Positions 1 to 64,000 of a stretch of DNA of 64,000 nucleotides are shown in pieces (the first letter of the stretch is position 1; the number at the start of each line of letters is the position of its first letter). The stretch comes from Apostichopus japonicus (taxonomy: Eukaryota; Echinodermata; Holothuroidea; Aspidochirotida; Stichopodidae), in contig NC_092572.1 in the NCBI RefSeq assembly GCF_037975245.1, positions 310,001-374,000 on the forward strand, written 5' to 3'. The translations under genes and the position numbers were made by a program. The notes below the pieces were generated by a model, which worked only from the letters and a program-made list of their open reading frames with translations, had not been told where the DNA came from and did no database searches.

Positions 1-176
1 AGAGGATATTTGTAAAGTAAAAATGATAACATGATGATAGAAATGTGACCAACGTCTACGATTAGATCTGCAAATCCATGTATTGTCATCATGTTGTTTT
101 ACTGTTGCAAATATGAAATCATATTGTGATTTTCATATTGTCATACATGTTTAGGTAGATATGTACTTCTGTGCAA

Positions 177-231
<55 letters not shown>

Positions 232-278
232 TATATATATATATAGTATTGCACAGAAGTGCAATATATAGAAGTGCA

Positions 279-376
<98 letters not shown>

Positions 377-625
377 TCAATTCCATGATAAGGTCAACAT
401 CATACCTAAAAATTTAAAATCATTGTACATTAAAATTGTATAAGTTTCCAATAAACAGAATACTTGTAGTTACTAAAAATAATTTGTTCACCCCCAAAAC
501 ATCATTTGTTTGATTATGGGGTCAGTTATAACAAATGGTTCCCGTTTTAACTAAATTATGAAAAATACAGTGAAATTTCATTTTGTGCAGATTTGTACAT
601 AGTAATCATAGATATCATCAGTTTT
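1..625. repeat. AT dinucleotide microsatellite in otherwise featureless DNA
   Basis: Two long (AT)n runs at about 180-240 and 281-374 dominate this stretch. They are separated by a short unique piece. A 16-nt inverted pair, ACTTCTGTGCAATACT near 165 and AGTATTGCACAGAAGT near 245, brackets the first run and could form a hairpin. The reading frames here encode only Ile-Tyr repeats and are not genes. I see nothing else in 375-625. Confidence 0.9.
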
Positions 626-1310
626 TTGGACTAATTATATTTGCTATAGCATAGTGCTCACTTAATAGCTTCAATTTTTTTTCGACATCAAGGCATTAGA
701 CAATAGTGGTGAATTGAAAACACCCTCCATTTACTGTCACGCGAGTCACAAAATTTACTGTTTTTTTTTTCTCCTTGCCTGCACATTAGTTTTACACCAA
801 ATAATGAATATCAAGTCTTCACATAGATACCAAAAGGATTACTGAATTTTCCTTTCCAGAAGATATTCAAATTTTGCGGAAAATCACCCTTTATGAATGT
901 CACGCGAGTCACGTCATGCGAGTCACGTCAAATCAAGATAGTGTTTCTACCTATTTACTGTGTGTTGGACTAATTATATTTGCTATAGCATAGTGCTCAC
1001 TTAATAGCTTCAATTTTATTTTGATATCAAGGCATTAGACAACAGTGGTAAATAGAAAACAGTAAACACCCTCGATTTACTGTCACGGAGTCACAAAATT
1101 GACTGTTTTTGCTTTTTTTCTCCTTGCCTGCACAATAGTTTTACTCCAAAATAATGAATATCAAGTCTTCACATAGATACCAAAAGGATTACTGAAATTT
1201 CCTTTTCAGAAGATATTCAAATTTTGCAGAAAATCACCCTTTACAAATGTCACGCGAGTCACGTCACGCGAGTCACGTCAAATCAAGATAGTGTTTCTAC
1301 CTATTTACTG
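626..1310. repeat. 339-bp tandem duplication
   Basis: The segment starting TTGGACTAATTATATTTGC at 626 recurs at 965 with a few substitutions and small indels, so two copies of a 339-bp unit lie head to tail (about 626-964 and 965-1310). Each copy carries the 14-mer GTCACGCGAGTCAC or close variants three times. In the second copy one motif has lost a base (1082-1094). Confidence 0.85.
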
Positions 1311-2420
1311 TGTGAAAATTACAGGGATGTTATATTTTGATGAATGAATCACTGATTAAAGATATCATATATGCATTCCCTTTAATTACGCAACTTGAAT
1401 AATATGGGCACACATAATGCAACTATTATCATAATTTCATTTGAAATATCAGAATTTAAAATCATGAATATTTATTCGCAATATAATGCCTATTTTATCA
1501 CCACATTTGGAAAGTTAGCACATGTCATTGATTTTTTAGTATTATACTAAACCATAATCTACATTTGTATCTGGCAATGCCATGTCCTATGACTTGACAA
1601 CCTTAAGGTCTAAACTGCTCAATCATTCCCAAAATTCTATGAGCGAATGTATCTTCTCAAATATTACACTTTTGGTTTATTCAAATATGACAAATGAGAA
1701 TGGTAATTTGAATCACATTTTGATAGATCTGTTTCTTCTATAACTTTCAAATGAGTGACTTCAACAGACTAAATATTGTTATAAATATTAATTGACAAAA
1801 TATATTGCCTGAACAACTGTACTACCCGTACAGTATATTACCTACTGTCTGCAGTCATGAAGGTAACTCGGGGACATTAATATCATCTGGACATTCCCAA
1901 GGGAAGTACCTTTTGGACACTTTCTAGACCAATGAATGTTATATTTTACTATGCAAGATCTGTACCCTCAATTCACTACTGCATTTGGTCTAGAACTATC
2001 CGAAAAGTGAACTTGTCACGCGAGTCACGTTTTCTTGTCACGCGAGTCACAATACATCTTCATCGTTATTTTCATGCGTTACAACTTTTTTTCAAAGTTG
2101 CATAGCAATTGAGGTAGAGGTGTTTTTCAACTTCGGTATGATTATAAAAAGTGATTGGAAAAATTTTAATAAGACATAAGAAATCGAACATTTGTGTGTG
2201 CATTCTGATTTTTGCTAATAGTAACTGTCACGCGAGTCACGTTTAGTTTTTCGCCAATTTCACCCCAAATACTTGAGGTATAAATATTTTTTTCTCTACT
2301 GTTGTAAGCATTAAGGCGTACATTCACTGCTACATTAATGCTTTTCTCCCAGGTAATTTCTTTATTTGTTAAATGATATCAAACAGAGAGGAATTTGAGT
2401 AAAAATGTCACGCGAGTCAC
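736..2420 (-). pseudogene. Possible remnant of a gene with repeated VTRVT / DSRD motif
   Basis: The 14-mer GTCACGCGAGTCAC or a one-base variant occurs ten times: 736, 899, 913, 1082, 1249, 1263, 2015, 2037, 2227 and 2407. Read on the minus strand it gives VTRVT or, in another frame, DSRD. The surrounding minus-strand frames stay open for about 20-50 codons each, for example around 2227-2240 and around 736-749 (...NFVTRVTVNGGCF...), then stop. No consistent splice structure joins them. The spacing is not that of a simple tandem repeat, so either protein-coding descent or a dispersed DNA-binding site could explain it. I do not recognise the family. Confidence 0.3.
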
Positions 2421-2988
2421 CATGGAATTGACCATATATATGTTTAATTGAAGGTTAAGTCACCAGGAAGTTATATTTCATATTCTAGCATGCTGTAATA
2501 CTACTATGTATATTGAGCTTTAATACATTAGCTGCCCTCTTCCTCTTTCTGTTTCAGGTAGAACTATTGTACTGTATTGTATTGTAGTTAATAGTTAAAA
2601 GTGTGTAAGGGGCTAACTTTCACCTAATCGTATTTCCTCGTATGTTTACGTCACACATGCCATTTTTTTGTAACAAACACTGCAGATTCAACAGCTCACC
2701 GTGTTGTGAGTAATCCAGGATCAAGTTATACTAAATCACTTAAAACGGAGATGATGTAAGTAATCTTTCAATTTAGCGTTTTGCTATTTGTTTCCAAAAT
2801 TCCATAATTTAAAATCTGACATTTTTGACTGAGTTTCAGGGTATAAGGGATACAGGTTGCGTTTCTATGATCACTGAAAACGCCTTCAACTTGAACAGAG
2901 ACGTTTTATATAGTTATTATACTTAGTTGAAAACAACGGATGATTACACTCTTTGCTTCTCTAAACAAATATCAAATCTATCCTTCAT
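2421..2988. other. Intergenic, nothing supported
   Basis: AT-rich sequence without a convincing coding segment, RNA gene or terminal repeat. It leads directly into the large satellite array. Confidence 0.6.
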
Positions 2989-5900
2989 ATAGTAGACTCT
3001 AGATTTGATAGTAGACACTAGCTTTCATAGTAGACTCTATAACCTTCAACTGTAGACACTATAGCCTTCCTAGCAGACATTAGCCGTTCCTAGTAGACAA
3101 TAGCTTTTATAGTAGACAGTAGCCTTCAAAGTAGACTCATATAGCCTTCAAGGCACTAAACTGCATAGCAGACACTAACCTTCCTATATAGCAGACACTA
3201 GTCGTTCTAGTAGACACTAGCCGTTCCTAGCAGACACTAGCCTTCATAGTAGACTCTATAGCCTTCAACTGTAGACACTAACCTTCATAGCAGACACTTG
3301 CCTTCATAGTAGACTCTATAGCCTTCAACTGTAGACACTAACCTTCATAGCAGACACTAACCTTCCCAGCAGACACATAACCTTCCTAGCAGACACTAAC
3401 CTTCCTAGTAGACTCATATAGCCTTCAACTGTAGGCACTAAACTGCATAGCAGACACTAACCTTCCTATATAGCAGACACTAGTCGTTCTAGTAGACACT
3501 AGCCGTTCCTAGCAGACACTAGCCTTCATAGTAGACTCTATAGCCTTCAACTGTAGACACTAACCTTCATATCAGACACTTGCCTTCATAGTAGACTCTA
3601 TAGCCTCAACTGTAGACACTAACCTTCATAGCAGACACTTGCCTTCGTAGTAGACTCTATAACCTTCAACTGTAGACACTGATCTTCATAGCTGACACTT
3701 GCCTTCATAGTAGACTCTATAGCTTTCAACTGTAGACACTAGCCTTCATAGCAGACATTCACCTTCAAAGCAGACACATTACCTTCCTAGCAGACACTAG
3801 CCGTTCCTAGTAGACAATAGCTTTTATAGTAGACAGTAGCCTTCAAAGTAGACTCTATAGCCTTCAACTGTAGACACTAGCCTTCCTAGCAGACACTAGT
3901 CGTTCCTAGTAGACAATAGCTTTTATAGTAGACAGAAGCCTTCAAAGTAGACTCACATAGCCTTCAACTGTAGGCACTAAACTGCATAGCAGACACTAAC
4001 CTTCCTATATAGCAGACACTAGTCGTTCTAGTAGACACTAGCCTTCCTAGCAGACACTTGCCTTCATAGTAGACTCTATAGCCTTCGACTGTAGACACTA
4101 ACCTTCATAGCAGACACTTGCCTTCATAGTAGACTCTATAGCCTCAACTGTAGACACTAACCTTCATAGCAGACACTTGCCTTCGTAGTAGACTCTATAA
4201 CCTTCAACTGTAGACACTGACCTTCATAGCAGACACTTGCCATCATAGTTGACTCTATAGCCTTCAACTGTAGACACTAACCTTCATAGCAGACACTAAC
4301 CTTCATAGCAGACACATAACCTTCCTAGTAGACAATAGCTTTTATAGTAGACAGTAGCCTTCAAAGTAGACTCATATAGCCTTCAACTGTAGACACTAAC
4401 CTTCATAGCAGACACTTGCCTTCATAGTAGACTCTATAGCCTTCAACTGTAGACCCTAGCCTTCCTAGCAGACACTAGCCGTTCCTAGTAGACAATAGCT
4501 TTTATAGTAGACAGAAGCCTTCAAAGTAGACTCACATAGCCTTCAACTGTAGGCACTAAACTGCATAGCAGACACTAACCTTCCTATATAGCAGACACTA
4601 GTCGTTCTAGTAGACACTAGCCTTCCTAGCAGACACTAGCCTTCATAGTTGACTCTATAGCCTACAACTGTAGACACTAACCTTCATATCAGACACTTGC
4701 CTTCATGGTAGCCTCTATAGCCTCAACTGTAGACACTAACCTTCATAGCAGACACTTGCCTTCGTAGTAGACTCTATAACCTTCAACTGTAGACACTGAT
4801 CTTCATAGCTGACACTTGCCTTCATAGTAGACTCTATAGCCTTCAACTGTAGACACTAACCTTCCCAGCAGACACTTGCCTTCATAGTTGACTCTATAGC
4901 TTTCAACTGTAGACACTAGCCTTCATAGCAGACACTAACCTTCATAGCAGACACTAACCTTCATAGCAGACAAATTACCTTCCTAGCAGACACTAGCCGT
5001 TCCTAGTAGACAATAGCTTTTATAGTAGACAGTAGCCTTCAAAGTAGACTCTATAGCCTTTAACTGTAGACACTAACCTTCATACCAGACAATTGCCTTC
5101 ATAGTAGACTCTATAGCCTTCAACTGTAGACACTAACCTTCCTAGCAGACACTAGTCGTTCCTAGTAGACAATAGCTTTTATAGTAGACAGAAGCCTTCA
5201 AAATAGACTCACATAGCCTTCAACTGTAGGCACTATACTGCATAGCAGACACTAACCTTCCTATATAGCAGACACTAGTCGTTCTAGTAGACACTAACCT
5301 TCCTAGCAGACACTAGCCTTCATAGTTGACTCTATAGCCTTCAACTGTAGACCCTAGCCTTCCTAGCAGACACTAGTCGTTCCTAGTAGACAATAGCTTT
5401 TATAGTAGACAGAAGCCTTCAAAATAGACTCACATAGCCTTCAACTGTAGGCACTAAATTGCATAGCAGACACTAACCTTCCTATATAGCAGACACTAGT
5501 CGTTCTAGTAGACACTAGCCTTCCTAGCAGACACTAGCCTTCATAGTAGACATTATAGCCTTCCTAGCAGACACTAACCTTCATATCAGACACTTGCCTT
5601 CATAGTAGACTCTATAGCCTCAACTGTAGACACTAACCTTCATAGCAGACACTTGCCTTCGTAGTAGACTCTATAACCTTCAACTGTAGACACTGACCTT
5701 CATAGCAGACACTTGCCTTCGTAGTAGACTCTATAGCCTTCAACTGTAGACACTGACCTTCATAGCAGACACTTGCCTTCATAGTTGACTCTATAGCCTT
5801 CAACTGTAGACACTAACCTTCATAGCAGACACTAACCTTCATAGCAGACACATAACCTTCCTAGTAGACAATAGCTTTTATAGTAGACAGTAGCCTTCAA

Positions 5901-8900
5901 AGTAGACTCTATAGCTTTCAACTGTAGACACTAACCTTCATAGCAGACACTTGCCTTCATAGTAGACTCTATAGCCTTCAACTGTAGACCCTAGCCTTCC
6001 TAGCAGACACTAGCCGTTCCTAGTAGACAATAGCTTTTATAGTAGACAGAAGCCTTCAAAGTAGACTCACATAGCCTTCAACTGTAGGCACTAAACTGCA
6101 TAGCAGACACTAACCTTCCTATATAGCAGACACTAGTCGTTCTAGTAGACACTAGCCTTCCTAGCAGACACTTGCCTTCATAGTAGACTCTATAGCCTTC
6201 GACTGTAGACACTAACCTTCATAGCAGACACTTGCCTTCATAGTAGACTCTATAGCCTCAACTGTAGACACTAACCTTCATAGCAAACACTTGCCTTCGT
6301 AGTAGACTCTATAACCTTCAACTGTAGACACTGACCTTCATAGCAGACACTTGCCTTCATAGTTGACTCTATAGCCTTCAACTGTAGACACTAACCTTCA
6401 TAGCAGACACTAACCTTCATAGCAGACACATAACCTTCCTAGTAGACAATAGCTTTTATAGTAGACAGTAGCCTTCAAAGTAGACTCTATAGCTTTCAAC
6501 TGTAGACACTAACCTTCATAGCAGACACTTGCCTTCATAGTAGACTCTATAGCCTTCAACTGTAGACCCTAGCCTTCCTAGCAGACACTAGCCGTTCCTA
6601 GTAGACAATAGCTTTTATAGTAGACAGAAGCCTTCAACTGTAGACTCACATAGCCTTCAACTGTAGGCACTAAACTGCATAGCAGACACTAACCTTCCTA
6701 TATAGCAGACACTAGTCGTTCTAGTAGACACTAGCCTTCCTAGCAGACACTTGCCTTCATAGTAGACTCTATAGCCTTCGACTGTAGACACTAACCTTCA
6801 TAGCAGACACTTGCCTTCATAGTAGACTCTATAGCCTCAACTGTAGACACTAACCTTCATAGCAAACACTTGCCTTCGTAGTAGACTCTATAACCTTCAA
6901 CTGTAGACACTGACCTTCATAGCAGACACTTGCCTTCATAGTTGAATATAGCCTTCAACTGTAGACACTAACCTTCATAGCAGACACTAACCTTCATAGC
7001 AGACACATAACCTTCCTAGTAGACAATAGCTTTTATAGTAGACAGTAGCCTTCAAAGTAGACTCATATAGCCTTCAACTGTAGACACTAACCTTCATAGC
7101 AGACACTTGCCTTCATAGTAGACTCTATAGCCTTCAACTGTAGACCCTAGCCTTCCTAGCAGACACTAGCCGTTCCTAGTAGACAATAGCTTTTATAGTA
7201 GACAGAAGCCTTCAAAGTAGACTCACATAGCCTTCAACTGTAGGCACTAAACTGCATAGCAGACACTAACCTTCCTATATAGCAGACACTAGTCGTTCTA
7301 GTAGACACTAGCCTTCCTAGCAGACACTAGCCTTCATAGTTGACTCTATAGCCTACAACTGTAGACACTAACCTTCATATCAGACACTTGCCTTCATAGT
7401 AGCCTCTATAGCCTCAACTGTAGACACTAACCTTCATAGCAGACACTTGCCTTCGTAGTAGACTCTATAACCTTCAACTGTAGACACTGATCTTCATAGC
7501 TGACACTTGCCTTCATAGTAGACTCTATAGCCTTCAACTGTAGACACTAACCTTCATAGCAGACACTTGCCTTCATAGTTGACTCTATAGCTTTCAACTG
7601 TAGACACTAGCCTTCATAGCAGACACTAACCTTCATAGCAGACACTAACCTTCATAGCAGACAAATTACCTTCCTAGCAGACACTAGCCGTTCCTAGTAG
7701 ACAATAGCTTTTATAGTAGACAGTAGCCTTCAAAGTAGACTCTATAGCCTTTAACTGTAGACACTAACCTTCATACCAGACAATTGCCTTCATAGTAGAC
7801 TCTATAGCCTTCAACTGTAGACACTAACCTTCCTAGCAGACACTAGTCGTTCCTAGTAGACAATAGCTTTTATAGTAGACAGAAGCCTTCAAAATAGACT
7901 CACATAGCCTTCAACTGTAGGCACTAAACTGCATAGCAGACACTAACCTTCCTATATAGCAGACACTAGTCGTTCTAGTAGACACTAACCTTCCTAGCAG
8001 ACACTAGCCTTCATAGTAGACTCTATAGCCTTCAACTGTAGACCCTAGCCTTCCTAGCAGACACTAGTCGTTCCTAGTAGACAATAGCTTTTATAGTAGA
8101 CAGAAGCCTTCAAAATAGACTCACATAGCCTTCAACTGTAGGCACTAAATTGCATAGCAGACACTAACCTTCCTATATAGCAGACACTAGTCGTTCTAGT
8201 AGACACTAGCCTTCCTAGCAGACACTAGCCTTCATAGTAGACATTATAGCCTTCCTAGCAGACACTAACCTTCATATCAGACACTTGCCTTCATAGTAGA
8301 CTCTATAGCCTCAACTGTAGACACTAACCTTCATAGCAGACACTTGCCTTCGTAGTAGACTCTATAACCTTCAACTGTAGACACTGACCTTCATAGCAGA
8401 CACTTGCCTTCATAGTAGACTCTATAGCCTTCAACTGTAGACACTAACCTTCATAGCAGACACTTGCCTTCATAGTTGACTCTATAGCCTTCAACTGTAG
8501 ACACTAACCTTCATAGCAGACACATTACCTTCATAGCAGACACATAACCTTCCTAGTAGACAATAGCTTTTATAGTAGACAGTAGCCTTCAAAGTAGACT
8601 CTATAGCTTTCAACTGTAGACACAAACCTTCATAGCAGACACTTGCCTTCATAGTAGACTCTATAGCCTTCAACTGTAGACCCTAGCCTTCCTAGCAGAC
8701 ACTAGCCGTTCCTAGTAGACAATAGCTTTTATAGTAGACAGAAGCCTTCAAAGTAGACTCACATAGCCTTCAACTGTAGGCACTAAACTGCATAGCAGAC
8801 ACTAACCTTCCTATATAGCAGACACTAGTCGTTCTAGTAGACACTAGCCTTCCTAGCAGACACTAGCCTTCATAGTTGACTCTATAGCCTTCAACTGTAG

Positions 8901-9790
8901 ACACTAACCTTCATATCAGACACTTGCCTTCATAGTAGACTCTATAGCCTCAACTGTAGACACTAACCTTCATAGCAGACACTTGCCTTCGTAGTAGACT
9001 CTATAACCTTCAACTGTAGACACTGATCTTCATAGCTGACACTTGCCTTCATAGTAGACTCTATAGCCTTCAACTGTAGACACTAACCTTCATAGCAGAC
9101 ACTTGCCTTCATAGTTGACTCTATAGCTTTCAACTGTAGACACTAGCCTTCATAGCAGACACTAACCTTCATAGCAGACACATTACCTTCCTAGCAGACA
9201 CTTGCCTTCATAGTAGACTCTATAGCCTTCAACTGTAGATACTAACCTTCACAGCAGACACTTGCCTTCATAGTTGACTCTATAGCCTTCAACTGTAGAC
9301 ACTAACTTTCATAGCAGACACTTGCCTTCATAGTAGACTCTATAGCCTTCAACTATAGACACTAACTTTCATAGCAGACACTTGCCTTCATAGTAGACTC
9401 TATAACCTTCAACTGTAGACACTAACCTTCATAGCAGACACTTGCCTTCGTAGTAGACTCTATAACCTTCAACTGTAGACACTGACTTTCATAGCAGACA
9501 CTTGCCTTCATAGTAGACTCTATAGCCTTCAACTGTAGACACTAACCTTCATAGCAGACACTTGCCTTCACAGTTGACTCTATAGCCTTCAACTGTAGAC
9601 ACTAACCTTCATAGCAGACACTAACCTTCATAGCAGACACATAACCTTCATAGCAGACACTGACCTTCCCAGCAGACACATAACCTTCCTAGCAGACACT
9701 AACCTTCCTAGTAGACACTAGCCGTGCTAGTAGATACTAGCCTGTCATTGCAGATACTAGCCTTACATTGTATACACTATAGCCTTTTAT
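2989..9790. repeat. 6.8-kb hierarchical satellite array of about 20-bp units
   Basis: The whole stretch is built from 19-21-bp units of the type CTTCATAGCAGACACTAAC. Subunit variants include a form with TGTAGACACTAAC, a form with GTAGACTCTATAG and a form with CTTTTATAGTAGACA. The variants follow each other in a fixed order, so a higher-order repeat exists. The rare marker TTCGACTG lies at 4084, 6198 and 6777 (spacing 2,114 and 579). The markers CATACCAGAC (5081 and 7772) and GCCTCTATAG (4711 and 7402) both recur after exactly 2,691 bp. At the right end (about 9,180-9,790) the order becomes simpler and the units decay. Short frames inside are repeat shadows. No spacer diversity of the CRISPR kind is present. 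Confidence 0.95.
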
Positions 9791-11039
9791 TTATACATGA
9801 TTCAATGTTCAAGTCTTCATGGTATTATCTTACAATTGTGTTCACCTGAGCAACCAAAAGGCCTCGTCTTACCACTCGCAGTACGGGCGGTTACTTGTAG
9901 GATATCAACATAATGAACATATTAGCGCCAAGGTGTGGCAGGGATTCATGGTAGTGGTAATGACGCACTTGTACTTGACCATTTTAGACTTGCTGTAGGA
10001 GACACACCAACAAGTTTTGTACTAGGGAGTGGGAGAGAGAGTTAATATGTTATGATATCGGAGGGAGGGGCTAAGGATATTGGTATACCCTCCTCTCTGA
10101 GAAATCTTGGTAAAAGGGAAGTTGCTTATATGGTGATCTTAGTCTAGAACAATATTGAAGAGTTTACTAAACATACATAGTTAGGTAATGTACTCAACTA
10201 CAGTTTTTTCTGTTTTTGTAATATTTTGTGTGCCAGTGCGTGAGGGAGGGGCGGAACTAAGGGGGTGGCGGAGGCAAAGTGTGCAGAAATGTATTTAGTG
10301 TCGCTCTTGATTTCTGGCTTAGGATATTTTGACAATTCGAAATCTGAACACGATAATGTCGCTTTTAAAGCAGTATGCAAGTACAGACTATATGCTATTT
10401 ACAAAACACAATTCAGTGTTGTGGAAAACATGCCGTAGTGGTACTAGTCAGTGGGATAAAGTAGGAAAATTGGATCGCCAAATTAAGAAGAAAGTTTGTT
10501 GTAATAGACCTATTAACTACAGACAGCATCGGAATGTCATTTAGCAAAATACCCCAACGCATTCCTTCCCCCACCCTGCCTCATTACTTAACCTAATGAT
10601 GATCGACAGTCGCAGAACAACCGTTTTACTCCTCCATTAATGGTAGTAAATATGAAGGATAAGTTTATTTTCTGCATTCACAACAGACTATACATATTAA
10701 CTATATTAGTGCCCACATATGAAAGAAATTGCACATCCACCACAAAATGGTAAACGGAATATTACTCTTATGTCTTAATATAACCTAACACTTGACGTTC
10801 CTTTTGTATTGTCAAAGATCATCAGTATTGGCATGCTAACAATTGCTAGAGGTTTACCAAAGTATGTCCTGAGACTTTGAACCTCCTTCCTATAGCATTG
10901 AAAATCTCAGGATGCGTAAATTCCTTTACACTGGCAGTTAAAATGCTGTTGAAATGTGAGGATGGAAGACCATTAAGCATGACTATCTAGTATATTTGAG
11001 GAAAACACGGATGAGTACAAACATTAATCATAGAAAACT
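9791..11039. other. Intergenic, nothing supported
   Basis: No coding segment with plausible splice sites or domain-like composition is visible. The short open frames near 10.2-10.5 kb overlap each other on both strands and look random. A G-rich stretch at about 10,225-10,280 may be the edge of an old mobile element, but no terminal repeats could be paired. Confidence 0.5.
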
Positions 11040-11456
11040 CAGTGTGAAAATAGCAAGTTATTCTGATTGAAAAATGAAATGTGTTCTTCTTCAAAGCACC
11101 ATGTTGAAAAGTTGTAAAGCTTACTTGGGCGTGTAATTGTTGCAACCATTACTGCCCATAGAAGCGCCCATTTAACGTCCCCATCCGACGGACAGGATTG
11201 TACCTCCGCACCAGACCACTCTCTCAAGTTCTGAGGGAGGTGAAGGCACCCACTATGAATCATCATCATTGCAGCGCAGATATTTTGAACGAAGTTGTTT
11301 TGAAACTATCGAAAGAACAGAAACACAACTCTTCTCAGCAACACTGCAAAGCAGCAATTTTGAATAGGTGTAGAGAATTTGTTTTGACGAGGATTTAACC
11401 CAGGAACCTTATAACTGCGGGCGGACACTGTAACCATTACGCCACACCATTACCTT
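11040..11456 (-). mobile_element. tRNA-derived SINE
   Basis: On the minus strand the segment beginning near 11,455 reads like a tRNA head: an A-box-like TGGCGTAATGG followed about 40 nt later by a B-box-like GGGTTAAATCC. These are the two internal RNA polymerase III promoter elements. A body of about 350 bp follows, containing TCGGATGGGGACGTTAAA near 11,170-11,195, a motif that I associate with animal SINE bodies. The exact 3' end and the target duplication were not found, so the boundaries are approximate. It is unlikely to be a working tRNA because the acceptor arm and anticodon arm cannot be folded convincingly. Confidence 0.5.
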
Positions 11457-11521
11457 TCAAAATGATGACAATTCCCTAGAATAGAAGTTATGACGTATGA
11501 TTTCACCTTCCAAACTATGGG

Positions 11522-11916
11522 CTGCAATATGCATGTTGAAATGAAAGAACAAGTGGAGTGTGTTTCTAGTGCATGTAAGTGTGAGCTGGAAGATATATAT
11601 CTGCAATATGCATGTTGAAATGAAAGAGCAAGTGGAGTGTGTTACTAGTGCATGTAAGTGTGAGGTGGAAGATATGTATCTGCAATATGCATGTTGAAAT
11701 GAAAGAACAAGTGGAGTGTGTTTCTAGTGCATGTAAGTGTGAGGTGGAAGATATGTATCTGCAATATGCATGTTGAAATGAAAGAACAAGTGGAGTGTGT
11801 TACTAGTGCATGTAAGTGTGAGGTGGAAGATATGTATCTGCAATATGCATGTTGAAATGAAAGAACAAGTGGAGTGTGTTACTAGTGCATGTACGTGTGA
11901 GCTGGAAGATATGTAT
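11522..11916. repeat. 79-bp minisatellite, five copies
   Basis: Units starting CTGCAATATGCATGTTGAAA lie at 11,522, 11,601, 11,680, 11,759 and 11,838, an exact 79-bp period with only a few substitutions between copies. The high identity points to recent expansion or homogenisation. Confidence 0.95.
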
Positions 11917-12882
11917 CAAGCCAAGCCGAAGATCTTTTACAACGTCAGTCAGTCAATTTGTATTTGTAAGCTAAATAGATTAGGGTTTTATTTGATAGCC
12001 TTATAGGACACAACCTCCAGCCACTCACAAGCCATAAGTATTTTTTGACCAAACTTTGAAAATCCAGAAAGACTTTTTAAGTCTGAAAGATTTCTTCAAT
12101 ATTATTTCGTCAATAATGTCATGACAGAACGTGTCATGAATTGTCACGTATTTGTCCAAGAAACCCCTGGTGCAGATTATAGCACTCTTACACATATCTT
12201 GCTGATAACAAGTCCTACGGTATGTTATATTGCAACAGCTAGAAGATCTCCATCTGACATGAAGAAGTAGTTTTATCCTTTACTGAAAAATGCCATTTTC
12301 TTCTAAATTTCAACCGGTTGTACTGAAATTGTCTACTTTTATCGGAAAATGTCGACTTTTGTCATTTTATTTCAAAGTTTAGTTTAGCATCTAACATTAA
12401 CGAAAGTTCGAAATAAACTGTTGAATAATTTCGGTGGTTCAACAGAATTTCAACTTTCTATATAACTTTAGCGGAAAGGGTCTTTCGACGGACTAAGGAG
12501 AATATAAAACATAGACTTAATTATTTGACAGTTCGCGGTCAATTTCCACGTCCGGAATTGAAGAAAGTGTTGATTTTAAAAAGCCCCCCCCCCCCCCCAG
12601 CCCATCCCAAACGTCAAAAAAGGTTAAATTTGACCAGATTTGTGCAAAAAGAAGGAATGATTCACAAGTTTTAAACAACCTTCAAACTGATGGACTTCGT
12701 AATTGATGGATATTAGTTATGTTTTATATCTGAGCATTTCTTAATACTTTTATATGCGAATAACACGATCTTGTGAATGTAGATATAATAATGTTAATGT
12801 TTAAACAATATTAAGATCTACTTTTCTGAAATCTGTGCAAATGGTTAGATATAATATATCAAATATCTTTTTGCTGCAGTTA
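11917..12882. other. Intergenic, nothing supported
   Basis: AT-rich DNA with a poly-C run at about 12,585-12,598. No gene, RNA or paired terminal repeat is seen. Confidence 0.5.
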
Positions 12883-13107
12883 TTACCACTTATGCGCGTC
12901 GGTAGCTCGTTGATAGGCGGACATGACATCTGATATGAAATCGTGTAACAGTCTTTTTGTGTATTGTTGTTTTCTAGCCGCCACGTCAACACTGTAACGG
13001 TGTTTCTCTATGCCGTAACATGGATGCCACTTACAGCAGCAGGTGCGTAGCTTCCAAGTTGAACGAGAGAAGAGTAACAGCCACAGGGGTCTTATTTTCA
13101 CAAACAT
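12883..13107 (-). CDS. Hypothetical small secreted peptide precursor
   Basis: A 74-codon minus-strand frame starts MFVKIRPLWLLLF, a short basic then hydrophobic start like a signal peptide. It contains four clustered cysteines, a dibasic KR at about residue 52, and ends in a 22-residue tail with HDFISDVMSAYQ. Those are features of neuropeptide or hormone precursors in general, but no family is recognised and the similarity may be chance. A GTAAGT inside the frame (after residue 24 or so) could also be a splice donor. It lies just upstream of gene A on the opposite strand. Treat it as a candidate only. Confidence 0.15.
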   Translation of the reverse strand: MFVKIRPLWLLLFSRSTWKLRTCCCKWHPCYGIEKHRYSVDVAARKQQYTKRLLHDFISDVMSAYQRATDAHKW

Positions 13108-13400
13108 CTTCCGTTTGTTAAATTTCTGGGAGGATGATGTTGTGAATTATTACAATTAATTTATGTAGAATTTTATTATGGTAATATGGTCTTAATAATG
13201 TATATTGTCGAAGATTCCTGTCTTTGTTGTGTACTTGAAAGTATTTGATTCTTATGCAACGCTTACGTTGAAATAATGTATGTGTGTCTCTTAACATGTC
13301 ACAACACAATCTGATTGTACTTTGACTTACTACAGATAAGGAAGTGTGTGTTTGTAATGTTTATAGCTGTGTTATTGCTGTTTCTTACTATTCGTTACAG
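13108..13400. other. Intergenic, nothing supported
   Basis: AT-rich sequence with no supportable feature, ending in a polypyrimidine tract and acceptor (TTCGTTACAG) for the candidate exon that follows. Confidence 0.5.
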
Positions 13401-13475
13401 AGTTGTCGCCAGCCTCACCAACGAACAAGGTTTCGATCACTCAAGAAAGCCAGGCGAATCAGCCGCATGATACAT
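13401..13475 (+). CDS. Possible upstream exon of gene A (linker)
   Basis: A 75-nt open segment follows a good acceptor (TATTCGTTACAG) and ends at a weaker GTAATT donor. It enters and leaves in phase 1, which matches the phase needed at 14,421. The encoded stretch (LSPASPTNKVSITQESQ...) is polar and Pro/Ser-rich, as in linkers before Ig domains. No signal-peptide exon was found upstream, so the 5' end of the gene is missing or lies before this point. Confidence 0.35.
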
Positions 13476-14420
13476 GTAATTTATCAAATCGATTCCATTT
13501 GATTGTGTGTGCCAGTAGATCAAAGAATGTGTTCTAGATTGATTTTAATAAGGACTAAAAAGATGCTTGGTTTGCCGGGGTGGGGTGGATGTATCCTCAA
13601 CATTACACTAGGGCGATGATCGATGTAATCAACCCCCCGCCATCTCCAATGTTATGGATTTGAGTGTGCCAGAAAGTAAATTTCTCCACATGAAAAATTA
13701 TGATTAATTAGTGATAATTAAAGATGCGTTTTAATTTTTGAACAACATTACAAGATCGGTGGAATAGTGATGCACATTTTACTAGGAATGACCCATGTCA
13801 TCATCTGTACCATGTTATAGATAGACCCTAATAAAGTTGATATCGCTAGAAAGCTACACAGATGTGAATACTGTAATGTACGTGGATATGTCGCCATGAC
13901 TGTGCCTTATGTAGCTCGCTAGAGTTGGTCCTATCACTGCCCTTTGGTAAGCCGTATTTGGAGACTGTTAACGGAATTAACGCGAATTATTACAAATATC
14001 TTCAGATGGAAGTTGGATATTTTCTTTTCCACACCTTAAATGTGAAAATTTTGTGTGATTCATGTGAGGCAAAAGAGCAAAAAGAATCATCTCCAAGTTG
14101 CACCAGTTTGCTTTATTAAATATCTCGATTGTCAAAATTGCTGACAGAGGAGGGGGACACCCAGTGCAGCAGGGAGCTATCAAATGGTAAGGGTGCAGTA
14201 TAATGAGGAAAGTGATATGAGGAGGGAGAAATCGTTTATTAAAAGATTTGAAAGATTAAAAGGTTTAATGCGTGTCGTAGGTTACTACAACCCCCCCCCC
14301 CTCCTTCCCCTACCTCTTACTTTTGTAATTTGTTAGCTGATGGGAGGCTAGAGCTAGATTGATGATGCTGGCCCAATGATCCAGCACAGTATATGACCAA
14401 TTGCTCTTCTTTTATACAAG

Positions 14421-14699
14421 GTATGATAAATAAGAATGGATCCCACCAATCCATTCTTTCTGGCACTTCAACTAACTTAACGTGTTGCATTAACAACACT
14501 AACACGTCCTTATGGTGGTTCAACAACAAGATAGTTTACTATGGACGACATGCTACCGGTACTGAACATAACTTGAATGTGACACTGGATGAAGAATATA
14601 CACGACTGCACATCATCAACAGTACTACAAATAATACAGGGGAATATATGTGTGCTCTCGGAAATAAAACTATTTCAACCTATTACATCGATGTTAGAG
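14421..14699 (+). CDS. Gene A exon: Ig domain 1
   Basis: This is a phase 1-1 exon of 279 nt, the standard symmetrical form for a single Ig domain. The B-strand cysteine is in NLTCC, the core tryptophan in LWWFNNK, and the F-strand motif is NTGEYMCALG. At least five NxS/T sequons suggest heavy N-glycosylation. The acceptor is TCTTCTTTTATACAAG and the donor GTAAGT. The frame reads on into the intron until 14,791, which is not coding. Confidence 0.88.
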
Positions 14700-17600
14700 G
14701 TAAGTTTGTGAATATGTCTACTTGTTATGCATCTTCCAAATCTCAAAATCATCATCTCTGGTATCATTATGAATCTCCAGATTCGTTATAAGTAAAATAG
14801 TATTAGTGATTCTACAGTATTGCATAAAAATCATGCGTTTACAATCTCAATATGGGAACGTGATGTCATATGACAACGGTATGCAATAATTGAGCATTAC
14901 ATGTCCTTTAATACCCTGTAAGGTATGCAATAACTGATCATTACATGTTCTTTATTATCCTGTAAGGTATGCAGTAACTGAGCATTACATGTTCTTAACT
15001 GTCCAGTAAGGTATGCAATAACTGAGCATTACATGTCCTTTACTATCCTGTAAGGTATGCAATAACTGATCATTACATGCTCTTTACTATCCTGTAAGGT
15101 ATGCAATAACTGATCATTACATGTTCTTTACTATCCTGTAAGGTATGCAATAACTGAGCATTACATGTTCTTTACTATCCTGTAAGGTATGCAATAACTG
15201 ATCATTACATGCTCTTTACTATCCTGTAAGGTATGCAATAACTGATCATTACATGCTCTTTATTATCCTGTAAGGTATGCAATAACTGAGCATTACATGG
15301 TTTTCTACTATCCTGTAAGGTATGCAATAACTGAGCATTGCATGTTCTTTACTGTCTTGTTTTCATTTCCAGTGCCCATCTCAAAGCTATATCTTGAAGT
15401 TGACTGGTATTATTATATCATCTGTTTCGGGGACCAGCAGCCAACAGAGCCGTTTGTATGGAGAATCGATGGAGAAATTGTTATTAACGACAGTTATGAA
15501 ATTATATATAATACTTCAGAAGGCTCTGTTAATGCATCTGTTTTAATTTTTCCACGGGGCATTCCCAATACAACAGTCACGTGCGAACACGGAAGTGTAT
15601 CAGTTTCGAAAAACCTAGGTGAAAAAACAGGTACGGTAATACCTATTAACGTTTTATGCTAACGAGGAAGTACATAGTAATAATGTAGCAAAACAATCTT
15701 GATTACCTATTAAGTAAATGTAATGATGTTCAAATCTAGAATGAAACTACGTTTAGATAGTAATAACAAAAATAAGATGCAAATTGTATTATATCGCTAC
15801 ACTAAATCAGTTTGCGTAAAAATTGCTTGGTTAATAGTGCATGTAACTTTGGATTGCTGCTAAACCTTGTTCTACCTTCCCTTGTTCATTGTTATGCCAT
15901 TATGTGGTGGACAAAGCGTATAAGTGAGAACAATAAGTAAATGTGATAAAAAACTCTTTGCTAATATGGTAGACCATGAAATGGCGAGTACCAATTTGCA
16001 GATAGTCAAGTAGACCGTCTACTAGACAAAGCCAATCAAAAAAGTTATATAGAAAGCTCGTTACGCAGTAAGAATGAAAACTGGCTTCACATTGTTAAAA
16101 AGAAAAGGACCACATATATTAAAAAAAGGCTCGACTTTTATAAGATCCTAAACTGCCAAAAATTATAAACTGCCAAAAATTATGAACGCAGAGTACGATC
16201 CTCCCCTGTCTGAGGAATGAGGGTGATAACACTACGTGACTGTTCATGCATGGAGAGAATAGACTGACTTTATAGTACTAATTATCCAACCAGCAGATCG
16301 GTTGTTCCAGAGCTTTGAGCTTTTACCATTAGAAATAGAATTGGAATGAATGTAGTTGATTTTTTACGGCTTTCTAAATTTAGAAAGTATTGTGTATTCT
16401 TTCCCACCCATCTTGCCCTAGAGAGAATAATAATTATACATTGTAAAACTTGTTGATACAAGTTCGTTCCTTGCAATGGCTGAACTAAAATTATTAATTT
16501 CTAAGGATTATGTTGCCCGATAATCTTTCCCTAACATTGACTTAATTTGAGCAATTATGAGATTTATTTTAGTTTTCTGCTTCCAGCGTATTTTTTTTTG
16601 TTCGCGGAAAGCTTAGGAAGCAAAACGAATTTTGCATTAAATAATCTCCCGTTTCAAAGAAGAATTCTTAAACTTGATAGTAAGAATAAGCGGAGTTTAC
16701 TCGTCATTTTAAGGAAGACGTGAAAAATTAAATAATAATCTAATAATAACCGTGAATAATCTAATAATAACAACAATAATAATAATAATAACGACTAAGA
16801 CTTACTTCCGCTTAAAATGACCGAATTACTATTCGTTAGAGATAATGTTGATGTATTCGACACAGCCGATGAAGGTTTATTCGACAACTGTTTACGTATT
16901 ATAGTCCCTTGTTTTGACATGCATAGCACATGTAGTGATATTTAAAGAAATTAATGGTGGTATTACCCACCACCTGAGGGAGGGGAGGCGGGAATGATTA
17001 TATTCAAATTAGTGAACAGGTTGTAACAACAGACATAGTAGGTGTGGGAGTTCCAGTTTGTTTCGGCTCGTTCATACAAAAGTTCATTTTCACGCAGGTA
17101 ATAGCTAGTTGATGTTCGTACATCATATGATAACATAGTCTGAACAATTCAGGTTTTAAGTACAGAAGCTTACGTGTGTTAATGGGTAACATTTACATGT
17201 AATCAACAAGTCATCACCACGTTCATATTATGTTGTCATGGACGGAAGTCTGATTCCTCGCACCTCAAAGACGAACACTCTCTTTGCTTGTTTCTTACAG
17301 CAACTGTACAAACAAAAGGAGAAAGCGCTTTAGAAAACATTTGGGTGATTGTGGCTGGTGTTGTCGGGTGCATTTCCAGTTGCCTGTTAGTTTGTGCTTG
17401 TTTCAAAGTCAGGAAATTTAGATGTAGGTATACGCATTGTACAAACAGTTGAACTTCAATATTATTGAAATTTAACGTTTCTTTGTTTGAAAAAAGAAAA
17501 AGTCAGGTTTCTATTAGTTTACCAAATTTAAAGATATATGAACAAATGTTAACAAACATAATCCCGAGGTGGACATAGAAAGTCAGGTTTGGATAACATT

Positions 17601-20600
17601 GGTTATTTTTTTCATTGGTATCTTCTATAAATAATGAGCACAGTGTAGTAAAATGAAAGTTCATGCATGAGGCAGAACGAAAGTGTTACCATTTCACAGT
17701 CCTATGATTTAGATATCATATAGTAAGTTTGTTCAATGACCTCGACAATTTACGATTCTGACATTGGATTTATATATTATTTCATACATTAGATAAAGAA
17801 GGCGAATGACATGGTGGGGAGGGTGGGGGGGCTTAAGCGAAGTAGAGGGTGCTGTTAAATCATTGTATATTACGCGTGCAGTAAATTGCTTAATTATGCA
17901 AAAGAATCAGCCAAGGAAACATCATTGTAGACCAGATTTCTACATCTAGTTAACAAACATTTTGAGGGAAATGATCATTTGAGATTTAGACATCGTGTTG
18001 TTATCTTATCGAGTTTTTTATAAAATCGATGGTCACTTTAGAAAGATTTAAATAATATGATGTATTCTTTCTCTCTTCGCTTACAGTGTCAAGAAACCGA
18101 CGAGGGTGAGTTTGGAGCATAGCATATTGTACTGATTGTGACATGTGAACAGCTCCACTCACACCAACCCTCTCCCCCATCCCTCATCTTTCCTGAACCC
18201 AGTCCCGACATTATTTACTACAATTATGATTATCGAATATCTTCACCGTATATAAGACAGCCAATAGAGTTGTTTACATTGATGACACCAAATGTGAATT
18301 TTATTGTTTACTTCAATTTTCTTTCCTTTTGGTTTAGAAACCAGAGTAGCAGCTCAAGTCATCCAATGAAAGTACTTGATAAAGGACCCTTAGATATCAA
18401 TCAATCAAGTAAGGGATATTTTGATTTCAAATCATAATTTAAATAAGAGTGTTCACATAATACCCTGTACAGGATCCATATTGAATTACATAATAGTGCT
18501 TTGAACTGGTACCTTATTGTCATGCTAAATACATTTTAATATATGACACATTAATATGACACAATAATAAGACACATTAATAAGACACGTTAATAAGACA
18601 CATTAATAAGATTGGCATTACAGTATTTTTTTTACTAAAATCAATTTTGAATATTACAACAAAAAACGTTCTGTATTTCATTGGTATTATTTCATGTTGC
18701 TGTACTACAGTCACATGCAGAACTTTATACTCACTATATTCAAGCATTAAAACAAAGATATGTTTACTAAATATTGCATTTTAACGGAAGTTATATACCT
18801 GTTGCATCAAAGTTTTTCTTACCTTGCAATACTTGAACAAAAACGAAAACAATTATAGAGAAATGAATTTACCAAAATATTTACTTCATTTACAGTCAAT
18901 GAAAAAGTAGGAAGGTAAGCTTTAATTATCAATTTACTCTAGCTTTGGAATTGAGTGTATATTTAAATGCTTTAATTATATTGATTTCGAAAATAGCAGA
19001 TAACTTTACTTATCAGTAATGACAAGGTGTATAATGTTGCTAATACTCTCTTGGTATGCATTATCATGAAAGGTCAGAGTTCATTTCGTCGTTTATTTCT
19101 GTTGAAGGAAAGAATTACCAGAGATACCTGTTGACGAGGACAACTCACAGAACTCGCACCATTCTGAAGGAAGTGAACCTAGTAAGTTTACTCAAAATAA
19201 ATCTATTTATGACGAAATGAATCAATGAAGGCATAAACGAAACTACAACATTACCACACACCCTAATTATAGCCCAGAGTACGTATAACAGAGTACGTAT
19301 AGAGAGCCGTTAAAACATTACAATAAGAAGATAAAGTTCAAATTATTTATATACTCACAAATTACGTTTTATAAGTTATTTTAATTCATAAATGTCCTCC
19401 CAAAGAGAATCAATAACCATAATCATATTATATAGCTACCTTTGTTAAATCTGACCTACAACACACACCTTTGGTCTAAATTACTATAGGTAACGGTCTG
19501 TATTCGTGATGTATGTTTCCTTTATGAGTCTTAATTTATTGGCAGATTACTATACAGCAGATGTGATTACAGGAAAAGATCCCCGGATGTTGAGTGAGAA
19601 AGATATTTCCATCATCATGAATATCAAGATGGGAAAAATCTACAAACGATGGATGGGATCTGTCAATTTGGCTGAGGAGGCCAATAAGTGTGTTGTAATA
19701 ACAACACTGACAGGTTGGTGATAACAAATATCTATAATCCAAGGCTGATGTTAGCTTCATAGTCATATATTGATGCAGCCAATTAAAACTTACAGGTGTC
19801 TTCATCGCTTTGTTGTATTCGACAACTCGGTGTCTCGAATGGTAATTCCTCTCATATTTTATATGAATTAAATATTAAACTTATATTAAGTGACCTTGTG
19901 CAACATTTCGATAAATAAATGTTAACACGCTTTTATTTATAACTGACCTTTTTCTGTATTTTTTCAGAAAAGCTCATTAGAAAGAAAGCAATTCATTGGG
20001 AGGCTTTCATCAGGAAATGTCTCGAATTGCCAGCATCGAACCATCTAGCAAAGATAGAGGCTATATCTATCCAAAGCAGTGAGTTGTTATTGTCCTTTTA
20101 CATGTTTTAAGAACGTACTAATGGGAAAAGGTGGAACGTGCATCTAATTGTTTTCATTAAAAGTGCCAAGTTTATTACGATAAAGTTCTCATGGACTATC
20201 TGTAGCCGACAAGATCTTCTGATCAAGTCAATAATCATTCTATATTGTCCGAACAGGACTAAATCAGGGATTACATTAACAGAGATAATAATTCGAATTG
20301 ATAATTAAGCTAGCCAGTTTTCATTGCGATTAGAATCATATTAAATTTCAATATTGATGGAGATTTATCTGTTGTAATCTAACTTTGATTTCTTCTATTG
20401 TTTTAGGTAAACTGTTTCTTATTAGTGAGCATCTCAATTGTGAAAGTCTGCATAGCGTCTTGTCACGTGATACTAAAGATAAAGGAGACTACTATTGTTG
20501 TAGTTCATTGTCAGTTCCTGACGTCATCAAACACGTAGCTGGAGTTTTGGAAGGAATGGACATCCTTAAGACATTCGGGGTAAGAAATGTAAAACTTGCC

Positions 20601-23141
20601 TAAGTTATCAGCTAAATATTATTGTTTATTTAGTCCTATATCATCAGATCAACCTCATCACTGTTTGTGGTAAAGTTGCTAATCTTATCTAACAGTTCTG
20701 TAAACAAACAAGTTTTCAGTCAAACACAAAGGTATAAGTGAGACAATTGTGTCTCTTAATGATGGAATAACTGCTTAACTTATTGGTTTTCATATTCTGT
20801 CAGTTCCTTCACCCTGGCTTAACAACCAAAAAGGTTTTACTAACCAAGGAAGGGCAGGTCAAATTATTTGACTTCTGTCTGGCCGGCGATGCACCAAAAA
20901 TAGCTGCTCTTAAGAAAGCACAGGTAAATTACTCAATTATTAATCGACCCTGTTATGACCTTGTTCTTCGTCTGTTTAATCATTATAGTTATTTATTTAC
21001 TTCATTACTTGTACTGTCGTCATAATTAGAATTTTATTTTTTAAAAGGTAATGGAGTCTAAGATGTAAAACTTTATTTAGATCATGCAAAAATAAAAGCA
21101 AAAACGAACAATAATCCAACTGAATCGCTTGTTCTCTTGGAGTTTTGGTATATTTTTGTGGATTTCATAACACAAGTACATTATGATTGTATTAATAGAA
21201 AGCTCTTTAAATTTCAATATCATACATGTACCACTCTAAATTGTTTTTCACAAATGCAATTCAAAATTCTTCGTAATTCAAAACACTGCTTTATCATGAT
21301 CACAACTTTTCAACATCCCATAGCACAATTGGATTATTTTCTAATATAAATTATCATCATTTCGATTTAAGAAATCAAAAATCAGTTGTGAGTCTATTAA
21401 AGTGTACAATTGTAGATTAGTATAACCTGAATAAAATATTAATATATTAACAAAATAAATTACTTGTGTTTGTCATAAATTACTTTTTCTTTTACAGATT
21501 TCTACGGTAACTTTGAACCAATTTCCACCTGAAATGTTACTGTTGAGTCAGTATACAGAATCCAGTGACGTGTGGTCTACAGCAGTAGTAATATGGGAGA
21601 TTATGGCAGCTGGTAAAGAAATTTAATAATAACGAAATAATTGTAGCATATAATGTAGCGTGTGATAACAAAATATGTTGCATACTATAAAAGAAAACTA
21701 CAGCAATTACAAAACCAATAAGTAATTTCACATTTTATTAGTACATTCAATTTGATTGACATGTACACTACTAATAAATATACATCAGAGATAACTCAAG
21801 TTTTTAATTTCAGTTAATCCTAAGTAACGTGAATAATTACAGTATTTTTTAGGAAGAAACATTTAAATATTCTATATATAAAATCAACTTATAATAATAC
21901 TCTATAGAGACACCTAGATATATTGTACATAACATACCATTGATTGCAATCCAGTACCAAATTGTAAAATCACAAAATGCTGCTCTTAGATGTATTTAAG
22001 GTTAGTTAACTAGAAAAAGAGACATGAACATCATTTAAGACTTTGTTGTCTGAAATTAGGTACAGCATCTTTAACAATTGGTAGTATCATGAATAAAGTG
22101 AATGCAAGAAGGAAATAGTAGAGTTTGACAACATTCATGACAGACACTCAGCTGTACAAATGTGTTAAAAGCGTGAAAACCTTGGGGTTATCTCAATTCA
22201 CAAGTTGGATATACATAATAGTTTCGATGTTTCTACACTCGCACATCTGTTAGGGAACCCACCATTTCCTGTGGACAAAGAAGTTAGATTTGGCGAAGAA
22301 GCGGTCACACCATCAGTACCCTGGCCGGAGAGGTACTTGCAGATAAAGTAAGATGTCAATCCCTAAATGTCCCTTTCATTATATAAGTGCCCGAGTAAAC
22401 ACATTCCATACTAGTTGAAGCCGGTTTGTTATTCGTTCTGTATTTTTACTATTTGAAAAACAAATATTTTACAATTATTGTAGGTTGTGCAACAATTAGA
22501 CAGTGTATGCGAGTTTTGTAGATAGATTTGAAACGTTAATATAATAAAGTTATTGTGGACTACTTATTTATACTTAAGTCTACATAGGTTACTATGAATG
22601 GACATTTTAGTATCTAAAGGAGCGCTGACTTGTTTGTTTCAAGGTACTTTCATCCAAGTAAGTGCTACCTTTGTCACTTTACTTTTAGCTATGTAATTCT
22701 CATTGATATGTAAAACGTCGAAAGTGTCCAGTATTTAACCAAGTAATAGCTTCACAATTTCTATTGGAAAATCTTACAAGAAAAAATGATTATGAAAGTA
22801 AAACTTACTAAATGTGTCTGTTAGTATAACACTTCTTGTTTCATTTATACACTTAAACATATACAATAATACACTACATCTGCTGATTCACTATTAGTAC
22901 TGATTTCTTAATCATTTGCAGAGATAAAGTATTGTTCGATTGCTGGAACCATAACTGTTCTCTTCGACCTTCGATTCATCAACTGAGGGGAACATTCGTA
23001 GCAGTAAGTAATTTAATATTCATTTTAGAACAGTTATCAGCCACCATTACGTGTCCGAATGTGGTATTATTAGCATTGTTACACATGCACAATGAAGGAA
23101 CTTCTCTCCTAGAGAGTATTAGAGACTTGAGAGTAGATTAA
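14421..23141 (+). CDS. Gene A: Ig-domain receptor with tyrosine pseudokinase domain (5' partial)
   Basis: Fourteen exons join with phase preserved throughout: 14421-14699, 15373-15630, 17301-17423, 18087-18105, 18338-18408, 18896-18914, 19108-19181, 19546-19713, 19968-20078, 20407-20579, 20804-20923, 21498-21612, 22254-22347 and 22922-23141 (stop). Together they code for about 613 residues: two Ig domains, one transmembrane helix, a hydrophilic juxtamembrane segment and a kinase-like domain. The fold landmarks of receptor tyrosine kinases are present (SSDVWSTAVVIWEI for the helix F region, DCWNHNCSLRPS for the C-lobe arginine). The catalytic ones are changed: VAVK is VVIT, HRDLAARN is HPGLTTKK, DFG is DFC and APE is PPE. 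Such a domain should not transfer phosphate by the usual mechanism, so a binding, scaffold or decoy role is inferred. The N-terminus and signal peptide are not seen. A GTAAGT at 23,004 could end the last exon earlier. Confidence 0.85.
14878..15360. repeat. 44-bp intronic minisatellite
   Basis: About eleven copies of a 44-bp unit starting GGTATGCAATAACTGAGCAT fill the intron between the two Ig exons of gene A. Copies alternate mainly between TGAGCATT and TGATCATT. The array stops 12 bp or so before the acceptor of the next exon. Because the unit contains GTATGCA it carries a weak donor-like string each time. Confidence 0.93.
15373..15630 (+). CDS. Gene A exon: Ig domain 2
   Basis: A second phase 1-1 exon, 258 nt, follows the acceptor TTTTCATTTCCAG. 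It has the cysteine in YIICFGD, the tryptophan in FVWRIDGE and the second cysteine in TTVTCEHG. Three NxS/T sequons are visible. The Ig hallmark D-x-G-x-Y-x-C is not kept here (TTVTC instead), so this is a divergent domain. The donor is GTACGG. Confidence 0.85.
15661..17300. other. Gene A intron; AAT-rich microsatellite, nothing else supported
   Basis: The intron between Ig domain 2 and the membrane exon. It holds an imperfect (AAT)n tract at about 16,730-16,795. No further Ig-like exon was found: the open frames seen here lack splice sites and cysteine/tryptophan spacing. Confidence 0.55.
17301..17423 (+). CDS. Gene A exon: transmembrane segment
   Basis: A 123-nt phase 1-1 exon codes a short extracellular stalk, then a hydrophobic helix of about 23 residues running from NIWVIVAG to LVCACF, then the basic stop-transfer KVRKFR. 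The donor chosen is the GTAGGT at 17,424. It keeps phase with the two next exons, whereas GTATAC four bases later would not. Confidence 0.82.
18087..19181 (+). CDS. Gene A exons: juxtamembrane region with two 19-nt microexons
   Basis: Four small exons (18087-18105, 18338-18408, 18896-18914, 19108-19181) join in phase to give a basic stretch (LSRNRRGNQ), a serine run, and an acidic, His/Ser-rich tail (VDEDNSQNSHHSEGSEP). Two exons are only 19 nt. Each is framed by a good acceptor and a GTGAGT- or GTAAGC-type donor. The phase chain 1-2-1-2-1 agrees with both the membrane exon before and the kinase exon after, which supports these otherwise small calls. Confidence 0.7.
18540..18612. repeat. Short 17-bp tandem repeat in gene A intron
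   Basis: Four to five imperfect copies of TAATAAGACACATTAA-type units lie in the intron between two juxtamembrane exons. Confidence 0.8.
19546..23141 (+). CDS. Gene A exons: tyrosine-kinase-like domain lacking catalytic residues
   Basis: Seven exons encode the domain. N-lobe: a degenerate glycine loop (MGKIYKRWMGSV) and VVITTLT where VAVK should be. Hinge: LFLISEHLNCESLHSVL, followed by a short insert with YYCC. C-lobe: VAGVLEGMDILKTFG, then FLHPGLTTKKVLL at the catalytic loop, VKLFDFCLAGD at the magnesium loop, QFPPEMLL at the APE site, then well-kept DVWS and CW...RPS motifs. Exon borders are clean and the frame is open throughout, so the changes are in an intact reading frame and not in a decaying pseudogene. 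The last exon reads past a GTAAGT to a stop at 23,139-23,141. Confidence 0.85.
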
Positions 23142-23523
23142 GAGTTTTACCAAGCTGTTGATTGTAGTGTAAACAGTAGTTCATAGAGTCTATCCTAATC
23201 CTGCTTCATTGAGCATTCCTTAATGGCATCATGTTCAATCTCCGCTTTCAAATTGAAATCCAAGGTTAGGGAATGAAGTCGAGAAGAGAATATTTAGTGA
23301 GGTTTAGTTTATATGGTATTGATTGCAACCGAGCTAAAGCATTATGACAACTAAACCAATATGGAAACGCGTAATATAATTCATATAATTTTATGATTTA
23401 ACAGAGAAAACTGCCACAGATTTACTGAAGTAAAACGGCTTTTATTCACAATAAAGTTCTTATGTTGACCATCATGATGTACCATGTCACGTGTAAAAAG
23501 AACGATGTAACTGAATATGTAGC

Positions 23524-23825
23524 TTAACGTTAAGAAGTGTATATAAATAATCGATGATGGATAGTTGTAATAATACAGCAGTATCATGTTACCAGCTTGC
23601 CGTTAGGCAGTGTGATAATAATAATATTTAATGGAATGTTGTAATTATATAGCAGTGTCATATTACCAGCTTAACGTTAGGCAGTGTGTGTAATAATAGT
23701 TTATAAACGATAGTTGTTATTATACAACTGTCTCATATCACCAGCTTAACGTTTGGAAGTTTCTGTAATAATAATCGATAATGAATAGTTGTAATTATAC
23801 AGCTGTCTCGTATAACCAGCTTAAA
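23524..23825. repeat. 75-bp degenerate minisatellite
   Basis: Four to five diverged copies of a unit with ACCAGCTTAACGTTAGGCAG lie downstream of gene A, at 23,591, 23,665, 23,740 and 23,815 (period about 75). Copy identity is clearly lower than in the other arrays, so it is older. Confidence 0.85.
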
Positions 23826-23877
23826 GTGATTCACAAAAATGTTCATATCTAACTTATTTATGATTTCTCTTGATTTG

Positions 23878-23963
23878 AAAAACATGCACATAATACAGAC
23901 AGGTTAATGAGCACGGTGTGCTCACCGTGCTTATTAACCAGTCTGTATTCTGTGCATGTTTTT
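23878..23963. repeat. Near-perfect palindrome, 41-bp arms
   Basis: Arms 23,878-23,918 and 23,923-23,963 are complementary with three mismatches around a 4-nt loop. The transcript would fold to a long hairpin. It directly precedes a sequence with CTGAAGAAGATCC and GGATCGAAAC (about 23,998-24,030), a motif pair I associate with the 3' parts of Penelope-like or other retroelements. Confidence 0.85.
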
Positions 23964-24115
23964 GTCCCTTCTGTTACTGTTACTTGTCATTTAGCCTCTG
24001 AAGAAGATCCTACTAGGATCGAAACATCAGGCCAACTTACTTTTACACATTCTATTACACAGGCTCTCCTAGTGGATAAGCAGTTTGCTAACAGTTTTAT
24101 TTAGTTTAAGTTTAT
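23964..24115 (+). mobile_element. Possible retroelement 3' remnant (CTGAAGA...CGAAAC motif)
   Basis: CTGAAGA at about 23,998 and CGAAAC at about 24,021 flank a perfect 5-bp stem (GATCC/GGATC). This resembles the core of a hammerhead-type ribozyme as found in Penelope-like elements, but with one extra base next to the stem, and I could not pair stems I and III. The frame through it ends ...EEDPTRIETSGQLTF.... Element borders are not resolved. Confidence 0.3.
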
Positions 24116-24603
24116 TTATGATTTCTCTATATTTTATTTTACCTTTAATGTAAAGAAGGTCTGTAAAGTCAGTTCATGCAACGTTATACATGTTATTTAG
24201 CATTTATGTTTTGATAGTATCTTGCAAAAGTCCCGCATTATCCCTTAACAGATATTTGAGAAATTAATCGCGGACAGCTCTTACGAGATACCGATACCTA
24301 CGACGTATTTACCTATGAGAACCCCTGATACCGCTCAACCTACCTATGCAGAACAAATCTACCATGCTGGAGTGTGAACTGGGTATGACTAGGATCTAGT
24401 ACTGGTGATTTGTAATCGCTACGAAACCTCAAGATTCCCTGAAGCTACGGGAGCTATACACATATATACCATATTATAGAGTACAACAGTGTGTCAAATA
24501 TGTGCTTATCGGCTGTCATTATTGATCCCTACTTCGGCGAGATCACATGATAGTATAACAGTGTTAACCTCCGCAATTAAATATTCATCATGTACGGTAG
24601 TAG
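24116..24603. other. Intergenic, nothing supported
   Basis: No gene, repeat or structural feature could be supported between the palindrome region and the LTR. Confidence 0.5.
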
Positions 24604-25586
24604 TGTTACGCCCTGGGTTGTTCGGGATGCGTGTACCCCGTATTTCGAACACGCCCAGGGCTACTAAGAATATGTTTTCCCGTTTTGTTTGAATAATTTA
24701 CCCCGCGATTTGTTGTCCATTCATTCACCATTCCATTTACTTTTGTTTTATTATGCAGGTCTCTTTCGCTCTCCCCGTCGTCTGCCATCACCAGCATTCC
24801 AGGCATTCTCTCTTTTATAACACGAGTTGTTCTGTGTTTATCTATTTTACTTTCACTTGCTCTCTTTACCTTGTTTAATTAAGACGTTGTTTTCCATATG
24901 TATTTTGTTTTGTGGACACTTAATTTATTTCGTTGAAGTTCGGGCAGAGAACTGGAGACCAGCGGTGAGCAGCACGGCAATTACAGTATAGTATTATTGT
25001 AAAGGCAAGGTTCATTTAATATAGAGAGCGGGTCCGGGAGTGAGGGCTGACTACGGGGCGCCATTCCTTTTGTATTGTACAACTAATAATTTCCCGTCCT
25101 GGTTGGCTTCTTTGCATGTTATAGACTCCGGAGGTAGGGTCAAATTAGGGTCTCCCCGGAGGTATTGCAGAAGTTAATCGGGGCGGGACCACATTAGGCA
25201 GTATTTGTTTAGTCTGCCGTTGGCGCCAAGTGTCGGGTATTCACTCTCGTGATTCTTAAGAGCCGTGCTGCCCACGCCCTGGTATGTAGTGTATTTGTTA
25301 TTTATTTAAACTGAATCTCTGCCCATTGTTTGCTTTCATATTTGTGTACGGCAGAAAGTCACTGTCTTATTTTTGTTAAGTGTATGTTTAAAGTTAATTA
25401 AGCTATTAAATTGTTGATTTGAGACCCAGTTCTCTTTAACTTTATTCTTCTCTCTATTTTTGTGTTTTGGTTCAAGCCCTGCTAGCATAAGTCTTCGCCT
25501 CCCCCCTTCCCCTGCCCTGACATCAGGTGGCCTCCAGCTGCCTGATTTCCCACGCTACCGCTCGGCCGGGGTACAGGGGTGTTACA
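24604..25586 (+). mobile_element. Solo LTR (983 bp) with 4-bp target duplication
   Basis: The segment begins TGTTACGCCCTGG and ends GGGGTGTTACA, the TG...CA ends of an LTR. GTAG flanks it on both sides (24,600-24,603 and 25,587-25,590). It is more GC-rich than its surroundings and contains no gag or pol frame. A second LTR was not found in the window, so it is best read as a solo LTR left by recombination, probably of a Ty3/Gypsy-like element given the 4-bp duplication. Orientation is assumed from the 5'-TG end and is not proven. Confidence 0.72.
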
Positions 25587-25590
25587 GTAG

Positions 25591-26465
25591 ACCCGGGGTG
25601 TCTCATTGGTAACAATTGTTTTACTCTCTGTAAAATATGATTATTAGGCTGTATATGTTTAGTATATAACTTTGAAACACTTGCAAACATATCTCACGTA
25701 TGAACACGTCATTCAGGAGTCTAGTCATGTCAGAATTTAACCAAATATCTGGAAACAAAACACGAACAAAGTGAAACTACAAACAAAGTTGTCAAACTGT
25801 TAGTATAGAAACAAGAAGTGAAAGCATTCTGCATGACATAAAATTGACAAGACAGAACTTTCCACAGAGGAGATAATCCAACTGAAAAGAATATTCAATA
25901 TTCAAATTGCAAATAAGCAAAAACCTGCAAAAGAGTAGACTACAGAAAACTGCTTGTTAGAATAATCAGTACTAGGATATTACTTTAATATAAAACTGAA
26001 ATAAAGATATTTATGAACAAATCTTAACATAACCTACACCCTCTCTTACAGCATTAGATTTCAGTATAGTATGACGCATTGATAATACTGTACTAAGTCA
26101 AACATTTCGATTTGATATCCAAAAATTAATCACCCAATAATTTTAAACGTATTTATCTGTGTAGGATTGTGTTACCTTTAATATAAATATACTATTTGAA
26201 ACAAATATTTGTTGATAAAGAGAAAATTTCAGATAATCTGTTCAACATGTCGAATATTGTATTGGATCGATTATAACCAACAACACCCTGCTGAATGCTA
26301 ACATTATGTGTGTTAATTACACAATATGCTTAGTGTAACGTTACTGGTAACAGCAAAACAGAGTGAAATAGAGGGCGCAAGTCCATTAAAAAGTCAACTG
26401 AGAACTAAAACACACAGACTAATATGGAATATTACACAAACATAGGTGTGTGTGGGAAGTGGGCG
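25591..26465. other. Intergenic, nothing supported
   Basis: AT-rich DNA without convincing coding or repeat structure. Confidence 0.5.
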
Positions 26466-26706
26466 GAGTTGCTTTTTCACAGCATTTTCCAGGGACAACT
26501 ATGGCACTATCTGAGTGGAGCACTAAAATAATACAAGCAAGAAAAATGTTTGCCATGTGCCTCTATGATATCGGAAATTACATTTTCCAGACATTAACAG
26601 TTGCATAAAGTACTCCTGGATCACTTGCTCGAGTCATTAGAGACGATCTTTTAGTTCACAGTTGGTTCTTAAGTCAGGAGCATAGTATTTACCACTCTGG
26701 TCGCTG
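26466..26706. repeat. Dispersed repeat, copy 1 (inverted relative to 46.6 kb)
   Basis: About 240 bp here, from GAGTTGCTTTTTCACAGC to CCACTCTGGTCGC, match 46,552-46,786 on the opposite strand with perhaps 85% identity by eye. Neither copy has coding potential or clear terminal repeats. It is probably part of a mobile-element family. Confidence 0.8.
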
Positions 26707-27309
26707 ATAGAGTCATTGGGAAAAGGGTACTTAAAGATTACAAGCTTAGATTTATATATTTGGATTAATTTACTGTTAACCATGTATACCATGTGTGCTT
26801 TCCCAAATACCGTGTAAATGTCAAAAGGAGACGAAGCGAAATGAAACCTTGGATTACTAAATGTATTCTTCTTGTTTCTATTAAAAGAAAAGATAAGCTA
26901 CTCAAGCAGTTTAAAAGGAGCTCATCTGATTTAAACAGGATTAGTTAAACTAGGTACCGCAACAAATTAAATCACGTTATAAGAGTCTCTAAAAGGCTGT
27001 ATTCCAATTCAAAATTGTATAATTCTAGAAATAACTCAACTAATACCTGGAAAACTATCAATGAAATTATTCATAAAGGGAAAAGCAATCTCACTATCCT
27101 TCTTGTTACATGGATGAGGACAGATAGCTGATCAATGATCACGATATTACTAATAAATTTGCTATCTTTCTTACCAATTTAGGGCCGTCTTTAGCGAGTC
27201 AAATCAAGCATAACAGTATGACATCTAAAGTTAAACGTAGCAGTACAATTGAACGTTCTATATTTATATACCATGTTACTGAGGATGAGTTATTGAAAGT
27301 AGCAACCTC

Positions 27310-28009
27310 TTGCCTCAAACCCTAAAGGCTGGAGGATACGATGAGTTTAATCCTGGCATTATTAGACACATTATCCCTTTTATTACTAAACCACTTACTC
27401 GTATTTGCAATATTTCATGCAATACTGGTATCTTTCCTGAAAAATTAAAAGTTACAAAAGTTATTCTTATTTATAGAAAAGGTATCAATGATAAATTCGA
27501 AAATTATAGACCGATATATCTTTATTATCATGTTTTTCAAAAATTATAGAGAGATTAAAGTTCAATCGTATTCTTCGTTTTCTAGATAAGTACAACATTT
27601 TATGTCACCAACAGTATGAATTCCGCCCTGATTATTCTACAGAACTTTCACTGGCAGATGCTATTGATAACTCATACAACAGTCTTGATCAGAATAAAAC
27701 TTGCATTGGGGTTTCCTTGACCTTTCTAAGGCTTTTGACACTATAGATCATACCATCCTATCGAACAAACTGCATCATTACGGGATAAGAGGTACAAATT
27801 TAAGCTGGATTGATAGCTATTTAACTGACCGTTTTCAAAATGTATCCTACAATAATTATCCTTTCCAACTAGAGAGAATTCAATGTGGTGTTCCACATGG
27901 TTCTATACTAGGACCCTTACTGTTTATTCTATATATCAATGACATCTGCCGTGTGTCGTCATTAGCCAACATTACACTGTTCGCCGATGACACAAGTATT
28001 TTCTTTTAA
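27310..28009 (+). pseudogene. LINE reverse transcriptase domain, frameshifted
   Basis: The fingers and palm of the reverse transcriptase are split over two frames. The 27,310-27,549 part stops at TAG after HVFQKL and the palm reopens by 27,701. The YxDD-equivalent FADDT is intact at about 27,985. With stops and at least one frameshift, no full protein can be made, so this copy is dead. Confidence 0.85.
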
Positions 28010-28497
28010 TCTGACTCATCTGAATCTGTTCATATATACAGTATCTACGGAATTGAAAAAAAATAATGATTGGTTTGCAGCCAGCAAACTCTCACTAAAC
28101 ATTGATAAGACAAGTTATATAGCTTTTAACACCTCACCAAATTTTAACTGGAATAAATAAGTTATTATGGGAGGGCATAATCTCAAAGAAGTCCACAACA
28201 CAATGTCTGGGTATTTTAATTGACAGTAGACTTACATGGTGTGATCACATTTCATTCGTTTGCAATTTTTTTTTTCTCCAGAAACTCGGGTATATGTTAT
28301 CCAAATTAAAACACTTTCGGCCAAATCACATACTGGAAATACTGTATCAGTCTTGAGTTTTACCTCATGTTAATTATTGTTCAGTTATATGGTCTGGTAC
28401 ACAGGAATGTAATCTTAATCCCTTAACTATTCTGCAGAAAAAAAAAGAAGCTATTCGTCACATTTCGCAGGCTAAACCACGTGACCACACCAATCCA

Positions 28498-28803
28498 ATG
28501 TTTAAGAATTCTGGACTTCTAAGGCTTAACGATATGATAGAATTTAATCTTGACACGGTTGCCTACAATGCTGCGAATGGGCTTTTATCTAATGCTTTTC
28601 AATACTACTTAAGGCCAAATACTTATCTCCATAGCTACCAAACACGCTCAGCAAACAGTTTCTATTACAATAGGTATTATAGGACAATAGGTGGACATTA
28701 CGCACAGCAAGTAAAACCTGGAACAATATCTCTGATCAAATCAAATCAAGCCCATCTGGTCTTTAGACGTAATCTCACCAAATCTTTTATTGAATCTTAT
28801 TGA
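28498..28803 (+). pseudogene. LINE C-terminal region
   Basis: An open frame of about 100 codons that matches the pattern of the C-terminal tail of CR1/L2-type polyproteins, with a conserved H-x-YQTR motif. The upstream connection to the palm domain (28,010-28,490) is broken by stops, though fragments such as a frame with TILQKKKEAIRHIS still show the ancestry. Confidence 0.7.
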
Positions 28804-29319
28804 TTATATTATTATTATTACGCATTTGCTATAATTCAATTTATTATGTTGATCACGTTACCATGTAATGTTTACATCATGCTTTAATGTATATCACATG
28901 TATATAGATGACACGTAATTAATATGTAAATACTTCTTATTGTGAACACCTCTTTTCTTTTCCAAATGAGTCATCTGCATTGTTAAACCATGTATAGGTT
29001 TTCAGAGGACTTCCCCACATTGTATTTTTGTGAGAAAACAAATAAATCAAAATCAAATCAAATTTGAACTCTCTATTTACTAAACCAGGAGATAGGGGTT
29101 TTGGAGAACTTTTGTAGTGCACTGATGCATAGGGAAATTCTTTTAGTTGTATGCCAGTTGTATGCTTAGGGGTAGCATATTGAGTATATAGTGCGCCTAC
29201 CTAAGTTTGACCTTGCTAGCCTAAAGCTGAAGATACAGTCCAATAATTACGAACAAAGATGTTTAGTAGGATAGTAAATATGATATATAATACAGACTGT
29301 CCGGTAGGTGTCGTCACGT

Positions 29320-29495
29320 CATTGTCAAGGAATGTACCATTACAACTATAGGTGTTCAGTACGTGCTTGTACTCAGTTACAGCAGAATATGATCTCAAAC
29401 GTGTCACATATATACTAATTAAAGTGATGCAAAGGATAGCCTCTTTATATTTTAGAATTATCTTAACGTTAAAGATCAACCTTTCCCTCTGAAAC
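29320..29495. repeat. Inverted repeat arm (left) around LINE fragment
   Basis: Read on the minus strand this matches about 30,352-30,520 on the plus strand, starting at GTTTCAGAGGGAAAGGTTG. Identity is moderate (perhaps 75-80%) with indels. The pair flanks a LINE 3' fragment and may be old DNA-transposon arms. Confidence 0.6.
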
Positions 29496-29769
29496 TTTCG
29501 TTTATGCGGCATGTTCTAGTTTTGTACGATATACCAGAAATGACATATTTATAGTGGGCGTTCGTATGCAACGATAAAACTTGGTTTCGATTTCATTTAG
29601 TGTAATACATTACGTTATGTTTGTACGAGATGAAACATTTTGTTGGAATCCGTACGATTCCGATGTTATTTTGTTGTTTTTGTTTTCCTCACACAGTGGT
29701 CTAATGTTTAGAGCGATTTCTTTTCGTGCAAGCTACGCACTAAACTAATTCACTTATATGATGAATGCT

Positions 29770-30225
29770 TTGGTCTTTCCAATCGCTACATAGGCCTATG
29801 GGTCTGAGACGTGGGCTCTTGGAGCAGTAGACAGAAAGAAAATCCATGCTTTTGAAATGTGGTGTTGGAGGAGGATGCTGAGGATATCATGGAAGGAACG
29901 TAAGTCAAATGATTTTGTCAAGTACCAAATTGGAGCGATGGTCACCTTATGTCAGAAGATAGATAGGAACAAGCTGCAGTATTTTGGACACATTTCTAGG
30001 AGAGAAGGTGACAACTTTGAGAAGATCATTATCCAAGGTCATGTTGAGGGTCAACGAAAACGTGGTAGGCCAAAAGTTCGATTTGCTGACGGAATAAAAG
30101 AGATCACCGGCATGAACATCTGCGCAGCTCACCGATATGCCCAGGATAGAAGTGGTTGGAACGTCATCATCAATAGGGTCACAAAGGGTCAGTCATGACT
30201 CATAGGACGACAACGACGACGACGC
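29770..30225 (+). mobile_element. LINE 3' fragment (C-terminal domain of another non-LTR family)
   Basis: An open frame (29,857-30,198, extending back to about 29,795 after a stop) encodes YGSETWAL, FEMWCWRRMLRISW, LQYFGHISRREG and GQRKRGRPKVRFADG. This is the classic C-terminal part of endonuclease/reverse-transcriptase polyproteins seen widely in invertebrates. The end is followed by an (ACG)n-like tail at about 30,207-30,225. The reverse transcriptase itself is missing, so it is a short 5'-truncated insertion. It differs from the 26.8-29.1 kb element. Confidence 0.8.
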
Positions 30226-30351
30226 ACTAATATTGAACCCCGCATCATTGAGGGTAGTATTAGCGAAGGCACGTTGGTTGTTGGGACTCAGTAACTGTAA
30301 GTTCGTTTTGTAAACAACTCCTCGACTGCTGCAGATTGAGAGTTTTGTGCC

Positions 30352-30520
30352 GTTTCAGAGGGAAAGGTTGTTCTCTAACGTTAATATCACTCTAAAATAT
30401 AAAGAAGCTACACTTTTGCATTAGGGCACATACATGACTCGTTTGTATACTGCTGTATAACTTCATATATACATACTCTTCACCTAGTTTGTAATGGTAC
30501 GTTCATGACTTGATTCAGTA
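30352..30520. repeat. Inverted repeat arm (right) around LINE fragment
   Basis: Partner of 29,320-29,495 in inverted orientation; shared stretches include CTAAAATATAAAGA and TTGTAATGGTAC. Confidence 0.6.
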
Positions 30521-31495
30521 GCCTTCCACAGTTAACTAGTACAGTATACCGTAACGGTATTACAATTATCATATGAACGTTACAAAATATTGGTCTGTCC
30601 TCGTTTGTGTTTAATTTGGTGTGACAAAATCTCTCATAAACTCAAGGAGAAGAAGTCGAGAACCTTATATGTTCATGTTGCAAAGAACTTTCTATATGTA
30701 ATGAGCTTATGTGAGTCTTTGGTGAGTTTTCTTTCAGAAATTCTTAGCCTGCATTAATTTAGGAGTGGTGTGTTTCACCATAGGTCTTCAATGTGTGTAC
30801 TCATTGTCATACGGTACTTTGATTTGTTCAGGCATATCGCATTTTGGATATGAACCTTTCAGCATGCTCATATTGCTCTAGGCAGAATTAAAAGAAGGGG
30901 ACAATTGCCCCTCACTTTGTTTCTAGACCTTGAGTTGGATTTCTTATCCGTCGGTAATTTGGTGATTATGCCTCAGCAATATACTAACAGCTCTGCCATG
31001 TGTATATATACTTGTTTATACTGTCATTTACACAGGCTATAAAATAGACCGAACTATTTTGGCGATTTTTTTTGCGTAACGCACGAGTACCAGCATATTA
31101 TTACAAGTATCGATGTGGCAGTGCCCTATAGCTAGGCCTATGACCTTTAAGTTTATCCAGCATGTCTGTATATTGAACATTGAAACAAACGCTGAAATAC
31201 AGACATGAAGAGAGTCCCATATATGAGAGTGTCAGCGAGCGTCGTGTATATCCCTCCATTACGATAAGATGGAACATTTGTTACTTTGTAGGTCGCTTAA
31301 TAAATCTGGCAACACTTTATGCATATAGCCTAATAAAATTTTTAAATACACAACTGATATTGGAAAATGGCCTATACATATTGCACAATAGTACATCTAG
31401 GCGTGGGCTTTATAAAATCCGGAAATTTCTCTTCTTAGACCCCTCCCGAGATCCCCGAACCCTACCATCTTCAGACATTTTATGTCTACGGAAAT
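30521..31495. other. Intergenic, nothing supported
   Basis: A 115-codon frame at 31,180-31,527 has no domain-like composition, no splice sites and runs into a dispersed repeat at its 3' end, so I do not call it a gene. Nothing else is visible. Confidence 0.5.
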
Positions 31496-31900
31496 TCCGT
31501 TTAATAAACTTGATCAAGTCATATTAATGGGATTATAGCGAAATCCGGCTGATAAACTTGATCTAGAATTCCACAAAAGGGCACATTCTAATTTCATATT
31601 TCATAATATCGCACGAAAAAGGGGCTTTTTGAAATAACAAAACGGCTCTTTTAAAATACAAAAGGGAAGCGGGTACTTTCAGTCATGAGCAAACAGGGGC
31701 ACTTCTAATTTATGAAAAGTAACACTTTTAAGGTATTTCGCCCAATCCCGGCACTGCCGCACCTGTTGTCCCCCCATCCCGGCATAGCCGCGCCTGTTGC
31801 CCCCCATCCCGGCATAGCCGCGCCTGTTCCGCCCCACCCCACCCCGGCACTCACTGCCGCACCTGTTCGTGCGTTTTATGAAACTCACAAGGAAATAACT
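31496..31900. repeat. Dispersed element with internal GC-rich minisatellite, copy 1
   Basis: A conserved leader (about 31,569-31,745, containing AAAAGGGCACATTCTAAT and GGGAAGCGGGTACTTTCAG) is followed by about four units of a C-rich repeat (CCATCCCGGCATAGCCGC type). The same leader plus a longer version of the same array lies at 41,215-41,985. Just before the leader, 31,505-31,567 holds a segment with CCGGCTGATAAACTTGATCT, which is also the unit of the 48-bp array at 40.6 kb. Confidence 0.8.
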
Positions 31901-32070
31901 TTTTGAAAGCTGCTATTGAATTCAGAAAATATTCGGTTATGCTATGACAGAAATCTAGGTCGTAATTAAAGAGTATGGTAAAACAGTGTGTATTCAAGGT
32001 ATAACTAATTTACTGTTTCTCTCTCACAGATCAGTATGTGTTATGAGTATCACTCGATGTCGAGCCAAAC

Positions 32071-32438
32071 AATATGAAGACTCCACCATGTTCTATGCAT
32101 CTGGCCTTTGCCTTAATTATTGGATTTTCACTGGGATTGTTATTATCGGCATATAGGAGGGTGTTACCTCATTGTACCTGTGGTAAGTAAAATAAAACTA
32201 TGAAACTCAGAATTGACCCTCGAAGTCATAGCACTACAACATACAAAGAAGTAGAAATAGTAATCAATGGAACAACGAAAACTCAGAGACGATTATATAC
32301 AGTACAGTTTAACTGCATGGTAATTAGAATTTATTATGAACAGGAATGCTGCAGTGCATCCAAACATATTTGACAGACCTTACCCCTGAAAAGATGAAAC
32401 GTTGTAACGTGTTTCGAACCAATTGTTTTTAAATGAGA
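32071..32438 (+). repeat. 368-bp segment duplicated at 33,477-33,844 (copy 1)
   Basis: The segment with gene B exon 1, its donor and about 255 bp of following intron is repeated almost without change 1,406 bp downstream. By eye only one or two substitutions differ, for example ACAACGAAAACTC against ACAATGAAAACTC. Confidence 0.95.
32074..32182 (+). CDS. Gene B exon 1 (signal anchor), copy 1
   Basis: Thirty-six codons from ATG to a GTAAGT donor, leaving in phase 1. It encodes the whole cytoplasmic tail and membrane anchor. The exon starts after an acceptor at 32,030, so 5' UTR is spliced on. Confidence 0.8.
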
Positions 32439-35400
32439 GACGAGTTATATTAACGTCACTAAGTCACTACTAAGCATAGAAGAGAGAATGATGTGGGCCA
32501 ATGAGGATGAGAGGGGTGGGGTGGAGTCGTGGGGGATTAATTGTCATATCGTTATTTTTCGATGTATATTTCATTAGATGAGGGTATTTGTATACATGAC
32601 ATCAAGTGTGGCATTGTACTGTGATTATTATTAAAGGTGCATGTACAATAATAACTACTGCTATAAATAACATCGTAATGTTTTGTACTATATTTAAATG
32701 TTTAATATATATATTGTAAAAATATATTTCATATAGCAGTTTAATACTAAAATCAAATACAAATCCCGTAATTTCGGTTGTGTTTGACGGTCAGGCGAGT
32801 ATCGACATAGCGTACTCTGTTAAGGGCATCAATGTAGGTACTCTGTTTAGGGCATCAATGTGGATACTCTATGTTAGGGCATCAATGTGGATACTCTGTT
32901 AAGGGCATCAATGTGGATACTCTATGTTAGGGCTTTAATGTAGGTACTCTGTTTTAGGGCATCAATGTGGATACTCTATTTAGGGCATCAATGTGGATAC
33001 TCTGTTTAGGGCATCAATGTGGATACTCTATGTTAGGGCTTTAATGTAGGTACTCTGTTTAGGGCATCAATGTGGATACTCTGTTTAGGGCATCAATGTG
33101 GATACTCTGTTTTAAGGCATCATTGTAGGTACTCTGTTTAGGGCATCAATGTGGATACTCTGTTTAGGGCATCAATGTGGATACTCTGTTAAGGGCATCA
33201 ATGTGGATAGTCTGTTTAGGGCATCAATGTGGATACTCTGTTTTAAGGCATCATTGTAGGTACTCTGTTTAGGGCATCAATGTGGATACTCTGTTTTAGA
33301 GCATCTGTAAACAAATGCCTCTTTATATAGTGACGTAAATGCTTGGATTATCAAGATGACTCACCAATGACGATGATATTCCTTGTCAGAGGCATAACGA
33401 TGGACATGTGGGTTCAGGGGGCAATGGTTATATGAGACACCTATAACGATGAACATGTGGGTATAAAAAACGATATAATATGAAGACTCCACCATGTTCT
33501 ATGCATCTGGCCTTTGCCTTAATTATTGGATTTTCACTGGGATTGTTATTATCGGCATATAGGAGGGTGTTACCTCATTGTACCTGTGGTAAGTAAAATA
33601 AAACTATGAAACTCAGAATTGACCCTCGAAGTCATAGCACTACAACATACAAAGAAGTAGAAATAGTAATCAATGGAACAATGAAAACTCAGAGACGATT
33701 ATATACAGTACAGTTTAACTGCATGGTAATTAGAATTTATTATGAACAGGAATGCTGCAGTGCATCCAAACATATTTGACAGACCTTACCCCTGAAAAGA
33801 TGAAACGTTGTAACGTGTTTCGAACCAATTGTTTTTAAATGAGATAACGATGAACATGTGGGTTCAGGGGGCAATGGTTATATGAGACACCTATAACGAT
33901 GAACATGTGGGTTCAGGGGGCAATGGTTATATGAGACACCTATAACGATGAACATGTGGGTTCAGGGGGCAATGGTTACATGAGACACCTATAACGATGA
34001 ACATGTGGGTTCAGGGGGCAATGGTTATATGAGACACCTATAACGAACTATTACTGAGAGGTTGAAATATCTTGTAAAAACAACTTTAAATTTGACGTTT
34101 TTTAACATTAATGGCGTTGTATTTGTTTCCAGCATATACGTCTTCCATATCTGATAGTAGGCCTACATCGAGGTCTTCTGTACCTTCAACCGAAGGAGAC
34201 AATTCAACGAAGAAGGTACATTATGATGCTCCATCCCGTGGATACATTGATATTGATGAGGGAACAACAAACATTGATCAACTTTACAAGAAGTTGGTGA
34301 TTGTTACCGCTTTCTCTCAAAACCACTTCAAGGAGGCCCAAGGTGTTATTTTAACGGCCCAGAGGACGATGCCAAACAAGAAGATAGTGGTTTATGACTT
34401 AGGTTTAGAAAAAGACACCAAGGAAGAGGTAAATATTCTTCATATTACTGGACATGAGATATAACTTATGTATTGTGTTCTGTACGGCGAATTGTGGTCA
34501 CGTGATGTTAATGTTTGGTTCAGTTTTTCGAATGTCACAGAGCACTGAAGACATTACCGTTCAGCCCAATGATTTATAAGCCACTGCAATCGAGAACGAC
34601 ATCTTATCGGTGAAATTCGTGCACAAGTTTGAAAGTAGGTGCAATTTTTGTGTGTGGCATGTTAATACATGAACATGCAAGTTTTCTAATGTGTTTATAT
34701 GAATTGAGCTTTAGGACGATCCACAATTATAAAATACAGAACCTCACTTTAATTGATTATCGCGCATTCATATAATTTTAATTGAAATACTCGCACTGTT
34801 ATTTTACAGTTTTTTATTCAAATATATGTGATAATATTTATGTGGCACTGTCACTTGATCTCTCTTCGTCTTTCGAAATAAAACAGGCTTCTTTGCCATA
34901 CACTACGTACATAACTAGGAATAATTATCCACAACGGTAATCCGGGGCAGAACGTTTTGTCTAGATACAGTTACCATCTAAAAACGCTAAAAATGTGAAA
35001 CTTGCACATTTCCGTTCCTCGTAAAAATGCCAATCTGAATACCGCTTAACGCGATGCAATAAATTTGCATAACGTAATAAATCTAAAAATAACAATTTTG
35101 CACTCTCTTCAAAACACGCATCTAAAACATGTCCGACAAGTTAAAAATGTGAGACTATATGCTTACTTAGTCATTATGCAACAGAATATATGCTTACTAA
35201 GTCACTATATGCTTACTAAGTCTCTGTGCAACAGAATATATGCTTACTAAGTCACTATATGCTTACTAAGTCTCTGTGCAACAGAATATATGCTTACTAA
35301 GTCACTATATGCTTACTAAGTCTCTGTGCAACAGAATATATGCTTACTAAGTCACTATATGCTTACTAAGTCTCTGTGCAACAGAATATATGCTTACTAA

Positions 35401-38400
35401 GTCACTATATGCTTACTAAGTCTCTGTGCAACAGAATATATGCTTACTAAGTCACTATATGCTTACTAAGTCTCTGTGCAACAGAATATATGCTTACTAA
35501 GTCACTATATGCTTACTAAGTCTCTGTGCAACAGAATATATGCTTACTAAGTCACTATGCAACACGTTTGCATTCAGCCTCAAAACAGTCAGTTTCAAAT
35601 TTCTAAGATTTTGTTCGAAATGGTATAAAGGCTGTAAAACGTTTTTTAAATCTTTTAAGCATTTTAGACGATTTGCGTTTCTCGACAAAAGGTAATTTTT
35701 TTTTTCTTGTATTTACCGTTTTCCCTCTTGTGTAAATCGACAATGGAGAATCCTTTCTATACTCTTGCATAATACTATGTGGATAAACCATTGCTCTCCC
35801 ACCAATTGTTCCTATGTTAATGTGACTTATATATTTTTAAGGTAGTAAACTTATTTGAGAGTTTGATATATTTACTTACATGCAGAGTCCTTACATACAT
35901 ATAACATATTTATTACATACCTACATGCACAGGCCACGCTAACGAACCGATCCTCTTGGACAGGGTGGCTGGCTGCAATTCACCGTAACGACACTATCTA
36001 GTTACTTCATACTTCTTAGTCGCGTGGAGTAAAGTGATACGATGATTGTAATGAGCTGGGTAGTGGGAGTGGTCAGATGGTGAATTAAATCCTAAAGTAA
36101 ACCGATTGCAAGGAGCTGGGTAGTGGGAGTGGTCAGATGGTGAATGGATTAAATCCTAAAGTAAACCGATTGCAAGGAGCTGGGTAGTGGGAGTGGTCAG
36201 ATGGTGAATGGATTAAATCCTAAAGTAAACCGATTGCAATGAGCTGGGCAGTGGGAGTGGTCAGATGGTGAATGGATTAAATCCTAAAGTAAACCGATTG
36301 CAATGAGCTGGGCAGTGGGAGTGGTCAGATGGTGAATGGATTAAATCGGGCAGTGGGAGTGGTCAGATGGTGAATGGATTAAATCCTAAAGTAAACCGAT
36401 TGCAAGGAGCTGGGCAGTGGGAGTGGTCAGATGGTGAATGGATTAAATCCCAAAGTAAACCGATTGCAAGGAGCTGGGTAGTGGGAGTGGTCAGATGGTG
36501 AATGGATTAAATCCTAAAGTAAACCGATTGCAATGAGCTGGGCAGTGGGAGTGGTCAGATGGTGAATGGATTAAATCCTAAAGTAAACCGATTGCAATGA
36601 GCTGGGTAGTGGGAGTGGTCAGATGGTGAATGGATTAAATCCTAAAGTAAACCGATTGCAATGAGCTGGGTAGTGGGAGTGGTCAGATGGTGAATGGATT
36701 AAATCCTAAAGTAAACCGATTGCAATGAGCTGGGTAGTGGGAGTGGTCAGATGGTGAATGGATTAAATCCTAAAGTAAACCGATTGCAATGAGCTGGGTA
36801 GTGGGAGTGGTCAGATGGTGAATGGATTAAATCCTAAAGTAAACCGATTGCAATGAGCTGGGCAGTGGGAGTGGTCAGATGAGGAGCTGGGTACTGGTGG
36901 GAGTGGTCAGATGAGGAGCTGGGTAGTGGGAGTGGTCAGATGGTGAATGGAATAAATCCTAAATATATTAATCTTCTTAGTCCATGCGTAGTCTCTCTCC
37001 ATCATGAATGAATTTCAAAAATTCGCTAAGTCACCAGCAATTCTCCGGTTTTTTTTTTGCACCATTAGAAGTTTATTTCACATGTTTGAACATCCAATCA
37101 ATATATACAAGCAAACTGAGCGTAATCCGTAACAACGGTTTCCACACGGTATAACCACAACTGAAGGCAAATCACTAAATATGGACAAATCCTTGCGTGA
37201 TCACGCTGCTGTTAAAAAAATAAATGAACTGCGATAGGATTGTCAGTTTTACACGAAGCTACAGGCCATCTCTTTTGGATTTTAGAACCATATTATTATT
37301 TTTTTATTTATTTATTTTTTTATTATTTTTTTTTATATGATTTTTCTTATATTATTTCAGGTTAAATCATATTGTAACGTAGAACTTCGGGAATTTCCAT
37401 TCGACATGTATCCAAAGTTTGTGTCAAACTTGAAGGTGTACTCCTGGAAACCAATTATCATCAATGTGAGTTATAACCATTGTGGGGAGGAGTTATGAAT
37501 ATAAGGTGCGGGGCGGAACTATAAAAGGGAACAGAAAACAGGAGGGCCGTGAATACGACGAAACGTTTTATGCAACAGTGCGATGGAAGAGAGTTGACTA
37601 GTCCTATGGCTGGAGTTTGATCTTTGGTATTTCACCAACTCCAGAAATATAGTGTCCCCTCGGAGGCCCCTACCGTCCCCCTGGAGGCCCCTACCGTCCC
37701 CCTGGAGGCCCCTACCGTCCCCCTGGAGGCCCCTACCGTCCCCCTGGAGGCCCCTACCTTAAAGTAACTTGTTGTGCAGGATACATATATGTTTAATCTT
37801 TTCAACCTTTTAGTCAATTTACATTCTATCTTTTCTATCTTTTATAAACATTCTTTTGTTTTTCATATTTTTCTTTAGATAACTCTTAATGAGTTTGGTG
37901 CTATATACTGGGGTGACGCGTCAGTTCGTTTCAAGAAATCACTCAAAGCACTACTCCCTGCGGCAAAGCGTCACCATGGTTACTTGGCGTTAATACATAG
38001 CTTTGACCCAAAAGTTAATTCTTCCATTATACATCAATATTTTTACACTCACCCTGAGATGTTCAAATTCCTGAATATTAATCGAACAAGATATTATTCG
38101 GAAAAGAATTCTTCACCACACCTCACCGCAAACAGGCAGCTGATTATAAACAGTTCAACAGTACAATCAAAAATAATCCAACCTCTGGTTGAATGTGCCA
38201 TGCAGTTAGAATGCATCAGTCCGGAGGGCAGTAAGAAAGGGGAACACCGATTTGATGCTTCAGCACTCGCTCTAATAGTCTACAAAAACCTGAAATATGA
38301 ATGGACACCAGAGAACAACAGCAACGATATCTTCAATGAGGTGATAGACATACATAGAGGAAACACTAATAAATATAAACCGAAACAATGCAGAAGAAAG

Positions 38401-38409
38401 CATCAATAA
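32074..38409 (+). CDS. Gene B: DUF1647-like putative glycosyltransferase, type II membrane protein
   Basis: Four coding exons join in phase: 32074-32182, 34133-34428, 37361-37465 and 37879-38409 (TAA), 346 residues. The ATG opens a short cytoplasmic part and a hydrophobic signal anchor ([18 protein letters not shown]), then a Ser/Thr-rich stem, then a domain with [52 protein letters not shown] and [11 protein letters not shown]. This order of motifs is what I know from the DUF1647 family, whose members are thought to be Golgi glycosyltransferases. Length fits a single-domain enzyme. The acceptor before the first exon (CTCTCTCACAG, ending at 32,030) implies an upstream non-coding exon. The introns are filled with minisatellites. 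The first coding exon occurs a second time at 33,480. Enzyme activity and substrate are not known. Confidence 0.82.
32375..32580. repeat. Inverted repeat flanking gene B (left arm)
   Basis: About 200 bp including GACAGACCTTACCCCTGAAA and GATGAAACGTTGTAACG match 38,500-38,705 on the opposite strand. The two arms bracket exons 2-4 of gene B. The left arm partly overlaps the duplicated 368-bp segment, so a shortened third copy of the arm lies at about 33,778-33,844. Confidence 0.82.
32805..33303. repeat. 26-bp minisatellite in gene B intron 1
   Basis: About nineteen copies of TACTCTGTTTAGGGCATCAA plus TGTGGA, with single-base variants (TATGTTAGGGC, GGGCTTTAATG). Confidence 0.95.
33394..34046. 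repeat. 49-bp minisatellite, interrupted by the duplicated exon
   Basis: Units beginning ATAACGATGAACATGTGGGT lie at 33,394 and 33,443. The array is then broken by the 368-bp exon 1 copy (33,477-33,844) and continues from 33,843 to about 34,046 with four more units. The interruption falls inside a unit. Confidence 0.93.
33480..33588 (+). CDS. Gene B exon 1 (signal anchor), copy 2
   Basis: Identical coding sequence to 32074-32182 with the same ATG and GTAAGT donor, inside the second 368-bp copy. The upstream flank is different: the acceptor at 32,030 is not copied, so this copy would need its own transcription start or read-through. If used as an alternative first exon it would give the same protein. 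Confidence 0.65.
34133..34428 (+). CDS. Gene B exon 2 (stem and start of catalytic-like domain)
   Basis: A 296-nt exon entered in phase 1 from TTTGTTTCCAG and left in phase 0 at GTAAAT. It begins with a Ser/Thr/Pro-rich stem, then [19 protein letters not shown] and [17 protein letters not shown]. The VYDLGL string is the strongest family signature here. Confidence 0.82.
35157..35566. repeat. 50-bp minisatellite in gene B intron 2
   Basis: About eight nearly identical 50-bp units, each with two TATGCTTACTAAGTC half-units and TCTCTGTGCAACAG. The period is exact (for example 35,221 to 35,271). Confidence 0.95.
36053..36962. repeat. 64-bp minisatellite in gene B intron 2
   Basis: About fourteen copies of a 64-bp unit starting GAGCTGGGTAGTGGGAGTGG. 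Truncated units occur at about 36,345 and 36,880-36,915. Copies differ mainly at GGGTAG/GGGCAG and GCAATG/GCAAGG. Confidence 0.95.
37361..37465 (+). CDS. Gene B exon 3
   Basis: A 105-nt phase 0-0 exon encoding [15 protein letters not shown] and [10 protein letters not shown]. Acceptor TATTATTTCAG, donor GTGAGT. Confidence 0.82.
37657..37757. repeat. 21-bp minisatellite in gene B intron 3
   Basis: Five copies of CCCCCTGGAGGCCCCTACCG plus T, very GC-rich against the AT-rich intron. As 21 is a multiple of three, it leaves a frame open on the minus strand, which is not a gene. Confidence 0.93.
37879..38409 (+). CDS. Gene B exon 4 (terminal)
   Basis: Entered in phase 0 from TTTTTCTTTAG. It opens with [18 protein letters not shown], the second family signature, and runs 176 codons to TAA. 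Middle part: [13 protein letters not shown] and [10 protein letters not shown] basic C-terminus ends QCRRKHQ. Confidence 0.85.
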   Translation: MTLNEFGAIYWGDASVRFKKSLKALLPAAKRHHGYLALIHSFDPKVNSSIIHQYFYTHPEMFKFLNINRTRYYSEKNSSPHLTANRQLIINSSTVQSKIIQPLVECAMQLECISPEGSKKGEHRFDASALALIVYKNLKYEWTPENNSNDIFNEVIDIHRGNTNKYKPKQCRRKHQ

Positions 38410-38445
38410 AAATCAAATATGGTGTAGATATTTACCTTGCACTTG

Positions 38446-38451
38446 AATAAA
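38446..38451 (+). terminator. Polyadenylation signal of gene B
   Basis: AATAAA lies 37 nt after the stop codon of gene B, in a normal position for a very short 3' UTR. Confidence 0.6.
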
Positions 38452-38499
38452 GACTCTTCACTGTAGAAAGAAGGTTTATTCCAGAGGGAAATAAAATTA

Positions 38500-38705
38500 G
38501 TTATATAGATACCGAAACAAGGGAAATATCTCAATTAATCCCCCAACCCCCACCCCTATCATCCTCATGGGCCCACATTATCCTCTCTTCTATGGTTTGT
38601 ATAGTGACTTAGTTACGTTAATGTAACTCGTCTATCATTTAAAAACAACTAGTTCGAAAAGCGTTACAACGTTTCATCTTTTCAAGGGTAAGGTCTGTCA
38701 AGAAA
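38500..38705. repeat. Inverted repeat flanking gene B (right arm)
   Basis: The reverse complement of this segment matches 32,375-32,580, including the string GATGAAACGTTGTAACG. The inner sequence of gene B is not transposase-like, so the meaning of the flanking pair is open. Confidence 0.82.
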
Positions 38706-39510
38706 GTGATTTTCCCAAGAAGTGATTAATCCTGCAGGTATAGTGGTTAGTCTAGGCAGTGATGTTCCCAAGAAGTGATGAATCCTGCAGGTACAGTGGT
38801 TAATCTAGGCAGTGATTTTCCCAAGAAGTGATGAATCCTGCAGGTACAGTGGTTAATCTAGGCAGTGATTTTCCCAAGAAGTGATTAATCCTGCAGGTAC
38901 AGTGGTTAATCTAGGCAGTGATGTTCCCAAGAAGTGATTAATCCTGCAGGTACAGTGGTTAATCTAGGCAGTGATTTTCCCAAGAAGTGATTAATCCTGC
39001 AGGTAAAGTGGTTAATCTAGGCAGTGATTTTCCCAAGAAGTGATTAATCCTGCAGGTACAGTGGTTAATCTAGGTAGTGATGTTCCCAAGAAGTGATTAA
39101 TCCTGCAGGCAGTGGTTAATCTAGGCAGTGGTTAATCTAGGCAGTGATTTATCCTACAGGTACAGTGGTTAATCTAGGCAGTGGTTAATCTAGGCAGTGA
39201 TTAATCCTGCAGGTACAGTGGTTAATCTAGGCAGTGGTTAATCTAGGCAGTGATTAATCCTGCAGGTATAGTGGTTAATCTAGGCAGTGGTTAATCTAGG
39301 CAGTGATTAATCCTGCAGGTATACTGGTTAATCTAGGCAGTGGTAAATCTAGGCAGTGATTAATCCTGCAGGTACAGTGGTTAATCTAGGCAGTGATTAA
39401 TCCTGCAGGTATAGTGGTTAATCTAGGCAGTGATTTTTAAAGAAGTGATTAATCCTTCAGGTATAGTGGTTAATCTAGGCAGTAATTTCCCCAAGAGGTG
39501 GTGGTTAATA
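38706..39510. repeat. 53-bp minisatellite with shortened derived units
   Basis: The left part has 53-bp units starting GTGATTTTCCCAAGAAGTGA. From about 39,110 the units are rearranged to shorter blocks of GGTTAATCTAGGCAGT and GATTAATCCTGCAGGTACA. This looks like stepwise internal deletion followed by new amplification. Confidence 0.93.
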
Positions 39511-39553
39511 ATGCATATAGTGGGAAATGTAGGCCGTGGTGCTCAAACAGTGA

Positions 39554-39979
39554 TTAATCCAAACAATGGATAATTCAAGTATGTTATATTAATCCAAACA
39601 ATGGATAATTCAAGTATGTTATATTAATCCAAACAATGGATAATTCAAGTATGTTATATTAATCCAAACAATGGATAATTCAAGTATGTTATATTAATCC
39701 AAACAATGGATAATTCAAGTATGTTATATTAATCCAAACAATGGATAATTCAAGTATGTTATATTAATCCAAACAATGGATAATTCAAGTATGTTATATT
39801 AATCCAAACAATGGATAATTCAAGTATGTTATATTAATCCAAACAATGGATAATTCAAGTATGTTATATTAATCCAAACAATGGATAATTCAAGTATTTG
39901 ATATTAATCCAAACAATGGATAATTCAAGTATGTGATGTTAATCCAAACAATGGGTAATTCAAGTATGTTATTAATCCA
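39554..39979. repeat. 35-bp minisatellite
   Basis: Twelve units starting TTAATCCAAACAATGGATAA at an exact 35-bp period. The left ten are nearly identical and the last two have substitutions. Confidence 0.95.
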
Positions 39980-40630
39980 GAGAGTGGTTAATCCTGCATG
40001 CAGACAACGGTTAATCTTAATCAACAATTAAAACATCAGGCTGACATCTAAAGTATCCGTAGCCTACAATGGGCATTTTATATTCATGAAATCTAGCACT
40101 CTTGTTGCAGAGTTTGACAGCAGAGCTGGATACGTTCTGTGCTTCTGTCTGGCTGGATGTTGATTGGACTATATATAATTAACACTCAAATTAACATTAC
40201 AATAGCCCTATGCTCGTTAAGGTAGTTCTCTTGACATCTCGCCGACTATTATGTAAATGGTCGGCCTATGTGTTTAGCGTACAGCCTACTATAGTTGGCA
40301 TCATTGAAAGTAATGTACAATACTTAAGTTAAACATGATAGTAACATAATGTACCTTTCTTTGTCATCTTTTTTCTTTGCTTAGAATAATAAATCATTGG
40401 TTTGGAACAGTACTTTATCAACACATGTTAATATAGGGTCTTGCAAACATAACATACCCACCCGCATAGCCAGACCTAAGGTTGAATTACACGCTATGGA
40501 TAGTTTCTGAGAATAGCGATACGATAAGCCGTTGAGAGAATGAAGGGATCCGCTGAAGCATTGTAAACATGTTTGTACTTTGTTGCTTGGTGGTCTATTG
40601 CCTTAAGTATTTAAGTTCTTACAATGATGA
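39980..40630. other. Intergenic, nothing supported
   Basis: No coding or repeat feature could be supported. Confidence 0.5.
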
Positions 40631-40631
40631 A

Positions 40632-40790
40632 CTTGATCTAGCCGAATCGATGAGATTATAACCAAATCCGGCTGATAAACTTGATCTAGCCGTATTGATG
40701 GAATTATAGCAAAATCCGGCCGATAAGCTTGATCCAGCCGAAACGATGGGATTATTACCTAATCCGGTTGAAAACAAAGATGTTAGAAAC
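40632..40790. repeat. 48-bp tandem repeat, three copies
   Basis: Units starting CTTGATCTAGCCGAATCGAT lie at 40,632, 40,680 and 40,728. On the minus strand 48 bp gives 16-residue repeats (SAGFGYNLIDSARSSL), so a short frame stays open. A related single unit lies at about 31,505-31,567 next to the GC-rich dispersed element. Confidence 0.85.
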
Positions 40791-41214
40791 TCTAGCAATC
40801 GGATCATAGATGACCAAAGCTGGTCTATATTATTGGTGGGATTAAACAGGTGGAGCAATATGTACATCTATGAAGTGGAAACATCAAAATGTGAATATGG
40901 ATTTATTCTAAAAATGAAACATCCGATCACGGTATGCCTAACATGTGGAATTCACGTTATAATATGCTTCATAAGGTGATTGACCCCTGACCCGAAAAGC
41001 TAGGAAGTTCTTTGCGCATGAATGAGCTGACTGTGCTGTTAGGTCATAATATCCCGTTATATCTTTGAGAATATTATCAGTTGGCGTTGCAAAAGTTTAA
41101 ATAAGTTAGGAACGTCTGATTGAAAAAAAGCATATGACGCTTTGTTTTACATTATTCCCCTGGCCATGCACAGATAACAGCAACAATGCATCTTATAAGT
41201 ATACATGTTGTAAA

Positions 41215-41985
41215 TTTCCACAAAAGGGCACATTCTAATATCAAATTTCATAATATCTCACGAAAGAAGAGCTTTTTGAAATAACAAAACGGCTCTTACC
41301 ATTACAAATAGGGAAGCGGGTACTTTCAGTCATGTGCAAACAGGGCCACTTCTAATTTATGAAAAGTTACACTTTTAAGGTATTTCTCAGACCTGAGGAG
41401 GGAGGCACGTCCCCCCCCCCATCCCGACACTGCCGAACCTGTTGTCGCCCATCCCGGCAATGCCGCAGCTGTTGTCGCCCATCCCAGCAATGCCGCAGCT
41501 GTTGCCCTCACACCATCCCGGCACTGCCGCACCTGTTGTCGCCCATCCCGGCAATGCCGCAGCTGTTGCCCTCCCCCCATCCCGGCACTTCCGCCCCTGT
41601 TGTCCCCCATCCCGGCACTTCCGCCCCTGTTGTCGCCCCATACCGGCACTGCCGCACCTGTTGTCCCCCTTCCTGGCGCTTCCGCACTTGTTGTCTCTCC
41701 ATCCCGACACTGGCGCACCTGTTGTCGCCCCATCCCGACATTGCCGCACCCGTTGTCGCCCCATCCCGACACTGCCGCACCTGTTGTCGCCCCATCCCGG
41801 CACTGCCGCACCTGTTGTCACCCCATCCCGACACTGCCGCACCTGTTGTCGCCCCATTCCGACACTGCCGCACCTATTGTCGCCCCATCCCGGCACTTCC
41901 GCCCCTGTTGTCCCCCATCCCCGGCACTGCCGCATCTGTTGTCCCCCCACCCCGGCGATGACCTCCAATAAAGTCACTTTCTAAT
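41215..41985. repeat. Dispersed element with internal GC-rich minisatellite, copy 2
   Basis: The leader (41,215-41,395) matches 31,569-31,745. It is followed by about seventeen copies of a 31-bp C-rich unit (GTTGTCGCCCCATCCCGACA type) up to about 41,955. Since 31 is not a multiple of three and the unit has no stop in any frame, long frames of up to 200 codons open on both strands. They are artefacts. Confidence 0.9.
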
Positions 41986-42102
41986 ATGGGCAACCAACAT
42001 GCCAAGTATGATGGTTGCCAATGATACATACACTCTTAGAGAAACGGGTGTTACAAGAAGACAGCGCGCACACACATACACACCAGACATATACACAGAG
42101 TC

Positions 42103-42134
<32 letters not shown>

Positions 42135-42541
42135 TTATATAGGCCTATATGTAAATACGACTCTGCATATACATATTCACACACGCCATCATGAGTTCAT
42201 AGGTCGGATTGTCATTGGATCTATATACTTCCAAGAACATTTTTATGCAACAGATCTCATTTCATTGCAAAACACAAAGAACCAACAGTACATACATTTC
42301 TTAGTTTTCATTCATGCAATAATACAACGAACACGTAAACAAATATTCACTACGTGAGTCTCCAAATAGAAACCTGTTCCGGTAATTATGGCGCGAGAAA
42401 GCGGAATATATTACGTACAAATATATATATGCTGTACTTGCGACACACATACATGGTTAACTTCAAATATAAATTGATACATATTTTTATATATAAGTTT
42501 ACACATATATATTCCCTGAAAATTATATTTATTCCCATAAA
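41986..42541. other. Intergenic with AT microsatellite
   Basis: A short (AT)n run lies at about 42,103-42,130. Otherwise nothing is supported. Confidence 0.55.
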
Positions 42542-43433
42542 CAAGGGAGGCGGAAGCACTTTTATTCTGGGGGACACCGACGTCGAAGGGCACTTTGCAG
42601 AAAAAATTCGATTGGACTGATGCAGCCTGATATTTAGTACCCTTTATAACTCTTATTGTATTATCGTATTTGCGTATTCACATCACTCCATCAACGCCCC
42701 CCCCCCAGTGGCGGAGCTAGGGGTAATGGTCAGGGGACCGAGAATGGTCTGTAGGCCGGAAAATTACACCAACAAAATGTGACAAATGTAAACAGGTATT
42801 TGAGAGCGCAACAAAATAGTCTATAATCGCGAATAAGTAAAAAGTGGTAAAAAGCTGAAAAGGGGCGCCAGAAGTCATTTTGAGCTCCCCCCCCCTCCCA
42901 AGGAAAAATGCATACTAGCACTGAAATATCCAATGTGCAAATTGGAAACAAGGAACAAGTTTTCTTTCGAGACAAAAGGAGGGGAAATCATTATAAAGTC
43001 CTAGTCCATTCACACGCGATCATACATGCATGAAAGCAAATGAAATATGTCAAAATACGAAAGGATGGGGTAGGTTATTGGATATTAAACTAAACTCATT
43101 CATAGTAGGCTATAAATGGCTTCTGCTTATTACAAAGTCACAATGTAATATAGCAATGTATTTTTGGAAATGTATTAGGATTTTTTTGACAAATTGAATA
43201 TGCATAATGGCACTCACCAGAATGTTAGAATCCTTGTGGTAGTAAACATTTGAGTTTGAACCACAGAAATTCATTAATAGTTCTTAATTATGATTAGATC
43301 TCTTACTGAAATATCGCTGACCTTATAAGGTGATCAAGAGTACAATTTTTTATGTAGAAAAAGGGCACATTTTTATTCTGAGGAAAAGGGGGGGGGGCAC
43401 GTGCCCCCTGTGCCCCCGGTTCCGCCGCCCTTG
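42542..43433. mobile_element. Non-autonomous hAT-like element (family 1, copy a)
   Basis: The left end CAAGGGAGGCGGAAGC and right end TCCGCCGCCCTTG are imperfect inverted repeats, flanked by CCCATAAA and CCCATATA (7 of 8 match), as expected for the 8-bp duplication of hAT elements. Its left third and its right end match the element at 47,426-48,034. A block at about 42,708-42,885 beginning CAGTGGCGGAGCTAGGGG is absent from that copy and looks like a separate insertion. No transposase is encoded. Confidence 0.75.
42708..42890. mobile_element. Probable insertion inside family 1 copy a
   Basis: The block starts CAGTGGCGGAGCTAGGGG, a type of end common among DNA transposons, and interrupts sequence that is continuous in the 47.4-kb copy. 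The right end, before the shared CATACTAGCACTGAAATATC, has no clear matching inverted repeat, so it may be truncated. Confidence 0.5.
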
Positions 43434-43734
43434 CCCATATAGTATATATTTATATGTTCTCCAGGTGTACAGAAAGTATTTTCTTATAGACAAAATATGT
43501 ACACTATATGCCTCCATGGCTTCTTTCGCGAGTTCCTGCTTGCGGGAAGATCACATATACATACATACATACTATACGAATAGTTACAATATGGATATTG
43601 TATGCTGGTACAAATAACTGCACATATACCACATGTACAGTGATCCGTTTATTAGGCACCGTTATGACCCTCAATGACATACTGTGAAATTAGAGCGCCC
43701 TGAAATTTGAGCGCGAAACACAGCTCACCTTAAG

Positions 43735-44978
43735 CAGGGCCGTCTTAAGTGATCACCGGGCCCTGGGCCCGGCAATGGAGCGGGGCCCATCAATCAAGTG
43801 AGTTCGAAAGAAGTTGCGTGAAAAATTGACATCCTTGACAATCGCTCAAGCATAGACATGCCTGCATTTACCACCCCTCCCTATGTCGCGCATAAAGTAT
43901 AAAACTTTAGCTGAATAACATATATCTAAAAAATGAAATACATTATAGAAGAGAAATCTTCCAGTTGCCCTCCATCCCTTCCCTAACAATACTGGACTTA
44001 CCATTTGTAACACCCTTGTGTTGAGTCTTTCAACTGAGAGGGAGGTGTAGGCGGTTTTACACTATCTAACGCAACGTAGTCGCCAAGAACATGAATTATT
44101 TTTAAGGGAGGGCCCGAGTAACATGAACTTATAGCATGCTCCTCATGGTGAAACATAATTGCACCTATTAGGTGAATTGAGTGTACTGTTAATAGTAGGA
44201 GAGACTAGCGTAGGTTATTATGACCAACTAGACCGGTTTCTGCTTTCAAACTTCATAGGAGGAGCTTCATCAGTAGTAGCCTTTGAATATTTTATATTCG
44301 GCCTGGGCGTCTCATTCTCAAAATGCATCTATTTTCTGTGCACAAGTTTTTATGGACTCATGGTGCAGCGATAAGAGCATCTAAAAGAGCTTCGTGTGAA
44401 CCTTGAGAGTCAGCTGATTCTTCGTTAGTACGAAACCTTGAGTTAACAAGTAAATCTTTGAGATTTTGGGCCCTATTGTAGGCTAGAATCGGTTCTTTTG
44501 GAAACAGTTTGGATAATTGTTGCGTGTTGCGAGATTAAGTGCCAATGTTTCTAAAGTGTTTTTTTCAAATGCGTGGTTTTGATATGGGGTGTAAAGGTGA
44601 GCTTGAACACAAGTGGTGGTTACATTTGTTTAGGTTTGGTAGTGAGGTATTGCCCACGGTTTTCAAATTTTATGCCTTTCGTGGCTGAGGCAATTTCCTC
44701 TTTCTTATAGTTACGGAGTAACAGTTTCTCTGTGTAAGCCTTCGGGCATTGTATATTCCAGGGTTGCCAACTCAGATTTGAATATTTGATGTCAAACTCT
44801 CAAGTGTTTCACCAACTCTCGTCACAAGTTGTCAAGTATCGAATTCAATCAGGCATAATGGCCTATTCAATAAGTTTTCCTCCCAGATTAAGACACGGGG
44901 TTCCTGTGATTGCGGGGCCCCTGACATCGCGGGGCCCTGGGCCAGGGCCCAGTGGGCCCATGCGTTAAGACGGCCCTG
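43735..44978. mobile_element. Non-autonomous hAT-like element (family 2)
   Basis: Ends CAGGGCCGTCTTAAG and GTTAAGACGGCCCTG form inverted repeats. ACCTTAAG is present on both sides (43,727-43,734 and 44,979-44,986), a perfect 8-bp target duplication. GC-rich subterminal blocks (GGGCCCTGGGCCC near both ends) could fold. The 1,244-bp interior has no transposase frame. Confidence 0.85.
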
Positions 44979-44986
44979 ACCTTAAG

Positions 44987-46218
44987 TAGGATTGGATTGC
45001 TGTAAGAATGTGTAGGGATTACAAAGGCACTTCGGTGTCGAATAGTATTGTCAAAACAGTGTGTTTATTTGCTTCCCTAACAATTCCCTGGTAGGAGTAA
45101 CAACTATAAAGATTCCTTCAGTACCTCCGTACAGCCGCAGGTACAGCATTACCTGACTGATAACTTACTTTACGTAAACAAGTCCATGGGATTTTACAGA
45201 GCCAAGCACATAATGTATGTCTGGATGCAGCGTTATGCTTTGGATACTGCAGTGTTTACCTACCGCAGTTACTCTCAATAAACAGGTTGTTAGTATACAT
45301 ATTTCATTACGTACAGGGAAACTCTACAACTGGCACAGCAGTGAAATTAGATCGCTGTTTTGTTATCTCATCGCTCTCATAAGGAGGAATGTGATATTGC
45401 AGTTCCTTTGTTAGTTGGGCCATATACAGTTAAGTCAGTTGCCATAGCAACAGTTGTCATGGTGTTGGTGGATTTTCCTGAGTAACTATACTCTCGGCCA
45501 GGGGGGGGGGCTCACCCATGGTGGGATACTCCATGGTGACCGGAAGTCCATGACTATGGGATGGGTTAATAGTAATACGTTTCCGTGTGTGTATCTTTGC
45601 CTGTGGGTCAAAAGTCCATTTTCTTCATACTTGATTGGAAGGTACCCCAAGGTGAACCCTTGTCTTACAGTCGGCGGAACCAGAGTCAAAGGTCAAATTT
45701 AGTGCAGATAGAGTTTTTGCTCCAAGGGAAACATTGAAATTATATGGAACCTTCATCTATATCATGGCAATGTCAAACACTATCAAAGTGCTTGCCATGG
45801 GAAGCGAGGTCAACGGTCGAGTGGTTAAATGTTCAATGAATAGTTTAAACTAGTACCCAGACCTTTAGTTTCAGGCCTAGTGATGTGTAGGAGCATAAAC
45901 CTAACCTATAGGCTTAACCTAGATCTAGCTTAAGCTGTAATAGACTGAACCTAACTGCTATGTTAGGCCTGGGCAAATGATTAATACAACGAAGCTGCAA
46001 AGTACAATATTGTGCTAACTTGGGTTAATTGACGGGCTTTGAAATTTCCCAAAAAGTCTCAGTGCCACACATGGTTACAACGTCGGTTACGCGCGACGCA
46101 ATGATAGCGCGTTCAGAATGAGAATGTAATAGTCGCAGTTTAGTAACGCGGTTCAATCTCGCGTCTGGGGCTAGCCTATAACTAGTCTATAACTTATAAA
46201 AGCGTCCTTGAGTACGCG

Positions 46219-46259
<41 letters not shown>

Positions 46260-46551
46260 ATTGCGCCAATAGGCGCGTAGCCTAGGTCTATTCCATGCGT
46301 CGAAGCGCGCACGGGGACAAAGTAGAGGCCTAGTCATAGAAATTGAACAAGAAGAATGCTGACACAGTGTATCGACGTGTGTTTAAGCAGTGAAGCCTTG
46401 AAAAAGTGAGGGCGCTTTTCGTTGTATGGCAAAATGCCAGATCATTTGTAGTCTTCATACATACATTGTGCATTCTACTCTGAAAGTGAATTCAATTTTA
46501 CCCGTTTTTTCGAAAGAATAGGTGTACTTTGCGCAATAGAGACATGTTATG
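44987..46551. other. Intergenic, old repeats likely but not resolved
   Basis: An AT microsatellite lies at about 46,222-46,256. G-rich and CpG-rich patches (45,490-45,720, 46,080-46,310) suggest old mobile elements. No terminal repeats could be paired and no gene is seen. Confidence 0.5.
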
Positions 46552-46786
46552 GCGACCAGAGTGGTAAGTATTATACTCCTGGCTTAAGAACCAACTTTAA
46601 AAACATTTATTTTCGCCTCTAGTGACTCGAGTAAGTGGAGTGTTTTGTGCAACTGTTAATGTCTGGAAAGTGTCATTTCCGGTATCTGAGAGGCACATCG
46701 CAACATTTTACTTGCTTGTATTATTTTAGTGCTCCACTCAGATTGTGTCAGAGTTGTCCCTGGAAAATGCTGTGAAAAAGCAACCC
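46552..46786. repeat. Dispersed repeat, copy 2
   Basis: Reverse complement of 26,466-26,706; begins GGCGACCAGAGTGG and ends at GTGAAAAAGCAACCC. Confidence 0.8.
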
Positions 46787-47425
46787 TACCATATCGCATC
46801 CGAATGGACAGCCGTAGTCGGTCTAGGGGCCTAGGCTAATGATATCCAGGGTCATAGGCGTACGGGATCATTTCAGTTTGGGGGGGGGGGCAGAACTTTT
46901 TGTGCCCGAAAGTTCCCGTGACACTATGTAAGCGAAGCGCCACCATCGGTTGGCGCGTAGCGTACAAGAACATTTTTGGCAAACAATGCCTCTCAGATTG
47001 CCGGAAACGGCACTTCTGAGGCCTTGTAAGTTGCATCTAAACATTCTTTATTTTATAATCTCACGTTTTAGAAATTTACACTTCCCCAAAAATTTGGTAA
47101 ATTAGAAGAAGAAAAAATGGTAACATCACTTTGAAGGGGAAAAATGGGACAGTATATTTTTTAAGCTCCTATTTAGTTACCTTATTTATTATTTTAACAC
47201 AGTACTCAGCTACCTCCAGAAAAACATACATTGTTCAACGACACGTAGGCGGGATAATGTCGCTGTGTCGGGTGAGACTGCAATTTGTCTCACAAAAATG
47301 TATAAAATATAACAAAGAATATGATAAACCTGTACTTCTAGGCTTGTAGGCACCCCCCCCCCCCCTCCACCATCCATGAAAAAGAATATATTTCTTATAT
47401 ACACTCATGTCGGGGATGTCCAGGT

Positions 47426-48034
47426 CAAGGGCGGCGGAGGCACTTTATTCTGGGGGGCACCGACATCAAAGGGCACTTTGCAGAAATTCGATTGGACTGA
47501 TGCAGCCTTATATTTAGTACCCTTTATAACTGTTATTGTATTATCTTATTTGCGTATACACATCACTCCATCAACACCCCCCCCCTCCCTCAAATAAAAT
47601 ATGTATACTAGCACTGAAATATCCAATGCGCAAATTGGGAAACAAGGAACAAGTTTTCTTTTGAGACAAAATGAGGTGAAATCATACTAGTTGCTAATGT
47701 AGGAATCTTCCGAATTAGAGTTTTTTTTTCTTGTTAATATCTTAACAATTTTTTTTCCATTCGAAATTGCCAGGATTTGCAAAGTTGTATGCACGACTAT
47801 CTGAGCGGAGCGCCACCATCGGCTGGCGCGGATCGTACTAGAAAATTTTTGGTTTTGCAAACCCCTCAGATGGCCGGAAACGGCCCTCCCCGAGTGTTCA
47901 TTCTGGTTCCATTGCCTCTTGCTAACTTGAGGCACCTCAATTTTTATCTAGAAAAAAGGCACATTTTTAACCTGAGGAAAAGTGGGGGGGGGGGTGGCAC
48001 GTGCCCCACGTGCCCCCCGTTTCCACCGCCCTTG
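47426..48034. mobile_element. Nested hAT-like element (family 1, copy b)
   Basis: CAAGGGCGGCGGA and the right end CCACCGCCCTTG are inverted repeats. GTCCAGGT flanks both sides (47,418-47,425 and 48,035-48,042), a perfect 8-bp duplication. It lies wholly inside the family 3 element, so it inserted later. The 609-bp interior includes the shared module at about 47,800-47,900. Confidence 0.87.
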
Positions 48035-48212
48035 GTCCAGGTATACAATTGACTAGTTAGAAAAAAATTGATCGTGCAAAAAGCGTGGTAGCCCAGATGA
48101 ACTGCGCTTACGGTGGTGTTACACGGAAATATTCGGGCATCATGATGCTAAATAAAGAAAATCATGGAATTGTCGGGCAAAAATTTGAAAAAGATTCGGG
48201 CAAGCTACTGCA

Positions 48213-48215
<3 letters not shown>

Positions 48216-48262
<47 letters not shown>
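48216..48262. repeat. AT microsatellite
   Basis: About 23 AT dinucleotides adjoining the long hairpin. Confidence 0.9.
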
Positions 48263-48265
<3 letters not shown>

Positions 48266-48404
48266 CCAGAGGACAAGAAATTCGGGCAAAAGTCCTGAAA
48301 AATTCGGGCAGCCTAAGAGGAGAAAAAAAAAAAAAAAAAATTTTCTCCTCTTAGGCTGCCCGAATTTTTCAGGACTTTTGCCCGAATTTCTTGTCCTCTG
48401 GAAA
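48263..48404. repeat. Perfect 64-bp inverted repeat with poly-A loop
   Basis: The arms 48,263-48,326 and 48,341-48,404 are exact reverse complements, 64 of 64 by my reading. The loop is 14 A residues. The left arm continues the ATTCGGGCA-rich sequence that precedes it, so the right arm is the extra copy. Confidence 0.92.
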
Positions 48405-48454
48405 TTTGGGGGGGGGGCAGTCTGCCCCCTGCCTCGTACGCCTATGTCCAGGGT

Positions 48455-49528
48455 CCAGTGAATAACGATACAGCAGCTGAGCAGAAGACACTATAAGTAA
48501 TCACATTCCTATGTAGTAGCTTCTACTATCGCTTGCTAGGAATTACCTGTGAAACTGCAGTCCACTGCCACATTTTTTTTTTACGATTTCGGCATCCAAA
48601 TGCAGCACACGATATCACCATTTCGAGTAATTTATGTAAACTTTATCTTTTAGTTATGTCAAAGACTTAGTGTTTGTATAACGCGTCGGTACTTTCTTGC
48701 CTTACAAGCAAAGCGCCACCAATTGGATGAGTGGCTTCAGTATATGTCGCATGACGTCATTCTCCCTACTTCAAATTCTATGGGCCTAGTCTATGTCTTC
48801 ATGCGACATTAGAATTTCACTGACTGGTAATGTTTCTAGTGTTCAAAGTTAGAATCAAATTTACAAAAAGAGAGTGGAAAATTTCACAATAAGTTTATTA
48901 CAGTTAAAAGTATGATTCTTGAATCAGGACTCCCAGCCTAACTTAGTTCAGTGCAGGGTTGACAAAAGAATGTAGTCATGTTAACATCAAAAACGGTATT
49001 GTCAGATTGCACAGCTAATAATAAATTTGTTAATCTGAAATCAGTGTTTGCTTGCACTGAGATATGCAACACCGTGCATTGTCCTCTTGATGCAATTTAA
49101 AAATTTTGGCCCCTCCCCACAAAATGCCCGATAAAATTTGCGCCTAACTATTTGGCCCAAACAAACTGGCTCAAAAAGATATTTACCTCCCAAACATTGA
49201 ATCCACCAAAATGTGGTCCCAAATGGTCTCAAAAATATTGGGCTCCACAAATTCGGGTCCCAAAGAATGTGTCCCAAACTTGATTTGAGGTGCAGACAGA
49301 AATGCGTCCGGAAGTTTCAGGGGCCCAGATGGTCCAAACAAAATTAGGTCTACATGAACCAGCTATTGAGCAACAACTGTATACCAAGTTTTACTGATGG
49401 TTGTGGAGTTATTGAAATGTAAAGATATTAATGTTTGACCCCATAACCTCATTAACATAGGTCAGTGCCAAAATGATAGGCAACAATCACAAATCTCCAT
49501 CAAGCTGTTGTTAAGTTACCAAGGAACC
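48455..49528. other. Intergenic, nothing supported
   Basis: The stretch 49,090-49,330 has repeated short words (GGCCCAAA, GGTCCCAAA, CTCAAAAAT), perhaps a degenerate repeat. No gene is seen. Confidence 0.5.
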
Positions 49529-50049
49529 AACCAGATATACCCTGAACACACATCTAACAGTCCAAATAACCATTAAAATCACGTCAACCAGATATACCCT
49601 GAACACACATCTAACAGTCCAAATAACCATTCAAATCACGTCAACCAGATATACCCTGAACACACATCTAACAGTCCAAATAACCAGTCAAATCACGTCC
49701 AACCAGATATACCCTGAACACACATCTAACAGTCCAAATAACCATTCAAATCACGTCAACCAGATATACCCTGAACACACATCTAACAGTCCAAATAACC
49801 ATTCAAATCACGTCCAACCAGATATACCCTGAACACACATCTAACAGTCCAAATAACCATTCAAATCACGTCCAACCAGATATACCCTGAACACACATCT
49901 AACAGTCCAAATAACCATTCAAATCACGACCAACCAGATATACCCTGAACACACATCTAACAGTCCAAATAACCATTAAAATCACGTCAACCAGATATAC
50001 CCTGAACACACATCTAACAGTCAAAATAACCATTCAAATCACGTCAACC
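49529..50049. repeat. 57-58-bp minisatellite
   Basis: Nine units starting AACCAGATATACCCTGAACA. The length alternates between 57 and 58 bp through one extra C at the junction. Confidence 0.95.
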
Positions 50050-50426
50050 AAGCAACACAGACAGTACTTACTTAGCAGTAACAAAAATGGATGTATTTAG
50101 TCGATTGAAGGGACAATTCCCCATCAAATTTTATTCAAACTTTTTTATGTTCGGTACAGCTTAAAAGTCATACAACATTTAACAAATTTGATCAAAATGG
50201 TCAGAAACGATCCTTTCCAAAATAATTACCCAAATCCCAATACCCATCTCACAAACTACATGCTTTTACCAGATTTCAAGTAAATCATGCTGAAAATAAA
50301 TGAATGTGACCATTTACAACTGTTGATGCAATTTCTTGCCTCATGATCACAATAACTCACTAGACATATTGGCATGTGAGTTAAAAAACAATTATGTTCG
50401 TGAGTTGAGGGTGGAGAACCTGGTGC
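50050..50426. other. Intergenic, nothing supported
   Basis: Unique AT-rich sequence between two minisatellites. Confidence 0.5.
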
Positions 50427-51515
50427 TAGCTTGATCTAATATCCGATATGAAACATCCGATTAGACTTAAGGTTTTCCCTAGCTTGGATCTAATATCCGA
50501 TATGAAACATCCCATTAAGACTTAAGGTTTTCCCTAGCTTGATCTAATATCCGATATGAAACATCCCATTAGACTTAAGGTTTTCCCTAGCTTGATCTAA
50601 TATCCGATATGAAACATCCCATTAGACTTAAGGTTTTCCCTAGCTTGATCTAATATCCGATATGAAACATCCCATTAGACTTAAGGTTTTCCCTAGCTTG
50701 ATCTAATATCCGATATGAAACATCCCATTAGACTTAAGGTTTTCCCTAGCTTGATCTAACATCTGATATGAAACATCCCATTAGACCTAAGGTTTTCCCT
50801 AGCTTGATCTAACATCTGATATGAAACATCCTATTAGACTTAATGAAACATCCCATTAGACTTAAGGTTTTCCCTAGCTTGATCTAGTATCTGATATGAA
50901 ACATCCCATTAGACTTAAGGTTTTCCCTAGCTTGATCTAACATCTGATATGAAACATCCCATTAGACCTAAGGTTTTCCCTAGCTTGATCTAACATCTGA
51001 TATGAAACATCCTATTAGACTTAATGAAACATCCCATTAGACTTAAGGTTTTCCCTAGCTTGATCTAGTATCTGATATGAAACATCCCATTAGACTTAAG
51101 GTTTTCCCTAGCTTGATCTAATATCCGATATGAAACATCCCATTAGACTTAAGGTTTTCTCTAGCTTGATCTAATATCCGATATGAAACATCCCATTAGA
51201 ATTAAGGTTTTCTCTAGCTTGATCTAATATCTGATATGAAACATCCCATTAGACTTAAGGTTTTCCCTAGCTTGATCTAATATCTGATATGAAACATCCC
51301 ATTAGACTTAAGGTTTTCCCTAGCTTGATCTAATATCCGATATGAAACATCCCATTAGACTTAAGGTTTTCTCTAGCTTGATCTAATATCCGATATGAAA
51401 CATCCCATTAGACTTAAGGTTTTCTCTAGCTTGATCTAATATCCGATATGAAACATCCCATTAGAATTAAGGTTTTCCCTAGCTTGATCTAATATCCGAT
51501 ATGAAACATCCCATT
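50427..51515. repeat. 53-bp minisatellite, about twenty copies
   Basis: Units starting TAGCTTGATCTAATATCCGA at a 53-bp period. A subset has TATCTGATA in place of TATCCGATA, and a partial extra unit (TTAATGAAACATCCCATTAG) occurs twice, at about 50,830 and 51,020. That shared compound block suggests a duplicated multi-unit segment. Confidence 0.95.
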
Positions 51516-52243
51516 GAGGAACATATTCTCGTTCATTTGCTTTTGAGCAATAAATTATGTCAAAGCTTGCCTGCTCAAAAAGGAAGAAAAGAGAGATACT
51601 GAAAAAACAAAGAGCTTCATCAAAATATTTCTCTAGAACAGGAAGTTAAACGGCTTAGTGATTCCTTGCCAAATTTCACAGGAGTACAGATAACTTAATA
51701 TAAATGCAAGAAGGTTCTTGTACTTCATTGGTTCCACATACCAAGTATAAAGTGCATCCATGTTGGATTTACTCTAATAACAAACAAATAAAACTAACCT
51801 CTGTTGACCTCACATAATTTTCTGAATTAGAGAGAGTACAGTTCTTGTACTCTCTAAGAGGGCTCTACATACCATGCATGAACTTCACTTTTTGAGATAT
51901 TGTGTTTAGAAGCCAAGTTATCATATACACACACAATCACCACCGCATAGATTCCATTTGCCTTCAGAAAGATAGAATATTTATCTGGGATAAACAAGTT
52001 CCCCAAAAGAAATTCTTGAAGAAAACTAACAATTCTATATGGCCAAAAAAACTGTCACAAAATATAATTTGTTCCCAGAAAACAGACAAGTATAACATTA
52101 ATTTCTTAGAAACAACATTTATGTAAATATGATGCAAAAGAATGTGTTGAAACTTCACTAAACACAAGATTCCATCATAAAGTAACTTATGTGGCTTTTG
52201 TTAGACTTGATAGATAATACTACTCTAATACTATCAGATGCAG
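51516..52243. other. Region downstream of gene C stop codon
   Basis: Presumed 3' flank of gene C on the minus strand. I found no clear minus-strand AATAAA, so the 3' UTR end cannot be placed. Confidence 0.5.
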
Positions 52244-52446
52244 TCAAAGGTTGTTCATCACCAGCTTTTTGCATATCAGCTCATCAACTTCAATCAACTG
52301 CTTCTCAAAAAGTGCCCTCTTTTGTCTCAACATATGTAGCAGTTCGTCATCAGCAAATTCTTCGCTGTCAGAGGAGGAAACCATGTTACTGCCCTCATCT
52401 GTTTCATTTGGTGAGAATTTTGGAGAGGAACTATCTTGAGTAACAC
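52244..52446 (-). CDS. Gene C terminal exon
   Basis: Acceptor TTTTCCAACTTCAG. The coding-like frame (DSSSPKFSPNETDEG..., SSDSEEFADDELLHMLRQKR..., KQLIEVDELI) runs to TGA at 52,246-52,244 and ends in a likely coiled coil. It needs entry in phase 1, whereas the large exon upstream leaves in phase 0. Confidence 0.7.
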
Positions 52447-55400
52447 CTGAAGTTGGAAAACAGGAAGGGGCATTTTAATGTTTCAGTAAAAGGGTCTTCT
52501 TGCTCTTAATAGGTACAATTCTTTGAGCAATGTTCGCTTCAATCTTCCATAAACAATACAATTCCATATGGTTTTTGACATTGCTTCAATCCTCGATACA
52601 TATATATGCATGGGCGGCGATCCTGGGGGGGATATATCCCCCCATGAAAATGGGTGGAGGGGATGTAATACACCATATCCCCCCCAACAAATGCCAGGAA
52701 TAAGAATATTTTCATGCCTTCATTTATGCATCATCGTGAATGTACGGCTCTTTTTAGCTTCATTTCTCGCCTATACCATAAACGCAGTGCGATCTTTTCA
52801 AATAAACCGTCTTTATAAAGCAAGAATAGTTGACAGTAGGCTTCATTGGCCCTATAACAACAAAATGTATTATTGCGCCCACGGTATTGATATAGTACAT
52901 ATATGCACCCTCATAGTATTCATATAGGCCCTATAGTAGGCCTACACACGTACATGTTCCCTCGAACAGCTGAGAATCTCATGTTACCAGGGTAATGCTT
53001 AATTAGGGGCGTCGGAGCGGTTCGCCGGACCAATATCCACGGCGCAAAAAAAAAGGAGAAAAAAGTAGCACTAAGAAGAAAAAAAGGCAAAAAATAAAGA
53101 ACCAAAATGAAAACATACTTCAAAATGTGTTTCAGAAGATTAATCGGGTACAAAAACAGACAAGGGAGAATGCACAGAAGAAAAGCTCGGGAAGTGCCAT
53201 TTCCTGCAATCTGGCAGGCATTTTTTCAACATTTTCTCCATTACGCTACGCGCCAACCAATGGTGGCGCGTAGCGTAGTTTGACCTTCCAAACGTCCCCC
53301 ACTCCCCCGATAATTATGGTAGATGGCCACACTCTGATCTTCCGTACCAATCCAAAATAGCTTCCGACGCCCCTGTTAATACACGTACGTTTCACCTGGA
53401 TGCCCTAGCAATCGGTACCTAGGAATGTAACTATGTGTAATTGTGTATTGCATGTGTATAGGCCTATAATAGCCTGCATGAGGCCATTTTCTTCATCGAA
53501 TAATATAAAGAGCTCTCGAACATTCTAACGTAGCGCCTGAAACAAGATTGACAGGGGCAATTTTCCCAAAATAACACCCGAAATTAAAAAAAAAGTATTT
53601 TGGATCCTGATTATGAGATATTTCGGACATGAAATCCCTATTTTATGGGTATATTATGGGTATTTTATGGGTATATGCCGCTTGGAAACCTCGGCAAGTG
53701 CCGTTTCCGGCCATCTAGAGGGTTTGTAAATCCCAAAATTTTCTTGTACGCTTCGCGCCAACTCATGGTGGCGCTACGCTTAGATAGTCAACAAGGTCAT
53801 ATCCCCCCCACTCGGAAGTACGGATCGCCACCCATGTATATATGGATTGTCCAGTGCTTAATTTCTTATCACAATCTTATACACCGTGTAACCTCATGAC
53901 CTGATATTTCCATGGAATACTTTGTAAATTTTCATTTTGTTGGAGTTGGTGGTTTGATTGTACAGTCAATACATTAGATATGCACTGGTTGTTCACAACA
54001 TATCAAGAGATTGTGTTATAATGTGGCCATCCTATGGGACAGCATCATATCCAGGAAGTAAATTCATCAAGTACCTTTCAAGTTTCTCCCTGATGGGGTT
54101 GATGGAGTTAATTTTGGACTTACAGGCTCAAAGAGTCGTCTGTTGATGACCTATCATGAAAGGGAAACATGTGAATGAGTTGATAGAAACAAACTTCACC
54201 ATAGCAGTTTGAAAAGAATTGTTACTTTAAAGGGTTTCAAACATAACATATGTGAACAGGGGAAGCTAATAGCTTAAATCTGGATCACACCTAGCTGAAT
54301 TATCAATGTGTTTATCCCAAACATAATACTACCACATTTCAACAAGTAAAACCTGCTAAGAACATTTATGTATTAGATATCCTGTGCAATCCTGTGCAAT
54401 ATTCAATGCATCAGCAGTGCGTTATGCAATATCTTATGTATATTAACTGATACCTCAATGGTGAGGTATGTTTCTATGCACTAAAGTACAGATGTAGAAT
54501 ATTACCTTATGTGTATAATACTAAGGTATTAAGTAGTAGGATGTTCTATGTATCTGTAGCTATTATCTGAATATGTCAAGGTAAAGCTCACTCCAATAGT
54601 ATATAATGTGTAATATACTAAGGTATTGAGTGGTAGGATGTTTTATGTATCTGTACCTTTTATCTGAATATGTCAAGGTAAAGCTCACTCCAATAGTATA
54701 TAATGTGTAATATACTAAGGTATTGAGTAGTAGGATGTTCTATGTATCTGTACCTATTATCTGAATATGTCAAGGTAAAGCTCACTCAAATAGTATATAA
54801 TGTGTTTATACTAAGGTATTGTGTAGTAGGATGTTTTATGTATCTGTACCTATTATCTGAATATGTCAAGGTAAAGCTCACTCAAATAGTATATAATGTG
54901 TAATATACTAAGGTATTGAGTAGTAGGATGTTCTATGTGTCTGTACCTATTATCTGAATATTTCAAGGTAAAGCTCACTCCAATAGTATATAATGTGTAA
55001 TATACTAAGGTATTGTGTAGTAGGATGTTTTATGTATCTGTACCTTTTATCTGCATGAATATGTCAAGGTAAAGCTCACTCCAATAGTATCTAATGTGTA
55101 ATATACTAAGGTATTGAGTAGAAGGATGTTCTATGTGTCTGTACCTTTTATCTGAATATGTCAAGGTAAAGCTCACTCCAATAGTATATAATGTGTAATA
55201 TACTAAGGTACTGAGTAGTAGGATGTTCTATGTGTCTGTACCTATTACCTGAATATTTCAAGGTAAAGCTCACTCCAATAGTATATAATGTGTAATATGC
55301 TAAGGTATTGTGTAGTAGGATGTTTTATGTATCTGTACCTTTTATCTGAATATGTCAAGGTAAAGCTCACTCCAATAGTATCTAATGTGTAATATACTAA

Positions 55401-58400
55401 GGTATTGTGTAGTAGGATGTTTTATGTATCTGTACCTAGTATCAATATAACTGTCACTCACCTGACCAATTGTTGATATCTTGACATCATCATTCTGACC
55501 ATCAGAGACATCTGTAAAAGGTTCTGTATCACTGCTGCCTCTTATTGCCGGGGAAGAATACTCCTCCTCTGCAATTGAATTACCATCATCAATCTCTGAG
55601 TTGTCCTTTCTTTCAGACTCTTCATCAAGTTCTCTCTGTGATGACCACAACTCCTCATTCCCTCTAGCTAATTCCTTTCCTGATTCGTCAGTTTTATTAC
55701 CTATTGGATGGGTGACCTCTGCCACTAACTGTATTTCTGTTCTCATGTCACTTTTCTCATGACTTAAATCTTGTCCTTCAGATCCAATCCTTTTTGAGTT
55801 TGGCTCTTTTGTCCTCTGTGATTGGACACTTTGCCATTGTCTTGTGGGAATTTTACTCTTTTGCAATTTTACTCTCGAATTTGTCTTCAATTCTTGTTTT
55901 TCTAATTTCTTAACTTTCACATCCTCTTTATCTGTTGTTTTATCAGCTTTGCTAGTTTTTCTGCTTACATCTTTTATTTGTGAGGTTCCAAACCCATCAT
56001 TACCATCAGGCATACTTTTATCTTTTTCAAGTCTTGCAGTGTCATCACTTTCTTTTAGGTTGGTTTCTGCTGACAAGTGTGAAGGTTCTCTTGTAAGTCT
56101 GTTGTCCCTCTCATATTGGTGATGGTGGGATATGCTACTATGGTGACATGGAATAATGTCACATGACATGTGTAAGTGAGGAGTAACATGATGTGCAGCA
56201 GTGCCAGTCCTGTTCGTAACATTACTTGTGACTTGATTAGAATTAATACACGTAGTCCGATGACAATCAAAACTGGTTTCAGTAACAGCTGTTTGAGGGA
56301 CTGGGTGTGTTGAACACCTTCTTGTATTAATAGGAGTCTCAGGTTTTGTAGTAGGTCTTGTTGATATTCGATCATTTTGTAATTGGGCTTTCAATGTGTC
56401 TAAGGTGGGAGTATTTTGATGATTTGAGACCTATGGAAATGGAAATGAAGTTAGGCATATCACATATGATGATGTAATGATTAGTGTCTGTGAAAGTAGG
56501 AAGATTTATTAGGTATCAAAGGTAGAACTCATCTCATTCAATTAAATCTAATCTCAAACAACAGAACCTGAAGTGCTCGTAGGCTGAAGAACATACACTC
56601 ACTCTCTGACCATTCATTAAACAAATTAAACTACAAACCAACATAGAAGTCCAGGGATTGATGTGGCAGCCATTGAAAGAAAGCATGCCTAACAAATCAG
56701 GGTATAACAATTACAAAAACAATCTAAAGTACTACTAACAATAACTGAAAATCAGGGTAAATAAACAATAATAAAACACTTTAAAGTACCACTAATATTA
56801 ACTGAAAACCATGTATACTCCTAATACATTATCATTATGAGACAATTCATTTTCTTAGTTGACCTTTCAAAAAAGTGATAACAATTTATTTCCGAATCTT
56901 CTTTACTCTCTTTTGAGAAGTTACCTTTCCTTGATTTCTGGCTACTTCCACTTTCCTTCTCAGTCTCCACTGGTATAAAATATCATTCTCTTGATGCAAT
57001 GGTGTCTGGTCTCTCAGCTTGTCTTGATGCAATGGTGTCTGGTCTCTCAGCTTGTCTTGATGCAATGGTGTCTGGTCTCTCAGCTTGTCTTGATACAATG
57101 GTGTCTGGTCTTGATACAATCGTTTCTGGTCTCTCAGCTTCAACTGACTTAGCTCTCTTTGCAGATAATGTTTAGATTCAGGACCTGTAATTTTTTGGGT
57201 ATATTTTTGTTCCATCTCCCAACTCAGCATTAATCAATATGAAGCATTGAAATAATCCTTTATGTCTTAATTGGGTATTTCAATCACAGATCCTTTGAAA
57301 TATTTACAAAGGAACTACTTGATCTTCAGACATTACATTGATTTTACAGATCTGTAGGGAATGCTTAGCCATAAAACAAGTGGTATACAGTAAACCTAGG
57401 CATCACATTAAGTTGATAGTAGGCTGGAGGGCATTCTTAGCAACAAAACAAGTGGTATACAGTGAACCTAGGTATCACACTTAGTTGATAGTAGGCTGGA
57501 GGGCATTCTTAGCAACAAACCAAGTGGTATAAAAATAATATAAATAAAATAATCTAAACAAAGACTTAATATGAGGCAGGGTCATTGCAAATCATCTGCT
57601 AAATAGTATCCAGTTATTGAATTATCCTCACCTTGTAAACATTATCGGAAAATATTATAAAAAGTCCAAAGGAGAATGAAACAATAGTTTTTATTGTTGT
57701 TGAGTTCTGATCTTATGGAAGGTATTGCAAGTCTGTGATACTAGACAAGGTTTATAAGTACACGGCATTAATTTACCTGTAATTGGACTGATATCAGGAG
57801 GGATGTAAACCTTCTCATCACTACTGGGTTGACTTGGTTACACATAGACACAAACAAGGTTTATAAGTACATGGCATTAATTTACCTGTAATTGGACTGA
57901 TATCAGGAGGGATGTAAACCTTCTCATCACTACTGGGTTGACTTGGTTACACATAGACACAAACAAGGTTTATAAGTACATGGCATTAATTTACCTGTAA
58001 TTGGACTGATATCAGGAGGGATGTAAACCTTCTCATCACTACTGGGTTGACTTGGTTACATATAGACACAAACAAGGTTTATATGTACATGGCATTAATT
58101 TACCTGTAATTGGACTGATATCAGGAGGGATGTAAACCTTCTCATCACTACTGGGTTGACTTGGTTACACATAGACACAAACAAGGTTTATAAGTACATG
58201 GCATTAATTTACCTGTAATTGGACTGATATCAGGAGGGATGTAAACCTTCTCATCACTACTGGGTTGACTTGGTTACATATAGACACAAACAAGGTTTAT
58301 ATGTACATGGCATTAATTTACCTGTAATTGGACTGATATCAGGAGGGATGTAAACCTTCTCATCACTACTGGGTTGACTTGGTTACATATAGACACAAAC

Positions 58401-61400
58401 AAGGTTTATAAGTACATGGCATTAATTTACCTGTAATTGGACTGATATCAGGAGGGATGTAAACCTTCTCATCACTACTGGGTTGACTTGGTTACATATA
58501 GACACAAACAAGGTTTATAAGTACATGGCATTAATTTACCTGTAATTGGACTGATATCAGGAGGGATGTAAACCTACTCATCACTACTGGGTTGACTTGG
58601 TTACATATAGACACAAACAAGGTTTATATGTACATGGCATTAATTTACCTGTAATTGGACTGATATCAGGAGGGATGTTAACCTTCTCATCACTACTGGG
58701 TTGACTTGGTTACATATAGACACAAACAAGGTTTATATGTATGTATGGCATTAATTTACCTGTAATTGGACTGATATCAGGAGGGATGTAAACCTTCTCA
58801 TCACTACTGGGTTGACTTGGTTACACATAGACACAAACAAGGTTTATAAGTACATGGCATTAATTTACCTGTAATTGGACTGATATCAGGAGGGATGTAA
58901 ACCTTCTCATCACTACTGGGTTGACTTGGTTACACATAGACACAAACAAGGTTTATAAGTACATGGCATTAATTTACCTGTAATTGGACTGATATCAGGA
59001 GGGATGTAAACCTTCTCATCACTACTGGGTTGACTTGGTTACACATAGACACAAACAAGGTTTATAAGTACATGGCATTAATTTACCTGTAATTGGACTG
59101 ATATCAGGAGGGATGTAAACCTTCTCATCACTACTGGGTTGACTTGGTTACATATAGACACAAACAAGGTTTATAAGTACATGGCATTAATTTACCTGTA
59201 ATTGGACTGATATCAGGAGGGATGTAAACCTTCTCATCACTACTGGGTTGACTTGGTTACATATAGACACAAACAAGGTTTATAAGTACATGGCATTAAT
59301 TTACCTGTAATTGGACTGATATCAGGAGGGATGTAAACCTTCTCATCACTACTGGGTTGACTTGGTTACATATAGACACAAACAAGGTTTATAAGTACAT
59401 GGCATTAATTTACCTGTAATTGGACTGATATCAGGAGGGATGTAAACCTTCTCATCACTACTGGGTTGACTTGGTGAAGATGAACCAATACCTTCAGAAC
59501 TCACGATAGGCACACTTAATAGGGATGATTCACTGTCAGGTGAGGAAAGATTAAACAAGTTACCATGGCATCGTCATGGTGAATCATAAGATATATGATG
59601 CTGATGTACTTAAATAGTCAGACTATACCAAGAAACAAACAGGGATTAAGCAGCAAAAAGTCATGAATGCATACCAGTATCTATACAATACAACCAGTAT
59701 AAACAGACACAGGTTACAGTATACACAGTTTAATTGCATATAGGCTACACCTACATTCGATGATGAAGCATACCTTACAGTTGCTTGTAACAAACAGTAG
59801 GCCATGACAGGTTGCAATGTGTCCAGTCAATTAACATAGTGGGTATAGTATTTACAGCAGCTATCCTATATATGTGCTTCATAGGCACAATAACTTACAC
59901 TACATGTAGTGATCCAGGTTACAATATTATCTCTATTTAAATATCATACTGGATACATGTGATTTTATTAGCATGTGTATGCTATCATCACTTCTATTAT
60001 ATATGTTTAAAGACGGTACATGATACAAGTAGGTAATATGCAGGTAACTTACACACTGGCTACATACAGTAACATGTGACTAATCAGTATATGCACTGTA
60101 TTACAGTTAGCTGCTATAGAGATGCTTAGCATACGTTATGTATGTTAAAGTACTGGCAGTAAACCAGCATAGGCAACAGTGTAATGCATTTTATATTTAG
60201 GAGGTAGGCTGTATAGACTATAGTATGTCAACTACACTCAAGGCCACTTAGAATGACTGGAACAAAATAGCTCTCTGATTTGAATTGTCATTCCAGAGTA
60301 GATTACCAAGTAAAACATTGCTCGCAAATGACTGTTAGTCTGACACTAGATAACAGAATTATAACACACAGTACAGCATAGTAGAGTATAGTACAGCACA
60401 ACACAGTACAGAATACTAGTTATGACTGTAAACTATGCAGGATCCAATATGCACCATGCTTATAACAAAAAGGATAAACAAAGCTATCAGGGTGCTTGTA
60501 AGGGCCGACCTCTGGGGGGTTGGTGAGGGTAACATATGATGTTATTAATATTTTACATACAATGAAGACTTCCCTTGGGTTAGGTACATCAATGAGAATT
60601 CAACAAACCTTAGTTCCAGCAGATGCTGAGCTTTCTCTTGTAGGAGGAGTGTTTCTGCATCAACTGATGATAATCCATCTCTGTCAGAGCTGGCTGATAA
60701 TTTATTGGTGTCCATTAAGGGAACATTATTCAGCTGAACTCCTCTCCTTGCAGGTATGCTAGATGATCCTCTCCTTGCAGGTATGCTAGATAATTCTTTC
60801 CTTGCAGGGTTTGATGACAGCCTCCTCACTGGCCTCTCCTCTTTGTTTATTCCAGGCATCCTCTGTGTTAGTTTACTAGTTATGTCCTGCTGTCCATCAG
60901 AAGAGGAAGCCCTTGTGGTATCCCTGGTAGGGGGTGATAACCACCAGAGGTCACCTTCAGGATCTCCTGCCCTCTCCTCTCTGCTCTGAGGTGCTGCATG
61001 TCGAAATCGATGTATGTACCTGTAATGTTAGCAACAAGATGTAGAGCTATTAGAGCAGCTACAAGCATAATATAAACACACAGTAAGGTATAGTAGGGAA
61101 GGTAGTCAATGTAACCCTCATAATGTATAGTAACACTGCAAAGATATAAGATATAGCAGGTATTACAGTACTGTAAACATGTCCTACCATACAGCAGAGG
61201 ATTATAACACATATCTACAGTTATATTGCAAAGACTTCCTATTATGATGCCCTTGCTATAGTTTCTTTTCAGCAATGCGAGGAAGTATAGTTCATGAAAT
61301 TTGTAATCAAGTTTCTAAATGAGGCGCACCAGACAATAGAAGCAAGATTATGAATGTGCCGTAATAGTATATAATCATATAAAAATAATAGATGTAACCC

Positions 61401-63948
61401 TCACCGAGCAAGAACTGAGCTATGTTGAGGTTGGGTTGTTGGTCTCCCTGTTTCCTCATTTATTTTGAATGATGATGATGATGATGATGATGACAGCCTA
61501 CTTTGTTTCTTCAGAAGAGCTAACAGTTCCCCTTCCTCTGCCCTAGTCAGAACAACTGAAGATCCTGACAAGTCTCCATTGACCTTATGACCTGATGATG
61601 ACCTTAAAGAAAGTGGACTTTCAATTGAGGATGGTCTCTCACTTGTTGGCCAAGATTCATTAAACTTAGATGAATTATCTGGTGGACTTGGTGTGTCTCT
61701 GGTAGGGAGTTCCTTAGCTAACACAGTATTTGTCCTACTCATGAAGGCCTGTTCTTGAGGTGTAAGCTGGCACTCATTGCCGTTCTTCTTGTCTTCAGCA
61801 GATGGTTGCAACTTCTCTGGACTTAGTTTTGTCTAAAAAACAAGGCAAATATAGTGGAGTTAATATACCCAAAAAGCTTTACATTTGAGTTTATATGCCC
61901 AGGAAGCTGTATAGTTGGAGTTTATATGCCCAGGAAGCTATATAGTTGGAGTTTATATGCCCAGGAAGCTGTACAGTTGCAGACAATCTTGTTATCTTGT
62001 AGGAAGTTTCGAGCAAAATTAGTTTGTCAGAAAGAGGAATTTCTTTGGCACATGTATACCAAAGAGCCGACTTTGAGGCCAATGCTTCTGGAAGCTAAGA
62101 CATTTTGATATTTTTTCTTGCTATCTTGTAACTAGTGATTTTCAATGCAAAATTACATACCAGGAGGAGGAGGATATCATGCAACATGAAAGAAGCAATA
62201 TCTGCGGGTATCAAAGTATGAAACACTTAAATATCAACCTGCGATTCTTCTTTTGTCAAGGTCCTCAGTAAAGATGGGTGGTAGAAGGCCAAGGGTAATG
62301 ATGGTTCCAAGAAAGGGTCATCCCTAAAACAAAGTAAACATAAGAGCCATTAAGTACTATTATCTATGTATGAAACAGATATAAAACAAAGGAGTAACAA
62401 AGTAGCCACTAAATAATATCTACTGTATGTATGAAATAGATATGGAGTAACATTGAGTTACGATTAGTTAAAGAGGAAATGACAAATTTAAAAAGTTTAC
62501 ATAAATGAATAAATAGTTAATTGTATGTGTTCTAGTTGATGGACAACCATAGGCAAATAATTAGATCTTTAACAGGTGGTGAATCTTTGAGGAGATATTA
62601 GTCACCAGAGGTTAGACTTAATGTGCCATTACCATATTAAACTCAAGTATAACTTCATTTCATTTATTGTTTCCATTTCCTCACAATGTTTATATAATAA
62701 GACGGTGAAGACAATACCATACAAAGAAAATAATGAGTAATAAATCATATAAAAGAAAAATATATCATGGAAATTACGGGGAGAAAATGGTGGAAGGGCT
62801 TGGAAGCCGTAGCTTGTACAAGAAGACCCACCAAAAAAAAAAAATAACATGTATAAAGGATATGGGCATGATAATAAAGCCCCTTACCAAGAAGACCTAT
62901 ACCCCCCACCCCTAAACTAAACAACTTAAAGCCTAGGATAGGCCTTAAGACTAGAGTTATACAGTATAAATTGATTTTTTTTTTAATTGTTTAAGGGGTT
63001 TGACAACCAGTCAGCAGCTTTCACAGTTTGTACCTCGAAAAATCCGCTGTGCAGTGTGTTTTATTTGAGTGTCCCTTGGTCAGCGTTCAAACAAAATTCA
63101 AGGAAATGTCAAATGTTTTAGCCTAGGCTAAGCATTCTTTACTCTCTTGTTTTTGGTAAGGATAAGGACATTTCTTCCTAATGCACTGAAACTTCGACAA
63201 GAAAAAGGGAAGGAATGGCAACTGAAGACAATGCATTACCTATCCAGCTACTAGCACTGCTTAAGCCTAGGTCTAGAACTAGGCCAACATCAGGTTGGTG
63301 CCTTTTCATGTTACTGAAGTTAGGCTAGGCCTAGGATAATAACGTTAGGCGATGGCAAGTTAGGCCAAACACTCATAAGCAACACAGTGACACCTTGAAC
63401 TAGGTCGTAAGCTATTCATTCGTACTATGCTATGCCTGCAGAAAACCTACTGCTTCAGTTTCTGTTGCCAAAATAAAACATCTGACATTTTCCTAAGGCC
63501 TCAATAACCGGTCTCTCTTGCACTACGCAGCTTCACGAAGTTTTCAAGGAAGCCGCCATTATTTGCAGCTAACAAAGTTTAAAAATTTACTTAGAAGAAA
63601 AACCTATCCAAAATGTTTTTTATGAAACCGAATGTTAGAAAATAAGATTTATTATTATTTATATAATATTTTAATGACTTTTCTGAAGTGAAAAAAATAA
63701 AGCACTGAAATTATTATATTTCTATGTTTTGACGAAATATTATTGCTGAAATGGCAATACATCACTAGTGAGGCGAAGCTTCGTTAGCAACCGGACCGAC
63801 CGTTAAACTTTACAACAATCATAATATTCTCCACTGTTATTTATGAACGCGAGTAGAAAACTAATAAATAATGCAGTAAGTTCACCTTGTCTGTGAGATG
63901 AAGCTTGATGAGGGTCTCAATACATGTGTCGAATAGAAGTTTGTTCAT
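52244..63948 (-). CDS. Gene C: Ser-rich low-complexity protein, possibly PROSER3-like
   Basis: Exons on the minus strand, 5' to 3': 63948-63886 (ATG), 62323-62239, 61832-61405, 61019-60609, 59532-59414, 57184-56925, 56430-55462, perhaps 54150-54124, and 52446-52244 (stop). From 62,323 to 55,462 all junctions agree in phase. Two joins do not (after the first exon, and before the last), so at least two small exons are unseen. The visible part is about 845 residues, hydrophilic, rich in Ser, Glu and Lys, without signal peptide or membrane helix. Recognisable strings are RYIHRFRHAAPQSREER followed by DLWWLSPP, and DILYQWRLRRKVEVARNQ. These recall proline/serine-rich protein 3 (PROSER3), but I hold that weakly. 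Function unknown; a cytoplasmic or centrosomal scaffold would fit the composition. Confidence 0.72.
52609..53836. mobile_element. Non-autonomous hAT-like element (family 4) in a gene C intron
   Basis: Ends CATGGGCGGCGATCC and GGATCGCCACCCATG are inverted repeats. TATATATG flanks both sides (52,601-52,608 and 53,837-53,844), a perfect 8-bp duplication, although the low complexity of that octamer lowers its weight. GC-rich subterminal GGGGGATATATCCCCCC-like strings lie near both ends. No transposase is present. A second element with its own inverted ends sits inside. Confidence 0.8.
53004..53375. mobile_element. Nested element with AGGGGCGTCGGA ends
   Basis: TAGGGGCGTCGGAGC on the left and GCTTCCGACGCCCCTG on the right are inverted repeats, about 370 bp apart. 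TTAAT borders both sides. That could be a TTAA-type (piggyBac-like) or a short other duplication, and cannot be decided by eye. The interior holds an A-rich tract and a 40-bp GC-rich palindrome (CTACGCGCCAACC...GGTGGCGCGTAG). Confidence 0.65.
54124..54150 (-). CDS. Possible 27-nt microexon of gene C
   Basis: Minus-strand acceptor TTTCCCTTTCATGATAG and strong donor GTAAGT frame nine codons (VINRRLFEP), phase 0-0. The splice signals are good but it does not solve the phase gap before the last exon, so it is a weak call. Confidence 0.25.
54503..55440. repeat. 97-bp minisatellite in a gene C intron
   Basis: About ten copies of a 97-bp unit with CAAGGTAAAGCTCACTCCAA and GAGTAGTAGGATGTTCTATG. The array ends about 20 bp from the donor of the large gene C exon. 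Confidence 0.95.
55462..56430 (-). CDS. Gene C large exon
   Basis: A 969-nt phase 0-0 exon (323 codons) between acceptor TTTCCATAG and donor GTGAGT. Order of composition: a Thr/Asn/His-rich part with a His cluster (ISHHHQYERDNRL), a Lys-rich part (KADKTTDKEDVKVKKLEKQE) and an acidic end (DDGNSIAEEEYSSPAIRGSS). It is predicted to be disordered. The open frame runs past the donor for about 27 further codons into the minisatellite, which is not expected to be coding. Confidence 0.8.
56925..57184 (-). CDS. Gene C exon with in-frame 33-bp repeat
   Basis: A 260-nt exon (phase 1 to 0) with three full and two partial copies of the 11-residue unit DKLRDQTPLHQ, encoded by 33-bp repeats. It ends in DILYQWRLRRKVEVARNQ, a basic segment typical of a helix. 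Acceptor AAAAAATTACAG, donor GTAACT. Confidence 0.78.
57361..57530. repeat. About 78-bp tandem repeat, two and a half copies
   Basis: Units with CAAGTGGTATACAGTGAACC and GATAGTAGGCTGGAGGGCAT in a gene C intron. Confidence 0.85.
57774..59475. repeat. 109-bp array derived from a gene C exon/donor junction
   Basis: About fifteen tandem 109-bp units plus the true exon at the right end. Each unit holds (minus strand) the last 56-60 nt of the exon at 59414-59532, from AGTCAACCCAGTAGTGATG to CCAATTACAG, its GTAAAT donor, and about 50 bp of following intron. The 5' part of the exon and its acceptor are not in the units. Copies are nearly identical, with a few changes such as AACCTACTCA near 58,572. 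Confidence 0.95.
59414..59532 (-). CDS. Gene C exon, source of the 109-bp array
   Basis: A 119-nt exon (phase 2 to 1) encoding SESSLLSVPIVSSEG and DEKVYIPPDISPIT. Acceptor CTTTCCTCACCTGACAG, donor GTAAAT. Only this copy has the complete acceptor. Confidence 0.78.
59533..60608. other. Gene C intron, nothing else supported
   Basis: AT-rich intron with an ACAGTACAGCAC-type low-complexity patch near 60,365-60,410. Confidence 0.6.
60609..61019 (-). CDS. Gene C exon with the RYIHRFRH...DLWWL motif
   Basis: A 411-nt exon (phase 2 to 2). It starts with the arginine-rich RYIHRFRHAAPQSREER, then DLWWLSPPTRD, then a short internal repeat ELSSIPARRGSSSIPARRG (two to three copies of an 8-residue unit), and ends with a Leu-rich helix (LLLQEKAQHLLEL). 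Acceptor GCTAACATTACAG, donor GTTTGT. The first motif is the best handle for a homology search. Confidence 0.78.
61405..61832 (-). CDS. Gene C exon, Ser-rich
   Basis: A 428-nt exon entered in phase 0 after TTGTTTTTTAG, leaving in phase 2 at GTGAGG. It encodes LTPQEQAFMSRTNTVLAKEL, a Pro/Ser part (TRDTPSPPDNSSKF), EGELLALLKKQSRL and a run of nine to ten serines coded by a (TCA/TCATCATCA)n-type tract at about 61,470-61,493. Confidence 0.8.
61860..61980. repeat. 31-bp tandem repeat in gene C intron
   Basis: Three to four copies of GTTTATATGCCCAGGAAGCT plus GTATAGTTGGA, directly upstream (in gene direction) of the Ser-rich exon. Confidence 0.9.
62239..62323 (-). CDS. Gene C exon 2 (or later)
   Basis: An 85-nt exon between CTTTGTTTTAG and a GTTGAT donor encoding DDPFLEPSLPLAFYHPSLL and TKEESQ. 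It leaves in phase 0, agreeing with the next exon. Entry needs phase 2, which the first exon does not supply. Confidence 0.6.
62324..63885. other. Gene C intron(s); a small exon is probably hidden here
   Basis: The phase gap between exons 63948-63886 and 62323-62239 predicts at least one exon. None could be chosen with confidence. Several GGCCTAGGCTA-type strings occur at 62,930-63,350. Confidence 0.45.
63886..63948 (-). CDS. Gene C first coding exon
   Basis: ATG followed by 20 codons (MNKLLFDTCIETLIKLHL...) to a GTGAAC donor. The peptide looks like an amphipathic helix. An acceptor-like TTTTTAACAG lies upstream (near 63,975), so a further 5' non-coding exon may be outside the window. Confidence 0.5.
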
Positions 63949-64000
63949 ATCAAGCTTTAGGCTAACCTAGACCTGTTAAAAACAATCGACTCATTAACGT

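Follow-up and report, generated by a model that had tools for sequence, protein, structure and literature searches.

A gene that joins an Ig-type ectodomain to a tyrosine-kinase-like domain with altered catalytic motifs raises the question of whether it encodes a receptor pseudokinase retained for a non-catalytic role or a receptor in decay. Such a gene lies at 14421-23141 on the plus strand of the window, the 64-kb stretch of DNA analysed as a whole. With a little more than even confidence, it is read here as coding for an Ig-type receptor pseudokinase with a single membrane pass, which would serve an active partner as co-receptor or scaffold without catalysis of its own.

Splicing of 14 exons produces 613 open codons, and all 13 introns are GT-AG with compatible phases (Table 1). 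The first-pass annotation, which had reported a frame open over seven kinase exons, is borne out, and the seven exons upstream behave likewise. The donors (n=13) score 6.0-11.9 and rank 1-67 among the 927 GT sites of 10000-24500, and the acceptors are uneven (0.3-8.7), with the lowest two preceding 19546 (0.3) and 19108 (1.7); the scoring matrix was an unfitted one. The transmembrane exon needs donor 17423 instead of 17427 to keep the frame. The last exon may run on to a stop codon at 23139-23141 or end earlier, at the donor 23003, which scores 6.5 and ranks 58th among the 927 GT sites; the extra 135 bases of the longer form have a chance openness of 3.4%, estimated from 5122 intronic stretches. 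G+C is 0.40 in exons and 0.31 in introns. When the chance that each of the 14 exons stays open in its fixed frame is estimated from the gene's own introns, the product comes to about -19 in log10, a figure that takes the exons as independent and is uncorrected for their having been picked because they were open. Neither a signal peptide nor a start exon was found upstream of 14421, the four candidates listed there having donor scores of 3.4-4.6, compared with 6.0-11.9 for the accepted donors.

Table 1. Predicted exons of the receptor gene and a tandem array within it (positions in the window)
Feature	Position	Strand	Basis or remark
Exon, Ig domain 1	14421..14699	+	Phase 1 at entry and exit; Pfam and PDB Ig matches
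44-bp tandem array, 11 copies	14878..15360		Inside the Ig1-Ig2 intron; 483 of 673 intron bases
Exon, probable second Ig-like domain	15373..15630	+	Phase 1-1; Cys/Trp/Cys pattern from sequence
Exon, stalk and transmembrane helix (IWVIVAGVVGCISSCLLVCACF)	17301..17423	+	Hydrophobic stretch in translation; frame-keeping donor 17423
Juxtamembrane micro-exon, 19 nt	18087..18105	+	Spliced model
Juxtamembrane exon, 71 nt	18338..18408	+	Spliced model
Juxtamembrane micro-exon, 19 nt	18896..18914	+	Spliced model
Juxtamembrane exon, 74 nt, ELPEIP motif	19108..19181	+	Spliced model; acceptor score weak, 1.7
Kinase exon 1: degenerate Gly-loop (NIKMGK), beta-3 VVIT (Lys to Thr)	19546..19713	+	Alignment; acceptor weak, 0.3
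Kinase exon 2: alpha-C region, Glu ambiguous	19968..20078	+	HMM and MAFFT placements differ
Kinase exon 3: hinge, alpha-D, kinase insert with Tyr-Tyr (GDYYCC), alpha-E	20407..20579	+	Alignment
Kinase exon 4: HPGLTTKK (HRDLAARN), DFC (DFG), start of Tyr-free activation loop	20804..20923	+	Alignment and Pfam
Kinase exon 5: remainder of activation loop, PPE, SSDVWS, WEI	21498..21612	+	Pfam, exon alone
Kinase exon 6: exit phase 2, 7 residues ahead of CW cysteine	22254..22347	+	Spliced model
Kinase exon 7: DCW...LRPS, then stop 23139-23141 or donor 23003	22922..23141	+	Spliced model

The predicted protein has the layout of a receptor tyrosine pseudokinase, namely an extracellular domain, a single transmembrane helix and an intracellular kinase-like domain. 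Its first Ig exon matches Pfam Ig_3 (E=1.4e-05) and I-set (E=9e-05), both under the curated bit cut-offs, and among PDB sequences it matches Ig V-type domains from E 5.3e-05, with T-cell receptor V domains at the top. The next exon (15373-15630) probably encodes a second Ig domain, judging from its Cys-Trp-Cys pattern and phase 1-1 borders. It matches no Pfam family, its best PDB sequence match has an E value no lower than 0.72, and its single-sequence AlphaFold model is all-beta (pLDDT 65.8). The juxtamembrane exons (18087-19181) form pairs of 19+71 and 19+74 nt with identical phases, so that skipping either pair would leave the frame unchanged; no sequence similarity is detectable between the two pairs.

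Kinase homology and catalytic residues

The first-pass annotation had suggested aligning the spliced protein with the PF07714 profile. The kinase part gives E=5.3e-29 and 101.7 bits (cut-off 23.1) over profile positions 15-255 of 258, a match that excludes chance resemblance. Taken alone, the segment 21498-21611 exceeds the Pfam kinase cut-off (E=1.3e-06), and the exon 20804-20923 falls below it (E=0.0081). In a search of PDB sequences, the best 60 of 1356 matches are all receptor tyrosine kinases, with VEGFR1 and FGFR1 at 62 bits and ROR2, ALK and RET at 58; these 60 are headed by a two-domain EGFR chain because two stretches of it are summed. The N-lobe alone matched no kinase in the PDB, which indicates that the C-lobe carries most of the signal.

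The catalytic motifs were read from an alignment with FGFR1, VEGFR2, ALK, ROR2 and a C-lobe fragment of PTK7, all taken from solved structures. In beta-3, VAVK has become VVIT, with Thr in place of Lys (VVITTL in exon 19546-19713). The exon 20804-20923 carries HPGLTTKK for HRDLAARN, by which the catalytic Asp is Gly and the loop Asn is Lys, together with DFC for DFG, in which Asp is kept and the glycine alone is changed. The Gly-loop retains one of its three glycines and is three residues shorter in the MAFFT alignment. The alpha-C Glu is ambiguous, as the HMM pairs its position with Glu and MAFFT pairs it with Phe. No tyrosine occurs in the activation loop from DFC to PPE or in the C-terminal tail as modelled, and Tyr-Tyr pairs are located at the juxtamembrane/kinase border (one) and in the kinase insert (one). 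The retained motifs comprise the Glu of PPE, DVWS, WEI, CW and RPS, of which PPE and DVWS lie in exon 21498-21612 and CW..N..LRPS in the exon from 22922. With essential catalytic residues substituted in this manner (Lys to Thr, Asp to Gly, Asn to Lys and DFG to DFC), the predicted identity of the protein as a receptor pseudokinase is well supported at the sequence level.

The unusual motifs listed by the first-pass annotation (VVIT, HPGLTTKK, DFC, PPE, DVWS and CW...RPS) were thus recovered where it had placed them, both in the located exons and in the alignment. Its account of altered catalytic positions stands for the Lys, the Asp, the Asn and the DFG glycine, but the DFG Asp is retained. 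Its treatment of PPE for APE as a mark of degeneration has to be dropped, since ALK chains in the PDB also read PPE.

In simulations of neutral substitution without indels (500 runs at each level), the spliced frame was still free of stops in 42% of runs at 1% divergence, 19% at 2%, 3.2% at 5% and none at 10%. The open frame thus points away from long drift, and a long-dead pseudogene is unlikely. The open frame, combined with replacement of the Lys, the Asp, the Asn, the DFG glycine and two Gly-loop glycines, fits a long-standing loss of catalysis under continuing selection. Recent silencing following an earlier pseudokinase phase would be compatible with the open frame as well. The first-pass annotation's suggestions of selection for a role as decoy or allosteric partner, and of a lineage-specific receptor, are conjectural.

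Ancestry and comparison with known receptors

Ectodomain, C-lobe and intron agree in suggesting an origin in an Ig-type receptor tyrosine kinase. In BLASTP, the C-lobe scores highest with FGFR1 (33% identity, 71 bits) and VEGFR2 (31%, 70), followed by ALK (27%, 56), PTK7 (27%, 50) and ROR2 (24%, 49), and the whole domain gives 82 bits with FGFR1, 77 with VEGFR2, 71 with ROR2 and 69 with ALK; the values come from individual pairwise comparisons, uncorrected for composition, and do not amount to a tree. Over the whole domain ROR2 and ALK score not much lower than FGFR1 and VEGFR2, so that these pairs do not single out a parent family. FGFR and VEGFR receptors have Ig ectodomains, and the present protein resembles them in this feature, in its one transmembrane helix, in a C-lobe 31-33% identical to theirs and in a phase-2 intron near alpha-H. 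They are active, whereas the active-site Lys, Asp and Asn are lost here and the activation loop has no tyrosines; the ectodomain seen here also differs, with a single supported Ig domain and a second that is probable.

The last kinase intron (after 22347) is in phase 2 and lies seven residues before the CW cysteine, a position provisionally placed in alpha-H. Counted by eye, some 17 residues separate SVL from VPDVI in the alpha-D to alpha-E insert. The activation-loop methionine of longDE receptors is assumed to be the Met of KWM, in which case Phe stands at that position here. In the passages of PMC8662651 that define these clades, a phase-2 intron at alpha-H is a mark of longDE receptor tyrosine kinases, which also feature a long alpha-D to alpha-E insert and a characteristic activation-loop methionine, and the EGFR and Eph families belong to the shortDE clade. 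An intron in phase 2 close to the CW motif is in keeping with the longDE clade as described there.

Table 2 of PMC13259870 covers eight human receptor pseudokinases, of which PTK7, ROR1, ROR2, RYK and STYK1 keep the Lys, the HKD Asp and the Asn, and HER3 has lost the Asp and the alpha-C Glu. Only EphB6 and EphA10 among the eight lose Lys, Asp and Asn jointly. EphB6, EphA10 and HER3 are pseudokinases that belong, as the present protein would, to families that also contain active receptors; they differ in having other ectodomains, and all three retain GxGxxG (PMC13259870). Among the human receptors of that table, the pattern of catalytic loss seen here is nearest to EphB6 and EphA10, with the Gly-loop lost besides.

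Among invertebrates, FLOR-1 of the C. elegans KIN-16 family is likewise a receptor pseudokinase in which the HRD Asp, the Asn and the Gly-loop are lost; its K/E pair is kept, its DFG Asp is lost and it has tyrosines near the activation loop (PMC10523662). The present domain, in contrast, has lost the Lys, kept the DFG Asp and has an activation loop free of Tyr. Receptor pseudokinases have several origins from active receptors. If expressed and conserved, an Ig-type receptor lacking Lys, Asp, Asn and the Gly-loop would add another case of independent origin, useful for asking which elements of the kinase fold persist for non-catalytic signalling.

Proposed role and rival explanations

The gene may descend from FGFR/VEGFR-like longDE receptor tyrosine kinases through loss of catalysis, and productive ATP use has probably been lost too. 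The Ig ectodomain would bind a ligand or a partner, placing the receptor beside an active relative, which in turn could phosphorylate tyrosines outside the activation loop, at the Tyr-Tyr pairs of the juxtamembrane/kinase border and the insert. The receptor would then work as a co-receptor or scaffold that has no catalytic part in signalling. The modes of pseudokinase action named in PMC13259870 are hetero-dimerisation, allosteric activation, trans-phosphorylation and scaffolding, and HER3 and EphB6 are among the precedents it offers. The active C. elegans receptor OLD-1 depends for its signalling on the pseudokinase FLOR-1; phosphorylation of FLOR-1 probably takes place near its activation loop, and of its tyrosines those near that loop mattered most (PMC10523662). 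By analogy, the Tyr-free activation loop here would count against a FLOR-1-like co-receptor model. Within the 64-kb window, tblastn found no second copy of the gene, and no candidate active partner was seen by Pfam, which covered this gene and 10 of the 196 ORFs of at least 60 aa, so that a distant kinase is possible.

A tentative proposal is that the gene encodes a lineage-specific Ig receptor pseudokinase that arose independently from FGFR/VEGFR-like stock. Deprived of most of its ATP site and of activation-loop control, it would form a paired sensor with an active sister receptor in the manner of OLD-1 and FLOR-1 and would signal through insert and juxtamembrane tyrosines. The chief rival to the co-receptor or scaffold role, though a doubtful one, is a ligand sink or dominant-negative receptor, in which the Ig ectodomain would bind ligand or dimerise with an active receptor and block it, the kinase-like domain being a folded remnant. 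Loss of the catalytic residues, an activation loop without tyrosine and the 12 N-glycosylation sequons found by pattern in the part of the ectodomain seen would all suit such a molecule, but a pure sink would not need the retained C-lobe core, the insert Tyr-Tyr or seven in-frame kinase exons. It is unlikely that the locus is an unexpressed copy, recently silenced with its frame still unbroken, or the product of a faulty assembly or allele. That several near-invariant sites are changed and yet 613 codons stay open across 13 GT-AG introns argues against this explanation, as do the neutral runs at 5% and 10% divergence, although those at 1% and 2% are more lenient; the start exon and signal peptide not found, the two weak acceptors, the uncertain end of the last exon and the abundant tandem repeats nearby are what it has in its favour.

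Membership in the PTK7/Otk (CCK4) or ROR pseudokinase families is very improbable. PTK7/Otk is an Ig receptor pseudokinase and ROR1/ROR2 are receptor pseudokinases with an Ig domain, so that an Ig ectodomain with a degenerate kinase is common ground, and the PTK7 and ROR2 kinases can be aligned with the domain; the C-lobe, however, scores 71 bits with FGFR1 and 70 with VEGFR2 against 50 with PTK7 and 49 with ROR2. In the entries of PMC13259870 for these receptors (motifs in its Table 2), PTK7 has seven Ig domains, VLVK, HKD, a retained Asn and ALG for DFG, and ROR has cysteine-rich and kringle domains, VAIK, HKD and DLG. Here, two Ig-like exons are present from 14421 on, Pfam matched no kringle, Frizzled or ROR cysteine-rich domain in the ectodomain over the same extent, and the motifs read VVIT, HPG, Lys for the loop Asn, and DFC. 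The C-lobe scores and the motifs thus support the first-pass annotation, which had set the protein apart from PTK7 and ROR. Some unusual residual kinase activity is hardly to be expected: the DFG aspartate is retained, and HER3 has weak activity (PMC10523662), but the domain no longer has the Lys, the catalytic Asp, the loop Asn or two of the Gly-loop glycines.

Surrounding sequence

The window looks like part of an animal genome, since besides the spliced Ig/tyrosine-kinase gene it contains an ORF for reverse transcriptase and long tandem arrays. Upstream of the gene, a 6.8-kb minisatellite array with 19-, 41- and 60-bp units occupies 2989-9779. On the 3' side of the gene, a 41-bp inverted repeat (23878-23963), whose arms are 93% complementary and 4 nt apart, resembles a small fold-back element. 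Further along, the ORF at 27698-28006 matches the reverse transcriptase family RVT_1 (E 2e-16), the ORF at 29794-30195 resembles a LINE tail by eye but gave nothing in Pfam at E values up to 0.1, and the ORF at 34096-34461 matches DUF1647 (E 2.6e-07). A 109-bp tandem repeat of about 16 copies, with 98% matches, extends over 57745-59475.
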